DNA from: Bacillus sp. 123MFChir2
GTDB taxonomy: Bacteria; Bacillota; Bacilli; Bacillales; Bacillaceae_G
DNA: 64,000 bases
NCBI RefSeq assembly: GCF_000383235.1
Contig: NZ_KB910924.1
Location: 370,877-434,876, forward strand
Direction: 5' to 3'
Positions 1 to 64,000 of the stretch are shown here, piece by piece. The position numbers and the translations under genes were made by a program. The notes under the pieces were generated by a model that did no database searches, had not been told where the DNA came from, and saw nothing but the letters and a program-made list of their open reading frames with translations. Within the stretch, counting starts at the first letter, position 1, and each line of letters begins with the position of its first letter.

Positions 1-167
1 TCTTTATCATTTGTACCGTAACATGCTTCGCCTTGCTTGGTGCTCGTTTACTAGGAGGAATCAATTCGTTAGTAGGTTATTATGTCGGTTTTCTAGGCAC
101 AGGAGTTATTACTTATCTCATTTTATCTCGCCTACTAAAATGGAAATTCTCTTTCAGTGGAAGATAA
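1..167 (+). CDS. Membrane protein, C-terminal end (probable ABC transporter permease)
   Basis: An open frame enters from the left edge (first whole codon at base 3) and stops with TAA at 165-167. The 54 visible residues form two hydrophobic stretches followed by a basic tail, as at the end of a membrane protein. The next gene downstream is a membrane protein with the look of an ABC permease, and the pair is 50 bases apart on the same strand, so I infer a two-permease exporter whose ATPase would lie to the left. The family cannot be proved from this fragment. Confidence 0.6.
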   Translation, partial: FIICTVTCFALLGARLLGGINSLVGYYVGFLGTGVITYLILSRLLKWKFSFSGR

Positions 168-217
168 CAGTACTGGTTTAACCAATAAAAATACACGTAT
201 AAATCGAGGTGAATTGT

Positions 218-1285
218 ATGTTTCATAAAGCATTGTGGATGAGAAATTGGAAGCAAGGAAAATATGTCATTGCGTTATTTTGGCTTAGTACCTTATATCT
301 TTTACCATATCAATATTATAGCGACGCACTACACAAAGCTAAATACTTACGTGAAACGACGAATACGTATTATTCCTATTATTTGAGCGGAGAAAATTAT
401 ACTTTTTTCCCGGGCCTACTTTTAATTGCATTAGCTGTCATATTAATAGGCTGGGAGCGTCATAATCAAACAAATGATTTTTTATGGGCTATGCCATTTA
501 AACGTTCACATTTATTTTTATCAAAATGGTTGTTTGGTACAGTTCATATCATAAGTACACTAAGCGTGAGCTGGGTCCTTATGTATATTGTCTATAAAAC
601 TACGATACACGCCGATTATCAATCATTCACACTGTTTCATCTATACTTTATTTATAGAATCATGACATTAATTGCAATTTATACACTAGCTCTTTTTATC
701 GGAACCATTACAGGAAATATTGTTTCACAAGGTGCGCTAAGCTATATTTTATTGATTTTCCCAATTTACATTTCTCAGCTTGCGTTTCCTTTCTTTGCAT
801 TACATGTTGATTTATCAGAAAAAGAATATACTCAGGCCTATCATAAAAGTTCCATGTATATAGAAAATATAAGTACATTTGCTCCACTTAAACATTTTGA
901 AATTAACTATAACTATCAACCACAAAAAGAAGCTGGAAAAGATGAACATGGAGATGTACATATAGGACCTGCTTATCATCATATTCCGTCTGCATGGACA
1001 CTACTAAGCCCAGCAATTTATATACTTATTTGTCTGCCACTAGGAGCCTATTTGTATGCACGTTCACCAAATGAACAGAATGGAAAGATATTGCTATATC
1101 AAAGACTTCATGTCTATTTCTTACTATGTACTTCCATTTGTTTCGGACTTCTTGGCAGCGAAGTTTTCACTGATGACAGTAAATCTATCTCGCTTCACTA
1201 TATGTATTTTATTGGGTGTGGCATTTTGACATATGTTATTTTACAGTGGGTGTTAAAACGTAAACTTTTTTTATATGCAAAATAG
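218..1285 (+). CDS. ABC-2-like transporter permease
   Basis: A 355-residue integral membrane protein with about six or seven hydrophobic segments and a hydrophilic extracytoplasmic loop of about 60 residues rich in Tyr and His before the last two or three segments. I chose ATG 218 because GAGGTG at 206-211 is a good ribosome site; an in-frame GTG at 209 lies inside that site. The size and topology resemble permease subunits of Bacillus ABC exporters. It probably pairs with the truncated permease just upstream. A bidirectional terminator follows directly. Substrate unknown. Confidence 0.6.
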   Translation: MFHKALWMRNWKQGKYVIALFWLSTLYLLPYQYYSDALHKAKYLRETTNTYYSYYLSGENYTFFPGLLLIALAVILIGWERHNQTNDFLWAMPFKRSHLFLSKWLFGTVHIISTLSVSWVLMYIVYKTTIHADYQSFTLFHLYFIYRIMTLIAIYTLALFIGTITGNIVSQGALSYILLIFPIYISQLAFPFFALHVDLSEKEYTQAYHKSSMYIENISTFAPLKHFEINYNYQPQKEAGKDEHGDVHIGPAYHHIPSAWTLLSPAIYILICLPLGAYLYARSPNEQNGKILLYQRLHVYFLLCTSICFGLLGSEVFTDDSKSISLHYMYFIGCGILTYVILQWVLKRKLFLYAK

Positions 1286-1306
1286 CCTCCTAGTCAGGAG
1301 GCTATT
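1281..1306. terminator. Bidirectional terminator
   Basis: A perfect 11-bp stem (AATAGCCTCCT / AGGAGGCTATT) with a 4-base loop lies between the convergent permease and secreted-protein genes. The stop codon of the minus-strand gene is inside the right arm. Confidence 0.85.
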
Positions 1307-1847
1307 TTACATTCTTTCTTCTTTCACTATAATTCTTCTCCTCATCTGTCCCAAATCCATTACCATTTGCCACAATTTGATCCGTTGGTGCAACAATACT
1401 TTCAGCAATTTTCCAGTCTCCATACTCTCGTACAAATACTTGTAAAAAGTAGTTCGTTCCATTCATTTGATATATGTTTTCTTTTTTCACATCATACTGC
1501 ACAGCTAAATAGTACACTTGTACATTTTCTTTTCCGAATTTTGATACGTACTGCGAAACTCGCGGCATATAAACGGAAGCTTTCGTTAGTGACATTTGTT
1601 TTATACCGACGAGAGAAGAATGTTTTATATTATGTAAAGTATCTTGATGATGAATGCGATCATTATGATGAAATAATACAGACGTTTGCATTGAACGCAT
1701 CCATAGCTTTGAATATAAAACCGTTTTATGATTGGAGAGATACTCCAATTCTTTTTGAACAATTTGATTTGGAGACGCTGCACGTATCTCAGTGCCGTAA
1801 CATAATAAACAGATACCGATAATGCCAAAAGAAACAATACGCTTCAT
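1302..1847 (-). CDS. Secreted protein of unknown function
   Basis: 181 residues. The N-terminus (Lys-Arg, then a hydrophobic core of about 16 residues, then an Ala-rich site near residue 24) is a signal peptide. The mature part is basic and has the look of a small alpha+beta domain with the pattern 'VQYDVKKE...NYFLQVFVREYGDWKI', similar to the NTF2/DUF4829-like secreted proteins of bacilli, but I cannot assign it. TAGGAGG lies 6 bases before the ATG. It is convergent with the permease gene and shares its terminator. Confidence 0.65.
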   Translation of the reverse strand: MKRIVSFGIIGICLLCYGTEIRAASPNQIVQKELEYLSNHKTVLYSKLWMRSMQTSVLFHHNDRIHHQDTLHNIKHSSLVGIKQMSLTKASVYMPRVSQYVSKFGKENVQVYYLAVQYDVKKENIYQMNGTNYFLQVFVREYGDWKIAESIVAPTDQIVANGNGFGTDEEKNYSERRKNVK

Positions 1848-1894
1848 TGTCTGCCTCCTATTCCATATACGTAAAGTATAGGAATTTCAGGCTA

Positions 1895-2066
1895 TTTTTA
1901 TGCAGTGCAGAACGCAGCGTGACTTCTACTGGTTTTCTTCTTTTGTTTTAAACTTTGCACGTGGCAGGAAAAAGAACTGACCGCCTCTATGCATGGCCAG
2001 TTGCTCTGGTCTCCTCCCCTAAAAAAGTGGTTTTTATATCATTTTTCAATTTGTATTCATATATTC
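1895..2066 (+). repeat. Dispersed repeat, copy A (bcr-like)
   Basis: It carries the family core 'GCACGTGGCAGGAAAA', then AACTGACC, a 12-base loop and GGCCAGTT, then the right end 'TTTTTCAATTTGTAT'. The left end is degenerate and its limit is approximate. It lies between the secreted-protein gene and the MarR gene. Confidence 0.75.
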
Positions 2067-2074
2067 ACACATAT

Positions 2075-2109
2075 AAAAATAGAAAAGCAATCTTTGCTTT
2101 TCTATTTTT
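2075..2109 (-). terminator. Terminator of the MarR gene
   Basis: A 16-bp stem of mostly A/T pairs (AAAAATAGAAAAGCAA and its complement) with a 3-base loop. The MarR stop codon sits at its right edge. Confidence 0.7.
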
Positions 2110-2527
2110 ATAGGACTCTATCAAAGAGCTCTAATGCCATTTCAATTTCTTGGTCGCTCCAGCCCTGAAACTTCTCTCTATAATATTCTTTTCGAACATT
2201 TTCAAGTTTTTCAGCAACTTCTCGCCCGCTATCTGTAATTTCTAAATACACAATGCGTCTGTCTGAATTCGATCGTTTTCTCATTACAAGTCCTTTACGA
2301 GCAAGACGATCTGTAACTGCTGTAATATGACTGGATGTAACATTCACTTCATTTGCAATTTGCGATGCCATTTGCGGACTTTTCCAATATAATGCACGCA
2401 GTACAGAAAACTCATTCCATGGCATATATTCAGAAAAAAGTTCATTAATATCACTTTGTAATAAGCGAAGCATTTTTCGGAAGGAAGTAGATAAGTTTAA
2501 AATTAGTGCTTCTCGTTTTTCGTTCAA
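2108..2527 (-). CDS. MarR-family transcriptional regulator
   Basis: 139 residues with the winged-helix layout of MarR proteins: helix 'ASQIANEVNVTSSHITAV' for DNA recognition, then the wing 'RSNSDRRIVYLEIT', which is the typical DRR motif. I start it at TTG 2527 because AAAGGA lies 9 bases upstream; an ATG 33 bases earlier has no ribosome site. It probably binds DNA as a dimer and answers to a small ligand. The target is unknown; the gene stands alone, divergent from the SIMPL gene. Confidence 0.85.
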   Translation of the reverse strand: MNEKREALILNLSTSFRKMLRLLQSDINELFSEYMPWNEFSVLRALYWKSPQMASQIANEVNVTSSHITAVTDRLARKGLVMRKRSNSDRRIVYLEITDSGREVAEKLENVRKEYYREKFQGWSDQEIEMALELFDRVL

Positions 2528-2685
2528 TGTTCTCGATCCTTTTTTATAATATTTACACATTATTATAATGCATGAATACCATAATTGTATATATTTTCTA
2601 CTTAGATTTTCTGCGCTATTTCTAAATTTAAGGAAAAAATGGACTTCCTTCTTTCATATAAATAAAGAAAGGAAGGTGAACAATT

Positions 2686-3345
2686 ATGCAAATGGGCATG
2701 CCCCCCTATTCACATGAGTTACGCAATGGCAAAGAAGCAACAATTACTGTGCAAGGTGAAGGCGTCGTGAAAGCAAAACCTGATGTTGTCGTACTTACAA
2801 TCGGTGTTCGTACTGAAGATCAAAATATAAAACAAGCGCAAGCCGAGAACGCTGCTCTTTCCACTAATTTACTTGCTTCTTTAAAACAGCTTGGAATTAC
2901 AGAGCAAAATATTAAGACACTTTCTTACACGATTACACCGCAATATGAATACGTGAACGAAAAGCCTGTCTTACGAGGTTATCAAGTTGAGCATTTATAT
3001 GAAATTATTGTACTCAATGTCCAAAAAGCAGGGGAGGTATTTGAAGCAGCTGTAGCAAGCGGAGCAAATGTCGCCAGAGGACTTGTATTTCGCGTTTCTG
3101 CACCGAATACTTACTACAAACAAGCATTAGTACTCGCTGTGCAAAACGCGCAAGAAAAAGCAAGGACAATTGCTAGTACATATAATCTAAATATAAATCC
3201 CGTTCCTTTGTCTCTCGTTGAAGAATCTTCTCATATGCCGCGAGAATTTGTTGCTTATTCTGCTGTTCATGGCGGTGCTCCCCCTATTCAATCAGGCGAA
3301 ATAGAAATTATTTCAACTGTACGTGCTGTTTTTATCTATATGTAA
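2686..3345 (+). CDS. SIMPL (DUF541) domain protein
   Basis: 219 residues beginning with a short hydrophilic leader and then the SIMPL/YggE signature 'ITVQGEGVVKAKPDVVVLTI'. The middle (about residues 45-110) carries the paired helix and strand pattern of the family, and 'EIEIISTVRAVFIYM' forms the last strand. YggE-like proteins are linked to stress tolerance, but no enzymatic reaction is established. GGAAGGTGA lies 7 bases before the ATG. No signal peptide is seen, unlike many YggE homologues. Confidence 0.8.
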   Translation: MQMGMPPYSHELRNGKEATITVQGEGVVKAKPDVVVLTIGVRTEDQNIKQAQAENAALSTNLLASLKQLGITEQNIKTLSYTITPQYEYVNEKPVLRGYQVEHLYEIIVLNVQKAGEVFEAAVASGANVARGLVFRVSAPNTYYKQALVLAVQNAQEKARTIASTYNLNINPVPLSLVEESSHMPREFVAYSAVHGGAPPIQSGEIEIISTVRAVFIYM

Positions 3346-3385
3346 TTATATATCTAGCAAAAAAGAAAACGTTCTCATTTAATTG

Positions 3386-3413
3386 TTGTAAAAAACTTTT
3401 GTTTTGATATAAT
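3386..3413 (+). promoter_or_regulatory. Sigma-A promoter for the NCS2 permease
   Basis: TTGTAA at 3386-3391, a 16-base spacer and a perfect TATAAT at 3408-3413. The first A or G start would leave a leader of about 60 bases. Confidence 0.6.
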
Positions 3414-3460
3414 AATAGACGGTGAACCTTACATAGGGATATCACGGGTGGGAGAGGGAT

Positions 3461-3478
3461 ATGAAAAAGAAGGTTTAA
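3461..3478 (+). other. Possible 5-residue leader peptide before the permease
   Basis: GGGAGAGGGAT is followed by ATG and the codons for MKKKV, then TAA, one base before the ATG of the permease at 3480. The ribosome site of this mini-ORF is at least as good as that of the permease (AGAAGG), so the two starts could be coupled. It may be chance. Confidence 0.3.
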
Positions 3479-3479
3479 C

Positions 3480-4769
3480 ATGAAAGGAATTCTTGAAAAA
3501 ACATTTAAATTAGACTTACATCAAACATCACCAAAACAAGAAGTACTCGCTGGTGTAACATCATTTTTCACAATTGTTTATATTATGATTGTGAATGCAT
3601 CCATTTTATCAGATGCCGGCATTCCTCTTGAAGCAGGAATTTTAGCAACAGTATTCAGCTCATTTGTCGGATGTCTATTGATGGCATTTTGGGCAAATGC
3701 ACCGGCGATCCTTGTACCAGGAATGGGAGTAAATGCGTTTTTTACGTACACAGCTGTGCATACACTTGGTTTAACTTGGCAAGAAGCATTAGCAGCGGTA
3801 TTTGTCGCTGGTATTATTTTTATGGTTGCCGCATTTACACCAATTGCCCGCACACTTTCTACCGCAATTCCAAAGTCTTTAAAAGAAGCGATAACGGTTG
3901 GTATCGGACTCTTTTTAGCATTTATCGGCTTGCAAAAGGGCGGCCTTGTCGTTGCGAATTCGAATACTGCTGTTGCATTGGGAAAATTAAGTAGTCCTGT
4001 TGTTCTAGCAACACTGCTTACTCTTATCGTTGCTTTAGTTTTATTTATTCGTAACGTTCGAGGAAACTTTTTATGGACGATTGCAATTGGAACAGGAATC
4101 TCTTGGTTATTTGGTATTGTTGATACAAGTCAAATTGGTAATAGCTCATTTTCATTTGCTAACTATGGTGACGTTTTTGGCGCAATGTCGTTCGGAAAAC
4201 TGACTTCTTTACCATTTTTAATCGCAACGTTCTCATTGAGTATGGTACTCATTTTTGAAAACATGGGACTTTTACACGGGTTATTAGAGGATCAGCGTAA
4301 ATTCCCTCGTGCATATCAAGCAAATGCAATTTCAGCGATGACATGCGGTCTATTTGGCACGAGTCCAACTGTTTCTACAGTAGAAAGTGCTGCTGGTATT
4401 ACAGCGGGCGGCAAGACAGGTCTGACGTCTATCGTTACTGGTGGATTATTCTTTGCCTCATTATTCGCTTTGCCGTTTGTAAAATTGATTCCAGATAGCG
4501 CAATCGCTCCAATCTTAATTATTATTGGCGGTTTAATGATTACAAACATTCAACAAATTCCTCTGAACGATTTTTCAGAAGGATTTCCAGCATTTTTAAT
4601 CATTGTTATGATTCCGCTCACATATAGCATTGCTGATGGTATTGCTTTTGGATTCATTGCATATCCAATTTTAAAAGTAGCACTTGGTCAACATAAACAA
4701 GTTGCAAAACCACTTTATGTTATAACATGTCTCTTCTTAGCCATGTTTGTGTTACATGCCATTGGCTAA
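3480..4769 (+). CDS. NCS2-family purine permease (AzgA type)
   Basis: 429 residues, about 12 membrane segments. The N-terminus 'FFTIVYIMIVNASILSDAG' and the motif 'GMGVNAFFTYT' are typical of AzgA/PbuG/PbuO guanine-hypoxanthine permeases, and 'TSPTVSTVESAAGITAGGKTG' (about residues 298-318) is the conserved substrate region. It takes up purine bases with protons. The nearby nucleoside phosphorylase operon makes purines and pentose phosphate, so a salvage role fits. No purine riboswitch is visible in the leader. PbuO or PbuG cannot be told apart here. Confidence 0.9.
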   Translation: MKGILEKTFKLDLHQTSPKQEVLAGVTSFFTIVYIMIVNASILSDAGIPLEAGILATVFSSFVGCLLMAFWANAPAILVPGMGVNAFFTYTAVHTLGLTWQEALAAVFVAGIIFMVAAFTPIARTLSTAIPKSLKEAITVGIGLFLAFIGLQKGGLVVANSNTAVALGKLSSPVVLATLLTLIVALVLFIRNVRGNFLWTIAIGTGISWLFGIVDTSQIGNSSFSFANYGDVFGAMSFGKLTSLPFLIATFSLSMVLIFENMGLLHGLLEDQRKFPRAYQANAISAMTCGLFGTSPTVSTVESAAGITAGGKTGLTSIVTGGLFFASLFALPFVKLIPDSAIAPILIIIGGLMITNIQQIPLNDFSEGFPAFLIIVMIPLTYSIADGIAFGFIAYPILKVALGQHKQVAKPLYVITCLFLAMFVLHAIG

Positions 4770-4773
4770 AGCA

Positions 4774-4799
4774 AAAACGCCGGGAATTCCCGGCGTTTT
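4774..4799. terminator. Bidirectional terminator
   Basis: A perfect 26-base palindrome (AAAACGCCGGGAA and its complement) lies between the convergent permease and CorA genes, with T-runs on both sides. Confidence 0.9.
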
Positions 4800-4800
4800 A

Positions 4801-5751
4801 TTATTTAAACCAACCCTTCTTATAAAACCAGACCATCATGCCTCCACCTATAAACGCCATTATGGCTAAACAAATATAATAGCCATACTCCCACTTTAAC
4901 TCTGGCATATGATCAAAGTTCATTCCATATACACCAACTATAAATGTTAACGGCATGAAAATCGTTGAAAAAACCGTTAATGTTTTCATAATATTATTCA
5001 TATGATGAGAGTTAAGCGAGAAGTAGCTATCGCGAATATCAGCTGTCAACTCTCGGCTTGCTTCAATCATTTCGGCAAGCTTTAAAAGATGATCGTGAAT
5101 ATCTTTAAAATAAATTTCATGGTCACTTGCACCATAAAAGCGCGTTGAATTTAAAATACGATACAATAAATCACGCATCGGTATAATTGTTCGTCGTAAT
5201 TTTGATAAATCAGAACGAATATCAAATACCTCTTCTAATACAGCACCAGCCGTATCTCCTGTTAAATTGTCATCAATAGCATTTAAATGATCTTCAATAT
5301 AATATACCGGAGCAAAATAATCATCGACAATTTGGTCAATAATCATATGAGTCACATGAAGAGTACTTCTCTTTACGCGCTGTTTTTCTCCAAGTTTATT
5401 CCAAGCTCGTTCAATTGCCTTATTATGCGAAAAGTGAAAAGATACAACAAACTGATCGCTAACGAATATATCAATTTCATGAGGCTCGAGTCCCTCTTCA
5501 CTAAAAGCATGAAGTACTAAAAAATTATATCCTTCATAAAAATCCACTTTCGGTCTCTGCACGTACTCCAAACAATCTTCAATCGCAAGGGGATGGAATT
5601 TAAAATAATCTTGTAAAATATATGTATACTCTTCTTTCGTCGGTTTACATAAATCCAGCCAAAACCATACGATATCTTCTCGCTTCGTTTCTTCTAATGA
5701 CACGTCATATAATACTTCATTTTCTTTTGTTACTGCACAAATTCTTATCAT
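4801..5751 (-). CDS. corA: CorA-family magnesium transporter
   Basis: 316 residues: a large cytoplasmic alpha/beta domain, a long stalk helix, and two membrane segments at the C-terminus. The gate motif YGMNF is at about residues 275-279 between them, and the tail ends in basic residues (KKGWFK). These are the marks of CorA Mg2+/Co2+/Ni2+ channels. I start at ATG 5751 since GGTGA precedes it; an ATG nine codons upstream has no ribosome site. Close Bacillus paralogues exist, so the exact metal is inferred. Confidence 0.9.
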   Translation of the reverse strand: MIRICAVTKENEVLYDVSLEETKREDIVWFWLDLCKPTKEEYTYILQDYFKFHPLAIEDCLEYVQRPKVDFYEGYNFLVLHAFSEEGLEPHEIDIFVSDQFVVSFHFSHNKAIERAWNKLGEKQRVKRSTLHVTHMIIDQIVDDYFAPVYYIEDHLNAIDDNLTGDTAGAVLEEVFDIRSDLSKLRRTIIPMRDLLYRILNSTRFYGASDHEIYFKDIHDHLLKLAEMIEASRELTADIRDSYFSLNSHHMNNIMKTLTVFSTIFMPLTFIVGVYGMNFDHMPELKWEYGYYICLAIMAFIGGGMMVWFYKKGWFK

Positions 5752-5781
5752 AATTTCACCCATTATTATTATATGCAAAAA

Positions 5782-5807
5782 AAGCTAAGGAGAAAACTCC
5801 TTAGCTT
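5782..5807 (-). terminator. Terminator of the drm-pupG-pdp operon
   Basis: An 11-bp stem (AAGCTAAGGAG and its complement), a 4-base loop, then a run of T on the minus strand. It also lies just upstream of corA. Confidence 0.85.
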
Positions 5808-5840
5808 CTTTATCTTACAATTTTCGAACAAATTGTCGCT

Positions 5841-7145
5841 TTATTTCTCGACGATACCGTGTACTAACTTCGGTGCATCTACGTGTACTGCAGACATCTT
5901 CATGTTTTCGTAAATTTTTTGTTTTACATCTTCTACATTTTCACGGTTTGCGTAAATCGTTACAAGTGATTCACCTTTCTTCACGCTATCGCCAACTTTT
6001 TTACGAAGCATAAGACCAACTGCTAAATCAATTTCAGATTCTTTCGTTGCCCGTCCTGCACCAAGAAGCATCGCTGCTGTACCAATTTCGTCTGCGACAA
6101 TTTCAGATACATAGCCATCTTCTTTTGCTTCTACTTCAATCATATATTGCGCTTGCGGAAGTTTCGCTGGTTCATCCACAACAGAAGCATCGCCGCCTTG
6201 TGCTGCTAAAAATGTTTTAAACGCTTCTAGTGCCTTGCCATTGTTCATCACTTCAATTAGCTTTTCACGTGCATCTTCTAAAGAAGAAGCTTGTCCAGCT
6301 AAGTATACCATTTGACTTCCAAGTGTTAAACATAACTCTTCTAAGTCTTTTGGTCCTTTTCCTTGTAATGTATCAATCGCTTCTTTCACTTCTAAAGCGT
6401 TACCGATTGCCTCACCAAGCGGCTGACTCATATCAGAGATAACAGCCATTGTTTTACGTCCAACATTGTTACCGATACGAACCATCGCTTCTGCTAATCG
6501 CTTCGCATCCTCATCCGTTTTCATAAATGCACCCGCACCTGTCTTTACATCAAGAACGATTGCATCCGCACCAGCTGCAATTTTTTTACTCATAATAGAG
6601 CTAGCAATTAGCGGGATAGAGTTTACCGTTGCCGTCACGTCACGAAGCGCATATAACTTTTTGTCAGCAGGTGTTAAATTACCACTTTGCCCAATAACAG
6701 CAATTTTGTTTTCATTTACAAGACGAATAAATTCCTCGTTTTCAATTTCTACATGGAATCCTGGAACTGCCTCTAGTTTATCAATTGTACCACCTGTATG
6801 CCCAAGACCACGCCCAGACATTTTTGCCACTGGTACACCTAAAGCAGCTACTAATGGACCTAATACAAGTGTAGTTGTATCACCAACACCACCTGTTGAA
6901 TGCTTATCTACTTTTACGCCTTCAATCGCTGATAAATTAATTGTATCACCACTATTTACCATTGCCATCGTTAAATCAGCACGTTCCTGCTCATTCATAT
7001 CTTGGAAGAAAATTGCCATTGCAAGTGAACTCATTTGGTAATCTGGAATATCACCATTTGTGTACCCTTCAATGATAAAATTAATTTCTTCTGTCGTTAA
7101 TGCTTTGCCATCACGTTTTTTCGCAATTAGGTCCACCATTCTCAT
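5841..7145 (-). CDS. pdp: Pyrimidine-nucleoside phosphorylase
   Basis: 434 residues, the usual length. It carries 'KHSTGGVGD' at 81-89 (phosphate site) and '[11 protein letters not shown]' at 110-120, the thymidine/pyrimidine phosphorylase signature. It splits uridine, thymidine and deoxyuridine with phosphate into base and (deoxy)ribose-1-phosphate. It is the last gene of drm-pupG-pdp: pupG ends 7 bases upstream. Drm then converts the sugar 1-phosphate to the 5-phosphate. In B. subtilis pdp sits in another operon with dra and nupC, so its place here is a cereus-type arrangement. Confidence 0.95.
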
Positions 7146-7152
7146 TGTAAAC

Positions 7153-7974
7153 TCATCCCTTCATTTGTTTTACAATTTCTTTTACAAGTGCTAAGAAGTT
7201 TGCTTTTACACGTTCTGTTGTTTCAATTACTTCCTCATGATTAAGTGGCTGATCTAAAATACCAGCTGCCATATTTGAAATACAAGAAATACCAAGTACT
7301 TTCATACCAGCATGACGCGCTACAATAACTTCTGGTACAGTTGACATTCCGACAGCATCGCCGCCAACTGTACGAATCATACGAATTTCTGCTGGTGTTT
7401 CGTATACAGGACCTGTCATCCCAGCGTATACGCCTTCTTGTACTTTAATATTTAAATCAGCTGCAACTTGTTTCGCCATTGCACGAAGATCTTTACTATA
7501 CGATTCAGACATATCAGGGAAACGTACACCCATTTCAGAATCATTTGGTCCGATTAATGGATTGTAGCCCATGAAATTAATGTGATCTGAAATTAGCATT
7601 AAATCGCCTGGCTCATATGATGTATTTACACCACCAGCTGCGTTAGTAACAACAACTGTTTCTACACCTAGTTCTTTCATAACACGAACTGGGAATGTTA
7701 CTTTTTGCATATCGTATCCTTCATAGTAATGGAAGCGACCTTGCATTGCTACAACTGTAACTCCTTGAAGTGTACCGAATACTAATTGACCGGCATGGCC
7801 TTCAACTGTAGATACAGGAAACTCAGGAATTTCATTATAAGGTACAGCTACTGCATTTTCGATTTCATCAGCTAATACACCTAAGCCTGAACCAAGGATT
7901 AGTCCTACTGTTGGTCTTTCTGAAAATTTACCTTTTAAATATGATGCAGATTTTGAAATTAATTCACGATTCAT
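7153..7974 (-). CDS. pupG: Purine-nucleoside phosphorylase
   Basis: 273 residues of the trimeric PNP/MTAP family. Visible motifs are '[14 protein letters not shown]' near residue 25 (phosphate loop), '[11 protein letters not shown]' and '[20 protein letters not shown]' near 200, which carry the base-binding Asn/Glu region. It phosphorolyses guanosine, inosine and deoxy forms. A GGAGG lies just upstream and drm ends 12 bases before it, so both are read from one mRNA. Confidence 0.93.
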
Positions 7975-7986
7975 TTTATATTCCTC

Positions 7987-9171
7987 CTATTTACCTAGCT
8001 CGTTTAAGAAGCTTTTTCCGTATTTTGGCATTGTTACATTGAAGTTTTCTGCAACTGTTGCGCCGATATCAGCAAATGTTTGACGAAGTGGCAATTCTTG
8101 TCCGCCATCTTTCATACTTGGGCTATACGCTAATAATGGTACATATTCACGTGTATGATCTGTACCGTAGTGAATTGGGTCATTACCATGGTCAGCTGTG
8201 ATAAGTAATAAGTCGTCTTCTTGTAACTTTTCAAACACTTCAGGAAGGCGTGCATCATATTCCTGCAATGCTTCTCCATATCCTTGAGGATCTCGACGAT
8301 GACCGAACAGTGCATCAAAGTCAACTAGATTTAAAAAGCTTAAACCAGTAAAGTCCATGTTTAATGTATCTACAAGTTTATCCATGCCATCCATGTTGGA
8401 TTTTGTACGAAGAGACTCTGTTACACCTTCTCCATCATAAATGTCAGAAATTTTGCCAATTGCAATCACATCATAGCTAGAATCTTTTAATTCGTTCATA
8501 ACTGTGCGACCAAATGGTTTTAAAGCGTAGTCATGGCGATTCGGTGTACGTGTAAAGTTTCCTGGCTCTCCAACGAATGGACGAGCAATAACACGACCAA
8601 CCATATATTTTTCATCGAGTGTTAACTCGCGTGCAATTTTACAAATGTTATATAATTCTTCAAGTGGTACAACTTCTTCATGAGCAGCAATTTGCAGTAC
8701 GCTATCGGCAGATGTATACACGATTAATGCGCCTGTTTCCATATGCTCTTGACCAAGCTCATCTAGAATACCTGTTCCAGAAGCTGGTTTATTTCCAATG
8801 ATTTTACGTCCTGTTCTCGCTTCTAGCTCATCCAGTAACTCTTTTGGGAATCCTTCTGGGAACACTTGGAACGGCGTATCAATGTATAAGCCCATGATCT
8901 CCCAGTGTCCTGTCATTGTATCCTTACCCGTAGATTTTTCTTGCATTTTCGTATAATATGCAAGTGGCTTCTCTACTTTTGAAATCCCTTTCATTTCACG
9001 GATATTTCCAAGACCTAAATTCATCATGTTTGGCATTTGTAATCCATTCATATGCTCTGCGATATGACCTAATGTGTCAGACCCTTTATCGCCATATTTT
9101 TCAGCATCTGGTGCTTCTCCAATACCCACGGAGTCCATTACGATAAGGAAAATACGTTTATATTTGCTCAC
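7987..9171 (-). CDS. drm: Phosphopentomutase
   Basis: 394 residues of the alkaline-phosphatase superfamily. Metal ligands are in '[12 protein letters not shown]' at 12-23 and 'TADHGNDP...[12 protein letters not shown]' near residue 325, and the phosphoacceptor Thr region is in '[10 protein letters not shown]' near 85. It interconverts (deoxy)ribose-1-phosphate and -5-phosphate, linking both phosphorylases below it to the pentose phosphate pathway. First gene of the operon. It starts with GTG behind GGAGG and follows a cre-like site and a palindrome. Confidence 0.95.
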
Positions 9172-9246
9172 AACTGTAACCTCCTATATATGCTACTAAT
9201 GTAGTATGTTCAAATCTTTGTAAAAACTTCCTTCTTCTTCTAAGTC

Positions 9247-9261
9247 AGATGTCAGACATCT
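9247..9261. promoter_or_regulatory. Palindromic operator candidate of the drm operon
   Basis: A perfect 15-base palindrome, AGATGTC-A-GACATCT, lies about 10 bases downstream of the likely -10 box (TATAGT on the minus strand at 9271-9276), a classic place for a repressor. The regulator is not encoded next to it and I do not recognise the site. Confidence 0.5.
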
Positions 9262-9270
9262 CCTACAGCT

Positions 9271-9276
9271 ACTATA
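9271..9276 (-). promoter_or_regulatory. Likely -10 box of the drm-pupG-pdp promoter
   Basis: TATAGT on the minus strand, with the palindrome downstream and the cre-like site upstream. The -35 region is poor (TTAAAA), which would suit a regulated promoter. Confidence 0.45.
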
Positions 9277-9279
9277 ACA

Positions 9280-9294
9280 TGTTTACGCTTTCTT
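9280..9294 (-). promoter_or_regulatory. cre-like site (CcpA) at the drm promoter
   Basis: On the minus strand the sequence is AAGAAAGCGTAAACA. It differs from the consensus WTGNAANCGNWNNCW at one position only. It covers the region between -10 and -35, so CcpA binding would block transcription when glucose is present. Inference from pattern only. Confidence 0.5.
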
Positions 9295-9375
9295 TTTAAG
9301 GGATTTTTATCACATTTCATATTTTCTACACATTTTCATTGTAATCTATTCTGCACAGAAGTGCGAATAAAACTA

Positions 9376-9535
9376 ATATATTAATCCATGTTGATTTTTT
9401 CAACATATAAGTTGCCGCTATGCCAAGCAAAACGTAACCTGCTTCTTTCTTCCTCTTTTTTGTTTTAACATCGCATGTAAAAAAAGTATCTGACCGCTTC
9501 TACGCATGGCCAGATACTCTCGCCCAGCGAAAATA
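9376..9535 (+). repeat. Dispersed repeat, copy B (bcr-like)
   Basis: The left part ('GATTTTTTCAACATATAAGT', 'CGCTATGCCAAGCAAAA') matches copies D, E and K. The core stem is GTATCTGACC / GGCCAGATAC, ten bases per arm with one A-C mismatch. The right terminal repeat is missing: the sequence runs straight into copy C. Confidence 0.8.
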
Positions 9536-9540
9536 CGCTT

Positions 9541-9716
9541 ACCTATAATTGCTGTCATGAAGATAAAACTGGACCTACACCTCGCTGCCTTTCTTTGTTT
9601 TCAAACCTTGCGCGTGGCAAGAAAAGGCACTGACCGCTACTATACATAGCCAGTCCCTCAGGTCCGCTTTCAAAAATGCTTTTCTATCGTTTTTTCATAG
9701 AGGGACTGAATAGTTA
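9541..9716 (+). repeat. Dispersed repeat, copy C (second subfamily)
   Basis: The core (GCGCGTGGCAAGAAAAGG, then ACTGACC ... AGCCAGT) and the right part (AATGCTTTTCTATCGTTTT, then CATAGAGGGACTGA) resemble copy J rather than A, D or E. It lies directly behind copy B in the same orientation. Limits are approximate. Confidence 0.75.
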
Positions 9717-9731
9717 CCAGTAATAAATAAA

Positions 9732-9754
9732 AACAGCTCTTTCAAAGAGCTGTT
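9732..9754 (-). terminator. Terminator of the YtkA-like lipoprotein gene
   Basis: An 11-bp stem (AACAGCTCTTT / AAAGAGCTGTT) with a T-run on the minus strand. Confidence 0.85.
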
Positions 9755-9756
9755 CC

Positions 9757-10488
9757 TTACTTCACTTCAACCGTTTCTTCTTTATGGTCATGAAGATCAC
9801 CTTTTCGTACATGAACCTTCACTTTATATGCGCCTGCTTCTTTAAATGTATGAGTGCTTGTATATTCACCTTTGTTACCTTCTTTTGCTGGAACAAACTC
9901 GTGCTTTTCTGCACCATCTTTCCAAATTTCAAGTTGAACTTCCGCACCAGTTAATGCTTCTTCTTTTTGTTTTAAATGTACTTTCATTGTAGATTCTGTA
10001 TTTACTTTTACACCGTCTGCCATAAGGTGAATCATTGTCTCACTTTTATGATTACCATGACTATCATGGGCTTTCTTTTCTTCTGTAACTTTTGCATTTC
10101 CAACAGCTACTTTTACTTCTGGCATCACATGCATATCACGTGCATTTGTATGTGCAATAATATGATAAACACCGTCACTTGGGAATGTTTTATCGATTGT
10201 ATAAACACCGTTCCCTTTGTGTTTCGCATTTACCATTTCTTTTTTTGCTTCGCCATCTTTCCAAATTTCAAATTTCACATCATCAGCATCTGTTACTTTT
10301 TCTTTCCCTTGTGTAACAATTGCTTGCACTTCTACTTTTTCATTTGGCTTTATTGTTTCAGGGTTTGTTTTTACTGCTACTTTTACTTCTTCAAGTCGCT
10401 TATCATTTTTCGCTTTTTCGTCCGATTTCATATTGCAACCAGCTAAGGCTAGCATGGCGATAAATAATGTAATTAAAAGTTTCTTCAT
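9757..10488 (-). CDS. Lipoprotein with two YtkA/FixH-like domains
   Basis: 243 residues. The N-terminus ends in the lipobox LAGC (Cys at about 18), so it is anchored outside the membrane. Two similar beta-sandwich units follow: each has 'VKFEIWKDG' or 'VQLEIWKDG', then an 'F...G.Y' strand pair, joined by a His-rich linker (HDSHGNHKSE) near 140; the second ends in 'HVRKGDLHDHKEETVEV'. YtkA/FixH-like domains are often near copper or oxidase biogenesis genes, but none is nearby, so function is open. It separates xerD from drm, which are adjacent in B. subtilis. Confidence 0.8.
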   Translation of the reverse strand: MKKLLITLFIAMLALAGCNMKSDEKAKNDKRLEEVKVAVKTNPETIKPNEKVEVQAIVTQGKEKVTDADDVKFEIWKDGEAKKEMVNAKHKGNGVYTIDKTFPSDGVYHIIAHTNARDMHVMPEVKVAVGNAKVTEEKKAHDSHGNHKSETMIHLMADGVKVNTESTMKVHLKQKEEALTGAEVQLEIWKDGAEKHEFVPAKEGNKGEYTSTHTFKEAGAYKVKVHVRKGDLHDHKEETVEVK

Positions 10489-10614
10489 TTATAACTTCCT
10501 CCTTCGTCCTATATTAGTATAGAGGAAATATACATTCATATTCTAGCCTTCTGCTGAAAACAATGTACGAAATGTTTGTGAAGTTTTTGTGAAGTTTCTT
10601 CATCATAATAGCAA

Positions 10615-10638
10615 AAGGACATGAAAACTCATGCCCTT
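10615..10638 (-). terminator. Terminator after xerD
   Basis: A 10-bp stem (AAGGACATGA / TCATGCCCTT, one mismatch) holds the xerD stop codon; a short T-run follows on the minus strand. Confidence 0.65.
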
Positions 10639-11519
10639 GGGTGAAACTGTTTATATACATCTTTTAATCTAGTTTTTGAAACATGTGTATAAATTTGTGT
10701 TGTTGAAATATCAGCATGACCAAGCATTTCTTGTACCGCCCTTAAATCTGCCCCATTCTCTAATAGGTGTGTTGCAAAAGAATGACGCAACGTATGCGGT
10801 GTAAGTTCTTTTTGAATGTTCGCTTCTTTTGCAAGTCTCTTCAAAATTTTCCAAAACCCTTGGCGCGATAAACGATTTCCATGATGATTTAAAAAGAGTG
10901 CTTCGGCCGTTTTCCTTCCTAATAGTTCCGGTCTTCCCTTTTCAATATAATGCTGAATCGCTTCAGCCGCTAAACTGCCAAGAGGAATAATTCTTTCTTT
11001 ATTCCCCTTTCCAATGCAACGAACAAAACCCATTGTTAAATGTACATCAGCTATGTTTAATTCAATTAACTCAGAAACACGTAATCCTGTTGCATATAAT
11101 AACTCTAGCATAGCCTTATCACGGATTCCAAAAGCACTCTTTGCTTTTGGCGTTTGTAATAATGCTTCTACCTCATCAATAGATAACACTTTCGGTAATT
11201 TACGTTCAGCTTGAGGCGTTTCAATATGTACAGATGGGTCATGTTCTACAACACGTTCACGTAATAAAAATTGATGAAACGATCGTACAGATGCAATGTG
11301 ACGCGCCATCGTTTTCGAAGATTTATCATTCTCTTTTAGATGATGCAAAAAGTTTACAATATGCATTCGCGTTACATCATGAAAAGATGTAGTCTCCTCT
11401 ACTTTTTGTAAATACTTCATATAACTTTTTAGATCGCGTTCATATGATACAACTGTATTTTTAGCCAATCCTTTTTCAACAACCATATAATGAATAAAAT
11501 CTTGTAATTGATCTTCCAA
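10629..11519 (-). CDS. xerD: Site-specific tyrosine recombinase XerD
   Basis: 296 residues, standard length. The N-terminal SAM-like core-binding domain covers about 1-85. The catalytic set is complete: Arg147 (TGLRVSEL), Lys171, His242 and Arg245 ([10 protein letters not shown]), His268 ([10 protein letters not shown]) and Tyr277. With a partner it resolves chromosome dimers at dif. It lies downstream of fur and yqzK in the conserved spoIIM-fur-yqzK-xerD order and is probably cotranscribed with yqzK (6 bases apart). Confidence 0.95.
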
Positions 11520-11525
11520 TCTTCT

Positions 11526-11756
11526 CTACTCCCCATTTTCATAGAAAAAAATCATTCTGTTTACGAAAGCATCTTTCACAGGTTCTTCTGTTCCAGATAC
11601 TTTTTCTACCATTTCTTCTTTCGGTTTTTCATAACGATGATAACTTTCATATTCTTCATTTATCCATAGTATAGCGAAATAAAACATAATGGTACAACTG
11701 GTAAACAATAAAAATACTTTCATGCCATCAAAAATAGCTTTCATTGCTCGGCGCAT
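11526..11756 (-). CDS. yqzK: YqzK-like small membrane protein (DUF4227)
   Basis: 76 residues with one membrane segment (about 10-30) and a charged tail. Start ATG 11756 has GGAGG 8 bases upstream, which rules out the longer frame. Its position between fur and xerD is the B. subtilis position of yqzK. Function unknown. Confidence 0.8.
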   Translation of the reverse strand: MRRAMKAIFDGMKVFLLFTSCTIMFYFAILWINEEYESYHRYEKPKEEMVEKVSGTEEPVKDAFVNRMIFFYENGE

Positions 11757-11832
11757 TATAAATTCCTCCAAAATATATGTTATTACAACATATGCCAAGC
11801 TTTTCACCATTTATACCTAATAATAAATAAAA

Positions 11833-11862
11833 AACCTCTTCCTAATTAAATAGGAAAAGGTT
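11833..11862 (-). terminator. Terminator after fur
   Basis: A 12-base stem with one mismatch (AACCTCTTCCTA / TAGGAAAAGGTT) and T-rich sequence following on the minus strand. The fur stop codon touches it. Confidence 0.7.
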
Positions 11863-12316
11863 AATTTTCTTCTGTTAATTTCTCTTGACATTTTTCACAA
11901 ATACCGTGGAACGTTAAACGATGGTCTTTTACTTTAAAGCGCCACTCTTGTTCTACTCTTTTTTCTACCTCGCCAAGTAAATCTTCTTGAATTTCTTCTA
12001 CTGCACCGCATTCCGTACAAATTAAATGATGATGAAAACGTGATGCTCCTTCTTGGCGTAAGTCATAGCGCGAAACACCGTCACCGAAATTAATCTTGTC
12101 GACAATCTTTAACTCGGATAATAACTCCAAAGTCCGATAAACGGTTGCAAGTCCGATCTCTGGCGACTTTTCTTTTACAAGGAGGTAAACATCTTCCGCG
12201 CTTAAATGGTCTTCTTCATTTTCTAGCAGCACGCGAACCGTTGCTTCACGTTGTGGTGTTAATTTATAACTCGCTGCATGTAATTGCTTCTTAATTCGAT
12301 CAATTCTCTCTTCCAT
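11861..12316 (-). CDS. fur: Ferric uptake regulator Fur
   Basis: 151 residues. The winged helix occupies about 1-85 with the recognition region 'GLATVYRTLELLSELKIV'. The dimer domain holds HHH at 95-97 and two Cys pairs, C100xxC103 and C140xxC143, which bind structural zinc. It represses iron uptake genes when loaded with Fe2+. Position downstream of spoIIM, and length, fit Fur rather than PerR or Zur. A strong promoter and a Fur-box-like site lie upstream. Confidence 0.93.
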   Translation of the reverse strand: MEERIDRIKKQLHAASYKLTPQREATVRVLLENEEDHLSAEDVYLLVKEKSPEIGLATVYRTLELLSELKIVDKINFGDGVSRYDLRQEGASRFHHHLICTECGAVEEIQEDLLGEVEKRVEQEWRFKVKDHRLTFHGICEKCQEKLTEEN

Positions 12317-12350
12317 TCGGTACTACTCCCTCCCTCGCCACTCTTACCCC

Positions 12351-12380
12351 ATTATATCAGAAGAAGGGCAACTGTCAAAA
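12351..12380 (-). promoter_or_regulatory. Sigma-A promoter of fur
   Basis: Minus strand: TTGACA (12375-12380), an 18-base spacer, TATAAT (12351-12356). Both boxes match consensus fully. Confidence 0.8.
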
Positions 12381-12402
12381 CAAAAATAATCAAGATTATT
12401 TG

Positions 12403-12417
12403 ATAATAATTCTCAAA
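12403..12417. promoter_or_regulatory. Fur/PerR-box-like site upstream of fur
   Basis: TGATAATAATTCTCA matches the 7-1-7 Fur box (TGATAATNATTATCA) at 14 of 15 positions. It sits about 22 bases upstream of the -35 box, before the end of spoIIM. It may serve autoregulation, or PerR control as known for B. subtilis fur; the two boxes are very similar. Confidence 0.55.
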
Positions 12418-12423
12418 GTATAA

Positions 12424-13074
12424 TTACTTTTTATTAATAGTGTCCATGACTTGTTTCATAAAAGTTGGTGATGCATACGCTTCAATCCCCGAAGCAACCG
12501 CTAACACCACACCGATAATAAGAAAAAAACAAGTGTAGCGCATAAAAAGTGGTAGCAATGGCTCATTTACTTTCCGAATAAATTGATGACGGATCATCCG
12601 CAATGAAAAGCTAGCTGCAATCGTCGTCATAATAAGAAACGTCGGTATGATAATCACATTTTGTGGAAGCACGGCCACAAATGCTAATAATAGACCGTTC
12701 CATCCGAGTTGACTCACTAAAAACCCCACTGTAAACCCAACAACGACTCCTTTTAAAAATAATAAAATAAAAATAAGTGGTAAACCGATGATGGAAATAC
12801 CTAAAATCCAAATAAAGCCAATGTATTTCAGTTGCGATAAGTAACTTTCTCGAAACATCTCACCTGCATTTGCAAATTGCCCTTTGGAAACTTGTCCAAA
12901 AAAACGACTCAAATAAAAGTACAAGTCTTGCTTCTGACTTACTTGTAAACTATTCACAAGAATGGCTCCAAAGATAACCCCCATTAATAAAAGAACTGCT
13001 ACAAATACATATAGTGAAGCATGTTCTTGTACATGATATGTTACACGATCTTGCCAAGATGATTTCCTTAGCAT
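12424..13074 (-). CDS. spoIIM: Stage II sporulation protein M
   Basis: 216 residues, close to the 214 of B. subtilis. Membrane segments are near 20-40, 90-110, 115-140, 145-165 and 185-205, as in the SpoIIM/UPF0104-like family. SpoIIM anchors SpoIIP and SpoIID in the mother-cell membrane during engulfment. I start at the second ATG (13074) because GGAGGG would be only one base from the first. A sigma-E-like promoter lies at 13289-13316, with repeat copy D between promoter and gene. Confidence 0.93.
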   Translation of the reverse strand: MLRKSSWQDRVTYHVQEHASLYVFVAVLLLMGVIFGAILVNSLQVSQKQDLYFYLSRFFGQVSKGQFANAGEMFRESYLSQLKYIGFIWILGISIIGLPLIFILLFLKGVVVGFTVGFLVSQLGWNGLLLAFVAVLPQNVIIIPTFLIMTTIAASFSLRMIRHQFIRKVNEPLLPLFMRYTCFFLIIGVVLAVASGIEAYASPTFMKQVMDTINKK

Positions 13075-13101
13075 ATTCATTCCCTCCGTTCTTTCCCTTA
13101 C

Positions 13102-13287
13102 TATATAAATTCATTTTGATTTTCGACATATAAGTCTCTGCTATGCGAAAAAAAGAACCTGTACTCGTTTTATCTCTTTGTTTCCACTTCTCATGTGGCA
13201 GAATAAGGCCCTGACCGCTTTGGCCAGATGCTCACGCCAACCTAAAAAGAATGGTTTTATGTCGGTTTTTTAATTTGTATCTATATA
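13102..13287 (+). repeat. Dispersed repeat, copy D (bcr-like), in the spoIIM leader
   Basis: A complete copy. The left end TATATAAATTCATTTTGA and the right end (minus strand) TATATAGATACAAATTAA form imperfect inverted repeats of about 29 bases. The core is shortened: CTGACCGCTTTGGCCAG has a loop of only five bases. It ends 27 bases before the spoIIM start. Confidence 0.85.
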
Positions 13288-13288
13288 G

Positions 13289-13316
13289 AATGTATGAAAG
13301 AAAGAAAAAAGTATGA
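13289..13316 (-). promoter_or_regulatory. Sigma-E-like promoter for spoIIM
   Basis: Minus strand: TCATACT, a 13-base spacer, then CATACATT. The -10 matches the sigma-E consensus CATACANT fully and the -35 matches KMATATT at six of seven. spoIIM is a known sigma-E gene in B. subtilis. Transcription would start near 13281, at the edge of copy D. Confidence 0.6.
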
Positions 13317-13381
13317 CGAATTAACATTGAAATTCCACGCCACTTTGCTAAACTTAAAGAAGAGAATAGGAGGGATTTCGT

Positions 13382-13933
13382 TTGAATCAACTATTATTAG
13401 ATTTTCCAACATTATTTCAGACTGAGCGCTTACAAGTGCGGAAACCGTTCCCTGGTGATGGAGCGGAAGTTTACGAAGCAATCCAAGCTTCTTTAGAAGA
13501 CTTAAAGCCATGGATGGCGATTACACACGAAACTGAAGAAACAGCAGAAGCAGCAGTTAGAGCTGCACATGGAAAGTTTTTACTTCGTGAAACATTACCG
13601 TTCCATCTATACGAGAAAACATCGGGTACTTTCATCGGTGCACTCACTCTCCATCCAGAAAATTGGGATATCCCAAAGTTTTCTATTAGCTTTTGGCTTC
13701 ATAGCTCTTATACAAACCAAGGGTTTATGACAGAAGCTTTAAAAGGAGCTGTTCAATTCGCTTTCGATAAACTTGGAGCAAAACGCCTTGAAATTTGCTG
13801 TGATGCGAATAATACAAACGCAAGATTGGTTGCAGAGCGCCTAGAGTTTATTCTAGAAGGTACGCTCGAAAATGATTTCCTTGCTCCTGATGGTAGTTTA
13901 TGTGATACATGTGTATACGCAAAAATACAATAA
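13382..13933 (+). CDS. GNAT-family N-acetyltransferase (RimJ/RimL-like)
   Basis: 183 residues. The opening 'FQTERLQVRKPFPGDGAEVYEAI' and the acetyl-CoA part 'SSYTNQGFMTEALKGAVQFAF...KRLEICCDANNTNARLVAE' are typical of the RimJ/RimL branch that acetylates ribosomal-protein N-termini or small amines. It starts with TTG behind AGGAGGG (6-base spacing). Convergent with nudF. The substrate is unknown. Confidence 0.88.
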   Translation: MNQLLLDFPTLFQTERLQVRKPFPGDGAEVYEAIQASLEDLKPWMAITHETEETAEAAVRAAHGKFLLRETLPFHLYEKTSGTFIGALTLHPENWDIPKFSISFWLHSSYTNQGFMTEALKGAVQFAFDKLGAKRLEICCDANNTNARLVAERLEFILEGTLENDFLAPDGSLCDTCVYAKIQ

Positions 13934-13968
13934 AAATAAACACTCGCATAAAGCGAGTGTTTATTTTT
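13932..13968. terminator. Bidirectional terminator
   Basis: A 16-bp perfect stem (AAAAATAAACACTCGC and its complement) with a 5-base loop lies between the convergent GNAT and nudF genes. Confidence 0.9.
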
Positions 13969-14500
13969 TCAGTTGTAAATATTGAATGGCAAACATTGTC
14001 TTTGCATCATGGATACGTTGCTCTTTTATTAGTTGCAATGCTTCTTCTAATGATACTTCCATTAACTCAACGAACTCATCCTCATCAAGATCCGCTTTGT
14101 CCTCCTTTTTCTTCAAGCCAGTCGCTTCATATACATACACAATTTCATCTGCAAATCCTGGTGAAGTGTAGAATGACGTAATCAGCTCCATATTATCACA
14201 TATGTACCCTGTTTCCTCTTCTAATTCCCGAATTGCTGTTACTTCAGGTTTTTCTCCCTGCTCCAACTTTCCAGCAGGAATTTCTACAAGCTCTTTTTCC
14301 ATCGCTTTACGATACTGTTCAACTAACACAATTTTCTCGTCATCTGTAATTGCAATAACCGCTACCGCACCAGGATGCGTCACAATTTCACGTTTACTCG
14401 TCTCACCATTTGGCAATACTACTTCATCAACACGAACTTTAATTACTCTTCCATCAAAAATAGGCTCAGTCGCAACCGTTCTTTCTTCAAGATTACTCAC
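13961..14500 (-). CDS. nudF: ADP-ribose pyrophosphatase (Nudix)
   Basis: 179 residues. The Nudix box runs at 77-99 (GKLEQGE...REL.EETGY) with all acidic metal ligands. N-terminal strands 'EPIFDGRVIKVRVDEVVLPNG' are the ADP-ribose pyrophosphatase dimer region. It hydrolyses ADP-ribose to AMP and ribose-5-phosphate. GTG start with GGGAGATG upstream. It is divergent from mciZ, as in B. subtilis. Confidence 0.92.
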   Translation of the reverse strand: MSNLEERTVATEPIFDGRVIKVRVDEVVLPNGETSKREIVTHPGAVAVIAITDDEKIVLVEQYRKAMEKELVEIPAGKLEQGEKPEVTAIRELEEETGYICDNMELITSFYTSPGFADEIVYVYEATGLKKKEDKADLDEDEFVELMEVSLEEALQLIKEQRIHDAKTMFAIQYLQLKK

Positions 14501-14517
14501 AAGACTTCATCTCCCTG

Positions 14518-14546
14518 TTCTATTTCCTAATCTTTCTTCATACATT
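14518..14546 (+). promoter_or_regulatory. Sigma-E-like promoter for mciZ
   Basis: CATACATT at 14539-14546 matches the sigma-E -10 consensus fully. Fourteen bases upstream is TTCTATT, five of seven to KMATATT. The start point would be about 14553, leaving a short leader with AAAGGAG. Confidence 0.55.
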
Positions 14547-14574
14547 CTATCACATTGAAAGGAGCGAAACGAAA

Positions 14575-14703
14575 ATGAAAGTGTATATTTTACCAAATCG
14601 AGTAACGTTAGTCGGAAAAGCTTGGGAAATTCGTCATATGCTAAAACAATATGAACAACGTTATAAAACTGTCCATGACTGGATTACAAATAGACAAATG
14701 TAA
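14575..14703 (+). CDS. mciZ: MciZ, mother-cell inhibitor of FtsZ
   Basis: A 42-residue peptide. The stretch 'VTLVGKAWEIRHMLKQY' matches my memory of B. subtilis MciZ (40 residues, VVLVGKAWEIR core), and the tail 'VHDWITN' matches its end. MciZ binds the C-terminal side of FtsZ and caps filaments, stopping Z-ring formation in the mother cell during sporulation. AAAGGAG lies 10 bases before the ATG. Its place next to nudF and its sigma-E-like promoter agree with this. It is easily missed by gene callers because of its length. Confidence 0.9.
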   Translation: MKVYILPNRVTLVGKAWEIRHMLKQYEQRYKTVHDWITNRQM

Positions 14704-14756
14704 AGTATTTGTGAAACTCCTTACGCTTTCGTAAAATACAAGTAAGGAGGAGAATG

Positions 14757-15671
14757 ATGAAGACACGTCAATTAGGAAATTCAGATTTATATGTAAGTGA
14801 AATTGGACTTGGATGCATGTCGCTTGGGACAAATGAAACAGAAGCCATTCAAATCATTCATGAAGCGTTAGATTTAGGCATTAACTTTTTAGATACGGCC
14901 GATTTATACAATTATGGATTAAATGAAGAGTTTGTCGGAAAAGCCTTGCAAGGAAAACGAGAGCAAATTGTCCTTGCTACAAAAGTTGGGAACCGCTGGA
15001 CAGAAGAAAAAAACGGGTGGTCTTGGGATCCTTCTAAGGCATATATAAAAGAGGAAGTAAAAGAAAGCCTGCACCGATTAAAAACAGATTATATCGATTT
15101 ATATCAGCTGCACGGCGGAACAATTAAAGATAATATCGACGAAGTCATTGAAACATTTGAAGAACTTAAACAAGAAGGACTCATTCGTCATTACGGTATT
15201 TCTTCCATCCGCCCTAACGTTATTCGCCAGTTTGCAGAGCGCTCTAATATTGTAAGTATTTTAATGGAATACAACATGTTCAATCGCCGCCCAGAAGAAT
15301 GGTTCCCATTCTTACAAGAACACAATATTAGCGTTATTGCTCGCGGCCCACTTGCAAAAGGCTTATTGACTAACAACAATGACCAAAAATTAGCTAAGGT
15401 GAAAGAAAAAGACTATCTCTCTTACGACTTTGATGAAGTAAAACACGCTGTATCTTGTATTAAAGAAATAACAGTTGAGCGCTCTCTAACAGAAACTGCG
15501 CTTCAATATTGCCTGCATACTTCTGCAATTGCAGCTCTCATTCCAGGCGCTAGCTCAATTGACCAATTACGCGAAAACGTAAAAGCGGTCACTGCCCATT
15601 CATTGACAGACGAACAATATAAACACATTCAAGCACTTTTAAAATTGGATGCATATGAATCTCATCGCTAA
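14757..15671 (+). CDS. yqkF: Aldo/keto reductase, YqkF type
   Basis: 304 residues. AKR marks are 'GLGCMSLGTNE' near the start, 'FLDTADLYNYGLNEEFVGKAL' (catalytic Asp and Tyr at about 46-51), 'VLATKVG' with the catalytic Lys, and 'YIDLYQLHGG' with the His. NADPH-dependent carbonyl reduction is expected, substrate unknown. I take the second of two adjacent ATGs, which puts GGAGG six bases upstream. Synteny with nudF, mciZ and yqkE supports the name. Confidence 0.88.
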   Translation: MKTRQLGNSDLYVSEIGLGCMSLGTNETEAIQIIHEALDLGINFLDTADLYNYGLNEEFVGKALQGKREQIVLATKVGNRWTEEKNGWSWDPSKAYIKEEVKESLHRLKTDYIDLYQLHGGTIKDNIDEVIETFEELKQEGLIRHYGISSIRPNVIRQFAERSNIVSILMEYNMFNRRPEEWFPFLQEHNISVIARGPLAKGLLTNNNDQKLAKVKEKDYLSYDFDEVKHAVSCIKEITVERSLTETALQYCLHTSAIAALIPGASSIDQLRENVKAVTAHSLTDEQYKHIQALLKLDAYESHR

Positions 15672-15700
15672 AAAAAGCTACCGAAAATCGGTAGCTTTTT
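15672..15700. terminator. Bidirectional terminator
   Basis: A 13-bp perfect stem (AAAAAGCTACCGA and its complement), 3-base loop, between two convergent aldo/keto reductase genes. Confidence 0.9.
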
Positions 15701-16526
15701 ACATCGTATCATATTTCTCTGGATTTGTTCCTGAACGCTTATTACAATCTAATGTATCAATTTGGCGCACTTCTTCTTCTGCTAATGAAAAATCGAAAAT
15801 ATGAAAATTCTCTGCAATACGAGACGGAGTAACAGATTTTGGAATAGTTACGATGCCGCTTTGAATGTCCCAGCGTAAAATAACTTGTGCAGGTGTTTTT
15901 CCATATTTCTTAGCAATTTCTTGAATAACAGGATGTTCAAACACCTCTCCGCCTCGCATAAGCGGGCTCCATGCTTCCATTTGAATTTGTTTTCGCTGGC
16001 AAAAATTACGAAGTTCAAATTGTGCCAACATTGGATGAAGCTCAACTTGGTTCACCATCGGTTTAATATGACAATTTGCTAATAAGTGTTCTAAATGATG
16101 AATATGAAAGTTTGACACGCCAATCGCACGCACTTTACCTTCTTCATACAATTTTTCTAAAGCGCGATATGTATCCGCATACTTCCCACGTATCGGCCAA
16201 TGAATTAAATATACATCAACATAATCCATCTGTAATTTCTTTAAACTTGTATCGAAAGCTTTCAGCGTCGTTTCATACCCTTGTTCATCGTTCCATACTT
16301 TCGTTGTAATAAACAGCTCTTCGCGCGCAATTCCAAATTCACGAATCGCTTCTCCGACACCGCTTTCATTTTCGTAAATAGCAGCCGTATCAATAGAACG
16401 ATAACCGATCTCAAGTGCAGTCTGTACCGCTCGTTTTACTTCCTCTCCTTCTTTCGCTTTATATACGCCTAAACCGAGCATTGGCATTTTCACGCCGTTA
16501 TGAAGTGTTGTTGTTGGAATATGCAT
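15699..16526 (-). CDS. Aldo/keto reductase, YtbE/YvgN type
   Basis: 275 residues of the classical AKR5 group. Catalytic set: Asp and Tyr in '[18 protein letters not shown]' (about 44-61), Lys in 'ITTKVWN', His in 'VYLIHWP'. The NADPH pocket is '[13 protein letters not shown]' near 228. In bacilli such enzymes reduce glyoxal and methylglyoxal-type aldehydes. It is only distantly related to the YqkF-type reductase beside it, so this is not a tandem duplication. Confidence 0.9.
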
Positions 16527-16591
16527 AAAAAACTCCTCCTTCCCTTCATTTGAACAAGAAAAAAAGAAAAAGTCAAAAGAAAAGCGGTTTG

Positions 16592-16614
16592 TTCACATAA
16601 TGTTATTATGTGAA
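16592..16614 (-). terminator. Possible terminator after the DinB-fold gene
   Basis: A 9-bp stem (TTCACATAA and its complement) with a 5-base loop overlaps the stop codon. The T-run after it is weak. Confidence 0.4.
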
Positions 16615-17145
16615 GGAACCCGGCATAAAACCCTTCTCTTCTTTATACCATTTGCGAAGTTGATTTATGTGAGCCTGGTGGTATCTATTATGATCTGCTA
16701 TATGCCAAATGCCCCAGCGGATAGTTGCAGTTACTTCATTCTCATAATCTAGTATTTTATTCAATTGGTTGTCAGTTAACTGAAAGCAAATAGACTTAAA
16801 CATGTTAAATACCTTATCATAATCAAAGAGAATCCTTTCTAAGGAAACTCCATAAATCAATGGGATTTCATTGTTTTTATCTAACATAGGTCCGTACTTA
16901 TCTTGAAGAATCTTTGGTACTGGTTCACCTTTAATTCTAAAAACCCAGTTAAGGTCCACATATGCCAAATGCCTTATTAATTGTGCTGTACTGTTATATT
17001 TCTGATCTGGCCCTTTATAATCTAGTTCCTCCTGTGACATACCTGCAACAATAGATTTTAAGCGCTTATAATTACCATCTACAGAAGAATAAAGCATACC
17101 TACAATTGGATCCATTTGAGATTCACCTTTTAAATCTAAAATCAT
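16606..17145 (-). CDS. DinB/YfiT-fold protein (DUF664 type)
   Basis: 179 residues forming a four-helix DinB-like bundle. The likely metal-binding His set is in 'IRHLAYVDLNW' and 'WGIWHIADHNRYHQAHINQLR'. Members bind a metal and include thiol-dependent transferases, but most, like this one, have no known reaction. I start at ATG 17145 with GGTGGAG close upstream; ATG 17115 with AAAGGTGA 7 bases upstream is about equally good and would remove 10 residues. Confidence 0.8.
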   Translation of the reverse strand: MILDLKGESQMDPIVGMLYSSVDGNYKRLKSIVAGMSQEELDYKGPDQKYNSTAQLIRHLAYVDLNWVFRIKGEPVPKILQDKYGPMLDKNNEIPLIYGVSLERILFDYDKVFNMFKSICFQLTDNQLNKILDYENEVTATIRWGIWHIADHNRYHQAHINQLRKWYKEEKGFMPGSFT

Positions 17146-17322
17146 TAGTCTCCACCTCACCCAAATTTAAATAAAAAATTTCACCCTACGATAATATAAT
17201 TCAACTTTAGCAATATGATTGGTGCTTGTTCAATTTAAATGCCTCTTTAGTACAAGAAGAAAAAAGAAGTTCCTTTCCCATTTTTTCCAAAGCGCAATTC
17301 CTTGCTTTCTCCATCCTTTTAT

Positions 17323-17335
17323 CTTACAGTGTAAG
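17323..17335. promoter_or_regulatory. Palindromic site before the quinone reductase gene
   Basis: CTTACA-G-TGTAAG, a perfect 13-base palindrome, lies 35 bases upstream of the gene within the promoter region. It looks like an operator for a dimeric regulator. No regulator gene is adjacent. Confidence 0.35.
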
Positions 17336-17369
17336 CGTAAAATAAAATACACAAAGTAGAGGGAAAAAG

Positions 17370-18335
17370 ATGAAGGCTCTTATATTTAACACATTTGGAG
17401 AACCAGAAGTATTACAATATGAAGAAATCCCAAATCCTGTTATCGGACCTGATGAAATTCTTGTGAAAATGAAAGCAATTGGTTTAAATTTTGCTGATGT
17501 TTATAGAAGAAAAGGTAATTACCACCTTGCCGGTAAACCACCGTATATTTTAGGCTACGAAGGCGCTGGAATTGTCGAAATGGTAGGAAGTAATGTTACG
17601 ACAATTAAGCAAGGAGACTCTATCGCATTTGCAGATGTTCCTTATGCAAATGCAGAGCTTGTAGCAGTTCCACTAGAGAAAGCAATTCCACTTCCTAATC
17701 ATATTTCACATGAAACTGCTGCTTCTATTTTACTACAAGGTTTAACAGCTCACTATTTAACCCGAGATAGCTATGCGGTAAAAGAAGGAGATATCGTACT
17801 CGTACACGCTGCTGCCGGTGGTGTTGGCCAGCTTCTTGTACAAATTATAAAATTACTAGGCGGTAAAGTGATTGCACTTACTTCTTCTATTCAAAAAGCA
17901 AAAGCTGCCGAAGCTGTTGGCGCAGACTGGGCCTTTTTGTATGAAGATGATTGGAAACAGAAAGTTATGCATGTGACGAACGGAAAAGGTGTCGATGTCG
18001 TATATGAATCTGTTGGTTCTACGTTAATGGATAGCTTTGAGGCAACACGTATCGGAGGAACAGTTGTGTTTTACGGAATGGCAGGAGGCGATCCAGCACC
18101 TGTAGACCCGCGCATGCTTATGGATACATCTAAGACACTAACCGGCGGAGATTTATGGAATGTACTCACGTCTCATGATGAACGCGTTATTCGTTCTAAT
18201 GAACTGTTCACATGGATTCAACAAGGAAAAATCAAGTTATCTAAGCCAACTACATTTTCATTAAACGAAGGCGCAAAAGCACACCATTATTTAGAAAGTA
18301 GAAAAAGCACAGGAAAAATTTTATTACTTCCATAA
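17370..18335 (+). CDS. Zinc-free quinone oxidoreductase (MDR superfamily)
   Basis: 321 residues. GroES-like domain first ('ILVKMKAIGLNFADVYRRKG'), then the NADPH Rossmann part 'VLVHAAAGGVGQLLVQIIKLLG' at about 147-168. The zinc ligands of alcohol dehydrogenases are absent, as in QOR-type NADPH:quinone reductases. It probably reduces quinones or electrophilic enones. It stands alone between a palindrome and a terminator. Confidence 0.88.
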   Translation: MKALIFNTFGEPEVLQYEEIPNPVIGPDEILVKMKAIGLNFADVYRRKGNYHLAGKPPYILGYEGAGIVEMVGSNVTTIKQGDSIAFADVPYANAELVAVPLEKAIPLPNHISHETAASILLQGLTAHYLTRDSYAVKEGDIVLVHAAAGGVGQLLVQIIKLLGGKVIALTSSIQKAKAAEAVGADWAFLYEDDWKQKVMHVTNGKGVDVVYESVGSTLMDSFEATRIGGTVVFYGMAGGDPAPVDPRMLMDTSKTLTGGDLWNVLTSHDERVIRSNELFTWIQQGKIKLSKPTTFSLNEGAKAHHYLESRKSTGKILLLP

Positions 18336-18346
18336 AACAATGATAA

Positions 18347-18380
18347 AAATAACGTGCCGTATCTATATGGCACGTTATTT
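18347..18380. terminator. Bidirectional terminator
   Basis: A 12-bp stem (AAATAACGTGCC and its complement) with a 10-base loop lies between the convergent quinone reductase and GrpB genes. Confidence 0.8.
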
Positions 18381-18890
18381 TTTCTTCATCCATTCTATCG
18401 CTCTTTGTTCCCTCTCACGAACAAATGCATCTTTTCCTTCAATATAACTCTCGATATCATATGTAAATTGTTTCGCAAGCTCTTGCTTTAGCGTTGCATA
18501 GGCCTCTGCTTCTTCACAATGCTCCATCATGTAATCGCGAAAAGAGAGGTGTCGTATAATCTCTTGATTCCCTGTTTCATATACATGTAAATGATAGCTT
18601 CGCTTTTCTTCTGTACCGTGTATGTAGAAACGACGTCCTGAAATACCATTTTCACCTTTTGGTGTATAACCCATTTTTTGGAATACATCATTCCAACTAT
18701 CCACTTTGGCAATATTCGTAACTTCCATAATCATATCAATAATCGGTTTTGACGCTAATCCAGGCACTGATGTACTGCCAATATGATGAACTTTCACATG
18801 TTCTGGCATTGCTTCCTTTAAACGTTTCGCCTCTTTCTGAAACCTTTCTGCCCAGTGATTTTCATAGGGTAATACTTCCACTTTCCTCAT
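18375..18890 (-). CDS. GrpB-family protein (UPF0157)
   Basis: 171 residues. The family signature 'HHIGSTSVPGLASKPIIDMIMEV' (about 39-61) has the GS plus Asp layout of a nucleotidyltransferase fold, and 'RSYHLHVYE' is the second conserved block. GrpB proteins resemble minimal nucleotidyltransferases; the substrate is not established. Start ATG 18890 has AAGGGGG six bases upstream; the earlier ATG touches it. Confidence 0.85.
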   Translation of the reverse strand: MRKVEVLPYENHWAERFQKEAKRLKEAMPEHVKVHHIGSTSVPGLASKPIIDMIMEVTNIAKVDSWNDVFQKMGYTPKGENGISGRRFYIHGTEEKRSYHLHVYETGNQEIIRHLSFRDYMMEHCEEAEAYATLKQELAKQFTYDIESYIEGKDAFVREREQRAIEWMKKK

Positions 18891-18914
18891 GCCCATCCCC
18901 CTTACATTCGTTTC

Positions 18915-19175
18915 TTACTTAAAGTCTTTCCATGACAAGCTACTTTCACCTAATAATTCTTCAAATGATTTATTTTTTTCACGTTCACGCTGTTCTTTAC
19001 GCTTTCTCTCTAACTCCATTTCTTGTTTCTGTTCCTCTTGCTCTTTTAACTCTTTCTGTTTACTTTTTAGTTGTTTCATTAGAGCTTCGTTCAATTGATC
19101 TCCAATTGTTAGTGTTTCCTTTTCCATCTTCATTACGCTTTGTTTCTGTGTTTGCTTTTGTTTTTTCTTCGCCAT
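18915..19175 (-). CDS. yqkE: YqkE-like protein (DUF3886)
   Basis: 86 residues, almost entirely charged and coiled-coil-like (runs of K, E, Q and R from 15 to 65) with a short conserved end 'SFEELLGESSLSWKDFK'. No membrane segment or signal. Its place near yqkF and yqkD matches B. subtilis yqkE. Function unknown. ATG 19175 has AAAGGTGA seven bases upstream. Confidence 0.8.
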   Translation of the reverse strand: MAKKKQKQTQKQSVMKMEKETLTIGDQLNEALMKQLKSKQKELKEQEEQKQEMELERKRKEQREREKNKSFEELLGESSLSWKDFK

Positions 19176-19283
19176 AATCAAATCACCTTTTACTTTTTTC
19201 TTTATTATAGTAGAAAGTGTAAATTAGCAGCAACAAAAAGAGCGGTATTACTATTCAATTTCACAAATCTTTGCTCTAATGAA

Positions 19284-19485
19284 TATATAAATACAAGTTG
19301 TTTTTTTAACATATAAGTCGCTGCTATGCAGAATAAAACATGGCCGCTACTTGCTTTCTCCCTTTCCTTTAAACTTTGCACGTGGCAGGAACAGGCACTG
19401 ACCGATTCTATGCATGGCCAGTTGCTCTCGCCCACCGAAAAAGAAAAGGGTTATTATGTTAGTTTTTCAATTTGCATCTACATAT
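19284..19485 (+). repeat. Dispersed repeat, copy E (bcr-like)
   Basis: Left end TATATAAATACAAGTTG, core 'TTTGCACGTGGCAGGAA', hairpin arms CTGACC / GGCCAG, right end 'TTTTTCAATTTGCATCTACA'. It is one of the most complete copies. It lies between yqkE and the 5'-nucleotidase gene. Confidence 0.85.
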
Positions 19486-19636
19486 GTTGAAAGATAAAAA
19501 TAGATTTATAGAGTTAACCGCTTACAATTTATTATTTATTTTCTATATAAAAATAAAAAGATGTTTTATGAATTTTCTTAAAATATTAAATTTTATATAG
19601 ATTGTTTCCTCATAATCTATTAAAATTATGTCGTAT

Positions 19637-19642
19637 AATGTC
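19637..19642 (+). promoter_or_regulatory. Likely -10 box of the 5'-nucleotidase gene
   Basis: TCGTATAATG contains a perfect TATAAT about 35 bases before the start codon. No good -35 is seen, which suggests activator dependence, though I could not find a clear tandem PhoP box. The 180 bases upstream of it are very AT-rich and hold nothing else I can name. Confidence 0.4.
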
Positions 19643-19672
19643 AGATTTATATAAAAGGGGAGAAACAAAAAC

Positions 19673-21262
19673 ATGTGGAAAAAAATTATACCTGCAGTTG
19701 CTGTTTTAAGTACCGTTACATTTTCAAGTGTGTTTGCAGCACAACCAACTTCTACACCAGCACAAGATAATCGTTATATCGATGTGCAAATGCTGGGCAT
19801 TAATGACTTTCATGGTCAATTAAACACAGTAAAAAAAATAAATAACAGGGAAGCTGGCGGCGTCGATTATTTAGCTGCATACTTACGGGATCACGAAAAA
19901 CAAAATCCAAATACGCTACTTGTTCATGCCGGAGACGCAGTTGGAGCAAGTCCACCCGTTTCAGCTTTATTACAAGATGAACCAACAATTGAGATCTTTA
20001 ATGACCTTGGCTTTGATGTTGGAACCATTGGAAACCATGAATTTGATGAAGGTATAGAAGAAATGCGTCGCCTTATTTATGGCGGTTATCATGAAAAGAC
20101 TGGAAACTTTAAAGGGGCACAGTTCCCTTACGTTGCAGCCAATGTTTATAACAAAACAACTGGCCGTTTATTTTTACCACCATTTACAGTAAAAATGGTA
20201 CAAGGAGTTCCAGTTGGTTTTATTGGTGTTGTTACAACAGAAACACCAAACGTGGTTATTCCGAAAATGGTTGAAAATGTACAGTTCACAGATGAAGTAG
20301 AGGCTATTAACAAATCTGCACAGCAATTAAAGCGATTAGGCGTAAAATCGATTGTTGTATTAGCACATAATCCGGGTACAACAGATGATAAAGGAATTAC
20401 AGAGGGAGATCTCGTTCGCTTAGCTCAAAATACCGATCCAGAAGTCGATGTCATTTTTGGCGGGCATAACCATGCATATGTAAACGGTACTGTAAACGGG
20501 AAACTTCTTGTACAAGCTTATTCATACGGCATGGCTTTCGCAGATGTTGATTTAAAAATTGACAAGAAAACAAAAGATATTGTAGAGAAAAAGGCTGAGA
20601 TTGTTACAACATTCCATGACGGCATCCAACCAGATTCACAAATTAAGAAAAAAATGGAACAGTATGAAGCAAAAGTCGCTCCACTTGTAAGCGAAGTTGT
20701 CGGAAAAGCTGCAATTGCTTTAGATAGAACACAATCACCTGCCGGGGAATCTACGCTTGGTAACTTAATTGCTGATGCACAGCGCAGTGTGATGAACGGA
20801 CAAATTGCTATTATGAATCCTGGCGGTATTCGGAACGATTTAGATGCTGGAGATATTACGTGGGGAGAATTATATGGTATTCAACCTTTTGGCAACCAGC
20901 TAATAAAGTCAACCTTAACTGGGAAAGATATTCGTGACATTTTAAATCAGCAGTGGCAAAAAGATAAAACACGTATGCTCCAAATTTCTGGCATCACATA
21001 TAAATGGGATGATAGTAAAGCAGTTGGAGAAAAAGTCGTTGATGTGCAATTATCAAATGGTGAAGCGCTTGTTGATTCACAAACATATACTGTCGTAGCA
21101 AATGCCTTTTTAGCTTCTGGCGGGGATGGTTTCGTTTCATTTAGAAATGGAAAAAATGCAGAAACAGGGCCAAATGATTTAGACGCACTAGTAGATTATG
21201 TGAAACAAGCAAAATCTCCAATTGAAGCAAAAATTGAAGGTCGTATTCAAAAAATAAATTAG
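19673..21262 (+). CDS. Secreted 5'-nucleotidase (UshA type)
   Basis: 529 residues. Signal peptide with a likely cut after about 22 (VFAA). Metallophosphatase motifs are 'NDFHGQL' at 44-50, 'HAGDAVG', 'GNHEFDEG' from 120 and 'GGHNHAY'; the C-terminal nucleotide-binding domain holds 'NPGGIRNDLDAGDITWGELY' and 'FLASGGDGF'. It releases phosphate and nucleosides from extracellular nucleotides. There is no LPXTG or lipobox, so it is probably free or cell-wall associated. It differs from the anchored CpdB-type enzyme at 41-43 kb. Confidence 0.9.
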   Translation: MWKKIIPAVAVLSTVTFSSVFAAQPTSTPAQDNRYIDVQMLGINDFHGQLNTVKKINNREAGGVDYLAAYLRDHEKQNPNTLLVHAGDAVGASPPVSALLQDEPTIEIFNDLGFDVGTIGNHEFDEGIEEMRRLIYGGYHEKTGNFKGAQFPYVAANVYNKTTGRLFLPPFTVKMVQGVPVGFIGVVTTETPNVVIPKMVENVQFTDEVEAINKSAQQLKRLGVKSIVVLAHNPGTTDDKGITEGDLVRLAQNTDPEVDVIFGGHNHAYVNGTVNGKLLVQAYSYGMAFADVDLKIDKKTKDIVEKKAEIVTTFHDGIQPDSQIKKKMEQYEAKVAPLVSEVVGKAAIALDRTQSPAGESTLGNLIADAQRSVMNGQIAIMNPGGIRNDLDAGDITWGELYGIQPFGNQLIKSTLTGKDIRDILNQQWQKDKTRMLQISGITYKWDDSKAVGEKVVDVQLSNGEALVDSQTYTVVANAFLASGGDGFVSFRNGKNAETGPNDLDALVDYVKQAKSPIEAKIEGRIQKIN

Positions 21263-21319
21263 GCATTATAAAATACAGATTTTGAATCTTTTACAAATCT
21301 TACTATCTATAATTAGTGG

Positions 21320-21347
21320 AATAAAAGCGGGAACTCCCGCTTTTATT
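21320..21347. terminator. Bidirectional terminator
   Basis: A 13-bp stem (AATAAAAGCGGGA and its complement) with a 2-base loop between the convergent 5'-nucleotidase and regulator genes. Confidence 0.85.
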
Positions 21348-21801
21348 CTTTTTCACGATATTTTTTTAAATATTCTTCCAGGGCTATCTCAACAACTTTA
21401 GATTTGTGCACGCCATTTCTAATAGAAAAACAGTCTAAATGTTCTAATGTTTGTTTTGACAGAGAGAACGTACGTCTTTTTTTCTCTCCTGTATGGGCAG
21501 AAGGAATACATATTCCATACTCCTGTTTTTGCAACAACTTATAAATATTTTGCAATTGTTCATAAATAAGACGTTGATAATCTATTTTTTCCTGTTGTAT
21601 GCTCACAGCTTCTTTTAATTGTAGATGACGAGGCTCTTCTCCCTCCCCAACAAACATCCTTTTTTTTTGCTCACTATCATATTCATATCCGAGCAACCGT
21701 AATTTTTTTGATAATGTATATGGACTCATCTCTAGTCGTTTTGCAACAATTGTAATCGATTCATGATTATTTAAGCGATCAATAATTTCACCAATTTCCA
21801 C
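21343..21801 (-). CDS. Putative DNA-binding protein: HTH plus ribbon-helix-helix
   Basis: 152 residues. The N-terminus 'SITIVAKRLEMSPYTLSKKLRLLGYEY' (about 14-40) reads as a helix-turn-helix. A charged linker rich in Gln follows (50-100). The C-terminus 'KRRTFSLSKQTLEHLDCFSIRNGVHKSKVVEIALEEYLKKY' has the strand-helix-helix pattern of ribbon-helix-helix proteins. I start at GTG 21801 since GGAGGG lies five bases upstream. I do not know the family; a regulator with two DNA-binding parts is my reading. Confidence 0.6.
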   Translation of the reverse strand: MEIGEIIDRLNNHESITIVAKRLEMSPYTLSKKLRLLGYEYDSEQKKRMFVGEGEEPRHLQLKEAVSIQQEKIDYQRLIYEQLQNIYKLLQKQEYGICIPSAHTGEKKRRTFSLSKQTLEHLDCFSIRNGVHKSKVVEIALEEYLKKYREKE

Positions 21802-21978
21802 CTCTTCCCTCCTCTCTCTTATACATAACTTAAAACTTCTATCTTTAAGCATTTTACTTCTCATTCATGCAAGATAAAGTTATTATGTTAAGATACAATA
21901 ATTTCTTATTCGTCTATTTAGTATATGTTAACCAATCGACACCGTTCACTATATCGCACTCGAAAGGAGGTCCCGCTC

Positions 21979-22980
21979 ATGTTCAGTCGCAGCTGCACCC
22001 CTTCTTTTTACGATAAAAATAAACAACTTATTCCAAATAGCATTGCTACAATTGAAAATGTACTTATAAACAATCGCAAGCAATCATTGCTTATTCGTAG
22101 CCAAGATCTCAAACAACCTCTTTTATTATGTTTACATGGTGGACCGGGAATGGCTCACATTGGCTTTGCACGCCATTTCCAAACAGAACTCGAGAAACAT
22201 TTTATCGTTGTCAACTGGGATCAGCGCGGAGCAGGTAAATCCTTTTCATGGCGTGATTTCAAAGAGCCGCTAAAAATTGAACAATTTATTTTGGATACAC
22301 ATAAACTAATTGACTATCTGCTAAACAAATTTCAAAAAAAGAAGTTATTTCTTCTTGGGCACTCTTGGGGTAGCATCATTGGATTATCTGCTGCGCAGCA
22401 ATCTCCCCAATCCATCGAAGCCTATATTGGAGTTGGCCAAATTGTGCATATGAAGCAAAATGAGAAATTACTTTTTAAACATTTAATTCAATCCGCAAAG
22501 AAGCACAGACATGATCGGGCACTCGCTTCTTTAAAAAAGCTTGGAAAACCACCATTTCTAGATAAAAAGCGACTGCTTATTCAAAGGAAATGGCTTGGTA
22601 TTTTTGGCGGTGCTATTCAAAATGGAACATTTTTTTCATTCATTCGAAAAGGATTGTTATCATCTGAATACACATTGATAGATTGGATAAAATTTTTTAG
22701 TGGAAATATAAAATCCGGAGAATTATGGAGAGAAATGTTAACAGTTGATTTCTTTTCACAAATTCCAAGTGTTTCGTTTCCTGTCTATTTTTGCTCTGGA
22801 CGCTATGACTATCAAACACCTTATGCACTTGTACAACAATATTGCGATGTTTTGAACGCTCCTATCAAAAAAATGATTTGGTTTCCTGACTCAGCCCATT
22901 CTCCACACTTTGAAGAACATGAACATTTTGCAGAAACGTTACTCGAAATTAAACAAGAGCATTTTTTACTGCACCCTTGA
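21979..22980 (+). CDS. Alpha/beta hydrolase, proline-iminopeptidase-like
   Basis: 333 residues. Oxyanion region 'LCLHGGPGMAHIGF' and nucleophile elbow 'LLGHSWGSIIGLSAAQ' are those of S33 peptidases. The late Asp (SGRYDYQTPYA) and His (DSAHSPHFEE) complete the triad. The cap domain is unlike that of classical PIP, so it may hydrolyse another amide or ester. AAAGGAGGT lies seven bases before ATG 21979. It is divergent from the HTH/RHH gene, 180 bases away. Confidence 0.82.
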   Translation: MFSRSCTPSFYDKNKQLIPNSIATIENVLINNRKQSLLIRSQDLKQPLLLCLHGGPGMAHIGFARHFQTELEKHFIVVNWDQRGAGKSFSWRDFKEPLKIEQFILDTHKLIDYLLNKFQKKKLFLLGHSWGSIIGLSAAQQSPQSIEAYIGVGQIVHMKQNEKLLFKHLIQSAKKHRHDRALASLKKLGKPPFLDKKRLLIQRKWLGIFGGAIQNGTFFSFIRKGLLSSEYTLIDWIKFFSGNIKSGELWREMLTVDFFSQIPSVSFPVYFCSGRYDYQTPYALVQQYCDVLNAPIKKMIWFPDSAHSPHFEEHEHFAETLLEIKQEHFLLHP

Positions 22981-23087
22981 TTTCTATATTTCATGAAAAG
23001 GATTGTGCACCGCATGAAGCATGCCTCTTGTTCAAGGTGCAACTTCTATCAATAGAACTCTTGCTGCCTACAAATAGCAAAATAGAA

Positions 23088-23113
23088 AAAGGTGCGTGTA
23101 TTCACGCACCTTT
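23088..23113. terminator. Bidirectional terminator
   Basis: An 11-bp stem (AAAGGTGCGTG and its complement) with a 4-base loop between the convergent hydrolase and LacI-type genes. Confidence 0.85.
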
Positions 23114-24057
23114 CATTTTGTTGATCCTCTCTCAATCAGAACGAAATCTACATTCATTATCTCATGTTTATCTTCTACCTTTTTTATTTTTGCAATTAAT
23201 CTCCGGATAGCAACTATCCCTATACTTGTTATCGGCTGAGCAATTGTCGTTAAAGATGGTGTAGACCACTCTCCTTGCACGGCTCCATTCAAACTAATAA
23301 CTTGCAAATACTCTGGAATAGAGATATGTAATTTTTGCGCAGCACGGATAAAATCAATTCCGGTGGTATCACTACAAGTGACGATGCCATCTATATATGG
23401 ATGTTTTCGCAATACCTCCACAGCGATTTGTTCTGAATTCTCCTCTCTTCTATACATTTCGATCACTCGGTAAGATATATTTTTCTCCCAAACCGCGTCT
23501 AAAAAACCAGTGAAATGTTCTTCCATCGTTTCATGACTCGATCCTTCATGAATATAAGCAAGAAAGTGGCATCCTTTCTTTTCTAGTAACGAAACGGCTT
23601 GTATTGCTCCATTATAGTACTGCGAAGCCCTTTCTTCACTTGAATCAATAATTACAAATGGAACTGATACTTTTTCTTTTTGTAATCCTTCATATACATC
23701 ACGTGTCATAAGAATACCGGCAATATTATTTTGTTCCAATACATCCATATAACCACTCTTATGTTTCACATTACATATAACGATTTGATACCCCTCATTG
23801 TGAGCTTCTTCTTCAATAACCGTAAGCAAGGATAAGCATGCTGGATCTTGTATGTTAGATACTAGTAAAGCAATCATGGTGGAAGACTTTTTAAATAAAG
23901 CTTTTGCCACCGCATTTGGTTTATACTGCAACTCTTCAATTGCTTTCTTCACTTGTTTGACCGTATCTTCATGTACATATCCTTTTTCATTTAATACTCG
24001 TGAAACAGTTGCGACTGAAACTCCCGCCAACTTTGCAACATCGCGAATCGTTGCCAC
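23113..24057 (-). CDS. LacI/GalR-family transcriptional regulator
   Basis: 314 residues. The N-terminal DNA-binding unit 'TIRDVAKLAGVSVATVSRVLN' is the classic LacI helix-turn-helix, followed by the hinge 'YKPNAVAKALFKK'. The rest is a periplasmic-binding-protein fold that should bind a sugar or related effector. GTG 24057 is chosen because AGGGGTG lies just upstream. No sugar gene is adjacent, so the regulon is unknown. Confidence 0.9.
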   Translation of the reverse strand: MATIRDVAKLAGVSVATVSRVLNEKGYVHEDTVKQVKKAIEELQYKPNAVAKALFKKSSTMIALLVSNIQDPACLSLLTVIEEEAHNEGYQIVICNVKHKSGYMDVLEQNNIAGILMTRDVYEGLQKEKVSVPFVIIDSSEERASQYYNGAIQAVSLLEKKGCHFLAYIHEGSSHETMEEHFTGFLDAVWEKNISYRVIEMYRREENSEQIAVEVLRKHPYIDGIVTCSDTTGIDFIRAAQKLHISIPEYLQVISLNGAVQGEWSTPSLTTIAQPITSIGIVAIRRLIAKIKKVEDKHEIMNVDFVLIERGSTK

Positions 24058-24162
24058 CTCTTCACCCCTCAACATGGAAATAGTTTACAAATTCACCGTA
24101 AAACAAATTGAATGATACGTCAAGGGTATTATTTTATATTTCTGAAAATTGTTACATAAAAA

Positions 24163-24187
24163 AAGAAGTGCTTACATAGCACTTCTT
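24163..24187 (-). terminator. Terminator of the antiporter gene
   Basis: A 10-bp stem (AAGAAGTGCT and its complement), followed on the minus strand by seven T. Confidence 0.8.
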
Positions 24188-25338
24188 CCCTCTTTTAATT
24201 GTTTGTCTTTTATCGCAAATGTTTTCTTCAACATCGGCGGTGTAATCATTGTTGTTAAAATAACAACAATTACAATTGCTGTAAAGTAGTCTTTTGCTAA
24301 TAGTCCTGACGCAAGACCTTGTCCAGCAATAATGAGCGCTACTTCACCACGGGAAACCATTCCAGAACCAATGATTGTAGAAGACTGTAAATCAAAGCCT
24401 GTCATACGCGCTCCAAGACCACAACCAATTAATTTCGTTAACACAGCAATTACTGTTAAAATGACAATAAACCAAACTTTATCTCCAATTCCTGCAAACG
24501 TAATATTCATCCCGATACTTACAAAGAAAATAGGAACAAACATTGCATAAGCAATTGGTTCAACTTTCTTCTCAACTTCATGTTTATAATCTGTTTGAGA
24601 GATAGCAATCCCTGCCACAAACGCTCCGATAATACCCGCTATTCCTAATAATTCCCCGAAATATGCAAAAGAAAAACAAATAATAAGAGCTGTACTAATA
24701 ATAGATTCTGATACGCGAAGCGGAGAAAGCCAGCGCATAATCATCGGTACGCCCTTCCATCCGATTAGGATAATTGCTGCAAAGAAGACAACTTTCTTCA
24801 AGATAACCATCGTTAAATTGACATCATCTGCACCTAAGAAGCTCATTGCAAATGCAAGTAAAATAACAACAAGAATATCATCAAACACCGCTGCGCCAAG
24901 CATTGTTGTACTTTCACGTGTTTTCATTTTCCCTAAATCTCGAAGCGTTTGCACAGAGATACTAACGCTAGTTGCACAAAGAAGTAAGCCTAAAAATACG
25001 GCATTTGCTTGCTCCATTCCCATAATAAGACCCGCAACATAACCACCTATAAACGGCATAATAATTCCACCAACTGCTACTGCGAAAGAAGAATTTCGGT
25101 TTGCATTCAGTTCTTTTAAGTCCGTTTCTAAGCCGGCCATAAACATGAGAAGAATAACCCCAACTTCACTTAACTGCTTTAGTAAATCCGTATTATCAAT
25201 TAATCCTAGTACTGCTGGACCAATTATAATACCTATAATAAGTTTTCCAAGTACAGACGGTTGTCCTAGCCTAACACTTAAGTCACCCGCAAGTTTTGTA
25301 CTTAGTAAAATTACTGCTAATTGAAAGAAAAATATCAT
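24172..25338 (-). CDS. Na+(K+)/H+ antiporter, CPA2 family, GerN/GerT-like
   Basis: 388 residues, about 12 membrane segments. The start 'QLAVILLSTKLAGDLSVRLGQPSVLGKLI' and the motifs 'MFMAGLETDL' and 'GAAVFDDILVVILL' (the two-Asp exchange centre of CPA2) are clear. From memory it closely resembles B. cereus GerN, needed for inosine germination, and its paralogue GerT; I cannot tell which without alignment. No TrkA-N domain is fused. The gene is monocistronic. Confidence 0.85.
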   Translation of the reverse strand: MIFFFQLAVILLSTKLAGDLSVRLGQPSVLGKLIIGIIIGPAVLGLIDNTDLLKQLSEVGVILLMFMAGLETDLKELNANRNSSFAVAVGGIIMPFIGGYVAGLIMGMEQANAVFLGLLLCATSVSISVQTLRDLGKMKTRESTTMLGAAVFDDILVVILLAFAMSFLGADDVNLTMVILKKVVFFAAIILIGWKGVPMIMRWLSPLRVSESIISTALIICFSFAYFGELLGIAGIIGAFVAGIAISQTDYKHEVEKKVEPIAYAMFVPIFFVSIGMNITFAGIGDKVWFIVILTVIAVLTKLIGCGLGARMTGFDLQSSTIIGSGMVSRGEVALIIAGQGLASGLLAKDYFTAIVIVVILTTMITPPMLKKTFAIKDKQLKEGRSAM

Positions 25339-25684
25339 CTCATCTCTCCTTTTCCTACTTTACTCATTAGAATAACTATATATGATTTATACCAGTCTGT
25401 GAAATTATCAAATTTGTATCTTTACGTAATTAAAGCGCTTATTTATTCCCAATAATTTCTTGTTACAAAAAAACTTCCTATTTATAAAACATAGATATTT
25501 TTCTGATTCAAACCCCTTATTAATCTGACAAAAATTTTTTTCAAACTAGATATTATGTAAGATTATACCCTATCCTAGTTCATATTCCCCGTTATATTTA
25601 AAATCCCCCTTGCCGCTCTCACCTTTTCATCTCGTTATGATACAATGTAATTATCATATGTACTGTAAACTTGGAGGATAGAGT
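25339..25684. other. AT-rich intergenic region
   Basis: 346 bases with no gene. It holds the divergent promoters of the antiporter and YqkD-like genes. TACAAT about 45 bases before the yqkD start (in GATACAATG) is a likely -10. An AAGCGCTT palindrome near 25434 is cre-like only with two mismatches. Nothing else is recognised. Confidence 0.5.
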
Positions 25685-26608
25685 ATGAAAGCTTTTTGGA
25701 CAACAGTATTAACGATAATCGGTACTCTTATTGGAATTGGCATTTTCTTTACGAATAAAGTCATGTATTTAAAGAAAAAAACAGAAGAAGAAATTTTAGA
25801 ACGTGAAACAAAACTGCATTTTCGCTTTGAGGATTTTGAAGCTCTACAAAAAGAAGAAGTATATCTCTCTTCTCAATTTGGTTATAACATTCATGGTTAC
25901 TTTATTCCTGCTAATAATTCAAATAAGTTCATGATTTTTTGTCACGGCGTCACCGTCAACAAAATGAATTCCATAAAGTATGCAAATTTATTTTTAAACA
26001 AAGGATTCAACGTACTTATTTATGATCATCGCCGCCACGGTCAAACTGGAGGCAAAACAACAAGTTATGGCTATTACGAAAAACACGATCTAAAGACGGT
26101 AGTAGATTGGCTCAAACAACGATTTGGTTCAAATATTACGCTTGGTATCCACGGTGAATCAATGGGAGCAGCAACGTTATTACAATATGCTGGCATGGTT
26201 GAGGACGGAGCTGATTTTTACATTGCTGACTGCCCATTCTCTGATTTTTATGAACAGCTACATTATCGTTTAAAGGTTGAGTTTCATTTACCAAAATGGC
26301 CACTTTTACCAATGGCTAATGCATTTTTAAAAGTGCGTGATGGCTATACAATTCGTGAGGTTTCTCCAATTGATTGTGTGAAAAACATTAAAAATCCTGT
26401 ATTGTTCATCCATAGTAAAGATGATGATTACATTTTATGCAATATGACACAATCATTATATGAAGCAAAAGAAGGAGCAAAAGAACTCTTTATTGCCAAC
26501 AAAGGGGCCCATGCTTGTTCTTATGGAGAAAATAGAGAAGAATACGAATTGGCAGTTGATCAATTTTTAACAACATACGTGAACGAAACAAAAAACAGGC
26601 TTGCATAA
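25685..26608 (+). CDS. yqkD: Membrane-anchored alpha/beta hydrolase, YqkD type
   Basis: 307 residues. A hydrophobic anchor covers about 5-25. The hydrolase core shows 'MIFCHGVTVNK', 'VLIYDHRRHGQTGG', the nucleophile elbow 'GIHGESMGAATLLQ' and the late Asp and His ('SKDDDY', 'KGAHACSY'). Position and architecture match YqkD of B. subtilis. The substrate is unknown; likely a serine esterase acting at the outer face. GGAGG lies seven bases before the ATG. Confidence 0.85.
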   Translation: MKAFWTTVLTIIGTLIGIGIFFTNKVMYLKKKTEEEILERETKLHFRFEDFEALQKEEVYLSSQFGYNIHGYFIPANNSNKFMIFCHGVTVNKMNSIKYANLFLNKGFNVLIYDHRRHGQTGGKTTSYGYYEKHDLKTVVDWLKQRFGSNITLGIHGESMGAATLLQYAGMVEDGADFYIADCPFSDFYEQLHYRLKVEFHLPKWPLLPMANAFLKVRDGYTIREVSPIDCVKNIKNPVLFIHSKDDDYILCNMTQSLYEAKEGAKELFIANKGAHACSYGENREEYELAVDQFLTTYVNETKNRLA

Positions 26609-26618
26609 GCCTGTTTTT
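26591..26618. terminator. Bidirectional terminator
   Basis: A 12-bp stem (AAAAACAGGCTT and its complement) with a 4-base loop between the convergent yqkD and lipoprotein genes. Confidence 0.9.
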
Positions 26619-27078
26619 ATTTTAATGAAATAACAATTGGTTTATCTTTAGCAAAAGAAGGAGCAAATAATAATTCAGATGCCGTCTCTTCTTTAGGTAT
26701 TTCGAATATAACGCTCGATTGCAATAAATCGTATGATTTTAACTTTCTATCATGCAATATACTTGTCTCCCTTTTCGTTTGAACGACTCCATATATTTTT
26801 CCGGTCTCCGAAATAACATTAAACTGCGAAGGCTTAACAATAATACTTTTGTTTCTACTGTTCTTTAAAGAAAAGTCCACAACAAGAAGCGTGTAATTAT
26901 TTTTTGCAGTCCATACATCATAATTTGGTACACGACTTACATTTTTAATAACAAAATCTATTTGATGAGCCGATAAAATGCCTTTTACACTTGATTGATT
27001 AGCCTGCTCTCCCCTATTGCATCCAGCTATACAAAAGGAAATGATAATACTTACTATAAACAATCGTTTCCACAACAA
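26617..27078 (-). CDS. Lipoprotein with DUF4352-like domain
   Basis: 153 residues. Lipobox CIAGC with Cys at about 20. The mature part has the immunoglobulin-like pattern of DUF4352 proteins: 'YTLLVVDFSLKNSRNKSIIVKPSQFNVISETGKIY' followed by a second strand set. Such domains occur on surface lipoproteins and have no known reaction. Single gene, divergent from the beta-lactamase-like gene. Confidence 0.75.
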   Translation of the reverse strand: MLWKRLFIVSIIISFCIAGCNRGEQANQSSVKGILSAHQIDFVIKNVSRVPNYDVWTAKNNYTLLVVDFSLKNSRNKSIIVKPSQFNVISETGKIYGVVQTKRETSILHDRKLKSYDLLQSSVIFEIPKEETASELLFAPSFAKDKPIVISLK

Positions 27079-27342
27079 CTACCACCTTCTTTGCTGTTTC
27101 TATCGGTTGTATGTTGCACACATTAGATGTTTTTATGCATTAGAAATCAAGTCCATGGTACTAATACAGATTTTATTTATACATATAATGACTTCAACTT
27201 TACCCGTCATTCGAGCTGTTTGGATATGTAAAATTTTATTCTAGAAAAACAAAATTGGTAAAATATGAAACATAATATAATTTTATGATATAATTATATT
27301 ACAAAAGTTTACAAAATGATAAAATGTATAGAGGGAGAAATT

Positions 27343-28434
27343 GTGTTGAAGTTAATTAAAAGACTAAGCATTATATTATTAATTATTTCAATTTTCTTTA
27401 TTGTACATAAACAAAAAGAAAATCATGACCCCATTATGGAATACTTAAAGACACATAAGACAGATAAAAATGTATCTTTTATTCTACAAAGAAACGGAAA
27501 AAATCTAGTTAGTATAAATTCTGATGCGGTAATTCCTTTAGCAAGCATGATGAAACTAATGATTGCTGTAGAATTTGCTAAACAATCGGCAGAGGGAACT
27601 ATTACAGCTGATCAAAAAATTCCTTTAAGTGATTTAGAAGCTTATTATGTGAAAGATACAGATGGCTCTGCTCATCCTAATTGGATACGTTATTTAAAAG
27701 AAAATAATCTGATTCAAAATAATCAAGTAACATTAGAACAAGTTGCAAAAGGAATGTTGCAGTTTAGTTCTAATGCAAATGCCGATTATTTAATAGACAA
27801 ATTAGGTCTTGCAAACATTAATCAAACGATAAAAAATTTACAATTGCCTCATCATCAAGAACTATATCCACTTGTATCTAGTTTATACGTTGCTGGCAAT
27901 TTAAAAAAAGAAGAGAACTTAACCGAAGACGAAACCTTTAAAAAACTGAAAGCTATGTCACAACAAGAATTTTCTAGGGAATCTATTAAGATTCACCAAT
28001 GGATGAAAAATCCTACTGAGTTTAAACAGCGGAATATCCCATACCTTGGCGATATGAAATTCCAAAGAATTTGGTCAGATAATTTACCAGCCGCATCTGC
28101 AAAAGACTATCTGCTATTGATGGAACGACTGAATCGTAAAAACTATTTCCCACCAAATATGCAAAAAGAGTTAGACAAGATTGCCGAATCACCAATGGAA
28201 AACCCCAAAAATAAGGAGTGGTTGATACATGCCGGACAAAAAGGTGGTTCAACAGCATTTTTATTCACAAACTCCACTTATGCAAAAGATAAAGATGGAA
28301 ATATGACGGAAATAGTGCTTATGTTTAATGACTTAACTGAAACTGATTATATAATTAAACATTACGATGATTTTCAGTTAAAAATTTTAAATAATCAAAA
28401 ATTTAGAGCTCTCTTAATTGAAAATTCAAGATAA
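27343..28434 (+). CDS. Class A beta-lactamase-fold serine hydrolase
   Basis: 363 residues. One N-terminal hydrophobic anchor (about 5-22). The catalytic motif SxxK is 'ASMMKLM' (Ser68, Lys71), SxN is 'FSSNANADYL' near 155 and KTG is replaced by KGG in 'HAGQKGGSTAF' near 305. The fold is that of penicillin-binding or beta-lactamase-related enzymes; the changed third motif speaks against an ordinary lactamase. GTG 27343 follows GAGGGAG. Strongly AT-rich upstream region with TATAAT. Confidence 0.75.
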   Translation: MLKLIKRLSIILLIISIFFIVHKQKENHDPIMEYLKTHKTDKNVSFILQRNGKNLVSINSDAVIPLASMMKLMIAVEFAKQSAEGTITADQKIPLSDLEAYYVKDTDGSAHPNWIRYLKENNLIQNNQVTLEQVAKGMLQFSSNANADYLIDKLGLANINQTIKNLQLPHHQELYPLVSSLYVAGNLKKEENLTEDETFKKLKAMSQQEFSRESIKIHQWMKNPTEFKQRNIPYLGDMKFQRIWSDNLPAASAKDYLLLMERLNRKNYFPPNMQKELDKIAESPMENPKNKEWLIHAGQKGGSTAFLFTNSTYAKDKDGNMTEIVLMFNDLTETDYIIKHYDDFQLKILNNQKFRALLIENSR

Positions 28435-28512
28435 TTAAGACATCTACTACATCGCTATCAAGCTACTGGAACTAGTTACTCCCAAAATAATAAAAACATG
28501 ATTACACACAAA

Positions 28513-28544
28513 AAGGCTAATTCATCTCCAAATGAATTAGCCTT
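28513..28544. terminator. Bidirectional terminator
   Basis: A 13-bp stem (AAGGCTAATTCAT and its complement) with a 6-base loop between the convergent hydrolase gene and the small gene at 28593. Confidence 0.85.
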
Positions 28545-28592
28545 CTCCCCATCCAAACCAACAGCAAAATTTTATCAAATTTACAATGGCTA

Positions 28593-28835
28593 TTACGCCA
28601 ATACATCTGTAACTTGATCCATATTTTCAGAAATCCACTTTACTGCTTCATTAAGTGATGGAAACTCTGTTGTTTGAAATGTTACTTCATCTTGTAATAA
28701 CCATACATCCTTCACTTCTTGTTGCACACCAGCAATTGACCAATGAAGTAAGCTGTACGGATGATTATCATTTAAAAACGATACCCACGTTCGCTCTGTT
28801 GCAATGTTTTGTAATGTACGTAATTGTTTGTTCAT
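28593..28835 (-). CDS. Small cytosolic protein of unknown function
   Basis: 80 residues, acidic, with no signal or membrane segment. Hydrophobic pattern 'VSFLNDNHPYSLLHWSIAGV' then 'DVWLLQDEVTFQTTEFPSLNEAVKWISENMD' suggests a compact alpha+beta domain. AAGGTGA lies eight bases before ATG 28835. I do not recognise the family. Confidence 0.6.
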   Translation of the reverse strand: MNKQLRTLQNIATERTWVSFLNDNHPYSLLHWSIAGVQQEVKDVWLLQDEVTFQTTEFPSLNEAVKWISENMDQVTDVLA

Positions 28836-29030
28836 GTTTATGTTCACCTTACTATTTTTTCAGTATATAGCTTATTATATCATACCTTTCGAGAGGACTC
28901 CCACCTCTAAACATATGTGAAGGTGGTGAGGTGAATCGAAAAAATATTTTATGTTCAAAAAACAATAGAATTGTCAAGTCATTCTAGTAAGTATATGATA
29001 AACATATGCGTTTGGTAAGGAGGTGTAACA

Positions 29031-29234
29031 ATGGGGAAAGTACAAATTAAAGTAAATGATAATGGTTCGTTCCGCATTACAGGGGATGTGGAACTAATCG
29101 ATGCAGAAGGAAATGCATTTCCAGCAAAGCCGGCATTTTCAATATGCCGCTGTGGGTTATCCAAAAATATGCCGTATTGCGATGGTTCACATAAAGGAAA
29201 ATTTGAATCTGTTGTACGTGCACCAAAAGAATGA
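29031..29234 (+). CDS. CDGSH iron-sulfur domain protein
   Basis: 67 residues. The cluster motif 'CRCGLSKNMPYCDGSHKGKF' (about 39-58) has the three Cys and one His that bind a 2Fe-2S cluster in CDGSH (mitoNEET-like) proteins. The N-terminal half forms a short beta unit. Such small bacterial forms are linked to redox or iron-sulfur handling. AAGGAGG lies seven bases before the ATG. Confidence 0.9.
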   Translation: MGKVQIKVNDNGSFRITGDVELIDAEGNAFPAKPAFSICRCGLSKNMPYCDGSHKGKFESVVRAPKE

Positions 29235-29268
29235 AAAAAACGCGCACAAGAAAATGTGCGCGTTTTTT
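29235..29268. terminator. Bidirectional terminator
   Basis: A 14-bp stem (AAAAAACGCGCACA and its complement) with a 6-base loop between the convergent CDGSH and crcB genes. Confidence 0.9.
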
Positions 29269-29621
29269 TACATACTTCCCATATAAAATCCAGCAAAAGC
29301 ACTGCCAATACCTATTACATAACTCATAACAAAATATAGTAATGCCTTTTGCCCTTCTCGTTTATGTATCAATTGTACCATTTCCAGTTGATATGTCGAA
29401 AATGTCGTAAATGCCCCCATAAATCCTGTACCGCATAATAATACCCACATTTTAGCTACTCCAGCACCATATAACAGACCGAGTAAAAACGAACCGAGTA
29501 TATTTATAAAAAATGTCCCGTACGGAAAAGAATCCCCATATTTTTCTTTCACTATCATACTAATAAAAAAACGGGCAATAGCACCGAAAAAGCCACCGAT
29601 ACTAACAAGTAAAATATTCAT
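29268..29621 (-). CDS. crcB: Fluoride channel CrcB/FluC, subunit 2
   Basis: 117 residues, four short membrane helices. Hallmarks are 'GGFFGAIARFFIS' near the start, 'NILGSFLLGLLYG' and 'GFMGAFTTFSTYQLE', the Na+ and Phe-box region of Fluc channels. It exports fluoride. The ATG overlaps the stop of the other crcB by four bases, so the two are translated together and probably form a heterodimer as in other bacilli. Confidence 0.92.
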   Translation of the reverse strand: MNILLVSIGGFFGAIARFFISMIVKEKYGDSFPYGTFFINILGSFLLGLLYGAGVAKMWVLLCGTGFMGAFTTFSTYQLEMVQLIHKREGQKALLYFVMSYVIGIGSAFAGFYMGSM

Positions 29622-30022
29622 ATGTTTCCTTCTTTCCTCACACCGCGTTCATATAGCATATTCCCAACATAAAATCCGCCAAAAGAGAAAAGCAATCCCC
29701 CTATCATACTCGCACTCACATATAAAAAAGCCACCCTGAACGCTTCGTGCTGCAATAGCTTCAGCGTGTCTACGCTAAACGTTGAGAACGTTGTATAGGA
29801 ACCAATTATCCCTGTACCGATAGCACTTATCATAAGCGGTGAAACCTGTTTCATCCGAAAGATTGACATCGTTAAAAACGCTAATAAAAAACTGCCACTC
29901 ATATTAGCTAACCATGTCGCAAATGGAAAACTAGTAAACGATGCCGTTTCAAAAAGCTGTCCTACTCCATAACGAGCTAAAGCTCCGATCACGCCGCCTA
30001 TTCCTACAGCAATATACTTCAT
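29618..30022 (-). CDS. crcB: Fluoride channel CrcB/FluC, subunit 1
   Basis: 134 residues. 'GIGGVIGALARYGVGQL', 'WLANMSGSFLLAFL' and 'GIIGSYTTFSTFSVD' are the CrcB signatures. First gene of the pair. AGGTGA lies four to five bases before the ATG. No fluoride riboswitch can be found upstream: repeat copy F fills that space. Confidence 0.92.
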   Translation of the reverse strand: MKYIAVGIGGVIGALARYGVGQLFETASFTSFPFATWLANMSGSFLLAFLTMSIFRMKQVSPLMISAIGTGIIGSYTTFSTFSVDTLKLLQHEAFRVAFLYVSASMIGGLLFSFGGFYVGNMLYERGVRKEGNI

Positions 30023-30044
30023 ACTTTCACCTCAATTTAGACAC

Positions 30045-30244
30045 TATATAAATCCAAATTAAAAAACTGACATAAAAACCTTTTTCTTTTTAAAGAGGCG
30101 AGAGCGTCTGGCCGCGTATAGGAGCGGTCGGGACCTTTTCCTGCCACATTCAATGTTCAAATAAATAGAGAAAGAAAGTAGCAGAATCTTTTTGTCTGCA
30201 TTGCCGTAATCTATATGTCAAAAAGTCAAAATGGATTTACATAT
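30045..30244 (-). repeat. Dispersed repeat, copy F (bcr-like)
   Basis: Reverse orientation. Terminal repeats TATATAAATCCAAATTAA and (minus strand) ATGTAAATCCATTTTGA. Core (minus) 'GACCGCTCCTATACGCGGCC'. It forms most of the 5' flank of the crcB pair, 22 bases from the start codon. Confidence 0.8.
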
Positions 30245-30369
30245 CAAATCTTTTCTACACTAGTATAACAAATTTTTTCTCCTCGCTAACGTAGATTTAT
30301 CACCACTCTTTATTTTCATACAATTCTTCACATTCAAATATTTTCTATAGCCTTTTGTCTTTTTTGTGC

Positions 30370-30375
30370 TATAAT
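30370..30375 (+). promoter_or_regulatory. -10 box of the riboflavin operon
   Basis: TATAAT, 12 bases before the FMN aptamer. The -35 is weak. Confidence 0.55.
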
Positions 30376-30386
30376 GTGAGCAAACA

Positions 30387-30528
30387 GCATCCTTCGGGGT
30401 CGGGTGAAATTCCCAACCGGCGGTGATGAAGTACACACTTCTAAGTCCGTGACCCGTTTTCAAATTGAAAACGGTGGATCTAGTGAGACTCTAGAGCCGA
30501 CAGTATAGTCTGGATGGGAGAAGGATAT
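30387..30528 (+). ncRNA. FMN riboswitch (RFN element)
   Basis: The conserved blocks are in order: CATCCTTCGGGGTCGGGTG, CCAACCGGCGGTGATG, AGTCCGTGACCCG, GGTGGATCTAGTGAGA, AGAGCCGACAGTATAGTCTG and the closing GGGAGAAGGAT. It binds FMN and stops rib expression by termination at 30778-30806. The segment GAAGGATA (30520-30527), which closes the aptamer, also fits TATCCTTC at 30741-30748. Confidence 0.96.
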
Positions 30529-30777
30529 GTTTTCTAGTACGTATAATAGGATACTACGTTTATTTCAGCATGCTCATTTGTACTGTTTATTTTTAAACAT
30601 GCACATGTTTTCTTTCATATACCATTCTTTTCTTTGCTGAAATCATACAATAACACTAGCATGTAAAAAATAGATAGTTGCTAGGCTTCTTTTCTATGCA
30701 AACATATCGATTAACGCTAGGTTTATTCAGTATACTCTCGTATCCTTCTTATATTTCTAGAAACATCGTCTCTCTCA

Positions 30778-30806
30778 CCCCAAGGATTCTATCCTTGGGG
30801 TTTTTT
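30778..30806 (+). terminator. Riboswitch-controlled terminator before ribD
   Basis: A 10-bp stem (CCCCAAGGAT and its complement), 3-base loop, then six T. It lies 25 bases before the ribD start and 250 bases after the aptamer. Confidence 0.85.
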
Positions 30807-30830
30807 GATTTTTTTAGGAGAGGTGAGTTT

Positions 30831-31943
30831 ATGACAGATCAAGAATATATGGCACTTGCTTTGCAATTAGCAAAACATACAGCTGGGCAAACAAGTCCTA
30901 ATCCTATGGTCGGTGCTGTTGTTGTAAAAGATGGGAATATTATTGGAGTGGGGTCCCATTTACGAGCAGGAACTGAACACGCTGAAGTTCACGCTCTTCA
31001 CATGGCTGGTGAAAATGCCCACGGTGCAACAGTTTATGTAACGCTAGAACCGTGCAGTCATCACGGAAAAACGCCTCCTTGCTGTGATTTGCTCATCGCA
31101 AAGAACGTAAAACGAGTCGTTGTTGCAGTACTCGATAGCAACCCGCTCGTTTCAGGTCAAGGTGTCAAGCGATTACAGGAAGCTGGAATTGACGTAACAA
31201 TTGGTGTACTGGAAAAAGAAGCAAAAGAATTAAATCGTTACTTTTTCCACTACATGAGAACAAAGCGACCATTTGTCACATTAAAAACAGCAATGAGTTT
31301 AGATGGAAAAATCGCTACTCATACAGGAGAGAGTAAATGGATTACAGGCGAAGAGGCACGTGCCGATGTACACCGTTATCGCCATACACACGATGCCATT
31401 CTCGTCGGTGTAAATACAATTATTACCGATAACCCGCATTTAACAACGCGTCTTGTAAATGGCGGAAAAAATCCAATTCGCATCGTACTTGATACACATT
31501 TGCGAACCCCCCTTTCATCTCACGTAATTACAGATGGTAAGGCGCCAACATGGATTATCGTTGGAAATACCGTTTCAAAAGAGAAAATCGCAAAATTTCA
31601 ATCAGATATGGTATTTGTTTTGCCAATGAAGACGAATCATATTGAAATAAACGAACTGCTCAATCTTCTCGGAGAAAAAAGCATTCTTTCTCTCTTTGTC
31701 GAAGGCGGACAAACAGTTCATGCGAGTTTCTTAGAAGCAAAATGTTTTCAGGAGCTGATTACTTATATTAGCCCAAAGCTAATTGGTGGTAAAGAAGCCC
31801 CAACATGTTTTGGCGGAAATGGTTTTACACAATTGAAAGATGCACTCACACTGCACATTCAATCGATGGAACAAATTGATGATGATATAAAAGTCGTTAC
31901 CATCCCAAGAAAAGAGGTGCCTTATGTTTACAGGAATTGTTGA
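30831..31943 (+). CDS. ribD: Riboflavin deaminase/reductase RibD
   Basis: 370 residues. The deaminase half holds the zinc set H50-A-E52 and C75/C84 (PCSHHGKTPPC). The reductase half begins near 145 with 'RPFVTLKTAMSLDGKIAT'. It carries out the second and third steps of riboflavin synthesis. ATG 30831 follows AGGAGAGGTGA; an in-frame extension upstream crosses the terminator and has no ribosome site. First gene of ribD-ribE-ribBA-ribH. Confidence 0.96.
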   Translation: MTDQEYMALALQLAKHTAGQTSPNPMVGAVVVKDGNIIGVGSHLRAGTEHAEVHALHMAGENAHGATVYVTLEPCSHHGKTPPCCDLLIAKNVKRVVVAVLDSNPLVSGQGVKRLQEAGIDVTIGVLEKEAKELNRYFFHYMRTKRPFVTLKTAMSLDGKIATHTGESKWITGEEARADVHRYRHTHDAILVGVNTIITDNPHLTTRLVNGGKNPIRIVLDTHLRTPLSSHVITDGKAPTWIIVGNTVSKEKIAKFQSDMVFVLPMKTNHIEINELLNLLGEKSILSLFVEGGQTVHASFLEAKCFQELITYISPKLIGGKEAPTCFGGNGFTQLKDALTLHIQSMEQIDDDIKVVTIPRKEVPYVYRNC

Positions 31944-32568
31944 GGAACTTGGAACAATCGCTAATATGCAGCAAACTGGCGAAGCTATGAAACTGACAAT
32001 TTCGGCAGAGACCATTTTGACAGACATAAACTTAGGTGACAGCATTGCTGTAAACGGGATTTGTTTAACTGTCACTTCTTTTACACCCACCTCTTTTACC
32101 GTTGATGTTATGCCCGAGACGATGCGAGCAACATCTCTCCAATCACTTAGCCGTGGCTGGGCAGTCAATTTAGAGCGTGCTATGGGTGCAAACGGCCGCT
32201 TCGGTGGGCATTTTGTAACAGGACACATTGACGGCACTGGAACAATTATTGATAAAAAACGAAGCTATAACGCCATATATTACAAAATACAATTACCAAA
32301 TGAATTGCTTCGTTATTGTTTACAAAAAGGGTCTGTTGCCATTGATGGCACGAGTCTTACGATTTTTGGCATTGATGAATCTTCCATCACAATCTCTCTC
32401 ATTCCACACACATTAAGTCAGTCAGTCATCGGAACAAAAACTACTGGCGATATCGTGAACATTGAGTGCGATATGATTGGAAAATATATTGAACGTTTTA
32501 TTACAAAGCCAACATCTAAGAAGAGCTCTATTACAGAAAACTTTTTACAAGACAATGGGTTCCTATAA
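31924..32568 (+). CDS. ribE: Riboflavin synthase, alpha subunit
   Basis: 214 residues made of two similar barrels; each begins with the lumazine-binding pattern ('[12 protein letters not shown]' and 'HIDGTGTI'). '[23 protein letters not shown]' and its second copy form the two active half-sites. It joins two dimethylribityllumazine molecules into riboflavin. The start overlaps the end of ribD by 20 bases. Confidence 0.95.
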
Positions 32569-32581
32569 GGGAGGAAATGAA

Positions 32582-33775
32582 ATGTTTCATCGAATTGAAG
32601 AAGCGCTAGAAGATTTAAAACAAGGAAAAGTTGTTATCGTCTGCGATGATGAAAATAGAGAAAATGAAGGGGATTTTATTTCTTTAGCCGAGTATAGTAC
32701 ACCGGAAACAATCAACTTCATGATTACGCATGGGCGCGGCCTTGTATGCGTTCCTATTACAGAGGAACATGCCAATCGTTTAGAGTTAGTACCTATGGTT
32801 TCACAAAATACAGATTCACACGGTACGGCCTTTACTGTTAGCGTCGATCACATTTCAACGACAACTGGTATTAGCGCTTATGAACGTGCGACAACTATAC
32901 GTGAACTATTAAACCTTAAAGCGAAAGCCAGTGATTTTAAACGACCTGGACATATCTTTCCTTTAATCGCCAAAGCAGGGGGCGTTCTTCGCCGCGCTGG
33001 GCATACAGAAGCTGCTGTAGATTTAGCAAAATTATGCGGTGCAGAGCCAGCAGGCGTTATTTGTGAAATCATAAATGAAGATGGAACGATGGCACGAGTG
33101 CCTGATTTATTAGAAATTGCCAAGCAATTTAATCTAAAAATGATTACAATTGAAGACTTAATTGCGTATCGTCGTCATCATGAAACATTCGTGCAACGTG
33201 AAGTCGAAATTACACTACCAACTGACTTTGGTACATTTCAGGCCATTGGCTATTCCAATTCTTTAGATAATCAAGAACATATCGCTCTTATAAAAGGCGA
33301 TATTTCTACAGACGAATCAGCGCTTGTACGTGTCCATTCTGAGTGCTTAACTGGCGATGTATTTGGATCTTGCCGCTGCGACTGCGGTCCACAGCTTCAT
33401 GCAGCGCTCGCTCAAATTGAACGAGAAGGAAAAGGAGTTCTTTTATACATGCGTCAAGAAGGACGAGGCATTGGACTACTTAATAAATTACGAGCATATA
33501 AACTGCAAGAAGAAGGCTACGATACTGTAGAGGCAAATGAAAAGCTTGGCTTTGCAGCTGATCTTCGTGACTACGGAATTGGCGCACAAATTTTAAAAGA
33601 TTTAGGATTACAACAGCTTCGTCTTTTAACAAATAATCCACGTAAAATTGCAGGCTTACAAGGTTATGATTTAGCAGTTGTAGAGCGAGTGCCGCTCCAA
33701 ATGCCGGCAAAAGAAGAGAATAAAACATATTTACAAACGAAATCAACAAAATTAGGTCATTTATTGACTTTATAA
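32582..33775 (+). CDS. ribBA: Bifunctional DHBP synthase / GTP cyclohydrolase II
   Basis: 397 residues. The DHBP synthase half (1-200) shows '[12 protein letters not shown]' and 'RPGHIFPL...GHTEAAVDL'. The cyclohydrolase half shows the zinc site '[15 protein letters not shown]' and '[17 protein letters not shown]'. It supplies both branches of riboflavin synthesis. GGGAGG lies upstream of ATG 32582. Its TAA stop lies within the outer edge of repeat copy G. Confidence 0.96.
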
Positions 33776-33965
33776 ATTGAAAAGCAGAGATTTAAAATCA
33801 TTCCTTTTTGGATGGGAAAGAGCGTCTGGCCATCCATAGGAGCGATCAGGGCCTTTTTCTGCCACATGCCAGGTTTAAAACAAAAGGAGCAGGACAGTAG
33901 CGGGCATGTTGTATTCTGCATAGCAGCAACTTCTATATCGGAAAACTTAATATAAATTTAAATAG
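33774..33965 (-). repeat. Dispersed repeat, copy G (bcr-like), inside the rib operon
   Basis: Reverse orientation. The core 'CTGGCCATCCATAGGAGC' with GATCAGG gives the family hairpin, and 'AACTTCTATATCGGAAAA' the other end. It starts at the ribBA stop codon and ends about 16 bases before the ribH start, so it fills the whole gap between the two genes. Confidence 0.8.
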
Positions 33966-33981
33966 ATTAAAGGAGAGATTC

Positions 33982-34446
33982 ATGATGGTATTCGAAGGTC
34001 ATTTAGTTGGTACAGGATTAAAAGTAGGTATTGTTGTTGGTCGTTTTAACGAATTTATTACAAGCAAACTATTAGGCGGTGCATTAGACGGTTTAAAACG
34101 TCACGGGGTAGAAGAAAACAACATTGATGTCGCTTGGGTCCCTGGTGCATTTGAAATTCCATTGATCGCAAAGAAAATGGCAAATAGCGGAAAATACGAT
34201 GCCGTTATTACACTTGGAACAGTGATTCGCGGCGCAACAACGCATTATGATTATGTTTGTAATGAAGTGGCAAAAGGCGTCGCTTCCCTTTCATTACAAA
34301 CAGAAATCCCTGTTATTTTTGGTGTCTTAACAACAGAAACAATTGAACAAGCAATTGAACGCGCAGGTACAAAAGCTGGCAATAAAGGATGGGAATCTGC
34401 AGTTGCAGCAATTGAAATGGCAAACCTATCCCGACAGTGGGCATGA
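33982..34446 (+). CDS. ribH: Lumazine synthase RibH
   Basis: 154 residues. '[28 protein letters not shown]', '[16 protein letters not shown]' and '[21 protein letters not shown]' are the family motifs, with the catalytic His in the last one. It makes dimethylribityllumazine and forms 60-subunit shells. AAAGGAG lies six bases before the ATG. It is separated from ribBA by copy G. Confidence 0.95.
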
Positions 34447-34499
34447 AGTGAAACTACCCATTAATGTAGGAAAAACCGATTACATTTCAAGTTTAAAGT

Positions 34500-34526
34500 A
34501 AAGAGAGGCTATCCGAGCCTCTCTTT
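34500..34526. terminator. Terminator of the riboflavin operon
   Basis: An 11-bp stem (AAAGAGAGGCT and its complement), 5-base loop, T-rich tail. It also serves the convergent small gene. Confidence 0.9.
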
Positions 34527-34764
34527 ATTTTTCCATTTTTCCTTCCCCCTGTCCTTCTTGTAAAATTTTCAGCTCTTCCCGCACTTCTTTTAAATTTTTT
34601 CCTTCTGTATCGATTCCAAAATACGCAGCTTGGTGCCGAAAATGCTGTTCGACCCTCTTTTGCAAATCTTTCTGTTCAGGATTTTCAGCAGCTTTTACTG
34701 GATCTGCACTAACCGCCTTTAATAAAATAAGAAAACTCATCACTGCTAATATATATTTATGCAT
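34525..34764 (-). CDS. Small secreted protein with 'GIDTEGK' motif
   Basis: 79 residues. Signal peptide of about 20-28 residues (MHKYILAVMSFLILLKAVSA). The mature part is charged and helical and holds 'YFGIDTEGKNLKEVREELK' near the end. The same pattern occurs twice in the secreted protein at 40850-41197, on the other side of the bio operon. GGGGGA lies upstream of ATG 34764. Function unknown. Confidence 0.7.
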   Translation of the reverse strand: MHKYILAVMSFLILLKAVSADPVKAAENPEQKDLQKRVEQHFRHQAAYFGIDTEGKNLKEVREELKILQEGQGEGKMEK

Positions 34765-34907
34765 GCGAATCCCCCAAATCACGATTAAATTCTTTCTTAC
34801 TATGTACAATTGCATAGTGGGAAATTCGAACACATATTATGTCATCTCTTTACAAACCCAATGCTTCCAATGCTTATATACGCTTTATTACATTTTATTT
34901 ACAAAAA

Positions 34908-34936
34908 AAGAAAGCTCCTTTATAGAGAGCTTTCTT
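34908..34936 (-). terminator. Terminator of the biotin operon
   Basis: A 10-bp stem (AAGAAAGCTC and its complement) with a 9-base loop, followed by seven T on the minus strand. Confidence 0.85.
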
Positions 34937-34954
34937 CTCAAGTTATCATTAGGT

Positions 34955-35953
34955 TTATAATGCACATTCCTCAATTTCAAACCCTAAATCTTCAATCATT
35001 CCCCAGTCTGCTGTTGGCTCTTGGCCAGCAGTTGTTAAATAATCACCAACGAAGATTGAGTTGGCCGCAAATAAACCAAGAGGTTGAACTGCTCGTAAAT
35101 TAATTTCACGTCCCCCAGAAATACGAATTTCTTTTGACGGATTCACAAAGCGCATCATTGCTAATACTCTCAAGCACTGCATTGGTGTTAATTCTTTTTG
35201 TCCTTCTAACGGTGTTCCCTTTACAGAAACAAGGAAGTTACATGGAATAGAATCTGCATCTAAACGCTTTAATTCAAATGCAATCTCTACGCGTTGTTCC
35301 TCTGTTTCACCCATTCCGAAAATGGCACCAGAACACGGTGATATACCCGCATGCTTCGCTTTTTCAACCGTATCAACGCGATCGTCATACGTATGAGTTG
35401 AACAAATGCTTTCGTAATTATCTACATGCGTATTTAGATTATGATTGTAACGATGCACGCCAGCTTCTGCAAGGCGCTCTGCTTGATCTTCATTTAAGAA
35501 TCCTAAACAACAACAAATCTTCAAATCAGTCGTTTGGCGAATTTCTTTTACCGCTCCAATAACATGATCTACTTCTTTATTTGTTGGGCGACGGCCAGAA
35601 GCTACGATACAATATGTGCCCGCCTTACGACGAATGGCTTCATGTGCACCTTCGACAATCTTCTCTTGTGTTAACCAAGCATATTTATCAATCGGAGCTT
35701 CGGATACGATTGATTGAGAACAATACCCACAATCTTCTGGACATAGGCCTGACTTCGTATTAATAATCATATTTAGTTTTACTTTTTTCCCGAAGTAATG
35801 ATGACGAATCACATACGCCGCATTCATAATTTCTAAAACTTCTTCGTCATTCGCTTGTAAAATACTTAGTGCTTCTTCCTCCGTTACATCTCTTCCCTCT
35901 AATACTTCAAATGCGATTTGCTTCCAATCTATTTTCGTGTTTACATGTTTCAT
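34955..35953 (-). CDS. bioB: Biotin synthase
   Basis: 332 residues, radical-SAM TIM barrel. The 4Fe-4S site is CPEDCGYC with C71, C75 and C78; the second cluster ligands lie in 'KICCCLGF' and 'CSTHTYDDRV', with Arg in 'EIRISGGRE'. It inserts sulfur into dethiobiotin, the last step. The start overlaps bioC by 47 bases. Last gene of bioADFHCB. Confidence 0.96.
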   Translation of the reverse strand: MKHVNTKIDWKQIAFEVLEGRDVTEEEALSILQANDEEVLEIMNAAYVIRHHYFGKKVKLNMIINTKSGLCPEDCGYCSQSIVSEAPIDKYAWLTQEKIVEGAHEAIRRKAGTYCIVASGRRPTNKEVDHVIGAVKEIRQTTDLKICCCLGFLNEDQAERLAEAGVHRYNHNLNTHVDNYESICSTHTYDDRVDTVEKAKHAGISPCSGAIFGMGETEEQRVEIAFELKRLDADSIPCNFLVSVKGTPLEGQKELTPMQCLRVLAMMRFVNPSKEIRISGGREINLRAVQPLGLFAANSIFVGDYLTTAGQEPTADWGMIEDLGFEIEECAL

Positions 35954-36755
35954 TTCTTCTCTTCCCCTCTTTTTTCATATAAGAAAATAAAGCATGATAT
36001 GTTGCTGCAATTCGTTCACCTTCTGTAAAATCTCGTTCGTATATGCGAAGCATACTGCGAAAAACAGAAGGACTTTGACAATAAGATTCTTCATTGCTAT
36101 TCGTTGCTCCAACTTTACGAATCGACTGTAAAAATTCACGAACTGTAGCAAACGTTTCTGTGTAACATGTTTCAGTAATATGTATATCCCCTGTTATTCT
36201 TTTACACAATTGTTGTAGCTGTAATCCTGTAAAAAAGCTTTGCCCAACAGTTGTAGTATCTTCCGCTATTTTCGCACGCTGAAATGATGTATGAAGCTCA
36301 TGAAACGTTTCATTTCCAAATGTTGAAAATAACAGAACACCATCTTCACGTAAATTTTCATATAAATTTACTAATGTAGCTGGTAAATCATTTAACCATT
36401 GAAATGTTGCATTAGAGATCATAACATCATATTGTTTGTGAAGCGTAATACGTTCAATGTCTTCACATTGAAATGTAACAGCCTCTACATTACACCTTGT
36501 TTTTGCTTTCGCAATCATACTTTCCGCAAAATCAACAGCTGTAATCGTTGCCTTTGGAAAGGATGCTGCTAGTTGCTCTGTAACATAACCTGTACCGCAA
36601 CCAAGTTCTAAAATATGAATTTGTGCCGCTTCATCGTAATGTTCTTTCATATGAGTAAGCAGCTGATCTGCCATCTTTTTTTGAACATTTGCATATTGAT
36701 CATAGGATACAGCAGCTTGATTAAATCGTTTTTGTAACAACGTCTTGTTAATCAT
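35907..36755 (-). CDS. bioC: Malonyl-ACP O-methyltransferase BioC
   Basis: 282 residues. The SAM site is 'ILELGCGTGYVTEQLA' near 48-63, followed by 'VDFAESMIAKAK' and 'DVMISNATFQWL'. It methylates malonyl-ACP to open the biotin route through fatty-acid synthesis. The ATG overlaps the end of bioH by eight bases, which is fitting since BioH removes the methyl group later. Confidence 0.94.
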   Translation of the reverse strand: MINKTLLQKRFNQAAVSYDQYANVQKKMADQLLTHMKEHYDEAAQIHILELGCGTGYVTEQLAASFPKATITAVDFAESMIAKAKTRCNVEAVTFQCEDIERITLHKQYDVMISNATFQWLNDLPATLVNLYENLREDGVLLFSTFGNETFHELHTSFQRAKIAEDTTTVGQSFFTGLQLQQLCKRITGDIHITETCYTETFATVREFLQSIRKVGATNSNEESYCQSPSVFRSMLRIYERDFTEGERIAATYHALFSYMKKEGKRRNETCKHENRLEANRI

Positions 36756-37470
36756 TTCGCTCTATCCCCTTTACGAACTGTATCATTTCTTGTGCACATC
36801 GCTTTGCTTGTGTGAAACAAAGTGCATGCCCAGCTTCTTCTATAATCGTGAGTGATGCGTTTATTTTCCCTTGTATATACTCCGCTGCAGAGAGAGGGCA
36901 AATTACATCATCTTTTCCATGAAGAAGTAGTACTGGCACATCTATTTGTAATAGCTGTTCTCTAACATCTGTTTCTATTAAATAATGGAGTCCACATTGC
37001 AAAGAATGAATCGAATCACCTTGAAACTGTTCAGCTATTTTCAGAAACGCCCTGTCTTGTCCACTTTCCTGCTCCGCCTCGGAAAACATACTCATATAAA
37101 ATCGTTTCAACGTATCATCTTTTTGTTTCAAAAGATTTCGGCTCATTCGGTCGACAAAAGAGTGTTTCCAGCCATGTATGTAATCGGAATCTGTTGTAAA
37201 TTTCGCTGTTCCTCCTAGTAAAACAATCCCTTTCGTTTGCAATAAATGATGTACTTGAAGAGCGGCTAATGCCCCAAGTGACCAGCCAACTAAAATTACT
37301 TCTTTATCTTGTGCTACCTCTATAATTCGGCGTTGAAATCCCTGCTCATCTTCACTATTACGCCAATGAACGACATGTACGGGAAAATCATGCAAATGTG
37401 GAAGGAATGCTTCCCAAACCTGTTCTTCCATGCCCCATCCAGGTATAAGAATAAGAGTAGGCTGCATCAT
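36748..37470 (-). CDS. bioH: Pimeloyl-ACP methyl ester carboxylesterase BioH
   Basis: 240 residues, alpha/beta hydrolase. '[14 protein letters not shown]' is the oxyanion region, '[14 protein letters not shown]' the nucleophile elbow (Ser64), '[12 protein letters not shown]' the Asp and '[11 protein letters not shown]' the His. It frees pimeloyl-ACP from its methyl ester. ATG 37470 overlaps the bioF stop as ATGA, with AAGGAG seven bases upstream; this rules out the longer frame. Confidence 0.92.
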
Positions 37471-38654
37471 GAAATCACTCCTTCTTCTTTTCCAATTTGT
37501 ACAATCCGCTGCGTTGCCCACTGCAAATCATTATTCGTATGCTGCGCTGTTACGGCAAACCGGATGCGAGAACTATGCTGTGGTACAGTTGGCGGCCGAA
37601 TCGCAATTGCTGCTATTCCTGCTTCTTGCAATTTCAGACTAAAACGGAGCGCCGCTTCATTAGAACCTACGATAACAGGAACAATATGCGTCGTGCTGTC
37701 TCCAATATGAAAATCGGCTTCTTGCAGAGCTGTTCGAAAATATCGTCCATTTTCTATTAATCTATAACGATCTGTTTCATCTTTTCTCACAATATCAATT
37801 GCTTTCCCAATTGCGCCAAGCGTTCCTGGAGGTAAAGCGGTTGTAAAAATAAAACTGCGCATCGTATTGATCAAATACTCGATACAAACAGCACTTCCAG
37901 TAATATACGCACCATAACAGCCCATTGCTTTACTAAATGTACCCATGTGAATATCGATCGACTTAGCTAATTTGGGATGCTCATGAACAAGACCTGCTCC
38001 ATTTCTCCCATATATTCCGCCTGCATGTGCCTCATCAACCATAAGAAGCGCTCCGTACTTTTCTTTCAGCATCACTAAATCTTCTAAGTGAGCCCTATCT
38101 CCATCCATACTAAAAATAGTATCCGTAACAATTAGTTTTCGTTTTTCTCCCTTTGCAGATTTTAACAATTTCTCTAAATGTTCTAAATCATTATGACGAT
38201 AGCGCTTATGTTCGGCACCGCTTAATACGATACCATCTACAATACTGGCATGATTCAGCCTATCGCTAAACACAATATCATGACGACTTACAAGTGAAGA
38301 AATGGTTCCAACGTTTGCTATGTAACCACTATTCACTATTAGTGCCTTTTCAGTTTCTTTCCAAACACATATCTGCTGTTCAATTTCTTCATATAACGGA
38401 TAGTTTCCTACAACAAGACGTGATGCCGCCCCACTGGTCCCATACTTTTTTGTCGCTTCTATTGCAGCTTCTTTTAACCGTTCATCACCAGCTAATCCTA
38501 AGTAATTGTTTGAAGCTAAATTTAATAATCTCTGTCCATTTCGAATGAGCCACGCTTGCTCGGCGCGCTCCGTTGCAAACAATTGCCGGTGCTGTGATGT
38601 TTCGATAAGACTCGATAGCTTAGACTGAAAATGCGTTTCCCACACTGGATTCAT
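37467..38654 (-). CDS. bioF: 8-amino-7-oxononanoate synthase
   Basis: 395 residues, PLP enzyme of the alpha-oxoamine synthase family. '[21 protein letters not shown]' and '[14 protein letters not shown]' are the N-terminal signatures; '[16 protein letters not shown]' holds the PLP Asp and '[15 protein letters not shown]' the Schiff-base Lys. It condenses pimeloyl thioester with Ala. Overlaps bioD by 35 bases. Confidence 0.95.
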
Positions 38655-39351
38655 TGTGTAAAAACTCCTCTAACCTTGAGATAGCAATACTCTCTTCTGC
38701 CGCTTGTAATAATTCATTTCTTGTAAAGTCTTCACGCAGCGCTGGTAGCAATCCAATAACCGGTACGCCGCTTAATTCTTCTATCATTTCTTTATTTTCT
38801 AACACTCTTTCTGTTTCATGTTCTTGGCATCCAGACAAAATGATACCCGCGACTGACAGGCCGTGTGCTTTTGCATAAGAAACCGTTAAAATCGTATGAT
38901 TCACTGTCCCAAGTGTTGGCCTTGCTACAATAAGCAACGGTAATTGCAATTGTTTGGCAAAATCAACAACGAGGGCATCGTCTGTGTAAGGGACTACAAG
39001 TCCGCCAGCGCCTTCTACAAGAAGAGAGTCGAATTGTTTTGACAATTTTTCATAATGACTCGTAATATTTGATAATAATACTTTCCTTCCCGCCCGCTTC
39101 ATTGCTAAGCGAGGCGCAAGCGGTTCTTGAACTGAGTATGGACAAATCTCTTCGCAGGGTATTGTTACACCTGCAGCTGCTTTCAACCGAGCAGCATCTC
39201 CTTCTGGATGTGAGGAAAGATGACCACTTTGCAATGGTTTATAGACACCGATATTATACCCGCGCTCGCGAAGCACACCTGCTAATGCACCTGTTACAAC
39301 TGTTTTTCCTACTTCCGTATCGGTTGCTGTCACAAAGAAACCACTCATCAT
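38620..39351 (-). CDS. bioD: Dethiobiotin synthetase
   Basis: 243 residues. P-loop '[19 protein letters not shown]' at 6-24, then 'GVYKPLQSG' and '[13 protein letters not shown]'. It closes the ureido ring with CO2 and ATP. The C-terminal tail runs into bioF. The ATG overlaps the bioA stop. Confidence 0.95.
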
Positions 39352-40727
39352 TCTCCCTCCGTTACCTCTTGAATGGCTTGCTGTAAAATCGCAATCATAT
39401 CATCCAGTTCTTCTATCGTAGAAGCAAGTGGCGGCATAAAGACAACAACATTCCCTAGCGGGCGAAGAATCATTCCTAAATCACGTGCTCTTCTGCAAAC
39501 CTTCACACCGACTCGTTCCTGCCAAGAATATGCTTCCTTTGTTTCTTTATTTTGCACAAGCTCAATGCCAATCATAAAGCCGCGCTGACGAATATCTCCT
39601 ACATGCTTAAACCCCTGCAAAACTTCTAAGCGTTTTGCGATATATTCCGCTTTATGACTAACAGCTTCTATAAGATTAGTCGTTTCAAATAATTTTAAAT
39701 TCGCAAGTGCTACTGCACAGCCTAGCGGGTTCCCTGTATAACTATGACCGTGGAAAAACGTTTTTTGTTCCTCATAATCACCTAAAAATGCTCGATAAAT
39801 TTCATCCGTCGTTACGGTAATGGCAACCGGTAAATATCCTCCTGTTAGCCCCTTTCCGGCAGTTAAAATATCCGGTGTGATTCCCTCATGCTCACAAGCA
39901 AACATTTTTCCTGTTCTGCCAAATCCTGTTGCTACTTCATCTGTAATAAGAAGAACGTTGTATGCTGTACAAAGCTCTCTTAATCCTTTTAAGTAACCAT
40001 CTGGCATAGTAATGATACCACTCGCTCCTTGAACAAGTGGCTCAACAATAACAGCTGCCATTTCTTCATGATTGCCTCGCAATAAATCTTCCATTTCTTC
40101 TAAATGTTTTTTCACAATCATTTGCCCATCTTCCCCATAAGGAGAACGATATGTATACGGATATGATACTTTTAACGTATCAAATAAAAGCGTACTATAC
40201 ACTTGGTGAAACATATCAATCGCCCCGACAGATACCGCTCCAATTGTGTCGCCATGATACGCTTCTTTCATCGTAATAAACTTTTTCTTATTAGGCTTTC
40301 CTTTATGCTGCCAATATTGAAAGGCCATTTTAATTGCAATTTCAACTGATGTCGCACCAGAATCAGAATAAAAAACTTTCTTCAGTCCATTCGGTACAAT
40401 TTCAATAATTTTCTCGGCTAATAAAATACTTGGTACATTCGCGATACCTAGCAATGTAGAATGTGCAACTTTATTCAATTGCTCACGAATCGCATCATCT
40501 AACTCTTGAACATGGTGACCATGAACATTGAGCCAAATAGAAGACACACCGTCCCAATAGCCTTTTCCATTCACATCATATAATTTTCTTCCTTCTCCCC
40601 GTTCAATAATGACAGGATCATCTTCTAAATAATCTTTCATTTGGGTAAATGGATGCCACACATAATCTTTATTTTTTTGAGCTAATTCCTCATATGTAAA
40701 AGTTTGCTCCATGCTCCTCACACTCAT
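39348..40727 (-). CDS. bioA: DAPA aminotransferase BioA
   Basis: 459 residues, class III PLP aminotransferase. '[11 protein letters not shown]' at the start, '[20 protein letters not shown]', '[13 protein letters not shown]' and the PLP Lys in '[14 protein letters not shown]' are all present. I start at ATG 40727, which has AGAGGTGG upstream; the GTG nine bases before it is part of that site. First gene of the operon, directly behind the BirA operator. Confidence 0.95.
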
Positions 40728-40738
40728 GATTGCCACCT

Positions 40739-40775
40739 CTAATGTTAACTTATTTTAAATAAAGGTTAACATTAG
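40739..40775. promoter_or_regulatory. BirA operator of the biotin operon
   Basis: Two perfect 11-base arms, CTAATGTTAAC and GTTAACATTAG, are separated by 15 bases. This is the BirA-biotinyl-AMP operator layout. It overlaps the expected -10 region and reaches the ribosome site of bioA. Confidence 0.92.
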
Positions 40776-40786
40776 GAAACAAATAC

Positions 40787-40792
40787 TGTCAA
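40787..40792 (-). promoter_or_regulatory. -35 box of the biotin operon
   Basis: TTGACA on the minus strand, 12 bases from the BirA operator. The -10 would fall inside the operator. Confidence 0.65.
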
Positions 40793-40821
40793 TTCTTTTT
40801 GAGGAATCGTATTCTAAAAAA

Positions 40822-40851
40822 AGAACGACCTATTCTAAGATAAGTCGTTCT
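40822..40851 (-). terminator. Terminator of the small secreted protein gene
   Basis: An 8-bp stem (AGAACGAC / GTCGTTCT) with some inner pairing, then seven T on the minus strand. It isolates the gene from the bio promoter. Confidence 0.75.
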
Positions 40852-41197
40852 ACTGGCCGTGCTTCATTTTACCAATCTCTTGAATCAATTGTTCGTCCGT
40901 TTTACCTTCTACATCAATTCCAAGCTCTTTCGCATGCTCACGAAGAAGCTCTGGTCGCTTTTCAGAACGCACTGCGTCTATTTCTTTTTGAATCTGTTCT
41001 TTTGTTTTTCCTTCTGTAGAAACTTCGAATTTATCTGCTGTTTTTTTCATTTTTTCTTCTTCATCTTGTCTTACTGTTTCTTTTGGTTTTTCAACATTTT
41101 TCTGTATTGGATTAGGAGATGACGCAAATGCTGTATAAATTCCAGCACCACCAATGACTGTGACCAACAGTGAAATAATTATGATTTTTATCTTCAT
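40850..41197 (-). CDS. Small secreted protein with repeated 'EGKT' motif
   Basis: 115 residues. A signal or anchor segment covers about 3-24 (ends in YTAFAS). The charged mature part holds two related units: 'FEVSTEGKTKEQIQKEID' and 'LGIDVEGKTDEQLIQEIG'. A third relative is in the protein at 34525-34764. GGAGGG precedes ATG 41197. Function unknown; I do not recognise a named family. Confidence 0.7.
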   Translation of the reverse strand: MKIKIIIISLLVTVIGGAGIYTAFASSPNPIQKNVEKPKETVRQDEEEKMKKTADKFEVSTEGKTKEQIQKEIDAVRSEKRPELLREHAKELGIDVEGKTDEQLIQEIGKMKHGQ

Positions 41198-41339
41198 AAC
41201 TTTTCCCTCCTTAAGTTCATTATAACGAACAAAAAGATAATTTCTACTCTTTTTGTTGACCATTCAATTCTAAAAATAATTATTGGCATCCTCCTATTTT
41301 ATTTGGGATTGTCATATTACTAGCATTTGGATTCATAAA

Positions 41340-41370
41340 GAAAAGTCCGCTGCTTAGCAACGGACTTTTC
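41340..41370 (-). terminator. Terminator of the CpdB-type gene
   Basis: A 10-bp stem (GAAAAGTCCG / CGGACTTTTC) extended by three inner pairs (TGC / GCA). Confidence 0.85.
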
Positions 41371-41374
41371 TTTC

Positions 41375-43603
41375 TTATTTATTTAATTTCCTTCTTCTTA
41401 ATAACGCAACTGCACCTGCCCCAATAAACGCAAGACCTGCTCCTAATGTCGTAAACACATTCGCTCCTGTCTTTGGCAAACTGTTGTCTGATTTTGTTTG
41501 CTCTTTACCTGAGTCTGTTGCTGTCGGCTTTTCTTCGCTGTTTTTATTATCTTCTGTTTTCGGCTGATCTCCGCCATTGTTGTTATCTGTTGGCGTTTTC
41601 GGTTGATCCGTTCCATTATCGCCACCAGTTGGTTCATCTTTTTTCGTTAAATCAATTGCATATTTTGCAAATTCATTTTCTGATGGGCCAACGTAAGCAA
41701 TATTGCCGTCTTTTGTTATATATTTTTTGGCATTTGGAGAAGAATCAAATGTAACATTCAATTTCTCACCAGCAATTGGTTTAAATGCCCAGTTTTTATC
41801 CGCTGTCGGGTTAATCGTTTTTACTTCTTCCATATATTTCACAATAATTTGACGTGTTTCATCAGGAGACGGTAAAATCACTTCCCCTTTACTTACACCC
41901 GGGAATGTTTTACTGCTACCTCGGTAGTTATTCGTTGCAACAACAAACTCTTTACTGTCCGTTACCGGCTTTCCGTCATATGTTAAGTTTACAACACGAT
42001 TTGCACCTTCATTTATAACGTTTCCATCTTTGTCATATTTAGCAGGCTGCGTTACATCAATTTCATATTTCACGCCGTCTAATACATCAAAATTATATGT
42101 TGGATAGTCTTTATTTACTAATTTTTGCTCACCGGTTTTCTTTAGATCAATTTTGTTAAATTGACCAGCAGACATTTCTAACCAGTCTTTCAACTGAGCG
42201 CCATTTACTTTTACTGCATATAATGTGTTTGGATACACGTATAAGTCTGCAACATTTTTAATTGCAAGCGTTCCTGCCGGAATGTCTGTATAATATGTAG
42301 CGCCGTTACGTCCACCTGCTTTAAACGGTGCACCTGCAGATAATACAGGAATTCCTTTATATTCTTTGTATTTCTCATCATTTTCAAATAATTTTTTTAC
42401 ATACCACTTTTGTGCATTCGTTACAAGTTGAACAGACGGATCATCTTGGACAAGCGCAAAATAACTATTAATTGGCGCTGTCGTTGTACCAACTTTTGTA
42501 TCTACATAGTCCTTTGTTGCTTTATGTTCTGCTTTTATTTCATCAACAAGTCTTTGATCGGCTCCTACTGCCTTACCTTCTTTATCTATAATCGGACGAT
42601 ATTTTGGAATAGATTTTTCCTTTTGTACTTCCCATTTTCCGTTCACTTGCTTTAATTCCATATCAATCATTCCTATATTATTTCCGAAAACACCTGGCAT
42701 TACAACAGGAACACCACCATAATGTTCGGCTACTTCTGTATGAGAATGCCCCATCAGTACTGCGTCAACACCAGCAACTTTTGTTGCTAAATAATACGAT
42801 GCATTCTCCATATCAGATTTGTAACCGCTTTTATCAACACCCGAATGAGCTAACGCAACGATAACATCTGCGCCTTCTGCTTTCATTTTCGGCACCATTT
42901 GCTTTGCTGTTTCTACAATATCTTTTGCTATTACTTTTCCTTCTAAGTTCGCTTTATCCCAGCCCATAATTTGCGGTGGTACAAAGCCCATTACACCGAT
43001 TTTCACTTTCTTATCTAATTTATTACCAGCCTCATCAAATAATTCTTTTTCAAATATATGATACGGTTTGAAATAATTTTCACCACTTTTTGCATCATAC
43101 ACATTCGAGTTAATTACAGGAAACTGTGTTTTACTAATCACTTGATTTAAATAATCTAAACCATAGTTAAATTCATGATTTCCAAGAGAGATGACGTCAT
43201 ACTTCATTAAATTCATCATACGGTATAACGGATGCACATAGTTATATTTATCGCTTGTGCTTGGATCTAAATTATTAGTTTCTTTTTTTATTTTATTTGC
43301 CACATAATCACCCAGCGGCGTTCCTTGCAGTGCATCTCCATCATCAAATAAAACAGAGTTTTTTACCTCTCCACGCGCTTTATTAACAAGAGTCGCTGTT
43401 TGAACCAATCCTACTTTATTATCTGTTTTTGTTTGATAGTAATCATAGTTCATTAAATTTACGTGAATATCAGATGTTTCTAATATTCTTAGTTTTACAG
43501 TACTGTCCTCTCCCTCAGCATGTACAGGTGTCGCCACTACTTGTGGAGCAATAACACCTAATGCAAGTGCAGCACCAGCCAACGTTTTTGTTGATTTCTT
43601 CAC
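41375..43603 (-). CDS. cpdB: Cell-wall-anchored 2',3'-cyclic-nucleotide phosphodiesterase / 3'-nucleotidase
   Basis: 742 residues. Signal peptide ends near VHA (about 29). Metallophosphatase motifs: 'ILETSDIHVNLMNYDYY', 'FDDGDALQGTPLGDY', 'SLGNHEFNYG', 'LAHSGVD' and 'MGHSHTEV'. The nucleotide-binding domain follows. After a Pro/Thr/Asp-rich spacer comes the sortase signal LPKTG at 709-713, a hydrophobic segment and RRRK. It hydrolyses cyclic and 3' nucleotides outside the cell. Tandem PhoP-like boxes upstream suggest induction by phosphate limitation. Confidence 0.93.
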   Translation of the reverse strand: MKKSTKTLAGAALALGVIAPQVVATPVHAEGEDSTVKLRILETSDIHVNLMNYDYYQTKTDNKVGLVQTATLVNKARGEVKNSVLFDDGDALQGTPLGDYVANKIKKETNNLDPSTSDKYNYVHPLYRMMNLMKYDVISLGNHEFNYGLDYLNQVISKTQFPVINSNVYDAKSGENYFKPYHIFEKELFDEAGNKLDKKVKIGVMGFVPPQIMGWDKANLEGKVIAKDIVETAKQMVPKMKAEGADVIVALAHSGVDKSGYKSDMENASYYLATKVAGVDAVLMGHSHTEVAEHYGGVPVVMPGVFGNNIGMIDMELKQVNGKWEVQKEKSIPKYRPIIDKEGKAVGADQRLVDEIKAEHKATKDYVDTKVGTTTAPINSYFALVQDDPSVQLVTNAQKWYVKKLFENDEKYKEYKGIPVLSAGAPFKAGGRNGATYYTDIPAGTLAIKNVADLYVYPNTLYAVKVNGAQLKDWLEMSAGQFNKIDLKKTGEQKLVNKDYPTYNFDVLDGVKYEIDVTQPAKYDKDGNVINEGANRVVNLTYDGKPVTDSKEFVVATNNYRGSSKTFPGVSKGEVILPSPDETRQIIVKYMEEVKTINPTADKNWAFKPIAGEKLNVTFDSSPNAKKYITKDGNIAYVGPSENEFAKYAIDLTKKDEPTGGDNGTDQPKTPTDNNNGGDQPKTEDNKNSEEKPTATDSGKEQTKSDNSLPKTGANVFTTLGAGLAFIGAGAVALLRRRKLNK

Positions 43604-43746
43604 AAAAAATCCCCCTTATAACATAGTCCCCGGTTATAAAATAAATGATGGGATTCATGTCCCTTTTTCTTAAGCATCCAATCTATAAAGAAGTTAGTTG
43701 TCCTACTTCCTTTGCGAGTTGGATAAATTTACCCCATCTAAAATTT

Positions 43747-43776
43747 ATCATAACGAACAGCCGTTACTATCGTCAA
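43747..43776 (-). promoter_or_regulatory. Promoter of cpdB
   Basis: Minus strand: TTGACG (43771-43776), 18-base spacer, TATGAT (43747-43752). The leader of about 135 bases includes the stem GATAAATTT / AAATTTATC at 43722-43749. Confidence 0.55.
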
Positions 43777-43794
43777 CAAATTTTGACGTACTTC

Positions 43795-43822
43795 TACAAA
43801 TTTTCTGTAAAAGCATTGTAAA
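43795..43822 (-). promoter_or_regulatory. Tandem PhoP-box candidate upstream of cpdB
   Basis: On the minus strand three hexamers, TTTACA, TTTACA and TTTGTA, repeat at exact 11-base steps. PhoP sites in bacilli are TTAACA-like hexamers at 11-base spacing. The array ends about 19 bases before the -35 box. Confidence 0.55.
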
Positions 43823-43851
43823 ATTTTTATGAAGACGTAATGTATCTTCCA

Positions 43852-43879
43852 TTGCTTCTCATTATGAATATGATACAAT
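43852..43879 (+). promoter_or_regulatory. Promoter of the GDSL hydrolase gene
   Basis: TTGCTT, a 16-base spacer and TACAAT, 26 bases before the start codon. Confidence 0.55.
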
Positions 43880-43904
43880 AACCATTTATAAGGAGGATAA
43901 CATA

Positions 43905-44678
43905 ATGAAAAAACTTCTTTTGTCTACAGTTTGTCTCCTCCTTCTTATCATTATATTTTTGTATTGTGACAAGAATCATGAGACAAATATCCAAAAAGAA
44001 TCTCCAGCTACAACCGTTCCACACTGGGTTAATACACAAACAGATGCGACTCTTCATCATCTTGTCCTAGGTGATTCTCTTGCCAAAGGTTACGGATCTA
44101 CACAAGGTGGATATGTACAAGTTGCTTCTCATACATTAGAAACACAATTACAAAAACAAATTATAGTGGATAATCTTGCGGTAAACGGCTTAACAACAGA
44201 CCGGTTACTACAAATGTTGCAAACCGAAGAAGTGAAACAAAAAATAAAAGAAGCTCATATGATTACAATTAGCATTGGCGGGAATAACGTTTTACACATA
44301 AAGCGAGATGTCGGTGTAATAGAAGGAATGAAATTATTAAATGAAGAAAAGGATCATTTTGAACAAGATTTACAAAACATTGTAAAAACGATTCGTGCCG
44401 CTAATCCGAACGCACTCATCGTTTTATCTGAGCTCTATAACCCATTAAAACTGGACGATTCCATTGCTTCTTACGCAAATGTTTTCTTAGACAATTGGAA
44501 TAAAACAATATATTCAATTTCAAAAGAAAACCAACCTTCACTCGTTTTACCGATTCGCAAATTATTACCAAATGATCAAAAAGATTTACTGTATGATCAA
44601 GTTCATCCAAATGATAAAGGATATGAAATAATCGCAGAATCATTTGCACAACAAGTGTTGTCATATAACCATAAGTAG
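43905..44678 (+). CDS. SGNH/GDSL-family esterase
   Basis: 257 residues. One N-terminal hydrophobic segment (about 4-20) anchors or exports it. Block I is 'LVLGDSLAKGYG' with nucleophile Ser58, block III 'SIGGNNVLH' and block V 'DQVHPNDKGY' with the Asp and His. It resembles YpmR-like lipases of bacilli, acting on acyl esters at the cell surface. AAGGAGG lies seven bases before the ATG. Single gene. Confidence 0.88.
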   Translation: MKKLLLSTVCLLLLIIIFLYCDKNHETNIQKESPATTVPHWVNTQTDATLHHLVLGDSLAKGYGSTQGGYVQVASHTLETQLQKQIIVDNLAVNGLTTDRLLQMLQTEEVKQKIKEAHMITISIGGNNVLHIKRDVGVIEGMKLLNEEKDHFEQDLQNIVKTIRAANPNALIVLSELYNPLKLDDSIASYANVFLDNWNKTIYSISKENQPSLVLPIRKLLPNDQKDLLYDQVHPNDKGYEIIAESFAQQVLSYNHK

Positions 44679-44700
44679 GAACTCCACCTACTTATAGTTA
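44666..44700 (+). terminator. Hairpin after the GDSL gene
   Basis: ATAAGTAGG / CCTACTTAT with a 7-base loop, extended by partly matched bases, around the stop codon. There is no T-run, so termination is uncertain. Confidence 0.45.
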
Positions 44701-44898
44701 TATAAATACACATTCAAAACCAGACTAAAAGCCTCTTTCTTGTTAGGTGAGCGAGAGCATCTGGCCATACATAGAAATGGTAAGTGCCTTTTCCTGCCAC
44801 GTGCAAGGTTTAAGACAAAATGAGAAAGCAAGTAGGGGGCATGATTTATTCAGCATAACAACAACTTATATGCTGAAAAATTAAAATAAATTTATATA
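44699..44898 (-). repeat. Dispersed repeat, copy H (bcr-like)
   Basis: Reverse orientation, nearly complete. Ends TATATAAATACACATTC and (minus) TATATAAATTTATTTTAA. The core contains 'CTGGCCATACATAGAAATGG' and 'TCCTGCCACGTGCAAGG'. It is followed by GTTGAACCAATTGGG, which recurs at 46434-46448. Confidence 0.85.
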
Positions 44899-45015
44899 GT
44901 TGAACCAATTGGGTCCTTACAGATGTGTTTTCATCTTAGATTCACAAAAAAGCTCATTCTATTTTTATAACATTATGTTTTTTTGTTACAATAAGAAGAG
45001 AAGGGGGCCTGTCAT

Positions 45016-45462
45016 ATGGATTCACGTGAGTGGGAACGCATCGTTGATCATCTTCTTTCGCTAGTACCTCTTTTTTATCGCAAGTTTATGCTTCCTGGAG
45101 AGTTCTCTTCTCAGCGACACATGCCACCATCACATACGCAGGTGTTATTATTATTGCATGAGCGAGATACATTAGCAGTTTCAGAAATCGGCAAACGATT
45201 AGCTATTTCAAGGCCGAATATGACACCATTGCTAAATAAACTCATTCAAGAAGAGCTTGTAGAGCGCCATTATAGCGAAAAAGATCGACGTGTTATTTTA
45301 ATGTCTCTTACAACCGAAGGAAAATCATTAGTCAATCAATACAAACAATTCCTTTTAAAAAAACTAAAAGAAAATTTACAAACATTATCAGCAAGCGATC
45401 GGGAGCAGTTAACCCATTCCTTGCAAACAATCCAAAATTTAATTATGAAAGCAAACATATAA
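45016..45462 (+). CDS. MarR-family transcriptional regulator
   Basis: 148 residues. 'LAVSEIGKRLAISRPNMTPLLNKLIQEELV' is the recognition unit and 'HYSEKDRRVILMSLT' the wing with the DRR motif. AAGGGGG lies upstream. It stands alone after copy H, so its target is not evident. It is not close to the MarR protein at 2.1 kb. Confidence 0.88.
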   Translation: MDSREWERIVDHLLSLVPLFYRKFMLPGEFSSQRHMPPSHTQVLLLLHERDTLAVSEIGKRLAISRPNMTPLLNKLIQEELVERHYSEKDRRVILMSLTTEGKSLVNQYKQFLLKKLKENLQTLSASDREQLTHSLQTIQNLIMKANI

Positions 45463-45488
45463 AGCTGCTTCTAACGAGAAGCAGCTTT
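45461..45488. terminator. Bidirectional terminator
   Basis: A 12-bp perfect stem (AAAGCTGCTTCT and its complement), 4-base loop, between the MarR gene and the small Tyr-rich ORF. Confidence 0.9.
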
Positions 45489-45645
45489 ATGCTTCATAAT
45501 AATTTCCATAATATACATTTGAATACGGCCAAGTAGTTAAATATGGTTTACTTTCTTGCAATGGTTGCACAGTCTGTTTTATATATGGAACAGGATAATA
45601 CTTTACATGTGGATAATACCTTGGATCATAATAAGAAAAAAACAT
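45487..45645 (-). CDS. Small tyrosine-rich protein
   Basis: 52 residues, of which 13 are Tyr and 6 Pro. It opens with 'MFFSYYDPRYYPHVKYYPVP' and ends with 'SNVYYGNYYEA'. AAAGGAGG lies seven bases before the ATG, and the gene ends exactly at a terminator shared with the MarR gene, so it is likely real. Tyr-rich short proteins in bacilli are often spore coat components; that is only a guess here. Confidence 0.65.
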   Translation of the reverse strand: MFFSYYDPRYYPHVKYYPVPYIKQTVQPLQESKPYLTTWPYSNVYYGNYYEA

Positions 45646-45699
45646 CAGCTTTCCTCCTTTTTAGAAGCATATTCAAAAAGGAAATTTGATGTGCATTTA

Positions 45700-46251
45700 T
45701 TATAGTTGTACAATTGGTCTTTTTATTTGTTTCTTTCTTTTCGTCAATCGTAATTTACGATTTTTCTCGTACAAATAGTACATTACAAAATAAGCGATTA
45801 TACCAAGTACAATTCCTATAATCGTCATACCTATTATGACATATACTTCACTTTGTAACAGGCTTCTTAAAATTGTTAACCCATTACTTGAAAAAATGTC
45901 TCCTATCGTATAATGGTGAATTGGTATTTTTTTTACCTCAAAAGGATAAATAAGTTTTCCAAGCGCATGCGCAAAAGGAATTAGCAGAACAGGTAAAAAT
46001 GTTAATTTCCCAATAATATTACCGATAACAGCTGCAGGAAATGAGCCATTTAATAATCGAACAAGTGGATAAAAAATCAAGTATACAAGCGAAACCGTGT
46101 GAATAACTAACATCTCCATTCCAAACCCAACAGCAAATCCCCTTGATACGATTTTCGCGCCTTCTGGTGCACGCAATAATTTATAATAATTTAACTTCAT
46201 CCCTCGCCAAATACGCTGAAAGAATGAATATGTTTTCTTACTTACTCGCAT
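45700..46251 (-). CDS. DUF2062 membrane protein
   Basis: 183 residues with three or four membrane segments (about 50-70, 78-100, 138-165). 'APEGAKIVSRGFAVGFGMEMLVIHT' and 'NIIGKLTFLPVL' follow the DUF2062 pattern (similar to the glycine-rich G-F-x-G-x-x segment of that family). A basic tail ends the protein. Function unknown; members are found near polysaccharide or lipid genes in other bacteria. Confidence 0.8.
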   Translation of the reverse strand: MRVSKKTYSFFQRIWRGMKLNYYKLLRAPEGAKIVSRGFAVGFGMEMLVIHTVSLVYLIFYPLVRLLNGSFPAAVIGNIIGKLTFLPVLLIPFAHALGKLIYPFEVKKIPIHHYTIGDIFSSNGLTILRSLLQSEVYVIIGMTIIGIVLGIIAYFVMYYLYEKNRKLRLTKRKKQIKRPIVQL

Positions 46252-46343
46252 CTACATCATCTCTCTTATATTTTTCTGTTTCTTACTATTATAAAGTATG
46301 TAAAGAGAAAATGCGAAATCTAGATAAGACATTTCGAACCAAA

Positions 46344-46372
46344 AACAACCTTCTATTATGAAGAAGGTTGTT
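46344..46372 (-). terminator. Orphan terminator on the minus strand
   Basis: An 11-bp stem (AACAACCTTCT and its complement), 7-base loop and a T-run on the minus strand. No intact gene ends here; it may be the old terminator of the lost arg genes. Confidence 0.55.
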
Positions 46373-46389
46373 CATCTTGTAATAAAGTG

Positions 46390-46547
46390 AAACTTTAATC
46401 AGTGGGGGTTTTCTTCATCCCCCACTGATTATTAGTTGAACCAATCGGGCTTTTACGGGCAGTTTATCTCCCACCTAACTTCTTTGCTTTCGCCGAATTT
46501 TAAGGTGGGAGTATTACTGCCCGTTAATGCGGGATAACTGACTAATA
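46390..46547. repeat. Double-hairpin element next to the argF remnant
   Basis: Hairpin 1 (46396-46431) has a 13-bp stem TAATCAGTGGGGG / CCCCCACTGATTA. Hairpin 2 (46455-46524) has outer arms ACGGGCAGT / ACTGCCCGT and inner arms CTCCCACCT / AGGTGGGAG. The outer edges TTAATCAGT and ACTGACTAA form an imperfect inverted repeat, so the unit of about 155 bases looks mobile. Its inner GTTGAACCAATCGGG recurs behind copy H. I do not recognise it with certainty. Confidence 0.6.
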
Positions 46548-46695
46548 ATGCCTTTTGTACATGCAGACGGTTTCCCGCGTGTTGAAACACAATTGATTGT
46601 GGACCATCAATGATTTCTGAAATGACTTCTTCTTCGCGATATGCTAGTAGACAATGTAAGAAACGATAAGTTGATTTTGCTAATAAACCTTTAAG
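46540..46695 (-). pseudogene. argF: argF remnant: C-terminal end of ornithine carbamoyltransferase
   Basis: Read on the minus strand, 46540-46695 gives '[15 protein letters not shown]', then '[19 protein letters not shown]' and 'HVQKALLVS'. This is the end of ornithine carbamoyltransferase, whose catalytic HCLPAHR motif is here HCLLAYR. There is no start and nothing of the first ~270 residues; the frame then runs into the hairpin element. OTCase joins ornithine and carbamoyl phosphate. The gene is dead. Confidence 0.85.
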
Positions 46696-46697
46696 AG

Positions 46698-46737
46698 AAA
46701 GGGATTTTTACGCCCTGTTTTTAATTTGTAGTTATAA
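46698..46737 (+). repeat. Right-end fragment of the dispersed repeat (copy M)
   Basis: 'GGGATTTTTACGCCCTG' then 'TTTTTAATTTGTAGTTATA' matches the right end of copies D and A. Nothing else of the repeat is left. It abuts the argF remnant. Confidence 0.6.
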
Positions 46738-46739
46738 AA

Positions 46740-46772
46740 AATAGGAGATTCTCTTTTTGAGAACCTCCTATT
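46740..46772 (-). terminator. Terminator of the SDR-MBL pair
   Basis: AATAGGAG and TTCTC pair with GAGAA and CTCCTATT around one mismatch and a 5-base loop; T-run on the minus strand. Confidence 0.8.
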
Positions 46773-47562
46773 TTTTACTTAATGATCTTCCAGCAACACG
46801 TTCGAATAAACCAGGAAACAAGGAAAAGACAATTGGTCCTAAACTCATCCATTTCGGTAAATTCACTTCACGTTTTTTTGTTTCAATCGCTTTTACGATT
46901 TGCTGCGCTACATAATGTGGTTTCAATATGTAACGTTCAACACTTTTTACGTATGTACCAGATTGATCAGCTATCGTATGAAAGTTTGTATCAATTGGAC
47001 CTGGATTAATTGCTGTTACAGTAATATTTGTATTTACAAGTTCCATACGCAAACTATTCGTAAACCCTAATACTGCATGTTTCGTTGCTGCATATGCACT
47101 TGATTTCGGCGTTGCAATTTTCCCTGCTAGTGAAGCGATATTTACAATATGTCCGCTATTTCGTTCGATCATATAAGGTAAAACTGCTTTCGTACATGCT
47201 ACTAAGCCGAATACATTTACATCAAACATATCCTTTACTTCTTGTACAGATGCATCAACAAACGTTTTAAACACACCAAAGCCAGCATTATTGACTAATA
47301 TATCAACGCTCCCTATATCTTGAAGCACTTGTGTAAAAACAAGTTCCACTTCTTTTTCATTACTTACATCCAAAACATAATAATGGCAAGAAGTACGATA
47401 TGTGGTTTCAATTTTTTGTTTAAGCTCTCGTAACTTTTCTTCTGTGCGAGCGATTAGTACAGGGATTGCCCCCTGATCCGCTGCTTGCATCGCTAACTCT
47501 TCCCCAATTCCACTTGAAGCTCCTGTTATGACGATTACTTTATCTTGTAAACGCCTATTCAT
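46768..47562 (-). CDS. yqjQ: Short-chain dehydrogenase/reductase, YqjQ type
   Basis: 264 residues. NADP motif 'VIVITGASSGIGEELAM' at the start, 'LVNNAGFGVF' near 85, Ser in 'IVNIASLAGKIATP' and the YxxxK pair in 'AYAATKHAVLGF'. A C-terminal hydrophobic stretch 'LGPIVFSLFPGLFERVA' may touch the membrane. GGTGA lies just upstream of ATG 47562. It is translated after the MBL gene, which ends 9 bases before, as yqjP-yqjQ in B. subtilis. Confidence 0.88.
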   Translation of the reverse strand: MNRRLQDKVIVITGASSGIGEELAMQAADQGAIPVLIARTEEKLRELKQKIETTYRTSCHYYVLDVSNEKEVELVFTQVLQDIGSVDILVNNAGFGVFKTFVDASVQEVKDMFDVNVFGLVACTKAVLPYMIERNSGHIVNIASLAGKIATPKSSAYAATKHAVLGFTNSLRMELVNTNITVTAINPGPIDTNFHTIADQSGTYVKSVERYILKPHYVAQQIVKAIETKKREVNLPKWMSLGPIVFSLFPGLFERVAGRSLSKK

Positions 47563-47571
47563 GGCTGTCAC

Positions 47572-48522
47572 CTACTTTGCATAGTAAATCCATTTCTCTG
47601 ATGACTTATCAATCATCACCTGTTGATTATATGCTAAAAAGTCTAATTGTCCAACTGTTTCAGAGATTGTAAGGGGTAACTGCTTTTCAAATAGCACAGG
47701 AAATAGTTTGACGCATACTTGAAATGCTGTCATCGGTTGTTCCTGTAATAAATTTAACACTTTAAAAGCACGCGCCTCTTGTTTTTGAAGACGCTCATTT
47801 ACTAATTTTTTCACATCGATAACATCTTCCCCATGCCCTGGTAAAACACGTGATATATTCATACTAGCTAAGCGCTTTAATGTTTCATTGTACTGCAACA
47901 TCGGCTTCGCTCGTTCTGTTTCTCCTTCATATGGCGGTTCTAAAATTGGATTAGAGGAAATATGCCCAATTAAAGCATCACCACCAATTAACAATCCATC
48001 CTTTTCACGATATAAAGAAATATGGGTAGAAGCATGCCCTGGTGTTTCAATTACCGTAAATTCCGGTAACGATGCAATGCGATCTCCTTCCCTTACAGTA
48101 TGTGTAAGCGAACGCTTACAGGCATAAATCATTGTTTTCGTTAATGATGCACTTTGTTTTAAAAATGTTTCAGGAACTCCAAAATTTCTAGATTCCTCCA
48201 AAAAGAATTGTTGATATCGCTTTAGAAATTGCGGATCTTGTGTAATCCACGGTTCATTCCACGGATGGCCGACAATATTTGTTTGGTTAGAGAATATTCC
48301 TAATAATCCGCAATGATCAGCATGGTGGTGTGTCAGCACAACTGTTTCAATATCTTCTACCTTATATCCTAATGCATTTAATTGCTTCTCTAATGCTAGT
48401 TTCGCTTCTTCTGTATTCGTTCCTGTATCAATTAATGTTAGTGTTTCTCCCTCCACTAAAAAAACATTAACGATTTCTACCGCAAATGGCACAGGAATTT
48501 CTAATCTATGAATAACTGTCAT
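47572..48522 (-). CDS. yqjP: MBL-fold metallohydrolase, YqjP type
   Basis: 316 residues. Metal site 'VVLTHHHADHCGLLG' (about 61-75), 'ETPGHASTHISLY', 'GGDALIGH' and 'VLPGHGEDV'. The C-terminal third has the winged-helix-like tail of the LACTB2/YqjP group. Likely a hydrolase of a thioester or lactone, substrate unknown. First gene of the pair with the SDR. Confidence 0.88.
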   Translation of the reverse strand: MTVIHRLEIPVPFAVEIVNVFLVEGETLTLIDTGTNTEEAKLALEKQLNALGYKVEDIETVVLTHHHADHCGLLGIFSNQTNIVGHPWNEPWITQDPQFLKRYQQFFLEESRNFGVPETFLKQSASLTKTMIYACKRSLTHTVREGDRIASLPEFTVIETPGHASTHISLYREKDGLLIGGDALIGHISSNPILEPPYEGETERAKPMLQYNETLKRLASMNISRVLPGHGEDVIDVKKLVNERLQKQEARAFKVLNLLQEQPMTAFQVCVKLFPVLFEKQLPLTISETVGQLDFLAYNQQVMIDKSSEKWIYYAK

Positions 48523-48696
48523 ACTATATGCCCCCTTTGTTTCTCCGTTTCGAAAAATGAATCTTCCTTCAGTTTACATCTAACATAAAAATTTGTCATT
48601 ATTTTCAGATAAAAAGAGGAGATTTTCTAAGAAGAATAGAATGTATGTAGATTTATATAAGTCATTCTCATATGCATAGAAAAAGGGGGATACATC

Positions 48697-49536
48697 ATGT
48701 CATTACAAAAAATCGCTTTTGTCGGCGCAGGATCGATTGCCGAAGCCACAATCGCTGGATTATTACAAGCCCAAGTTGTAAAAGGAGAACAAATTGTTGT
48801 TAGTAATCACTCTAATAAAAAAAGGCTACAAGAGTTGTATCACCGTTACGGCGTACATGGTACACATGATAAAAAAGAGCTGATTGCCAACGCTGATATT
48901 ATATTTTTAGCAATGAAACCAAAAGATATTGTAGAAGCTCTTACTCCATTACGAGATTATATTACGAAGAATCAATTAATCATTTCATTACTAGCTGGCG
49001 TATCCACGGCATCCATTGTCACCTTACTGAAAAAGGATGTTCCTATTATTAGGTCAATGCCAAATACATCATCAGCAATTTTAAAATCTGCTACTGCCAT
49101 TTCTCCTTCTGTTCATGCAAAAGAAGAGCATATATTGCTTACAAAAACGCTTTTTGAAACAATTGGCATTGTGTCTGTTGTGGAAGAAAAGCATATGCAT
49201 GCTGTCACCGCTTTATCAGGAAGTGGCCCAGCTTATATTTATTACGTTGTAGAAGCAATGGAAAATGCAGCAAAGCAAATTGGCTTAGAGGAAACTGTAG
49301 CAAAATCACTTATTCTCCAAACAATGATTGGTGCCGCAGAAATGTTAAAAACAAATGAAAAGCATCCTTCTATATTAAGAAAAGAAATTACATCGCCAGG
49401 AGGAACGACAGAAGCTGGCATTGAAGTGTTGAAAAGCTTTCAATTTCAAGAAGCACTCATTCAATGTATAACAGAAGCAACAAAACGTTCTCACGAGCTT
49501 GGTGAAACGTTAGAGAAGTTTGTAAATGAAAAATAA
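48697..49536 (+). CDS. proI: Pyrroline-5-carboxylate reductase
   Basis: 279 residues. Rossmann start 'IAFVGAGSIAEATIAGLL', then 'IIFLAMKPKDIVEAL', 'IRSMPNTSSAI' and the dimer helix signature 'ALSGSGPAYIYYVVEAMENAA' and 'ITSPGGTTEAGIEVL'. It reduces P5C to proline. Position behind yqjP and yqjQ is that of proI. AAAAAGGGGG precedes the ATG. Confidence 0.93.
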   Translation: MSLQKIAFVGAGSIAEATIAGLLQAQVVKGEQIVVSNHSNKKRLQELYHRYGVHGTHDKKELIANADIIFLAMKPKDIVEALTPLRDYITKNQLIISLLAGVSTASIVTLLKKDVPIIRSMPNTSSAILKSATAISPSVHAKEEHILLTKTLFETIGIVSVVEEKHMHAVTALSGSGPAYIYYVVEAMENAAKQIGLEETVAKSLILQTMIGAAEMLKTNEKHPSILRKEITSPGGTTEAGIEVLKSFQFQEALIQCITEATKRSHELGETLEKFVNEK

Positions 49537-49566
49537 AAAACCTTGCTGCGTAAGCAAGGTTTTTTA
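49535..49566. terminator. Bidirectional terminator
   Basis: ACCTTGCT / AGCAAGGT with a 5-base loop, flanked by A- and T-runs, between the convergent proI and sdaAA genes. Confidence 0.85.
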
Positions 49567-50445
49567 TTTTTCACTTTTCTTCCCAAAAATTTCTTCCTGC
49601 AAACGACGTCCTGTCGGCGTTGCAGCAAGACCGCCTTCTGCTGTTTCACGAAGCGCACTTGGCATCGTTTGTCCGATGCGATACATTGCTTCAATAACTT
49701 CATCACACGGAATGATACTCGTTACACCAGCTAATGATAAATCAGCTGCAATCATCGCATTTGATGCACCAGCTGCGTTACGTTTTACACATGGTACTTC
49801 TACAAGCCCTGCAACAGGATCGCATACTAACCCAAGCATATTTTTAAGTGCAATACTCATCGCTGTTGCTGCCTGCTTTTGTGTACCTCCAGCCATTTCA
49901 ACAGCTGCCGCCGCCGCCATTCCACTTGCTGAACCAACTTCCGCTTGGCACCCACCAGCTGCTCCGGCAATACAAGCATTATTTGCTACAACCATACCAA
50001 ATGCACCAGCTGTAAATAGAAATTCAATCATTTCTTCGCGCGTTGGATTCAATTTTTCTTTTAGCGCAAATAACACACCTGGTACTGTCCCTGCAGAACC
50101 AGCCGTTGGCGTTGCACAAATAATTCCCATCGCAGCATTTACTTCATTTGTTGCGACAGCTTTACTTACCGCATCTAAAATTGTATCGCCTGATAAACCT
50201 TTTCCACTTTTCATATACGCTTGTACTTTCACTGCATCTCCACCAGTAAGCCCCGTTGGAGATTTCACACCTTGAATTCCACGCTCAACTGCTTGTTCCA
50301 TTACAACTAAGTTTTTTTCCATACCAGCGATTACTTCTTCACGAGAAAGATTTCTTGTTTCCATTTCACACTGAATCATAATCTCTGCGATTTTTACATT
50401 TTTCTCTTCTGCTTGTGCAACTAGTTCCGCTACGTTCCGAAACAT
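49564..50445 (-). CDS. sdaAA: L-serine dehydratase, alpha subunit
   Basis: 293 residues. The iron-sulfur Cys are in 'NNACIAGAAGGCQAEVGSASGM', 'LVCDPVAGLVEVPCVKRN' and 'IIPCDEV'. 'SPTGLTGGDAVK' is the substrate loop. With the beta chain it splits Ser into pyruvate and ammonia. It follows sdaAB after 18 bases. Confidence 0.94.
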   Translation of the reverse strand: MFRNVAELVAQAEEKNVKIAEIMIQCEMETRNLSREEVIAGMEKNLVVMEQAVERGIQGVKSPTGLTGGDAVKVQAYMKSGKGLSGDTILDAVSKAVATNEVNAAMGIICATPTAGSAGTVPGVLFALKEKLNPTREEMIEFLFTAGAFGMVVANNACIAGAAGGCQAEVGSASGMAAAAAVEMAGGTQKQAATAMSIALKNMLGLVCDPVAGLVEVPCVKRNAAGASNAMIAADLSLAGVTSIIPCDEVIEAMYRIGQTMPSALRETAEGGLAATPTGRRLQEEIFGKKSEK

Positions 50446-50463
50446 GTTGTGTCCCCCCCGCTA

Positions 50464-51123
50464 TTATTCCATAATTGTTACTTGACAAATATTTTGCTGC
50501 GCTTTAATTTCATCGATAATTTTATCTGCTAACAACTCATCCGTTTCAATAACCATTAACGCTTTTCTTCCTTTTTCCTTACGTGAAACACTCATCATAC
50601 TAATATTAATTTCGTGCTTCGCAAGAATAGATGTAACAGAAGCAATTGTTCCGAAACGGTCATTATTTACAATAAGAAGCGCCGGACTTGTACCTGTTAA
50701 TTGCAAATCAAATCCATTGAGCTCCACAACTTCAATTTTCCCGCCGCCAATTGAACAAGCAACAACTTCAATTTCATCCTCACCTTTATACAAACGAAGT
50801 TTCGCTGTATTTGGATGGACTGCTTGCGCTTCTTCTTCAATAAACGTAACATCAATTCCGCGCTCCTTTGCAATTTCAAGCGCTTGTGGAATACGAGGAT
50901 CATCCGTTTCGAATCCTAATATTCCCCCAACAAGTGCTACATCAGTTCCATGACCTCGATATGTTTTCGCAAACGAACCGTATAACGAAATGATAATTTT
51001 CTCAGGTTCATGACGAAACAGCTGACGAGCAACTTGCCCCATTCTTGCCGCACCTGCCGTATGCGAACTAGATGGTCCAATCATAACCGGACCGATAATA
51101 TCAAAAACTGAACGATATTTCAT
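50464..51123 (-). CDS. sdaAB: L-serine dehydratase, beta subunit
   Basis: 219 residues. 'DIIGPVMIGPSSSHTAGAARMG' is the family signature and binds Ser; the C-terminal ACT domain ('PALLIVNNDRFGTIASVTSIL') can sense Ser. First gene of the pair. A cre-like site lies about 230 bases upstream. Confidence 0.94.
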   Translation of the reverse strand: MKYRSVFDIIGPVMIGPSSSHTAGAARMGQVARQLFRHEPEKIIISLYGSFAKTYRGHGTDVALVGGILGFETDDPRIPQALEIAKERGIDVTFIEEEAQAVHPNTAKLRLYKGEDEIEVVACSIGGGKIEVVELNGFDLQLTGTSPALLIVNNDRFGTIASVTSILAKHEINISMMSVSRKEKGRKALMVIETDELLADKIIDEIKAQQNICQVTIME

Positions 51124-51352
51124 AACAGTTCCCCCTAAATCTTCATTATGAAAAGAGTTACTTACTAATAATCTATTAAGTAAATGCTTTCTTTGTTTTT
51201 CTATTTGTACTAATAAATTTATAGAATTTATTCAACAAACTGATACACACCATCAGCTATCATAATATATAAGAGCTCTCTTGTCACTTTTTGATTTACT
51301 ACATTTTTTCACAAAAACATCCAAAGTGTAAATTTATACTGTACAAATATAA

Positions 51353-51367
51353 CGAATGCGCTTTCAT
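51353..51367 (-). promoter_or_regulatory. cre-like site upstream of sdaAB
   Basis: Minus strand ATGAAAGCGCATTCG, matching WTGNAANCGNWNNCW at 14 of 15. It would place Ser breakdown under carbon catabolite control. Confidence 0.5.
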
Positions 51368-51445
51368 TATATCTCTTTTTTGGCAGAATTTAAATTTTTT
51401 AATATTTCAAATTAAGGACATTGTTTCCGTTTTATGAGAATAAAA

Positions 51446-51484
51446 AAAGAATGACAGATGTAATCAATATCTCTGTCACTCTTT
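51446..51484 (-). terminator. Terminator of rnz
   Basis: AAAGA and TGACAGA pair with TCTGTCA and TCTTT around one A-C mismatch; loop of 13 bases; T-run on the minus strand. Confidence 0.75.
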
Positions 51485-51488
51485 TTCC

Positions 51489-52412
51489 TTACCTTGATAC
51501 AGGAAAACGTTTCAAATCCGCTGCAATTTCCGTATTCGGAAATACTTGTTTCGCTTCTTCGAGAAGTATTTTCCACGTTTCTCCTTGATAACGAGAACTA
51601 ATGTGAGTTAAAATCATTTGTTTTACATTTGCTTGTACGGCAATATTTGCTGCTTGTTCTGTTGTAGAATGATAATAATCATGGGCTTGCTGTGAATCTT
51701 CTGCACCAAACGTTGCTTCATGTACTAATACATCAGCATCTTGGGCTAATTGAATACTCGCTTCGCAATAACGCGTATCTCCTAAAATTGTAATAATTCG
51801 GCCCTTTTGGGGTGGCCCAATAAAATCCTGTCCACAAAGTACGCGTCCATCTTCAAGCTCTACCGTTTCCCCATCTTTTAATCGCTTAAAGAGTGGTCCT
51901 GGTTTAACCCCTTCATCTAATAATTTATCTATAAGAAGATGCCCTGGAATATCTTTTTCCACAATACGATAGCCAAAACATTCAATACCGTGCGACAATC
52001 GCTTCGTTTCCACAAGAAATTGTTTATCTTCAAATACAGTACCTTCTTCAGTAATTTCAATAATCTCAAGTGGGTATTTCACATGTGTTGTACTCACTGC
52101 CAAGGCAACTTCAATAAACTGTTTAATCCCCTTTGGTCCATATACAGTTAACGGAGTTGTTCCTCCTTGAAAAGAGCGGCTTCCTAACAAACCAGGCAAT
52201 CCAAAAATGTGATCACCATGTAAATGTGTAATAAATATTTTTTCAATGCGACGCGGACGCACTGATGTATGTAAAATTTGATGTTGCGTTGCCTCGCCGC
52301 AATCAAATAACCACGTCGCACCTCTCTCCTCCAATAATTGCAAAGCTATCGCTGATACGTTTCTTCCCTTTGCAGGAACACCAGCCCCTGTTCCTAAAAA
52401 CACAAATTCCAC
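51489..52412 (-). CDS. rnz: Ribonuclease Z
   Basis: 307 residues, exactly the B. subtilis length. '[20 protein letters not shown]' starts it; the zinc motif is '[20 protein letters not shown]', then '[10 protein letters not shown]' and '[11 protein letters not shown]'. It trims the 3' end of tRNA precursors. I start at GTG 52412, which has GGAGG upstream; this trims six residues from the longest frame. Confidence 0.95.
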
Positions 52413-52497
52413 GTTGCATCCTCCAAGCATTTCATAATCTCTATTGTTATCTTACGGAATATAAACAAAAATGGCAAATCAACTTTATACGAACTTT

Positions 52498-53736
52498 TTA
52501 TGTGAATTTATCCTCTAATTTTTGTTGAAATGTTCTCTCCTGTTGCCGAAACACTTGACTACCGTGCTGAATAACCTTCGCCCCGTATTTATTATTTAAT
52601 TCCTCCATCACTGTCAAAAGTGGTTCTACCTTCGCATCTTCTTCAAATGAAAATAAATCAAGCTGCTTAATCGCTTCTGTTTTCCATTCTAATTCACAAG
52701 CAGTAACTCCAAGTAATCGAACAGGATCACCGTCCCAATGTTTTTTCCATAACCGTATTGTCGCCTGAAAAATGTCCCTCCATTCCCAAATCACATTTTC
52801 TAACATTTTACTACGCGTAATCGTTCGGCGATTATAGTATTTAATCGTAATTTGAATATTATATGCAACAAGGGTACGTTTTTGTAATCTCCTGCTGACA
52901 GATTGAGATAAGCGCTCTAACGTACCTAATAATTCCTGCTCTTCGTCTACATCTTTTGGCAACGTTATAGAATTTCCAATCGTTTTATACTGTCCCATTT
53001 GACTTGGATCAACTGCTCTATTATCAATACCATTTGCACGTTTTTGTAAATCCAAGCCATGATTTCCAATTACCGAACGAATAATAGAAGCTTTTCCATT
53101 AGCTAAATCCCCAATCGTATGTATACGTACATCTATTAACTTTTCTGCTGTTTTCTTTCCGATGCCATGCATTTTTTCCACTGGAAGCGGCCAAAGCAGC
53201 TCTTGTATATCACGTTTACGAAGTACTGTAATGCCTAGCGGTTTTTTCATATCAGAGGCTGTTTTAGCTAGAAACAAGTTCGGAGCAATTCCAATGCTGC
53301 ATGGAAGCTGTAATTCTGTAAGTAATGTTTGTTGAATCATTTGAGCAATTTCTAACGGCGAACCGAGACCGTAACAATCTGTAATATCTATATACCCTTC
53401 ATCAATTGAGACTGGTTGAATTTTTTCTGTAAACCGTGCCAGAATTTGAAACAATGCAAAAGAAGCCTCCCGGTATAACTCAAAGTTTGGATGCTTTACA
53501 ATGAGGTCTGGGCATAGCCGCTTCGCTTCCCAAACAGGCATTGTTGCACGAACTCCTTTTGCTCTTGCTTCATAACTACACGTGACAATAATGCCTTTTC
53601 GTTCTTTCGCATTACCAGCTATCGCCAATGATTTTCCTTGCAAAGATGCATCGCGGGCAATTTCAACAGATGCATAAAAACAATTCATATCAACATGCAA
53701 AATGACACGGCCATTTTTCGGATACATTTCACGCAT
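52498..53736 (-). CDS. dinB: DNA polymerase IV (Y family)
   Basis: 412 residues. 'ILHVDMNCFYASVE' and 'QPVSIDEGYIDITD' carry the catalytic Asp/Glu; 'KMHGIGKKTAEKL' is the helix-hairpin-helix, and the little-finger domain follows. The tail 'QLDLFSFEE' is a beta-clamp binding motif (QxxLF). It copies past lesions. ATG 53736 is preceded by GGTGGTGAG. This is the PolY1 position of B. subtilis. Confidence 0.94.
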   Translation of the reverse strand: MREMYPKNGRVILHVDMNCFYASVEIARDASLQGKSLAIAGNAKERKGIIVTCSYEARAKGVRATMPVWEAKRLCPDLIVKHPNFELYREASFALFQILARFTEKIQPVSIDEGYIDITDCYGLGSPLEIAQMIQQTLLTELQLPCSIGIAPNLFLAKTASDMKKPLGITVLRKRDIQELLWPLPVEKMHGIGKKTAEKLIDVRIHTIGDLANGKASIIRSVIGNHGLDLQKRANGIDNRAVDPSQMGQYKTIGNSITLPKDVDEEQELLGTLERLSQSVSRRLQKRTLVAYNIQITIKYYNRRTITRSKMLENVIWEWRDIFQATIRLWKKHWDGDPVRLLGVTACELEWKTEAIKQLDLFSFEEDAKVEPLLTVMEELNNKYGAKVIQHGSQVFRQQERTFQQKLEDKFT

Positions 53737-53871
53737 CTTTCTCACCACCAAAGGAACATTTGTTCTTATCTTACCAAAAAACTTATAAAAAAATCAATAT
53801 TTGAAAGGATGGAATTGTTACTATATAGAAGTATGTCCACAGAGACGCTACTAGGAGGTGAAGAAGGAAAC

Positions 53872-54072
53872 ATGACTATACGTTCAAAACCTCTTTATCT
53901 AATTTTACTCTCCATTTTCTTTTTGTTGCTTATCTATTTCCTACTTCCAATCGTGGGCATCGATGCTTACGTGCTTCTTTCATCTCTATTGTCATTTTCA
54001 ACTCTGTACATTCTTCCATGGATTTTTCTATACTGGTTTATCCGTCTTGTAAAGGCAATAGAAGCAAAATAA
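53872..54072 (+). CDS. Small membrane protein, unknown
   Basis: 66 residues with two membrane segments (about 8-28 and 38-60) and a basic end. AAGGAAAC precedes the ATG and a stronger AGGAGGTGA lies 11 bases from it. It stands divergent from dinB. I do not recognise it. Confidence 0.65.
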   Translation: MTIRSKPLYLILLSIFFLLLIYFLLPIVGIDAYVLLSSLLSFSTLYILPWIFLYWFIRLVKAIEAK

Positions 54073-54097
54073 CGAACACTCTTAAGGAGAGAAGAAA

Positions 54098-54668
54098 ATG
54101 AACGAAGAATTTGATAACAAACATTTTAGACTCGAAAAAATTCGTAACGGGATATATGCGGCAATTGCAAAAGAAGGTGGCGGTGCTGCAGCAAATGCTG
54201 GATTTATTAGGCGGTACAACTATTATTTTTTGATACATTTAATACACAACAAGCTTCTCTGGATTTAAAATACGCAGCAGAAACAATAACAAATCAACCC
54301 GTTACATGGGTGATCAACAGTCATTGGCACGGAGACCACATTCGAGGGAACCAAACGTTTAAGGATAGCACCATTATTTCAAGCGAAATGACATATGACG
54401 AAATGAAAACTGCCCATCCATCACGAATCAGTAAACAAAAAAATGATATTGATGGGCTAACAAATTATATTTATTCTTTAAAGGACCAAATAGCTCAAAC
54501 TTATGATATGAACTTAGAACATCAAATTAATTTTTTAAGTGAGTTGGAAATTTCATTACCTACACTCGAGTTAACGTTACCACAACAAACTTTTAAAGAT
54601 GAGGTTATGCTCCATGGGACGAAGCGTAGCGCAAAGCTTTTCACATTAGGAGGGGGACATTCCCTTTG
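54098..54668 (+). pseudogene. MBL-fold metallohydrolase, frameshifted and truncated
   Basis: It begins with ATG 54098 behind AAGGAGAG and reads 'MNEEFDNKHFRLEKIRNGIY'. After 'ANAGFI' the frame breaks near 54209, next to an extra T in a run of six near 54228. From 54310 the frame continues with 'WVINSHWHGDHIRGNQTF', the MBL metal motif. After 'LFTLGGGHS' near 54661 the rest (about half the protein) is missing and repeat copy I begins. It was an MBL-fold hydrolase; it cannot make an active enzyme. Confidence 0.88.
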
Positions 54669-54833
54669 CGATGCTATGCATAACACAACATGACCGCTAC
54701 TTACTTTCTCCTTTTGTTTTAAACATTGCACGTGGTAGGAAAAGGCCTTGACCGTTACTATGCATGGCCAGATGCTCTTGTCCATCTAAAAAAAATGGGT
54801 TTATATGTCGTTTTTTCAACTTGTATTTATATA
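54669..54833 (+). repeat. Dispersed repeat, copy I (bcr-like, left end missing)
   Basis: From 'GATGCTATGCATAACACAAC' on it matches copy E, with the core 'TTGCACGTGGTAGGAAAAGG', 'TTGACCGTTACTATGCATGG' and right end 'TTTTTTCAACTTGTATTTA'. The left terminal repeat (about 40 bases) is absent; broken MBL gene sequence joins instead. Confidence 0.85.
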
Positions 54834-54862
54834 GTTGAAAACCATTTACGTAAAGCAATAAG

Positions 54863-54894
54863 AAAAAGCATGGGTCATTTCACCCATGCTTTTT
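54863..54894 (-). terminator. Terminator of the peptidase gene
   Basis: A 13-bp stem (AAAAAGCATGGGT and its complement) with a 6-base loop. Confidence 0.85.
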
Positions 54895-54913
54895 CGCTTA
54901 TTCTCTTCTTTGA

Positions 54914-56032
54914 TTACTTCGCTACTTCTTCAATAATCGCAACAACCATTTCTGCTGTTTTCACTAGTTCTTCAACAGGAATTTTTTCGTTTGTTGTATG
55001 AATTTCTTCATAACCAATCGCTAAGTTTACTGTTGGAATACCATGGCCTGCAATTACGTTTGCATCGCTACCGCCACCGCTTTGGTGAAGAGATGGTGTA
55101 CGGCCAATTTTTTCAGCAGCACGTTTTGCAACTTCTACAACGTGATCGCCATCAGCAAATTTAAATCCTGGGTACATTACTTTTACTTCTACGTCTGCTT
55201 CCCCGCCCATTTCTTTCGCTGTAGATTCAAATGCTTCTTTCATTTTACGAACTTGCTCTTGCATTTTTTCGTCTACTAAAGAACGCGCTTCAGCAAAAAT
55301 TTCGACATAGTCACAAACGATATTTGTTTGTGTTCCACCTTCAAAACGACCGATATTTGCAGTTGTTTCAGAATCAATGCGGCCAAGTGGCATTTTTGCA
55401 ATAGATTTTGCTGCAATTGTAATTGCAGATACACCTTTTTCTGGTGCTACACCAGCGTGAGCTGTTTTCCCACGAATAATTGCATTTACTTTCGCTTGCG
55501 TTGGTGCTGCAACAACGATTTCTCCAACTTTTCCATCGCTATCTAATGCATAACCATATTTCGCTGTAATGCGTTCACGATTTAATGCTTTTGCACCAAC
55601 AAGACCAGATTCTTCACCAACTGTAATGATGAATTCTATTTTTCCGTGCGCAATATTCTTCTCTTTTAACACGCGAATTGCTTCAAACATAGATGCAAGT
55701 CCAGCTTTATCATCAGCACCTAAAATTGTTGTACCGTCAGATACGATATAACCATCTTGAATTGAAGGCTTAATTCCTTTACCAGGAACAACTGTATCCA
55801 TATGAGAAGTAAAGTAGATTGTATCTACGCCTTCTTTTGTTGCTGGTAATGTACAAACTAAGTTACCAGCACCGTGACCAGTCTCTCCCATTGTATCATC
55901 TTCAAATACTTCAACGCCTAAAGAAGAGAATTTTTCTTTTAACACTTTGCAAATTTCAGCTTCGTATTTTGTTTCAGAGTCTACTTGCACAAGTTCCATA
56001 AATTCATTCACTAAACGTTCTTGATTAATCAT
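54914..56032 (-). CDS. M20-family peptidase, PepT/YqjE type
   Basis: 372 residues. Metal ligands in 'IYFTSHMDTVVPG' , 'ILGADDKAGLAS', 'VGEESGLVGAK' and 'LHQSGGGSDANV'. The dimer domain is in the middle ('KVNAIIRGKTAHAGVAPEKG'). It resembles tripeptidase T and B. subtilis YqjE, hydrolysing short peptides. Cotranscription is not evident; repeat copy J lies upstream. Confidence 0.9.
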   Translation of the reverse strand: MINQERLVNEFMELVQVDSETKYEAEICKVLKEKFSSLGVEVFEDDTMGETGHGAGNLVCTLPATKEGVDTIYFTSHMDTVVPGKGIKPSIQDGYIVSDGTTILGADDKAGLASMFEAIRVLKEKNIAHGKIEFIITVGEESGLVGAKALNRERITAKYGYALDSDGKVGEIVVAAPTQAKVNAIIRGKTAHAGVAPEKGVSAITIAAKSIAKMPLGRIDSETTANIGRFEGGTQTNIVCDYVEIFAEARSLVDEKMQEQVRKMKEAFESTAKEMGGEADVEVKVMYPGFKFADGDHVVEVAKRAAEKIGRTPSLHQSGGGSDANVIAGHGIPTVNLAIGYEEIHTTNEKIPVEELVKTAEMVVAIIEEVAK

Positions 56033-56129
56033 GAGAATACGCCTCCTGCGTTATGTATGTAACAATGACTATTATAACAGAATTCTGTAAAGGTTTCGAA
56101 GAAGAAGATATATAAAGTGTAATTTTAAG

Positions 56130-56333
56130 TAATTACTCAGTCACTGTATGAAAAAAAGAAAGAAAAGCATCTTTTTAAATGGGCGAGAGGGACTGGCTAT
56201 GTATAGCGGTCAGTGCCTTTTCCTACCAAGCGCAAAGTTTTAAAACAAAGAGAGGTAGCGAGGTGGAGGCGCATTTTCGCTGTAACCATACTCCTTATCA
56301 AACTTCTAAATGAACTGTATGACTGAGTAGTTA
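56130..56333 (-). repeat. Dispersed repeat, copy J (second subfamily)
   Basis: Reverse orientation. Its ends TAATTACTCAGTCA and TGACTGAGTAGTTA form a 14-base inverted repeat with one mismatch, unlike the TATATAAAT ends of other copies. The core (minus strand) 'GGTAGGAAAAGGCACTGACC' is that of the family and resembles copy C. Confidence 0.8.
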
Positions 56334-56428
56334 GGAATTATGTAAAAAATGTCTCACGCTAGACCCTTGTACCAAAATTCATTTGTATATACAATAAGAT
56401 TGAGGAGATTCGCAAGGAGGATCTAAAG

Positions 56429-56521
56429 ATGAGTAAAAAAGCGCAAAAAATTATGGTTTATGTTATGTTAATTTCAATGCTTGTTACAACATTACTTACT
56501 GGCATAAACATGTTTTGGTAA
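56429..56521 (+). CDS. prli42: Prli42-type stressosome membrane miniprotein
   Basis: 30 residues: 'MSKKAQKIMVYVMLISMLVT' then 'TLLTGINMFW'. A basic N-terminus precedes one membrane helix. AAGGAGG lies nine bases before the ATG. Length, charge pattern and position fit Prli42, the miniprotein that ties the stressosome (RsbR) to the membrane in Listeria and has homologues across Firmicutes. Assigned from memory of the family, not by search. Confidence 0.8.
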   Translation: MSKKAQKIMVYVMLISMLVTTLLTGINMFW

Positions 56522-56522
56522 A

Positions 56523-56547
56523 AAAAGGGGGATGTTATCTCCCTTTT
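56523..56547. terminator. Bidirectional terminator
   Basis: A-rich arm with GGGGGA pairs to TCTCCCTTTT around a 5-base loop, between prli42 and the convergent membrane gene. Confidence 0.6.
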
Positions 56548-56785
56548 ATGTTCCCATAATAATAAGTCCGGCAATGCTAAACGCTATTCCCATTCCAAGT
56601 GAAAGAACAAAGTTTGGATATTGCCGCTCATTATAAGCACTTAATGCAAAAGTAAAATTAAGAAGAGCAATAGAAAAGACCGCTAATGAAAATGGACATA
56701 TATTAAAAGTTGCCAATATGAAAGTAATAAGTGCAAGAGCACCCATGAAGAACTGAATGTATGGTAATCTATGATTCATATACAT
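56546..56785 (-). CDS. Small three-helix membrane protein, unknown
   Basis: 79 residues, three hydrophobic segments (about 10-27, 30-48, 58-77) with short polar turns. AAAGGAG lies eight bases before the ATG. No motif is recognised. Confidence 0.65.
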   Translation of the reverse strand: MYMNHRLPYIQFFMGALALITFILATFNICPFSLAVFSIALLNFTFALSAYNERQYPNFVLSLGMGIAFSIAGLIIMGT

Positions 56786-56900
56786 AACAGCAACTCCTTT
56801 TCACATAATCTTTATTTAAATATTCGCGAATAGTACTAGTTCTCCTAATAGCAATTTCATTTTTTGTTATCCTCATTAACGCATGTTATATGTACACATG

Positions 56901-57458
56901 TCAAGACATGATATAACAAAAAGCCAACATATCCTGCTGGCTTTCTTCGTAAGCAATTGCACCCTTTTCTTTCGCAAGCTGCTCAAATGATTTTTTTGAT
57001 TTCACAATCCATACTTTTGTTCCAAGGGGAATACGATCGTACAAATCCTCTACATCTTTTTTATGCATTCGAATGCACCCTTGTGAAACGTACTTGCCAA
57101 TGGAGCTTGGCTGATTTGTCCCGTGTATCCCATATTTACTACCATCTGTACCTCGGGCATTAAAACCTATCCATCTTGAACCGAGCGGATTTGCCGGTGA
57201 ACCACCAGGAATATTCTTCGCAATATAATACGGATTTTTCGCCTTCATCACAACATCAAATGTACCTTCTGGCGTTAAATCATTCGTTTTGCCTGTTGCA
57301 ACTGGAAATGTATTTTGTATCTTTCCATCTTGAATATATGCAAGTCGGTTCGTTTGTTTATTAACGATAATAAGCGGATCGCCAACACGCGGATTATCAC
57401 CTAGCGGCCAAAGAGGCGATAGGGAAATACATAATATGAATGAAAGAAGATATGGCAT
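56901..57458 (-). CDS. L,D-transpeptidase (YkuD domain)
   Basis: 185 residues. A signal-like start (about 1-20) then the YkuD domain. The active site is 'HGTNQPSSIGKYVSQGCIRM' with His112 and Cys128; Gln replaces the usual His in the SHGC motif. It cross-links peptidoglycan through a Cys acyl-enzyme, outside the membrane. No LysM domain is present, unlike YkuD itself. Confidence 0.88.
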   Translation of the reverse strand: MPYLLSFILCISLSPLWPLGDNPRVGDPLIIVNKQTNRLAYIQDGKIQNTFPVATGKTNDLTPEGTFDVVMKAKNPYYIAKNIPGGSPANPLGSRWIGFNARGTDGSKYGIHGTNQPSSIGKYVSQGCIRMHKKDVEDLYDRIPLGTKVWIVKSKKSFEQLAKEKGAIAYEESQQDMLAFCYIMS

Positions 57459-57475
57459 ACCTCATTCCTTCCTTC

Positions 57476-58444
57476 TTATATTAATTCTTTGATGTTATAT
57501 TTCCCTATAAATTGACTTTTAATGAGTAAAAATTGCTCTATTTCATAGACGAGCTGAACGAGCTTAGCACGCGTTTCAAATTCTTCTCGTGTTTTTGGAA
57601 GCGGCATTTCTCGAAAGATTTCTCGCATCTCTTGAAGCTGTCTTAATGATATAACCCCTGTACTTTCTGGGCGAATACCATTCCCAACATTTTCAATTAC
57701 ATCCGCCACCATACCCGCTTGTTCATATGACCAAGATAATGAAGCAACTAGCGGCATAACTCTTTCTAAAATTTCGAACTGTTGCTGGCGCATTTGAAAA
57801 TAACGATAGTAATAATCATCTTCACGCATAAACCGATTTTCCAGCTTTATAAAAGATACTTCTTTTGCCCTCTCAAGTAATGTTTCCGTTTCAATTAGCT
57901 CTTTTCCATTCCACACACTTTCACGATTTCTTAAATAGGCAGCCATTTCAAATAGAATCGTCTTAAAATTAGATTCCACTTTTTGTTGATACTCTTTTAG
58001 TTCACCTTCAACGCTTGGCATGTACACATTAATTAATAAAGCCACACTAATGCCAACCGTTAAAATCGCAATCTCATTTCCAACAATGGGCCATGTAATT
58101 TTTTGCAGTGAATATAAATGAAAAACAATAACAGAGCTTGTAACAATCCCCTCTTGAATCTTTAGCATAACCGCACTTGGAATAAACAAAAGTAATAAAA
58201 CTCCAATTGCTAACGGTGTATACCCTATGGATTCAAAAATAAAAAATGCAAATACCATAGAAAGTAAACAGGCTAAAAAGCGATGAATAGATACTTCTAA
58301 TGATTTTCTTTTTGTATTTTGTACACATAAAATGACAAGAATGCCGGCTGAGCTATAAAACTCCAAATGAAGTAATTGAGCAATCCACACAGCCAATGCA
58401 GTTCCAGCTGCTGTTTTCACTGTTCGATATCCAATTTTAAACAT
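57476..58444 (-). CDS. yqjA: Aromatic acid exporter-family protein, YqjA type
   Basis: 322 residues. Six membrane segments in the first 140 residues, then a long cytoplasmic helical domain ('LKEYQQKVESNFKTILFEMA' on). This is the ArAE/DUF939 plan. The position before artPQR matches B. subtilis yqjA. Transport of aromatic acids is suggested by family only. Confidence 0.85.
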   Translation of the reverse strand: MFKIGYRTVKTAAGTALAVWIAQLLHLEFYSSAGILVILCVQNTKRKSLEVSIHRFLACLLSMVFAFFIFESIGYTPLAIGVLLLLFIPSAVMLKIQEGIVTSSVIVFHLYSLQKITWPIVGNEIAILTVGISVALLINVYMPSVEGELKEYQQKVESNFKTILFEMAAYLRNRESVWNGKELIETETLLERAKEVSFIKLENRFMREDDYYYRYFQMRQQQFEILERVMPLVASLSWSYEQAGMVADVIENVGNGIRPESTGVISLRQLQEMREIFREMPLPKTREEFETRAKLVQLVYEIEQFLLIKSQFIGKYNIKELI

Positions 58445-58491
58445 GTTAACGCTCCTATTATGTACGAACTACTTTCAATTTAAGTATAAAG

Positions 58492-58518
58492 AAAAGGATG
58501 ACATAATGTCATCCTTTT
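58492..58518 (-). terminator. Terminator of the artPQR operon
   Basis: A 13-bp near-perfect palindrome (AAAAGGATGACAT and its complement), 1-base centre, between artR and yqjA. Confidence 0.8.
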
Positions 58519-58547
58519 TCCCTTATTATTCACGTAACGTTTACATA

Positions 58548-59270
58548 TTACAACATTTTTTGCAAAAATTCTTGAGCACGTTTGCTTTCCGGAGCTGTAA
58601 AAAATTGCTCTGGCTTCGCATCTTCTACAAGTTTCCCGCCATCTAAAAAGAGAACACGATCGGCTACTTCTTTTGCAAAACCCATTTCATGCGTCACGAT
58701 TGCCATCGTCATTCCTGTCGTTGCAAGAGATTTCATAACCTCTAATACTTCTTTCACCATCTCTGGATCTAGTGCTGAAGTCGGTTCATCAAATAGCATA
58801 ACGTCCGGTTCCATTGCTAATGCTCTTGCAATTGCAACACGCTGTTTTTGTCCACCAGAAAGGCGATTTGGATAAGCATCCTTTTTCTCAAGTAATCCCA
58901 CTTTTTCTAATAATTCTTCAGCCTTTTTTACTCCCTTTTCCTTCGCAGTACCTTTTACAGTAAGAGGAGCATACGTAATATTTTCTAACACTGTCATGTG
59001 AGGAAATAAGTGAAAATGCTGAAACACCATTCCAACATGTTGACGAACTTCCATAATGTTTGTATTTGGATTCGTTACATCCTGATCACCAATACAAATT
59101 TGTCCGCTCGTTGGTACTTCTAGTAAATTCATGCAACGTAAAAATGTTGATTTCCCTGAACCGGACGGCCCAATAATTGCTACGACTTCGCCTTGTCCAA
59201 TTGTTGTTGTGATCCCTTTTAATACTTCGTTATTTCCAAATGATTTGTGAAGGTCATTAATTTTAATCAC
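58548..59270 (-). CDS. artR: Amino-acid ABC transporter ATPase ArtR
   Basis: 240 residues. Walker A 'GPSGSGKST' at 34-42, Q-loop '[20 protein letters not shown]', signature '[16 protein letters not shown]', Walker B '[13 protein letters not shown]'. It drives uptake of a polar or basic amino acid, probably arginine. It overlaps artQ by eight bases and is last in artP-artQ-artR. Confidence 0.92.
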
Positions 59271-59922
59271 TTTTCTTCATTCTCCCTTCAACTGCTTTCC
59301 CAATGAATGTAAGAATAATAACAAGAATGTAATAAATCATACCGACAAATAATAGCGGTTCAAAATAAGACAATGTCTCGCCGCCAACAATATACGCACG
59401 GCGCATTAAATCTGTTGCACCGATTACAGTAACAACCGCGGACTCTTTCGTTAATGTAACAAATTCATTTACCAATGCAGGTAAAATATTTTTTAATGCT
59501 TGCGGTAAAATAATATTTCTCATCATTTTTCCATATGGAATACCAAGTGCCATTGCCGCTTCTGTTTGTCCTTTATCAACTGCTTGAATTCCAGCACGAA
59601 TCACTTCTGACATGTATGCGCCTGAATTTAAGCTAAATGCTAACACAGCTGCTAAAAATGCTGAAATATCATATCCTGTAATTTGCGGAAGACCGTAATA
59701 AATAAGCATTAATTGTAGTACAAGCGGTGTACCACGGAAAAGAGATGTATAAAAATCAGCAATTATACTTAAAACTTTTATTCTAGCAATTTTACAAAGC
59801 GCTAATAACGTCCCTAGCGCAAAACCAAGCAAAGAAGCGACAGCTACAATCTTTAATGTTACTTCTAAACCTTTTAATATATATGGTATTGAAGGCGTTA
59901 TTTGCGAAAAATCCAAGTTCAT
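59263..59922 (-). CDS. artQ: Amino-acid ABC transporter permease ArtQ
   Basis: 219 residues, five membrane segments. The HisM-type start '[23 protein letters not shown]' and the EAA loop '[25 protein letters not shown]' (about 120-145) are clear. It forms the channel as a homodimer. Confidence 0.92.
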
Positions 59923-59958
59923 CCTAAGTCATTCCTCCCTAGAAGATGGTTTGGCGGC

Positions 59959-60738
59959 TTATTTCTCGCCGCCAAACCATTTCTTCACTAATTTATCCAT
60001 TTCTCCATTTTCTTTCATTTTCTTAATTACTTTATTAAACTCCGCTGTCTTATCACTATTTTTCGGAAGCGCAATTGCTGAACCAGCTTCATCTGCAGCT
60101 TCTGGAATTTCCACACTCTTTAACTCTTTATTTTTTTCTAAATATCCTTTTGCTACTGTATCTTCTAAAATAATTGCATCAAAACGCCCTGCTTGAATTT
60201 CTTGAATAAGTTCTGGTACACGATCACGTCCTTCAGATTGGAACGATACTTGTTTTTGTAAATCTTTCGCCTTTTCTTCTTGGATAGATCCTGTTTGCAC
60301 TCCGACTTTTTTCCCTTGTAGATCTTGCAATGTTTTAATGTTTGCACCTTGTTTAGAGATAATTACATTTTTAGCAACAAAATAAATATCTGTAAAATCA
60401 GCATTTTTCTTACGCTCTGCTGTCGGCGTCATTCCCGCCATGACAAAGTCAACTTTCCCAGCCTCTAATGATGCTAACAGTCCACCAAAATCCATATCTT
60501 TAATTTTTACTTTATAACCTAATTCTTTACTAATATAGTTCATAACATCGATATCGAAACCGATAATATCTTCACTCTTTTTTGCATCGACATATTCATA
60601 CGGTTTGTAATCTGCAGATGTTCCCATAACTAACACTTTCTTTTTATTATCACTTCCTGCATTTCCATCCTTACTACAAGCAGTGAATATACTCATGATT
60701 AAAATAAGTGCAACTGAAATTGATAAAAGCTTCTTCAT
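59959..60738 (-). CDS. artP: Amino-acid ABC transporter binding lipoprotein ArtP
   Basis: 259 residues. Lipobox ending in TAC (Cys near 21), then the SBP family 3 signature 'IIGFDIDVMNYISKELGYKV'. 'FVMAGMTPTAERKKNADFTD' and 'KVGVQTGSIQEEKAKDL' line the ligand cleft. Synteny with B. subtilis artPQR and an ArgR-type box at the promoter point to arginine. Confidence 0.9.
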   Translation of the reverse strand: MKKLLSISVALILIMSIFTACSKDGNAGSDNKKKVLVMGTSADYKPYEYVDAKKSEDIIGFDIDVMNYISKELGYKVKIKDMDFGGLLASLEAGKVDFVMAGMTPTAERKKNADFTDIYFVAKNVIISKQGANIKTLQDLQGKKVGVQTGSIQEEKAKDLQKQVSFQSEGRDRVPELIQEIQAGRFDAIILEDTVAKGYLEKNKELKSVEIPEAADEAGSAIALPKNSDKTAEFNKVIKKMKENGEMDKLVKKWFGGEK

Positions 60739-60779
60739 TACTTTCCCTCCTAATTTAATGTATATTTATTTATTTTATA

Positions 60780-60791
60780 GAATTTTTATTC
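60780..60791. promoter_or_regulatory. ArgR/AhrC (ARG) box at artP
   Basis: GAATTTTTATTC, whose complement GAATAAAAATTC is the core of the ARG box. It lies about 10 bases downstream of the -10 box, over the start point, where ArgR would repress. Further TGCATAA-like half-sites lie upstream. Confidence 0.65.
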
Positions 60792-60800
60792 GATGAATGT

Positions 60801-60829
60801 ATTGTAGCAATAAATTTATTTTTATGCAA
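60801..60829 (-). promoter_or_regulatory. Promoter of artPQR
   Basis: Minus strand: TTGCAT (60824-60829), 17-base spacer, TACAAT (60801-60806). Confidence 0.7.
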
Positions 60830-60931
60830 TAAATAAAATAAAAATAAATTTATTTTTATCTCCACAACGGAAATAAATCATTATACATTGCATAATTTTG
60901 TGCATAATCAACTTATTTTATGCATAAAAAA

Positions 60932-60961
60932 GAGCCGCTAAGATTATATTCTTAACGGCTC
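60932..60961 (-). terminator. Terminator of brxB
   Basis: GAGCCG and TAAGA pair with TCTTA and CGGCTC around one mismatch; T-run on the minus strand. Confidence 0.8.
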
Positions 60962-60973
60962 CAAAAACGTATA

Positions 60974-61408
60974 TTACATTTCATCACAATGTTCTTCAAA
61001 GTATGATTGCAATTTCGCAATAACTTGCATTGCATCATGGCCTTCAATCTCATGACGCTCAACCATCGTTACGATCTTTCCATCTTTCAATAGTGCAAAC
61101 GATGGAGAAGATGGTGGATACCCTTCAAAGTATTCACGCGCACGTGCTGTTGCCTCTTTATCTTGACCTGCAAACACAGTAACAAGGTAATCTGGACGTT
61201 TATCATAATGAATAGAATGAGCTGCTGCAGGGCGAGCAATCCCCCCTGCACAGCCGCATACAGAATTTATCATTACAAGTGTTGTACCTTTCTTTTGCAA
61301 TGCTTCATCTACAGCTTCTGGCGTTGTTAATTCCGTATAACCAGCTGCTACGATTTCTTCACGCGCTTGACGAACAACGTCATTCATAAAAAAGTTGAAG
61401 TTAACCAA
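60974..61408 (-). CDS. brxB: Bacilliredoxin BrxB (YqiW)
   Basis: 144 residues, thioredoxin-like. The active site is '[20 protein letters not shown]' with the CGC motif near 51-53. '[20 protein letters not shown]' follows. It removes bacillithiol from proteins. TTG start with GGAGGG six bases upstream. Length and place next to artPQR fit BrxB (YqiW) rather than BrxA (YphP). Confidence 0.92.
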
Positions 61409-61485
61409 ATCTTTCCCTCCTCTTATATACCTATTTGTATATTACCAGTAATGATTTCAAAAATACAAGTAAACTTACTTGCTTA

Positions 61486-61539
61486 GTCATTAAGAAAAAC
61501 GTCTTAGAGAAAGGACTCTAAGACGTTTTTCTTAATGAC
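61486..61539 (-). terminator. Very long terminator after yjdF
   Basis: A perfect 24-bp stem (GTCATTAAGAAAAACG on its outer part, then TCTTAGAG) with a 6-base loop. The stop codon of yjdF is inside the stem. Confidence 0.85.
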
Positions 61540-61939
61540 CACGATGCTTTTGTTTCGCTTTTTGCACTTTTAGCGCACGCTTTTTCCGTTTTTCTACTTC
61601 TCGCATTTCCTTCGATTGCACTTGCTTTTCTTTTTTATGCACTTCATACGATAACTGAATTGCTTCTTGTGCTTTCGTAAATTTTGAACTTTTTAATTCC
61701 TTTGCTGCTTGCCGAATCATGCGCTTTACATTTTTCGGACGCTTTTGCTCTTTCATCGCTACTCCGCATTTCGCATAGCGATTAAAACGCGGTAACAACG
61801 CACCATTTACAAACAAAAGCACCTCTTCATCTGACGGTTCAGTACCAAAAATGTGCCGTACTGCATACAACTTTCCCTTTTCTTCTCTTTCAACCATTCC
61901 TACAAAATACTGACCGTCATGATATACTGTCAACTTCAC
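61532..61939 (-). CDS. yjdF: YjdF-family protein (DUF2992)
   Basis: 135 residues. The start 'VKLTVYHDGQYFVGMVE' and 'AVRHIFGTEPSDEEVLLFV' are the YjdF signature; the last 60 residues are a very basic helix (KKEKQVQSKEMREVEKRKKR). GTG 61939 has GGAGGG seven bases upstream, and the region before it matches the yjdF riboswitch. YjdF function is unknown; the RNA responds to azaaromatic compounds, so a detoxification role is supposed. Confidence 0.88.
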   Translation of the reverse strand: MKLTVYHDGQYFVGMVEREEKGKLYAVRHIFGTEPSDEEVLLFVNGALLPRFNRYAKCGVAMKEQKRPKNVKRMIRQAAKELKSSKFTKAQEAIQLSYEVHKKEKQVQSKEMREVEKRKKRALKVQKAKQKHRGH

Positions 61940-61949
61940 TGACAGTCCC

Positions 61950-62048
61950 TCCCTTACAAGCATATTCAGAAATGCTGGACATCCCGGAGGGGAAGGTTAC
62001 TGACATAAAAATTATGCGTCCGGACTACCAACCGGAACTGTGTTTTCG
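61950..62048 (-). ncRNA. yjdF-type riboswitch
   Basis: On the minus strand, directly before yjdF: CCGGTTGGTAGTCCGGACG, a central part with ATAATTTTTAT, then CAGTAACCTTCCCCTCCGGG and ATGTCCAGCAT, followed by the ribosome site. GC-rich blocks in this AT-rich gap and the link to yjdF fit the yjdF RNA motif, known to bind azaaromatics and probably to control translation. Identification rests on context and my memory of the motif. Confidence 0.75.
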
Positions 62049-62063
62049 CACATCTATTTCCAT

Positions 62064-62227
62064 TATATACAAATTTAACTTAACTTTCCAACACAAAAGT
62101 CGCTGCCATGCCAAGCAAAAAGTAACCTACTACTTGCTTGCTAACTTTGTTTAAACATCGTATGTGGCAGAAAAAGGCCCTAACCGCGTCTATCTAAAAA
62201 GAAAAGGTTTTTAATTTATATTTATAC
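62064..62227 (+). repeat. Dispersed repeat, copy K (bcr-like, shortened)
   Basis: Left end TATATACAAATTTAACTT, then 'AAAAGTCGCTGCCATGCC' and the core 'GTATGTGGCAGAAAAAGG'. The right arm of the core hairpin (GGCCAG) is missing. It fills the gap between the riboswitch and the Nudix stop codon at 62229. Confidence 0.8.
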
Positions 62228-62228
62228 A

Positions 62229-62699
62229 TTACAATATTTGTTTGTTCCGCATCATTTCTACATATACTTCTATCATTCTTTTATGCGACCCTACAATATA
62301 CTCTGGTAATTCTGTAACCGGAAAAAACTTTAATTGGATTGCTTCCTCTTTATTTACAGTAGGTTCTCCTTCATAATCATGCGTATAATAGGCAGTCGTT
62401 ACTGCTTGAAACTCGTCACCGTTTTCTAGTTTCACAAAATATTTTGCACCTGAGAACACATTAATAAGCTGCAAATTCTTCACATGAATGCCTGTCTCTT
62501 CATACACTTCACGGTATGCAGTTTCTTCTGGTGACTCCCGCAGCTCCATTAATCCACCAGGAAGGCCCCATTTTCCATGCGGTTCTTTTCTTTGTTGTAA
62601 TAATACTTCCCCATCTTTATTCAATACAAGAACAACTGAACCGACTAAAATTAACGGGCGATGACCAACTACTTTCCGTAATTCCTCCACATATCCCAT
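62229..62699 (-). CDS. Nudix hydrolase
   Basis: 156 residues. The Nudix box is at about 48-70 (GGLMELRESPEETAYREVYEETGI, from Gly to Ile) with all catalytic acids. 'VGSVVLVLNKDGEVLLQQR' leads into it. It hydrolyses a nucleoside diphosphate-X compound; the substrate is unknown. It is not close to NudF. Confidence 0.87.
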   Translation of the reverse strand: MGYVEELRKVVGHRPLILVGSVVLVLNKDGEVLLQQRKEPHGKWGLPGGLMELRESPEETAYREVYEETGIHVKNLQLINVFSGAKYFVKLENGDEFQAVTTAYYTHDYEGEPTVNKEEAIQLKFFPVTELPEYIVGSHKRMIEVYVEMMRNKQIL

Positions 62700-62775
62700 T
62701 TCAACAAACCTTTCTTTTTATTTCCTTGTCCACACCATTGTATCATATGTATAAAATGGAAAAATGGTCATTTTT

Positions 62776-63480
62776 TTACTTTTCAAGCAAAATATTTATT
62801 TGTCCTTTTTCATCTACTGTTGCTAATTGAATGGATTGAATCGGTACTTTCTGCTGTAACTCTGCTCTTACCCACTCTTCCGTTTTTTCTAATAAAGAAA
62901 GAACATCCTTTTGAATCTTTCCGTTCTTCACAAGAATAAATGTAATAGGTGATTGTTCTGCGTATATTTTCATATCTTTTCGGGACACTGTTTCATGTGC
63001 CGCATATTGAAATACAGAAACAACCCCACTTGCTTCCCATAAAGCTAGTTTTACTGTTTGAATATTTGTAATCCCTTGCAATCTTAGCTCCGAAAATAAA
63101 TACTCGACTGTAATCCGCGCTTTCTTTAAATTATTAAACTGAACGGAACCATTATGTATAAGGATAATTGGTGCAGGCTCTAAAAATCGTCTCCACCGAT
63201 CCCACTTTAATGTCAAAATAGAACTTACTATATGAAGTACAACGAGAATAAACGATGTAATCATAGAACCCAAAAGACCTACTTTTTCATCAGACAATGC
63301 ATTCGTTAAATTTCCCTCTAATAATAGCACGAGAATCAGATCTAAAAAACGAAGCTGGGCAATAGAGCGTTGTCCCATCGCTTTTGCCACAATAATTAAA
63401 AACATATATGCCACTATAGCACGGAGCATCCACTCGAAACTCGAAAGATGCTTTGCGCCTTCAAATATGTGCATATGCAT
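62776..63480 (-). CDS. DUF421 membrane protein (YetF/YkjA-like)
   Basis: 234 residues. Three membrane segments in the first 90 residues, then a cytoplasmic domain with 'PAPIILIHNGSVQFNNLKKARIT' and 'EYLFSELRLQGITNIQTVKLALWEASGVVSVF', the DUF421 pattern. YetF-type proteins are spore or envelope associated in bacilli; no reaction is known. Start ATG 63480 with AAGGGGTG about nine bases upstream. Confidence 0.85.
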   Translation of the reverse strand: MHMHIFEGAKHLSSFEWMLRAIVAYMFLIIVAKAMGQRSIAQLRFLDLILVLLLEGNLTNALSDEKVGLLGSMITSFILVVLHIVSSILTLKWDRWRRFLEPAPIILIHNGSVQFNNLKKARITVEYLFSELRLQGITNIQTVKLALWEASGVVSVFQYAAHETVSRKDMKIYAEQSPITFILVKNGKIQKDVLSLLEKTEEWVRAELQQKVPIQSIQLATVDEKGQINILLEK

Positions 63481-63529
63481 AATAGATGGCACCCCTTAAT
63501 TAAATTCCTCCTTTTAGTTTGTGTTTAAT

Positions 63530-63691
63530 TATATTGTCTATGTAAAAAACATTATAAAAAGAGGAAAAAGCGTTCAGGGCCTTTCTCTGCCACGTCCACA
63601 GTGGAAAGCAAAGGGAGAATACGATTGCAGGGTACGTTGTTTTCTGCATGCAGTAACTTATATGGCCAAAAATCAAAGTGAATTTGTATAC
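63530..63691 (-). repeat. Dispersed repeat, copy L (bcr-like, shortened)
   Basis: Reverse orientation. It has 'TTCAGGGCCTTTCTCTGCCA' of the core and the end 'TTGTATACAAA'-like boundary with 'GGCCAAAAATCAAAGTGAA', but lacks the CTGGCC arm of the hairpin. The insertion element starts about 20 bases beyond it. Confidence 0.7.
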
Positions 63692-63762
63692 AAAAAAGCC
63701 CGCCAATTAGGAGGCCACTGAAAAACTCACGTTTTTTCAGCTCAAAAACCGGATGTGAAATT

Positions 63763-63808
63763 AGAAAGGCGACTTTTCGTTCAAAATGGAACGAAAAGTC
63801 GCCTTTCT
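63763..63808 (-). terminator. Terminator of the transposase gene
   Basis: A perfect 20-bp stem (AGAAAGGCGACTTTTCGTTC and its complement) with a 6-base loop. Confidence 0.85.
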
Positions 63809-63821
63809 TTCTATTCTTTTT

Positions 63822-64000
63822 TTACTTTTCTTCCTTTTTTTCCTTCATTAAGGTCATAATTCGTTTTAAATTGACGGCAAATATAGCCATCGCACCTTGC
63901 ATTCGCATACCAATGAGACCCGAGGAAGATGCTACATCATACCCGTGTCTGTGCTTCAGTTCACTATTTTTCGCTTCGATTTTGTAACGCTCTTTCCCTT
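63822..64000 (-). CDS. IS1182-family transposase, C-terminal end
   Basis: 59 codons are visible, cut by the window edge. The sequence 'KERYKIEAKNSELKHRHGYD' and then 'VASSSGLIGMRMQGAMAIFA' followed by 'VNLKRIMTLMKEKKEEK' is the typical end of IS1182-type DDE transposases, with the catalytic Glu region 'EAKNSELK'. Whether the rest is intact cannot be seen. Confidence 0.85.
   Translation of the reverse strand, partial: GKERYKIEAKNSELKHRHGYDVASSSGLIGMRMQGAMAIFAVNLKRIMTLMKEKKEEK

Follow-up and report, generated by a model that had tools for sequence, protein, structure and literature searches.

On the minus strand of the window (the whole 64 kb stretch of DNA that was analysed), the gene for an MBL-fold hydrolase (47572-48522) is followed by the gene for an SDR family oxidoreductase (46768-47571), a hairpin, a 48-bp repeat tail, the tail of argF, a hairpin-rich element, a short flank, a second hairpin ending in TTTTT and the gene for a DUF2062 protein (45700-46251). 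The MBL and SDR genes were assigned by profile match and synteny, and the DUF2062 gene by Pfam and synteny. The MBL gene is a conserved neighbour, while the SDR and DUF2062 genes mark the upstream and downstream borders of the operon that we argue was lost here. The first hairpin (46734-46778, minus strand), with a 20-bp stem and a fold of -26.5 kcal/mol, is the putative terminator of the SDR gene. The second (46343-46373, minus strand; -15.7 kcal/mol) agrees with an orphan argF terminator, which an earlier sequence-only reading of this DNA had placed behind the argF tail. As neither hairpin was listed in a consensus terminator scan, both terminators are assigned from their folds. Viral contigs scanned with the SDR and DUF2062 proteins yielded no relative, and a near-similarity DNA search of plasmids and phages returned nothing similar to window positions 40000-58000. 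From the identity of its DeoB and from its bcr1-like repeats, we infer that the window is B. cereus-group chromosome. Its DeoB is about 93% identical, by hand count on the alignment, to 3m8w, a protein that we take to be from B. cereus; such a distance points to a divergent lineage within the group.

The argF remnant (46543-46680, minus strand) encodes about 46 residues from the end of the OTC domain. It matches positions 255-300 of 307 in PRK00779 (E = 6.4e-18) and positions 109-154 of 157 in Pfam PF00185 (OTCace; E = 1.7e-14), where its score of 54.6 against a cut-off of 29.4 makes the match to the OTC Asp/Orn-binding domain significant. The best match among solved structures is 4nf2/4ep1, presumably the anabolic ornithine carbamoyltransferase of Bacillus anthracis, with 46 residues aligned (284-329 of the 340-residue chain; E = 1.1e-19). 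Compared with that enzyme, roughly five sixths of the protein is missing from the remnant, and two residues are changed in its HCLPAHR motif, which begins at 46656 and reads HCLLAYR. Its score of 49.4 bits lies far below the whole-protein cut-off of TIGR00658 (280.85 bits), by which a functional argF would be recognized; what is left, profile positions 255-300 of 307 with the P and H of the motif changed, is what a truncated or non-functional gene would look like. The sequence-only reading had claimed the last ~50 codons of argF at this place. The tail is real, and by profile and structure matches the homology before the hairpin element covers about 46-48 codons, slightly under that figure.

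The decay of the motif, also claimed from the letters, proved to be real. The proline replaced by leucine and the histidine replaced by tyrosine are both invariant in 18/18 intact argF genes. This comparison set comprises 18 of the 20 genes over the cut-off, those of G006 and G119 being left out; the script that located the motif accepts HCLP, then A/G/V, H/Y and R, and dropped none of the 18 input genes. Twenty of the 43 aligned residues are identical across the intact genes, and the remnant differs at two of these 20. Codon positions 1 and 2 hold 42% of the differences of the remnant versus 37% for 153 intact pairs, a weak signal in the direction expected of decay. Since this excess is small, decay is argued mainly from the truncation and the two motif changes. 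The remnant looks dead, and its function has presumably been lost.

Downstream, the remnant reads ALLVS and then runs into the hairpin-rich repeat element (46382-46540), which has ATAAA/TTTAT-type ends and corresponds to the double-hairpin element noted earlier beside the argF tail. A covariance model, for which the window copy was among the 25 building sequences, scores it at 183.5 bits; the weaker match on the opposite strand (40.4 bits) results from the palindromes of the element. The flank beyond (46356-46385, minus strand), which overlaps the shared end of the element by 4 bases, reads LLQDEQPSS-stop in its own frame and is probably the old argF C-terminus. Together, VS and LLQDEQPSS make 11 residues, the same number as follow the aligned stretch in the 4nf2/4ep1 chain (aligned to 329 of 340), which points to an insertion of the element among the final codons of argF.

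At its other end, the remnant meets a truncated tail of the interspersed, bcr1-like repeat of the window (46689-46736, plus strand). A repeat-tail model, trained on 7 other copies in the window with the copy at the junction left out, matches this segment over model positions 36-83 of 92 (nhmmer, E = 6.3e-5), and the best match in a reversed-window control has an E of 1.7; a repeat end fragment beside the argF tail, as had been proposed, is therefore real. Because the argF homology ends at 46680 and the repeat homology starts at 46689, the deletion junction is placed in 46681-46688. The copy has lost its head there. With at most 8 bases between repeat tail and argF homology, the layout fits the earlier suggestion of a deletion ending in a repeat.

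The gene order of relatives was compared next to these borders. A DNA search with a 2351-base query gave some match in 344 of 397 genomes of one order, the four strongest matches being in G378, G135, G072 and G278. By ORF comparison, the order MBL-SDR-argCJBDF-DUF2062, which is that of the window with the operon present, is found in G378 (L084), G399 (L124) and G400 (L125), and MBL-SDR-argCJBDF in G135 (L085) and G072 (L086). The arg genes were named by NCBIfam in L084 and L085 and by BLAST to L084 in L124 and L125; in L086, argF was named by profile search and the other arg genes from the layout. An extra ORF lies between SDR and argC in L084, on the opposite strand, and also in L125. These Bacillales argCJBDF loci resemble the window in orientation and in having MBL and SDR before argC, and those of G378, G399 and G400 also in having DUF2062 after argF, but in the window the argF tail alone is left. 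Thus, the operon occupies the same place on both flanks in three relatives (L084, L124 and L125) and on the SDR side in two (L085 and L086). It is absent from L087 (G278) and L088 (G119), which have no arg genes beside the SDR gene and whose argF genes are on other contigs. The statement in the sequence-only reading that relatives carry argCJBDF beside the SDR gene is accordingly true of five of the seven relatives read ORF by ORF (L084-L088, L124 and L125) and fails for the other two.

In the family of G378, the SDR is at least 61% identical in 6 of 19 genomes, five of which have argF within ~8 kb; the remaining 13 have SDR matches of 49-52%, with argF elsewhere. The closest SDR in the comparison shares 74% identity with that of the window, and none of the relatives could be identified as a member of the species group of the window; the SDR of G400 is 70% identical and that of G278 61%.

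We consider it about 90% probable that argCJBDF was lost by one deletion of ~5.5-6 kb, reaching from the interior of the repeat into argF, that the remaining tail decayed and that the hairpin element is a separate matter. In the ancestor, the SDR and DUF2062 genes would have flanked a minus-strand argCJBDF operon, with an interspersed repeat between the SDR terminator and argC. A single deletion of ~5.5-6 kb, from the repeat interior to profile position 255 of 307 in argF, roughly five sixths of the way along the gene, would have cut away some of the repeat, all of argC, argJ, argB and argD and the greater part of argF, and the argF tail left by it would then have decayed. The hairpin-rich mobile repeat would have inserted near the argF 3' end separately, before or after the deletion. 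The remnant, its truncation, the motif change, the gene order of relatives and the truncated repeat at the junction are seen directly; from these we would deduce that there was a single event, how large it was, how it is ordered with respect to the element, and that the recombination was illegitimate and did not run from repeat to repeat. As regards size, the operon-containing stretch spans ~5.5-6 kb in L084, L085, L086 and L124 and ~7.8 kb, with the extra ORF, in L125 (ORF-table distances). As regards mechanism, the junction joins a single truncated copy of the repeat to argF sequence that is not repeat. We therefore favour illegitimate recombination and do not regard homologous recombination from repeat to repeat as the likely mechanism.

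A repeat of this family is found at the corresponding place in one relative. Between argC and SDR, the inferred site of the ancestral repeat of the window, L125 carries a pair of tails belonging to this family, at 9698-9784 and 9892-9959 (E = 3.4e-8 and 8.1e-8 in a search across all retrieved loci). Their strand is opposite to that of the window fragment, so they do not represent the same insertion, which counts against the single-deletion account, as do the lack of arg genes by the SDR gene in G278 and G119, the small codon-position excess and the 74% identity of the nearest SDR compared. The locus is in itself an ordinary gene-loss scar. Its value lies in recording how an operon for a biosynthetic pathway disappeared: the deletion ends in a repeat of an interspersed family, its junction is confined to 8 bases, and the border genes on either side are identified. 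A literature search, judged by title and the start of the abstract and with most subscription journals outside its coverage, gave no paper on arginine loss in the B. cereus group.

What the loss means for the strain depends on whether a second operon exists. In the G378 family, all 19 genomes have a single argF match at E <= 1e-60, and in each it lies above the cut-off; in a set of 22 genomes partly overlapping this family, 20 have argF over the cut-off, G211 has no argF match and G185 has a sub-cut-off match only. The single strong OTC match per family genome makes the loss of a sole operon plausible; with argF in 19/19 and 20/22 genomes, such a loss would be uncommon. The strain has about an even chance of being an arginine auxotroph. 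The odds are likewise evenly balanced for the broader proposal of a lineage naturally auxotrophic for arginine among operon-keeping relatives, the loss of the operon having been seeded by a mobile interspersed repeat between SDR and argC. Somewhat behind these stands the explanation that an intact arg operon lies elsewhere in the genome and arginine is made normally, the locus being the scar of the old place. The argF gene of G278, whose SDR is the 61% identical one, is on another contig, so that a different arg location is possible in principle, and argF over the cut-off is kept throughout the 19 family genomes; nevertheless, the same 19 genomes have exactly one match at E <= 1e-60 each, which makes a spare copy unusual there. 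If no second copy exists, a directly testable nutritional requirement is predicted.

Loss in two or more steps, in which the element or a point change damaged argF first and the operon disappeared later, perhaps piecemeal, is a less likely course of events. The position of the element inside the last argF codons and the changed motif residues of the remnant would suit it, but the repeat tail (46689-46736) and the SDR hairpin (46734-46778) take up the whole gap between argF tail and SDR gene, so that no other arg pieces would fit, and one junction is enough. An assembly chimera or chance similarity in place of a real pseudogene is scarcely credible in view of the E values in three libraries (1.7e-14, 6.4e-18 and 1.1e-19), the synteny on both flanks and the hairpin terminator that follows the remnant.

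The repeat family itself is dense in the window: within 64 kb, 12 bcr1-like tails match at E < 0.01, including the 7 model copies and the junction fragment; sites include 1979, 13219, 19400, 30129, 33847, 44781 and 54750. PMC6542083 describes B. cereus repeats (BCR) as interspersed, 100-400 bp long and mostly chromosomal, with a mobility tied to a TTTAT motif; there, the first BCR element is given as confined to the B. cereus group and bcr1 as averaging 39 per strain. The window repeat, likewise interspersed, is a candidate member of bcr1 or another BCR family. At 44899-44920, the motif GTTGAACCAATTGGGTCCTTAC, which resembles the central GTTGAACCAATCGG of the hairpin element, adjoins a bcr1-like copy, with the rest of the element absent; the covariance model of the element reported no match at these positions.

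As a side finding, the hairpin element is more unusual than the argF scar: it is structured, and it occurs widely in the sampled order. A repeat of ~150-160 bp, it matched at E <= 1e-4 in 67 of the 199 genomes searched from that order, and 14 of the positive genomes have at least 14 scored candidates each. In an alignment of 25 copies, both sides are changed in 13 of 38 pairs, a value reached in 0/500 shuffles, the structure being derived from the same alignment. The copies have ATAAA-type ends and flanks that are unlike one another. Rfam gave no match at the gathering score in 40000-52000; in 46300-46800, 14 matches at E <= 1 were returned, none of them at the gathering score. In PLSDB, 2 of 72,556 plasmid records contain the element (matches include L067:4001-4156 and L067:3652-3810): a Pseudalkalibacillus hwajinpoensis plasmid, in three places, and one Klebsiella grimontii plasmid, with 40% of the element. 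With so few plasmid records, the element seems mainly chromosomal. As to a Y1 (HUH) transposase as its possible mover, a piece of the element at E < 0.01 lies at 3 of 30 Y1_Tnp loci (L094, L100 and L107), on one side of the gene in each; these loci were taken from 12 element-bearing genomes, most spanning 1.5 kb on each side and some less. A piece of the element is also present in L125, at 3103-3185. In L119, L120, L121, L122 and L123, copies lie head to tail (three in L119) and neighbours share one GATAA(A/G) end, as if the element inserted at its own end sequence.
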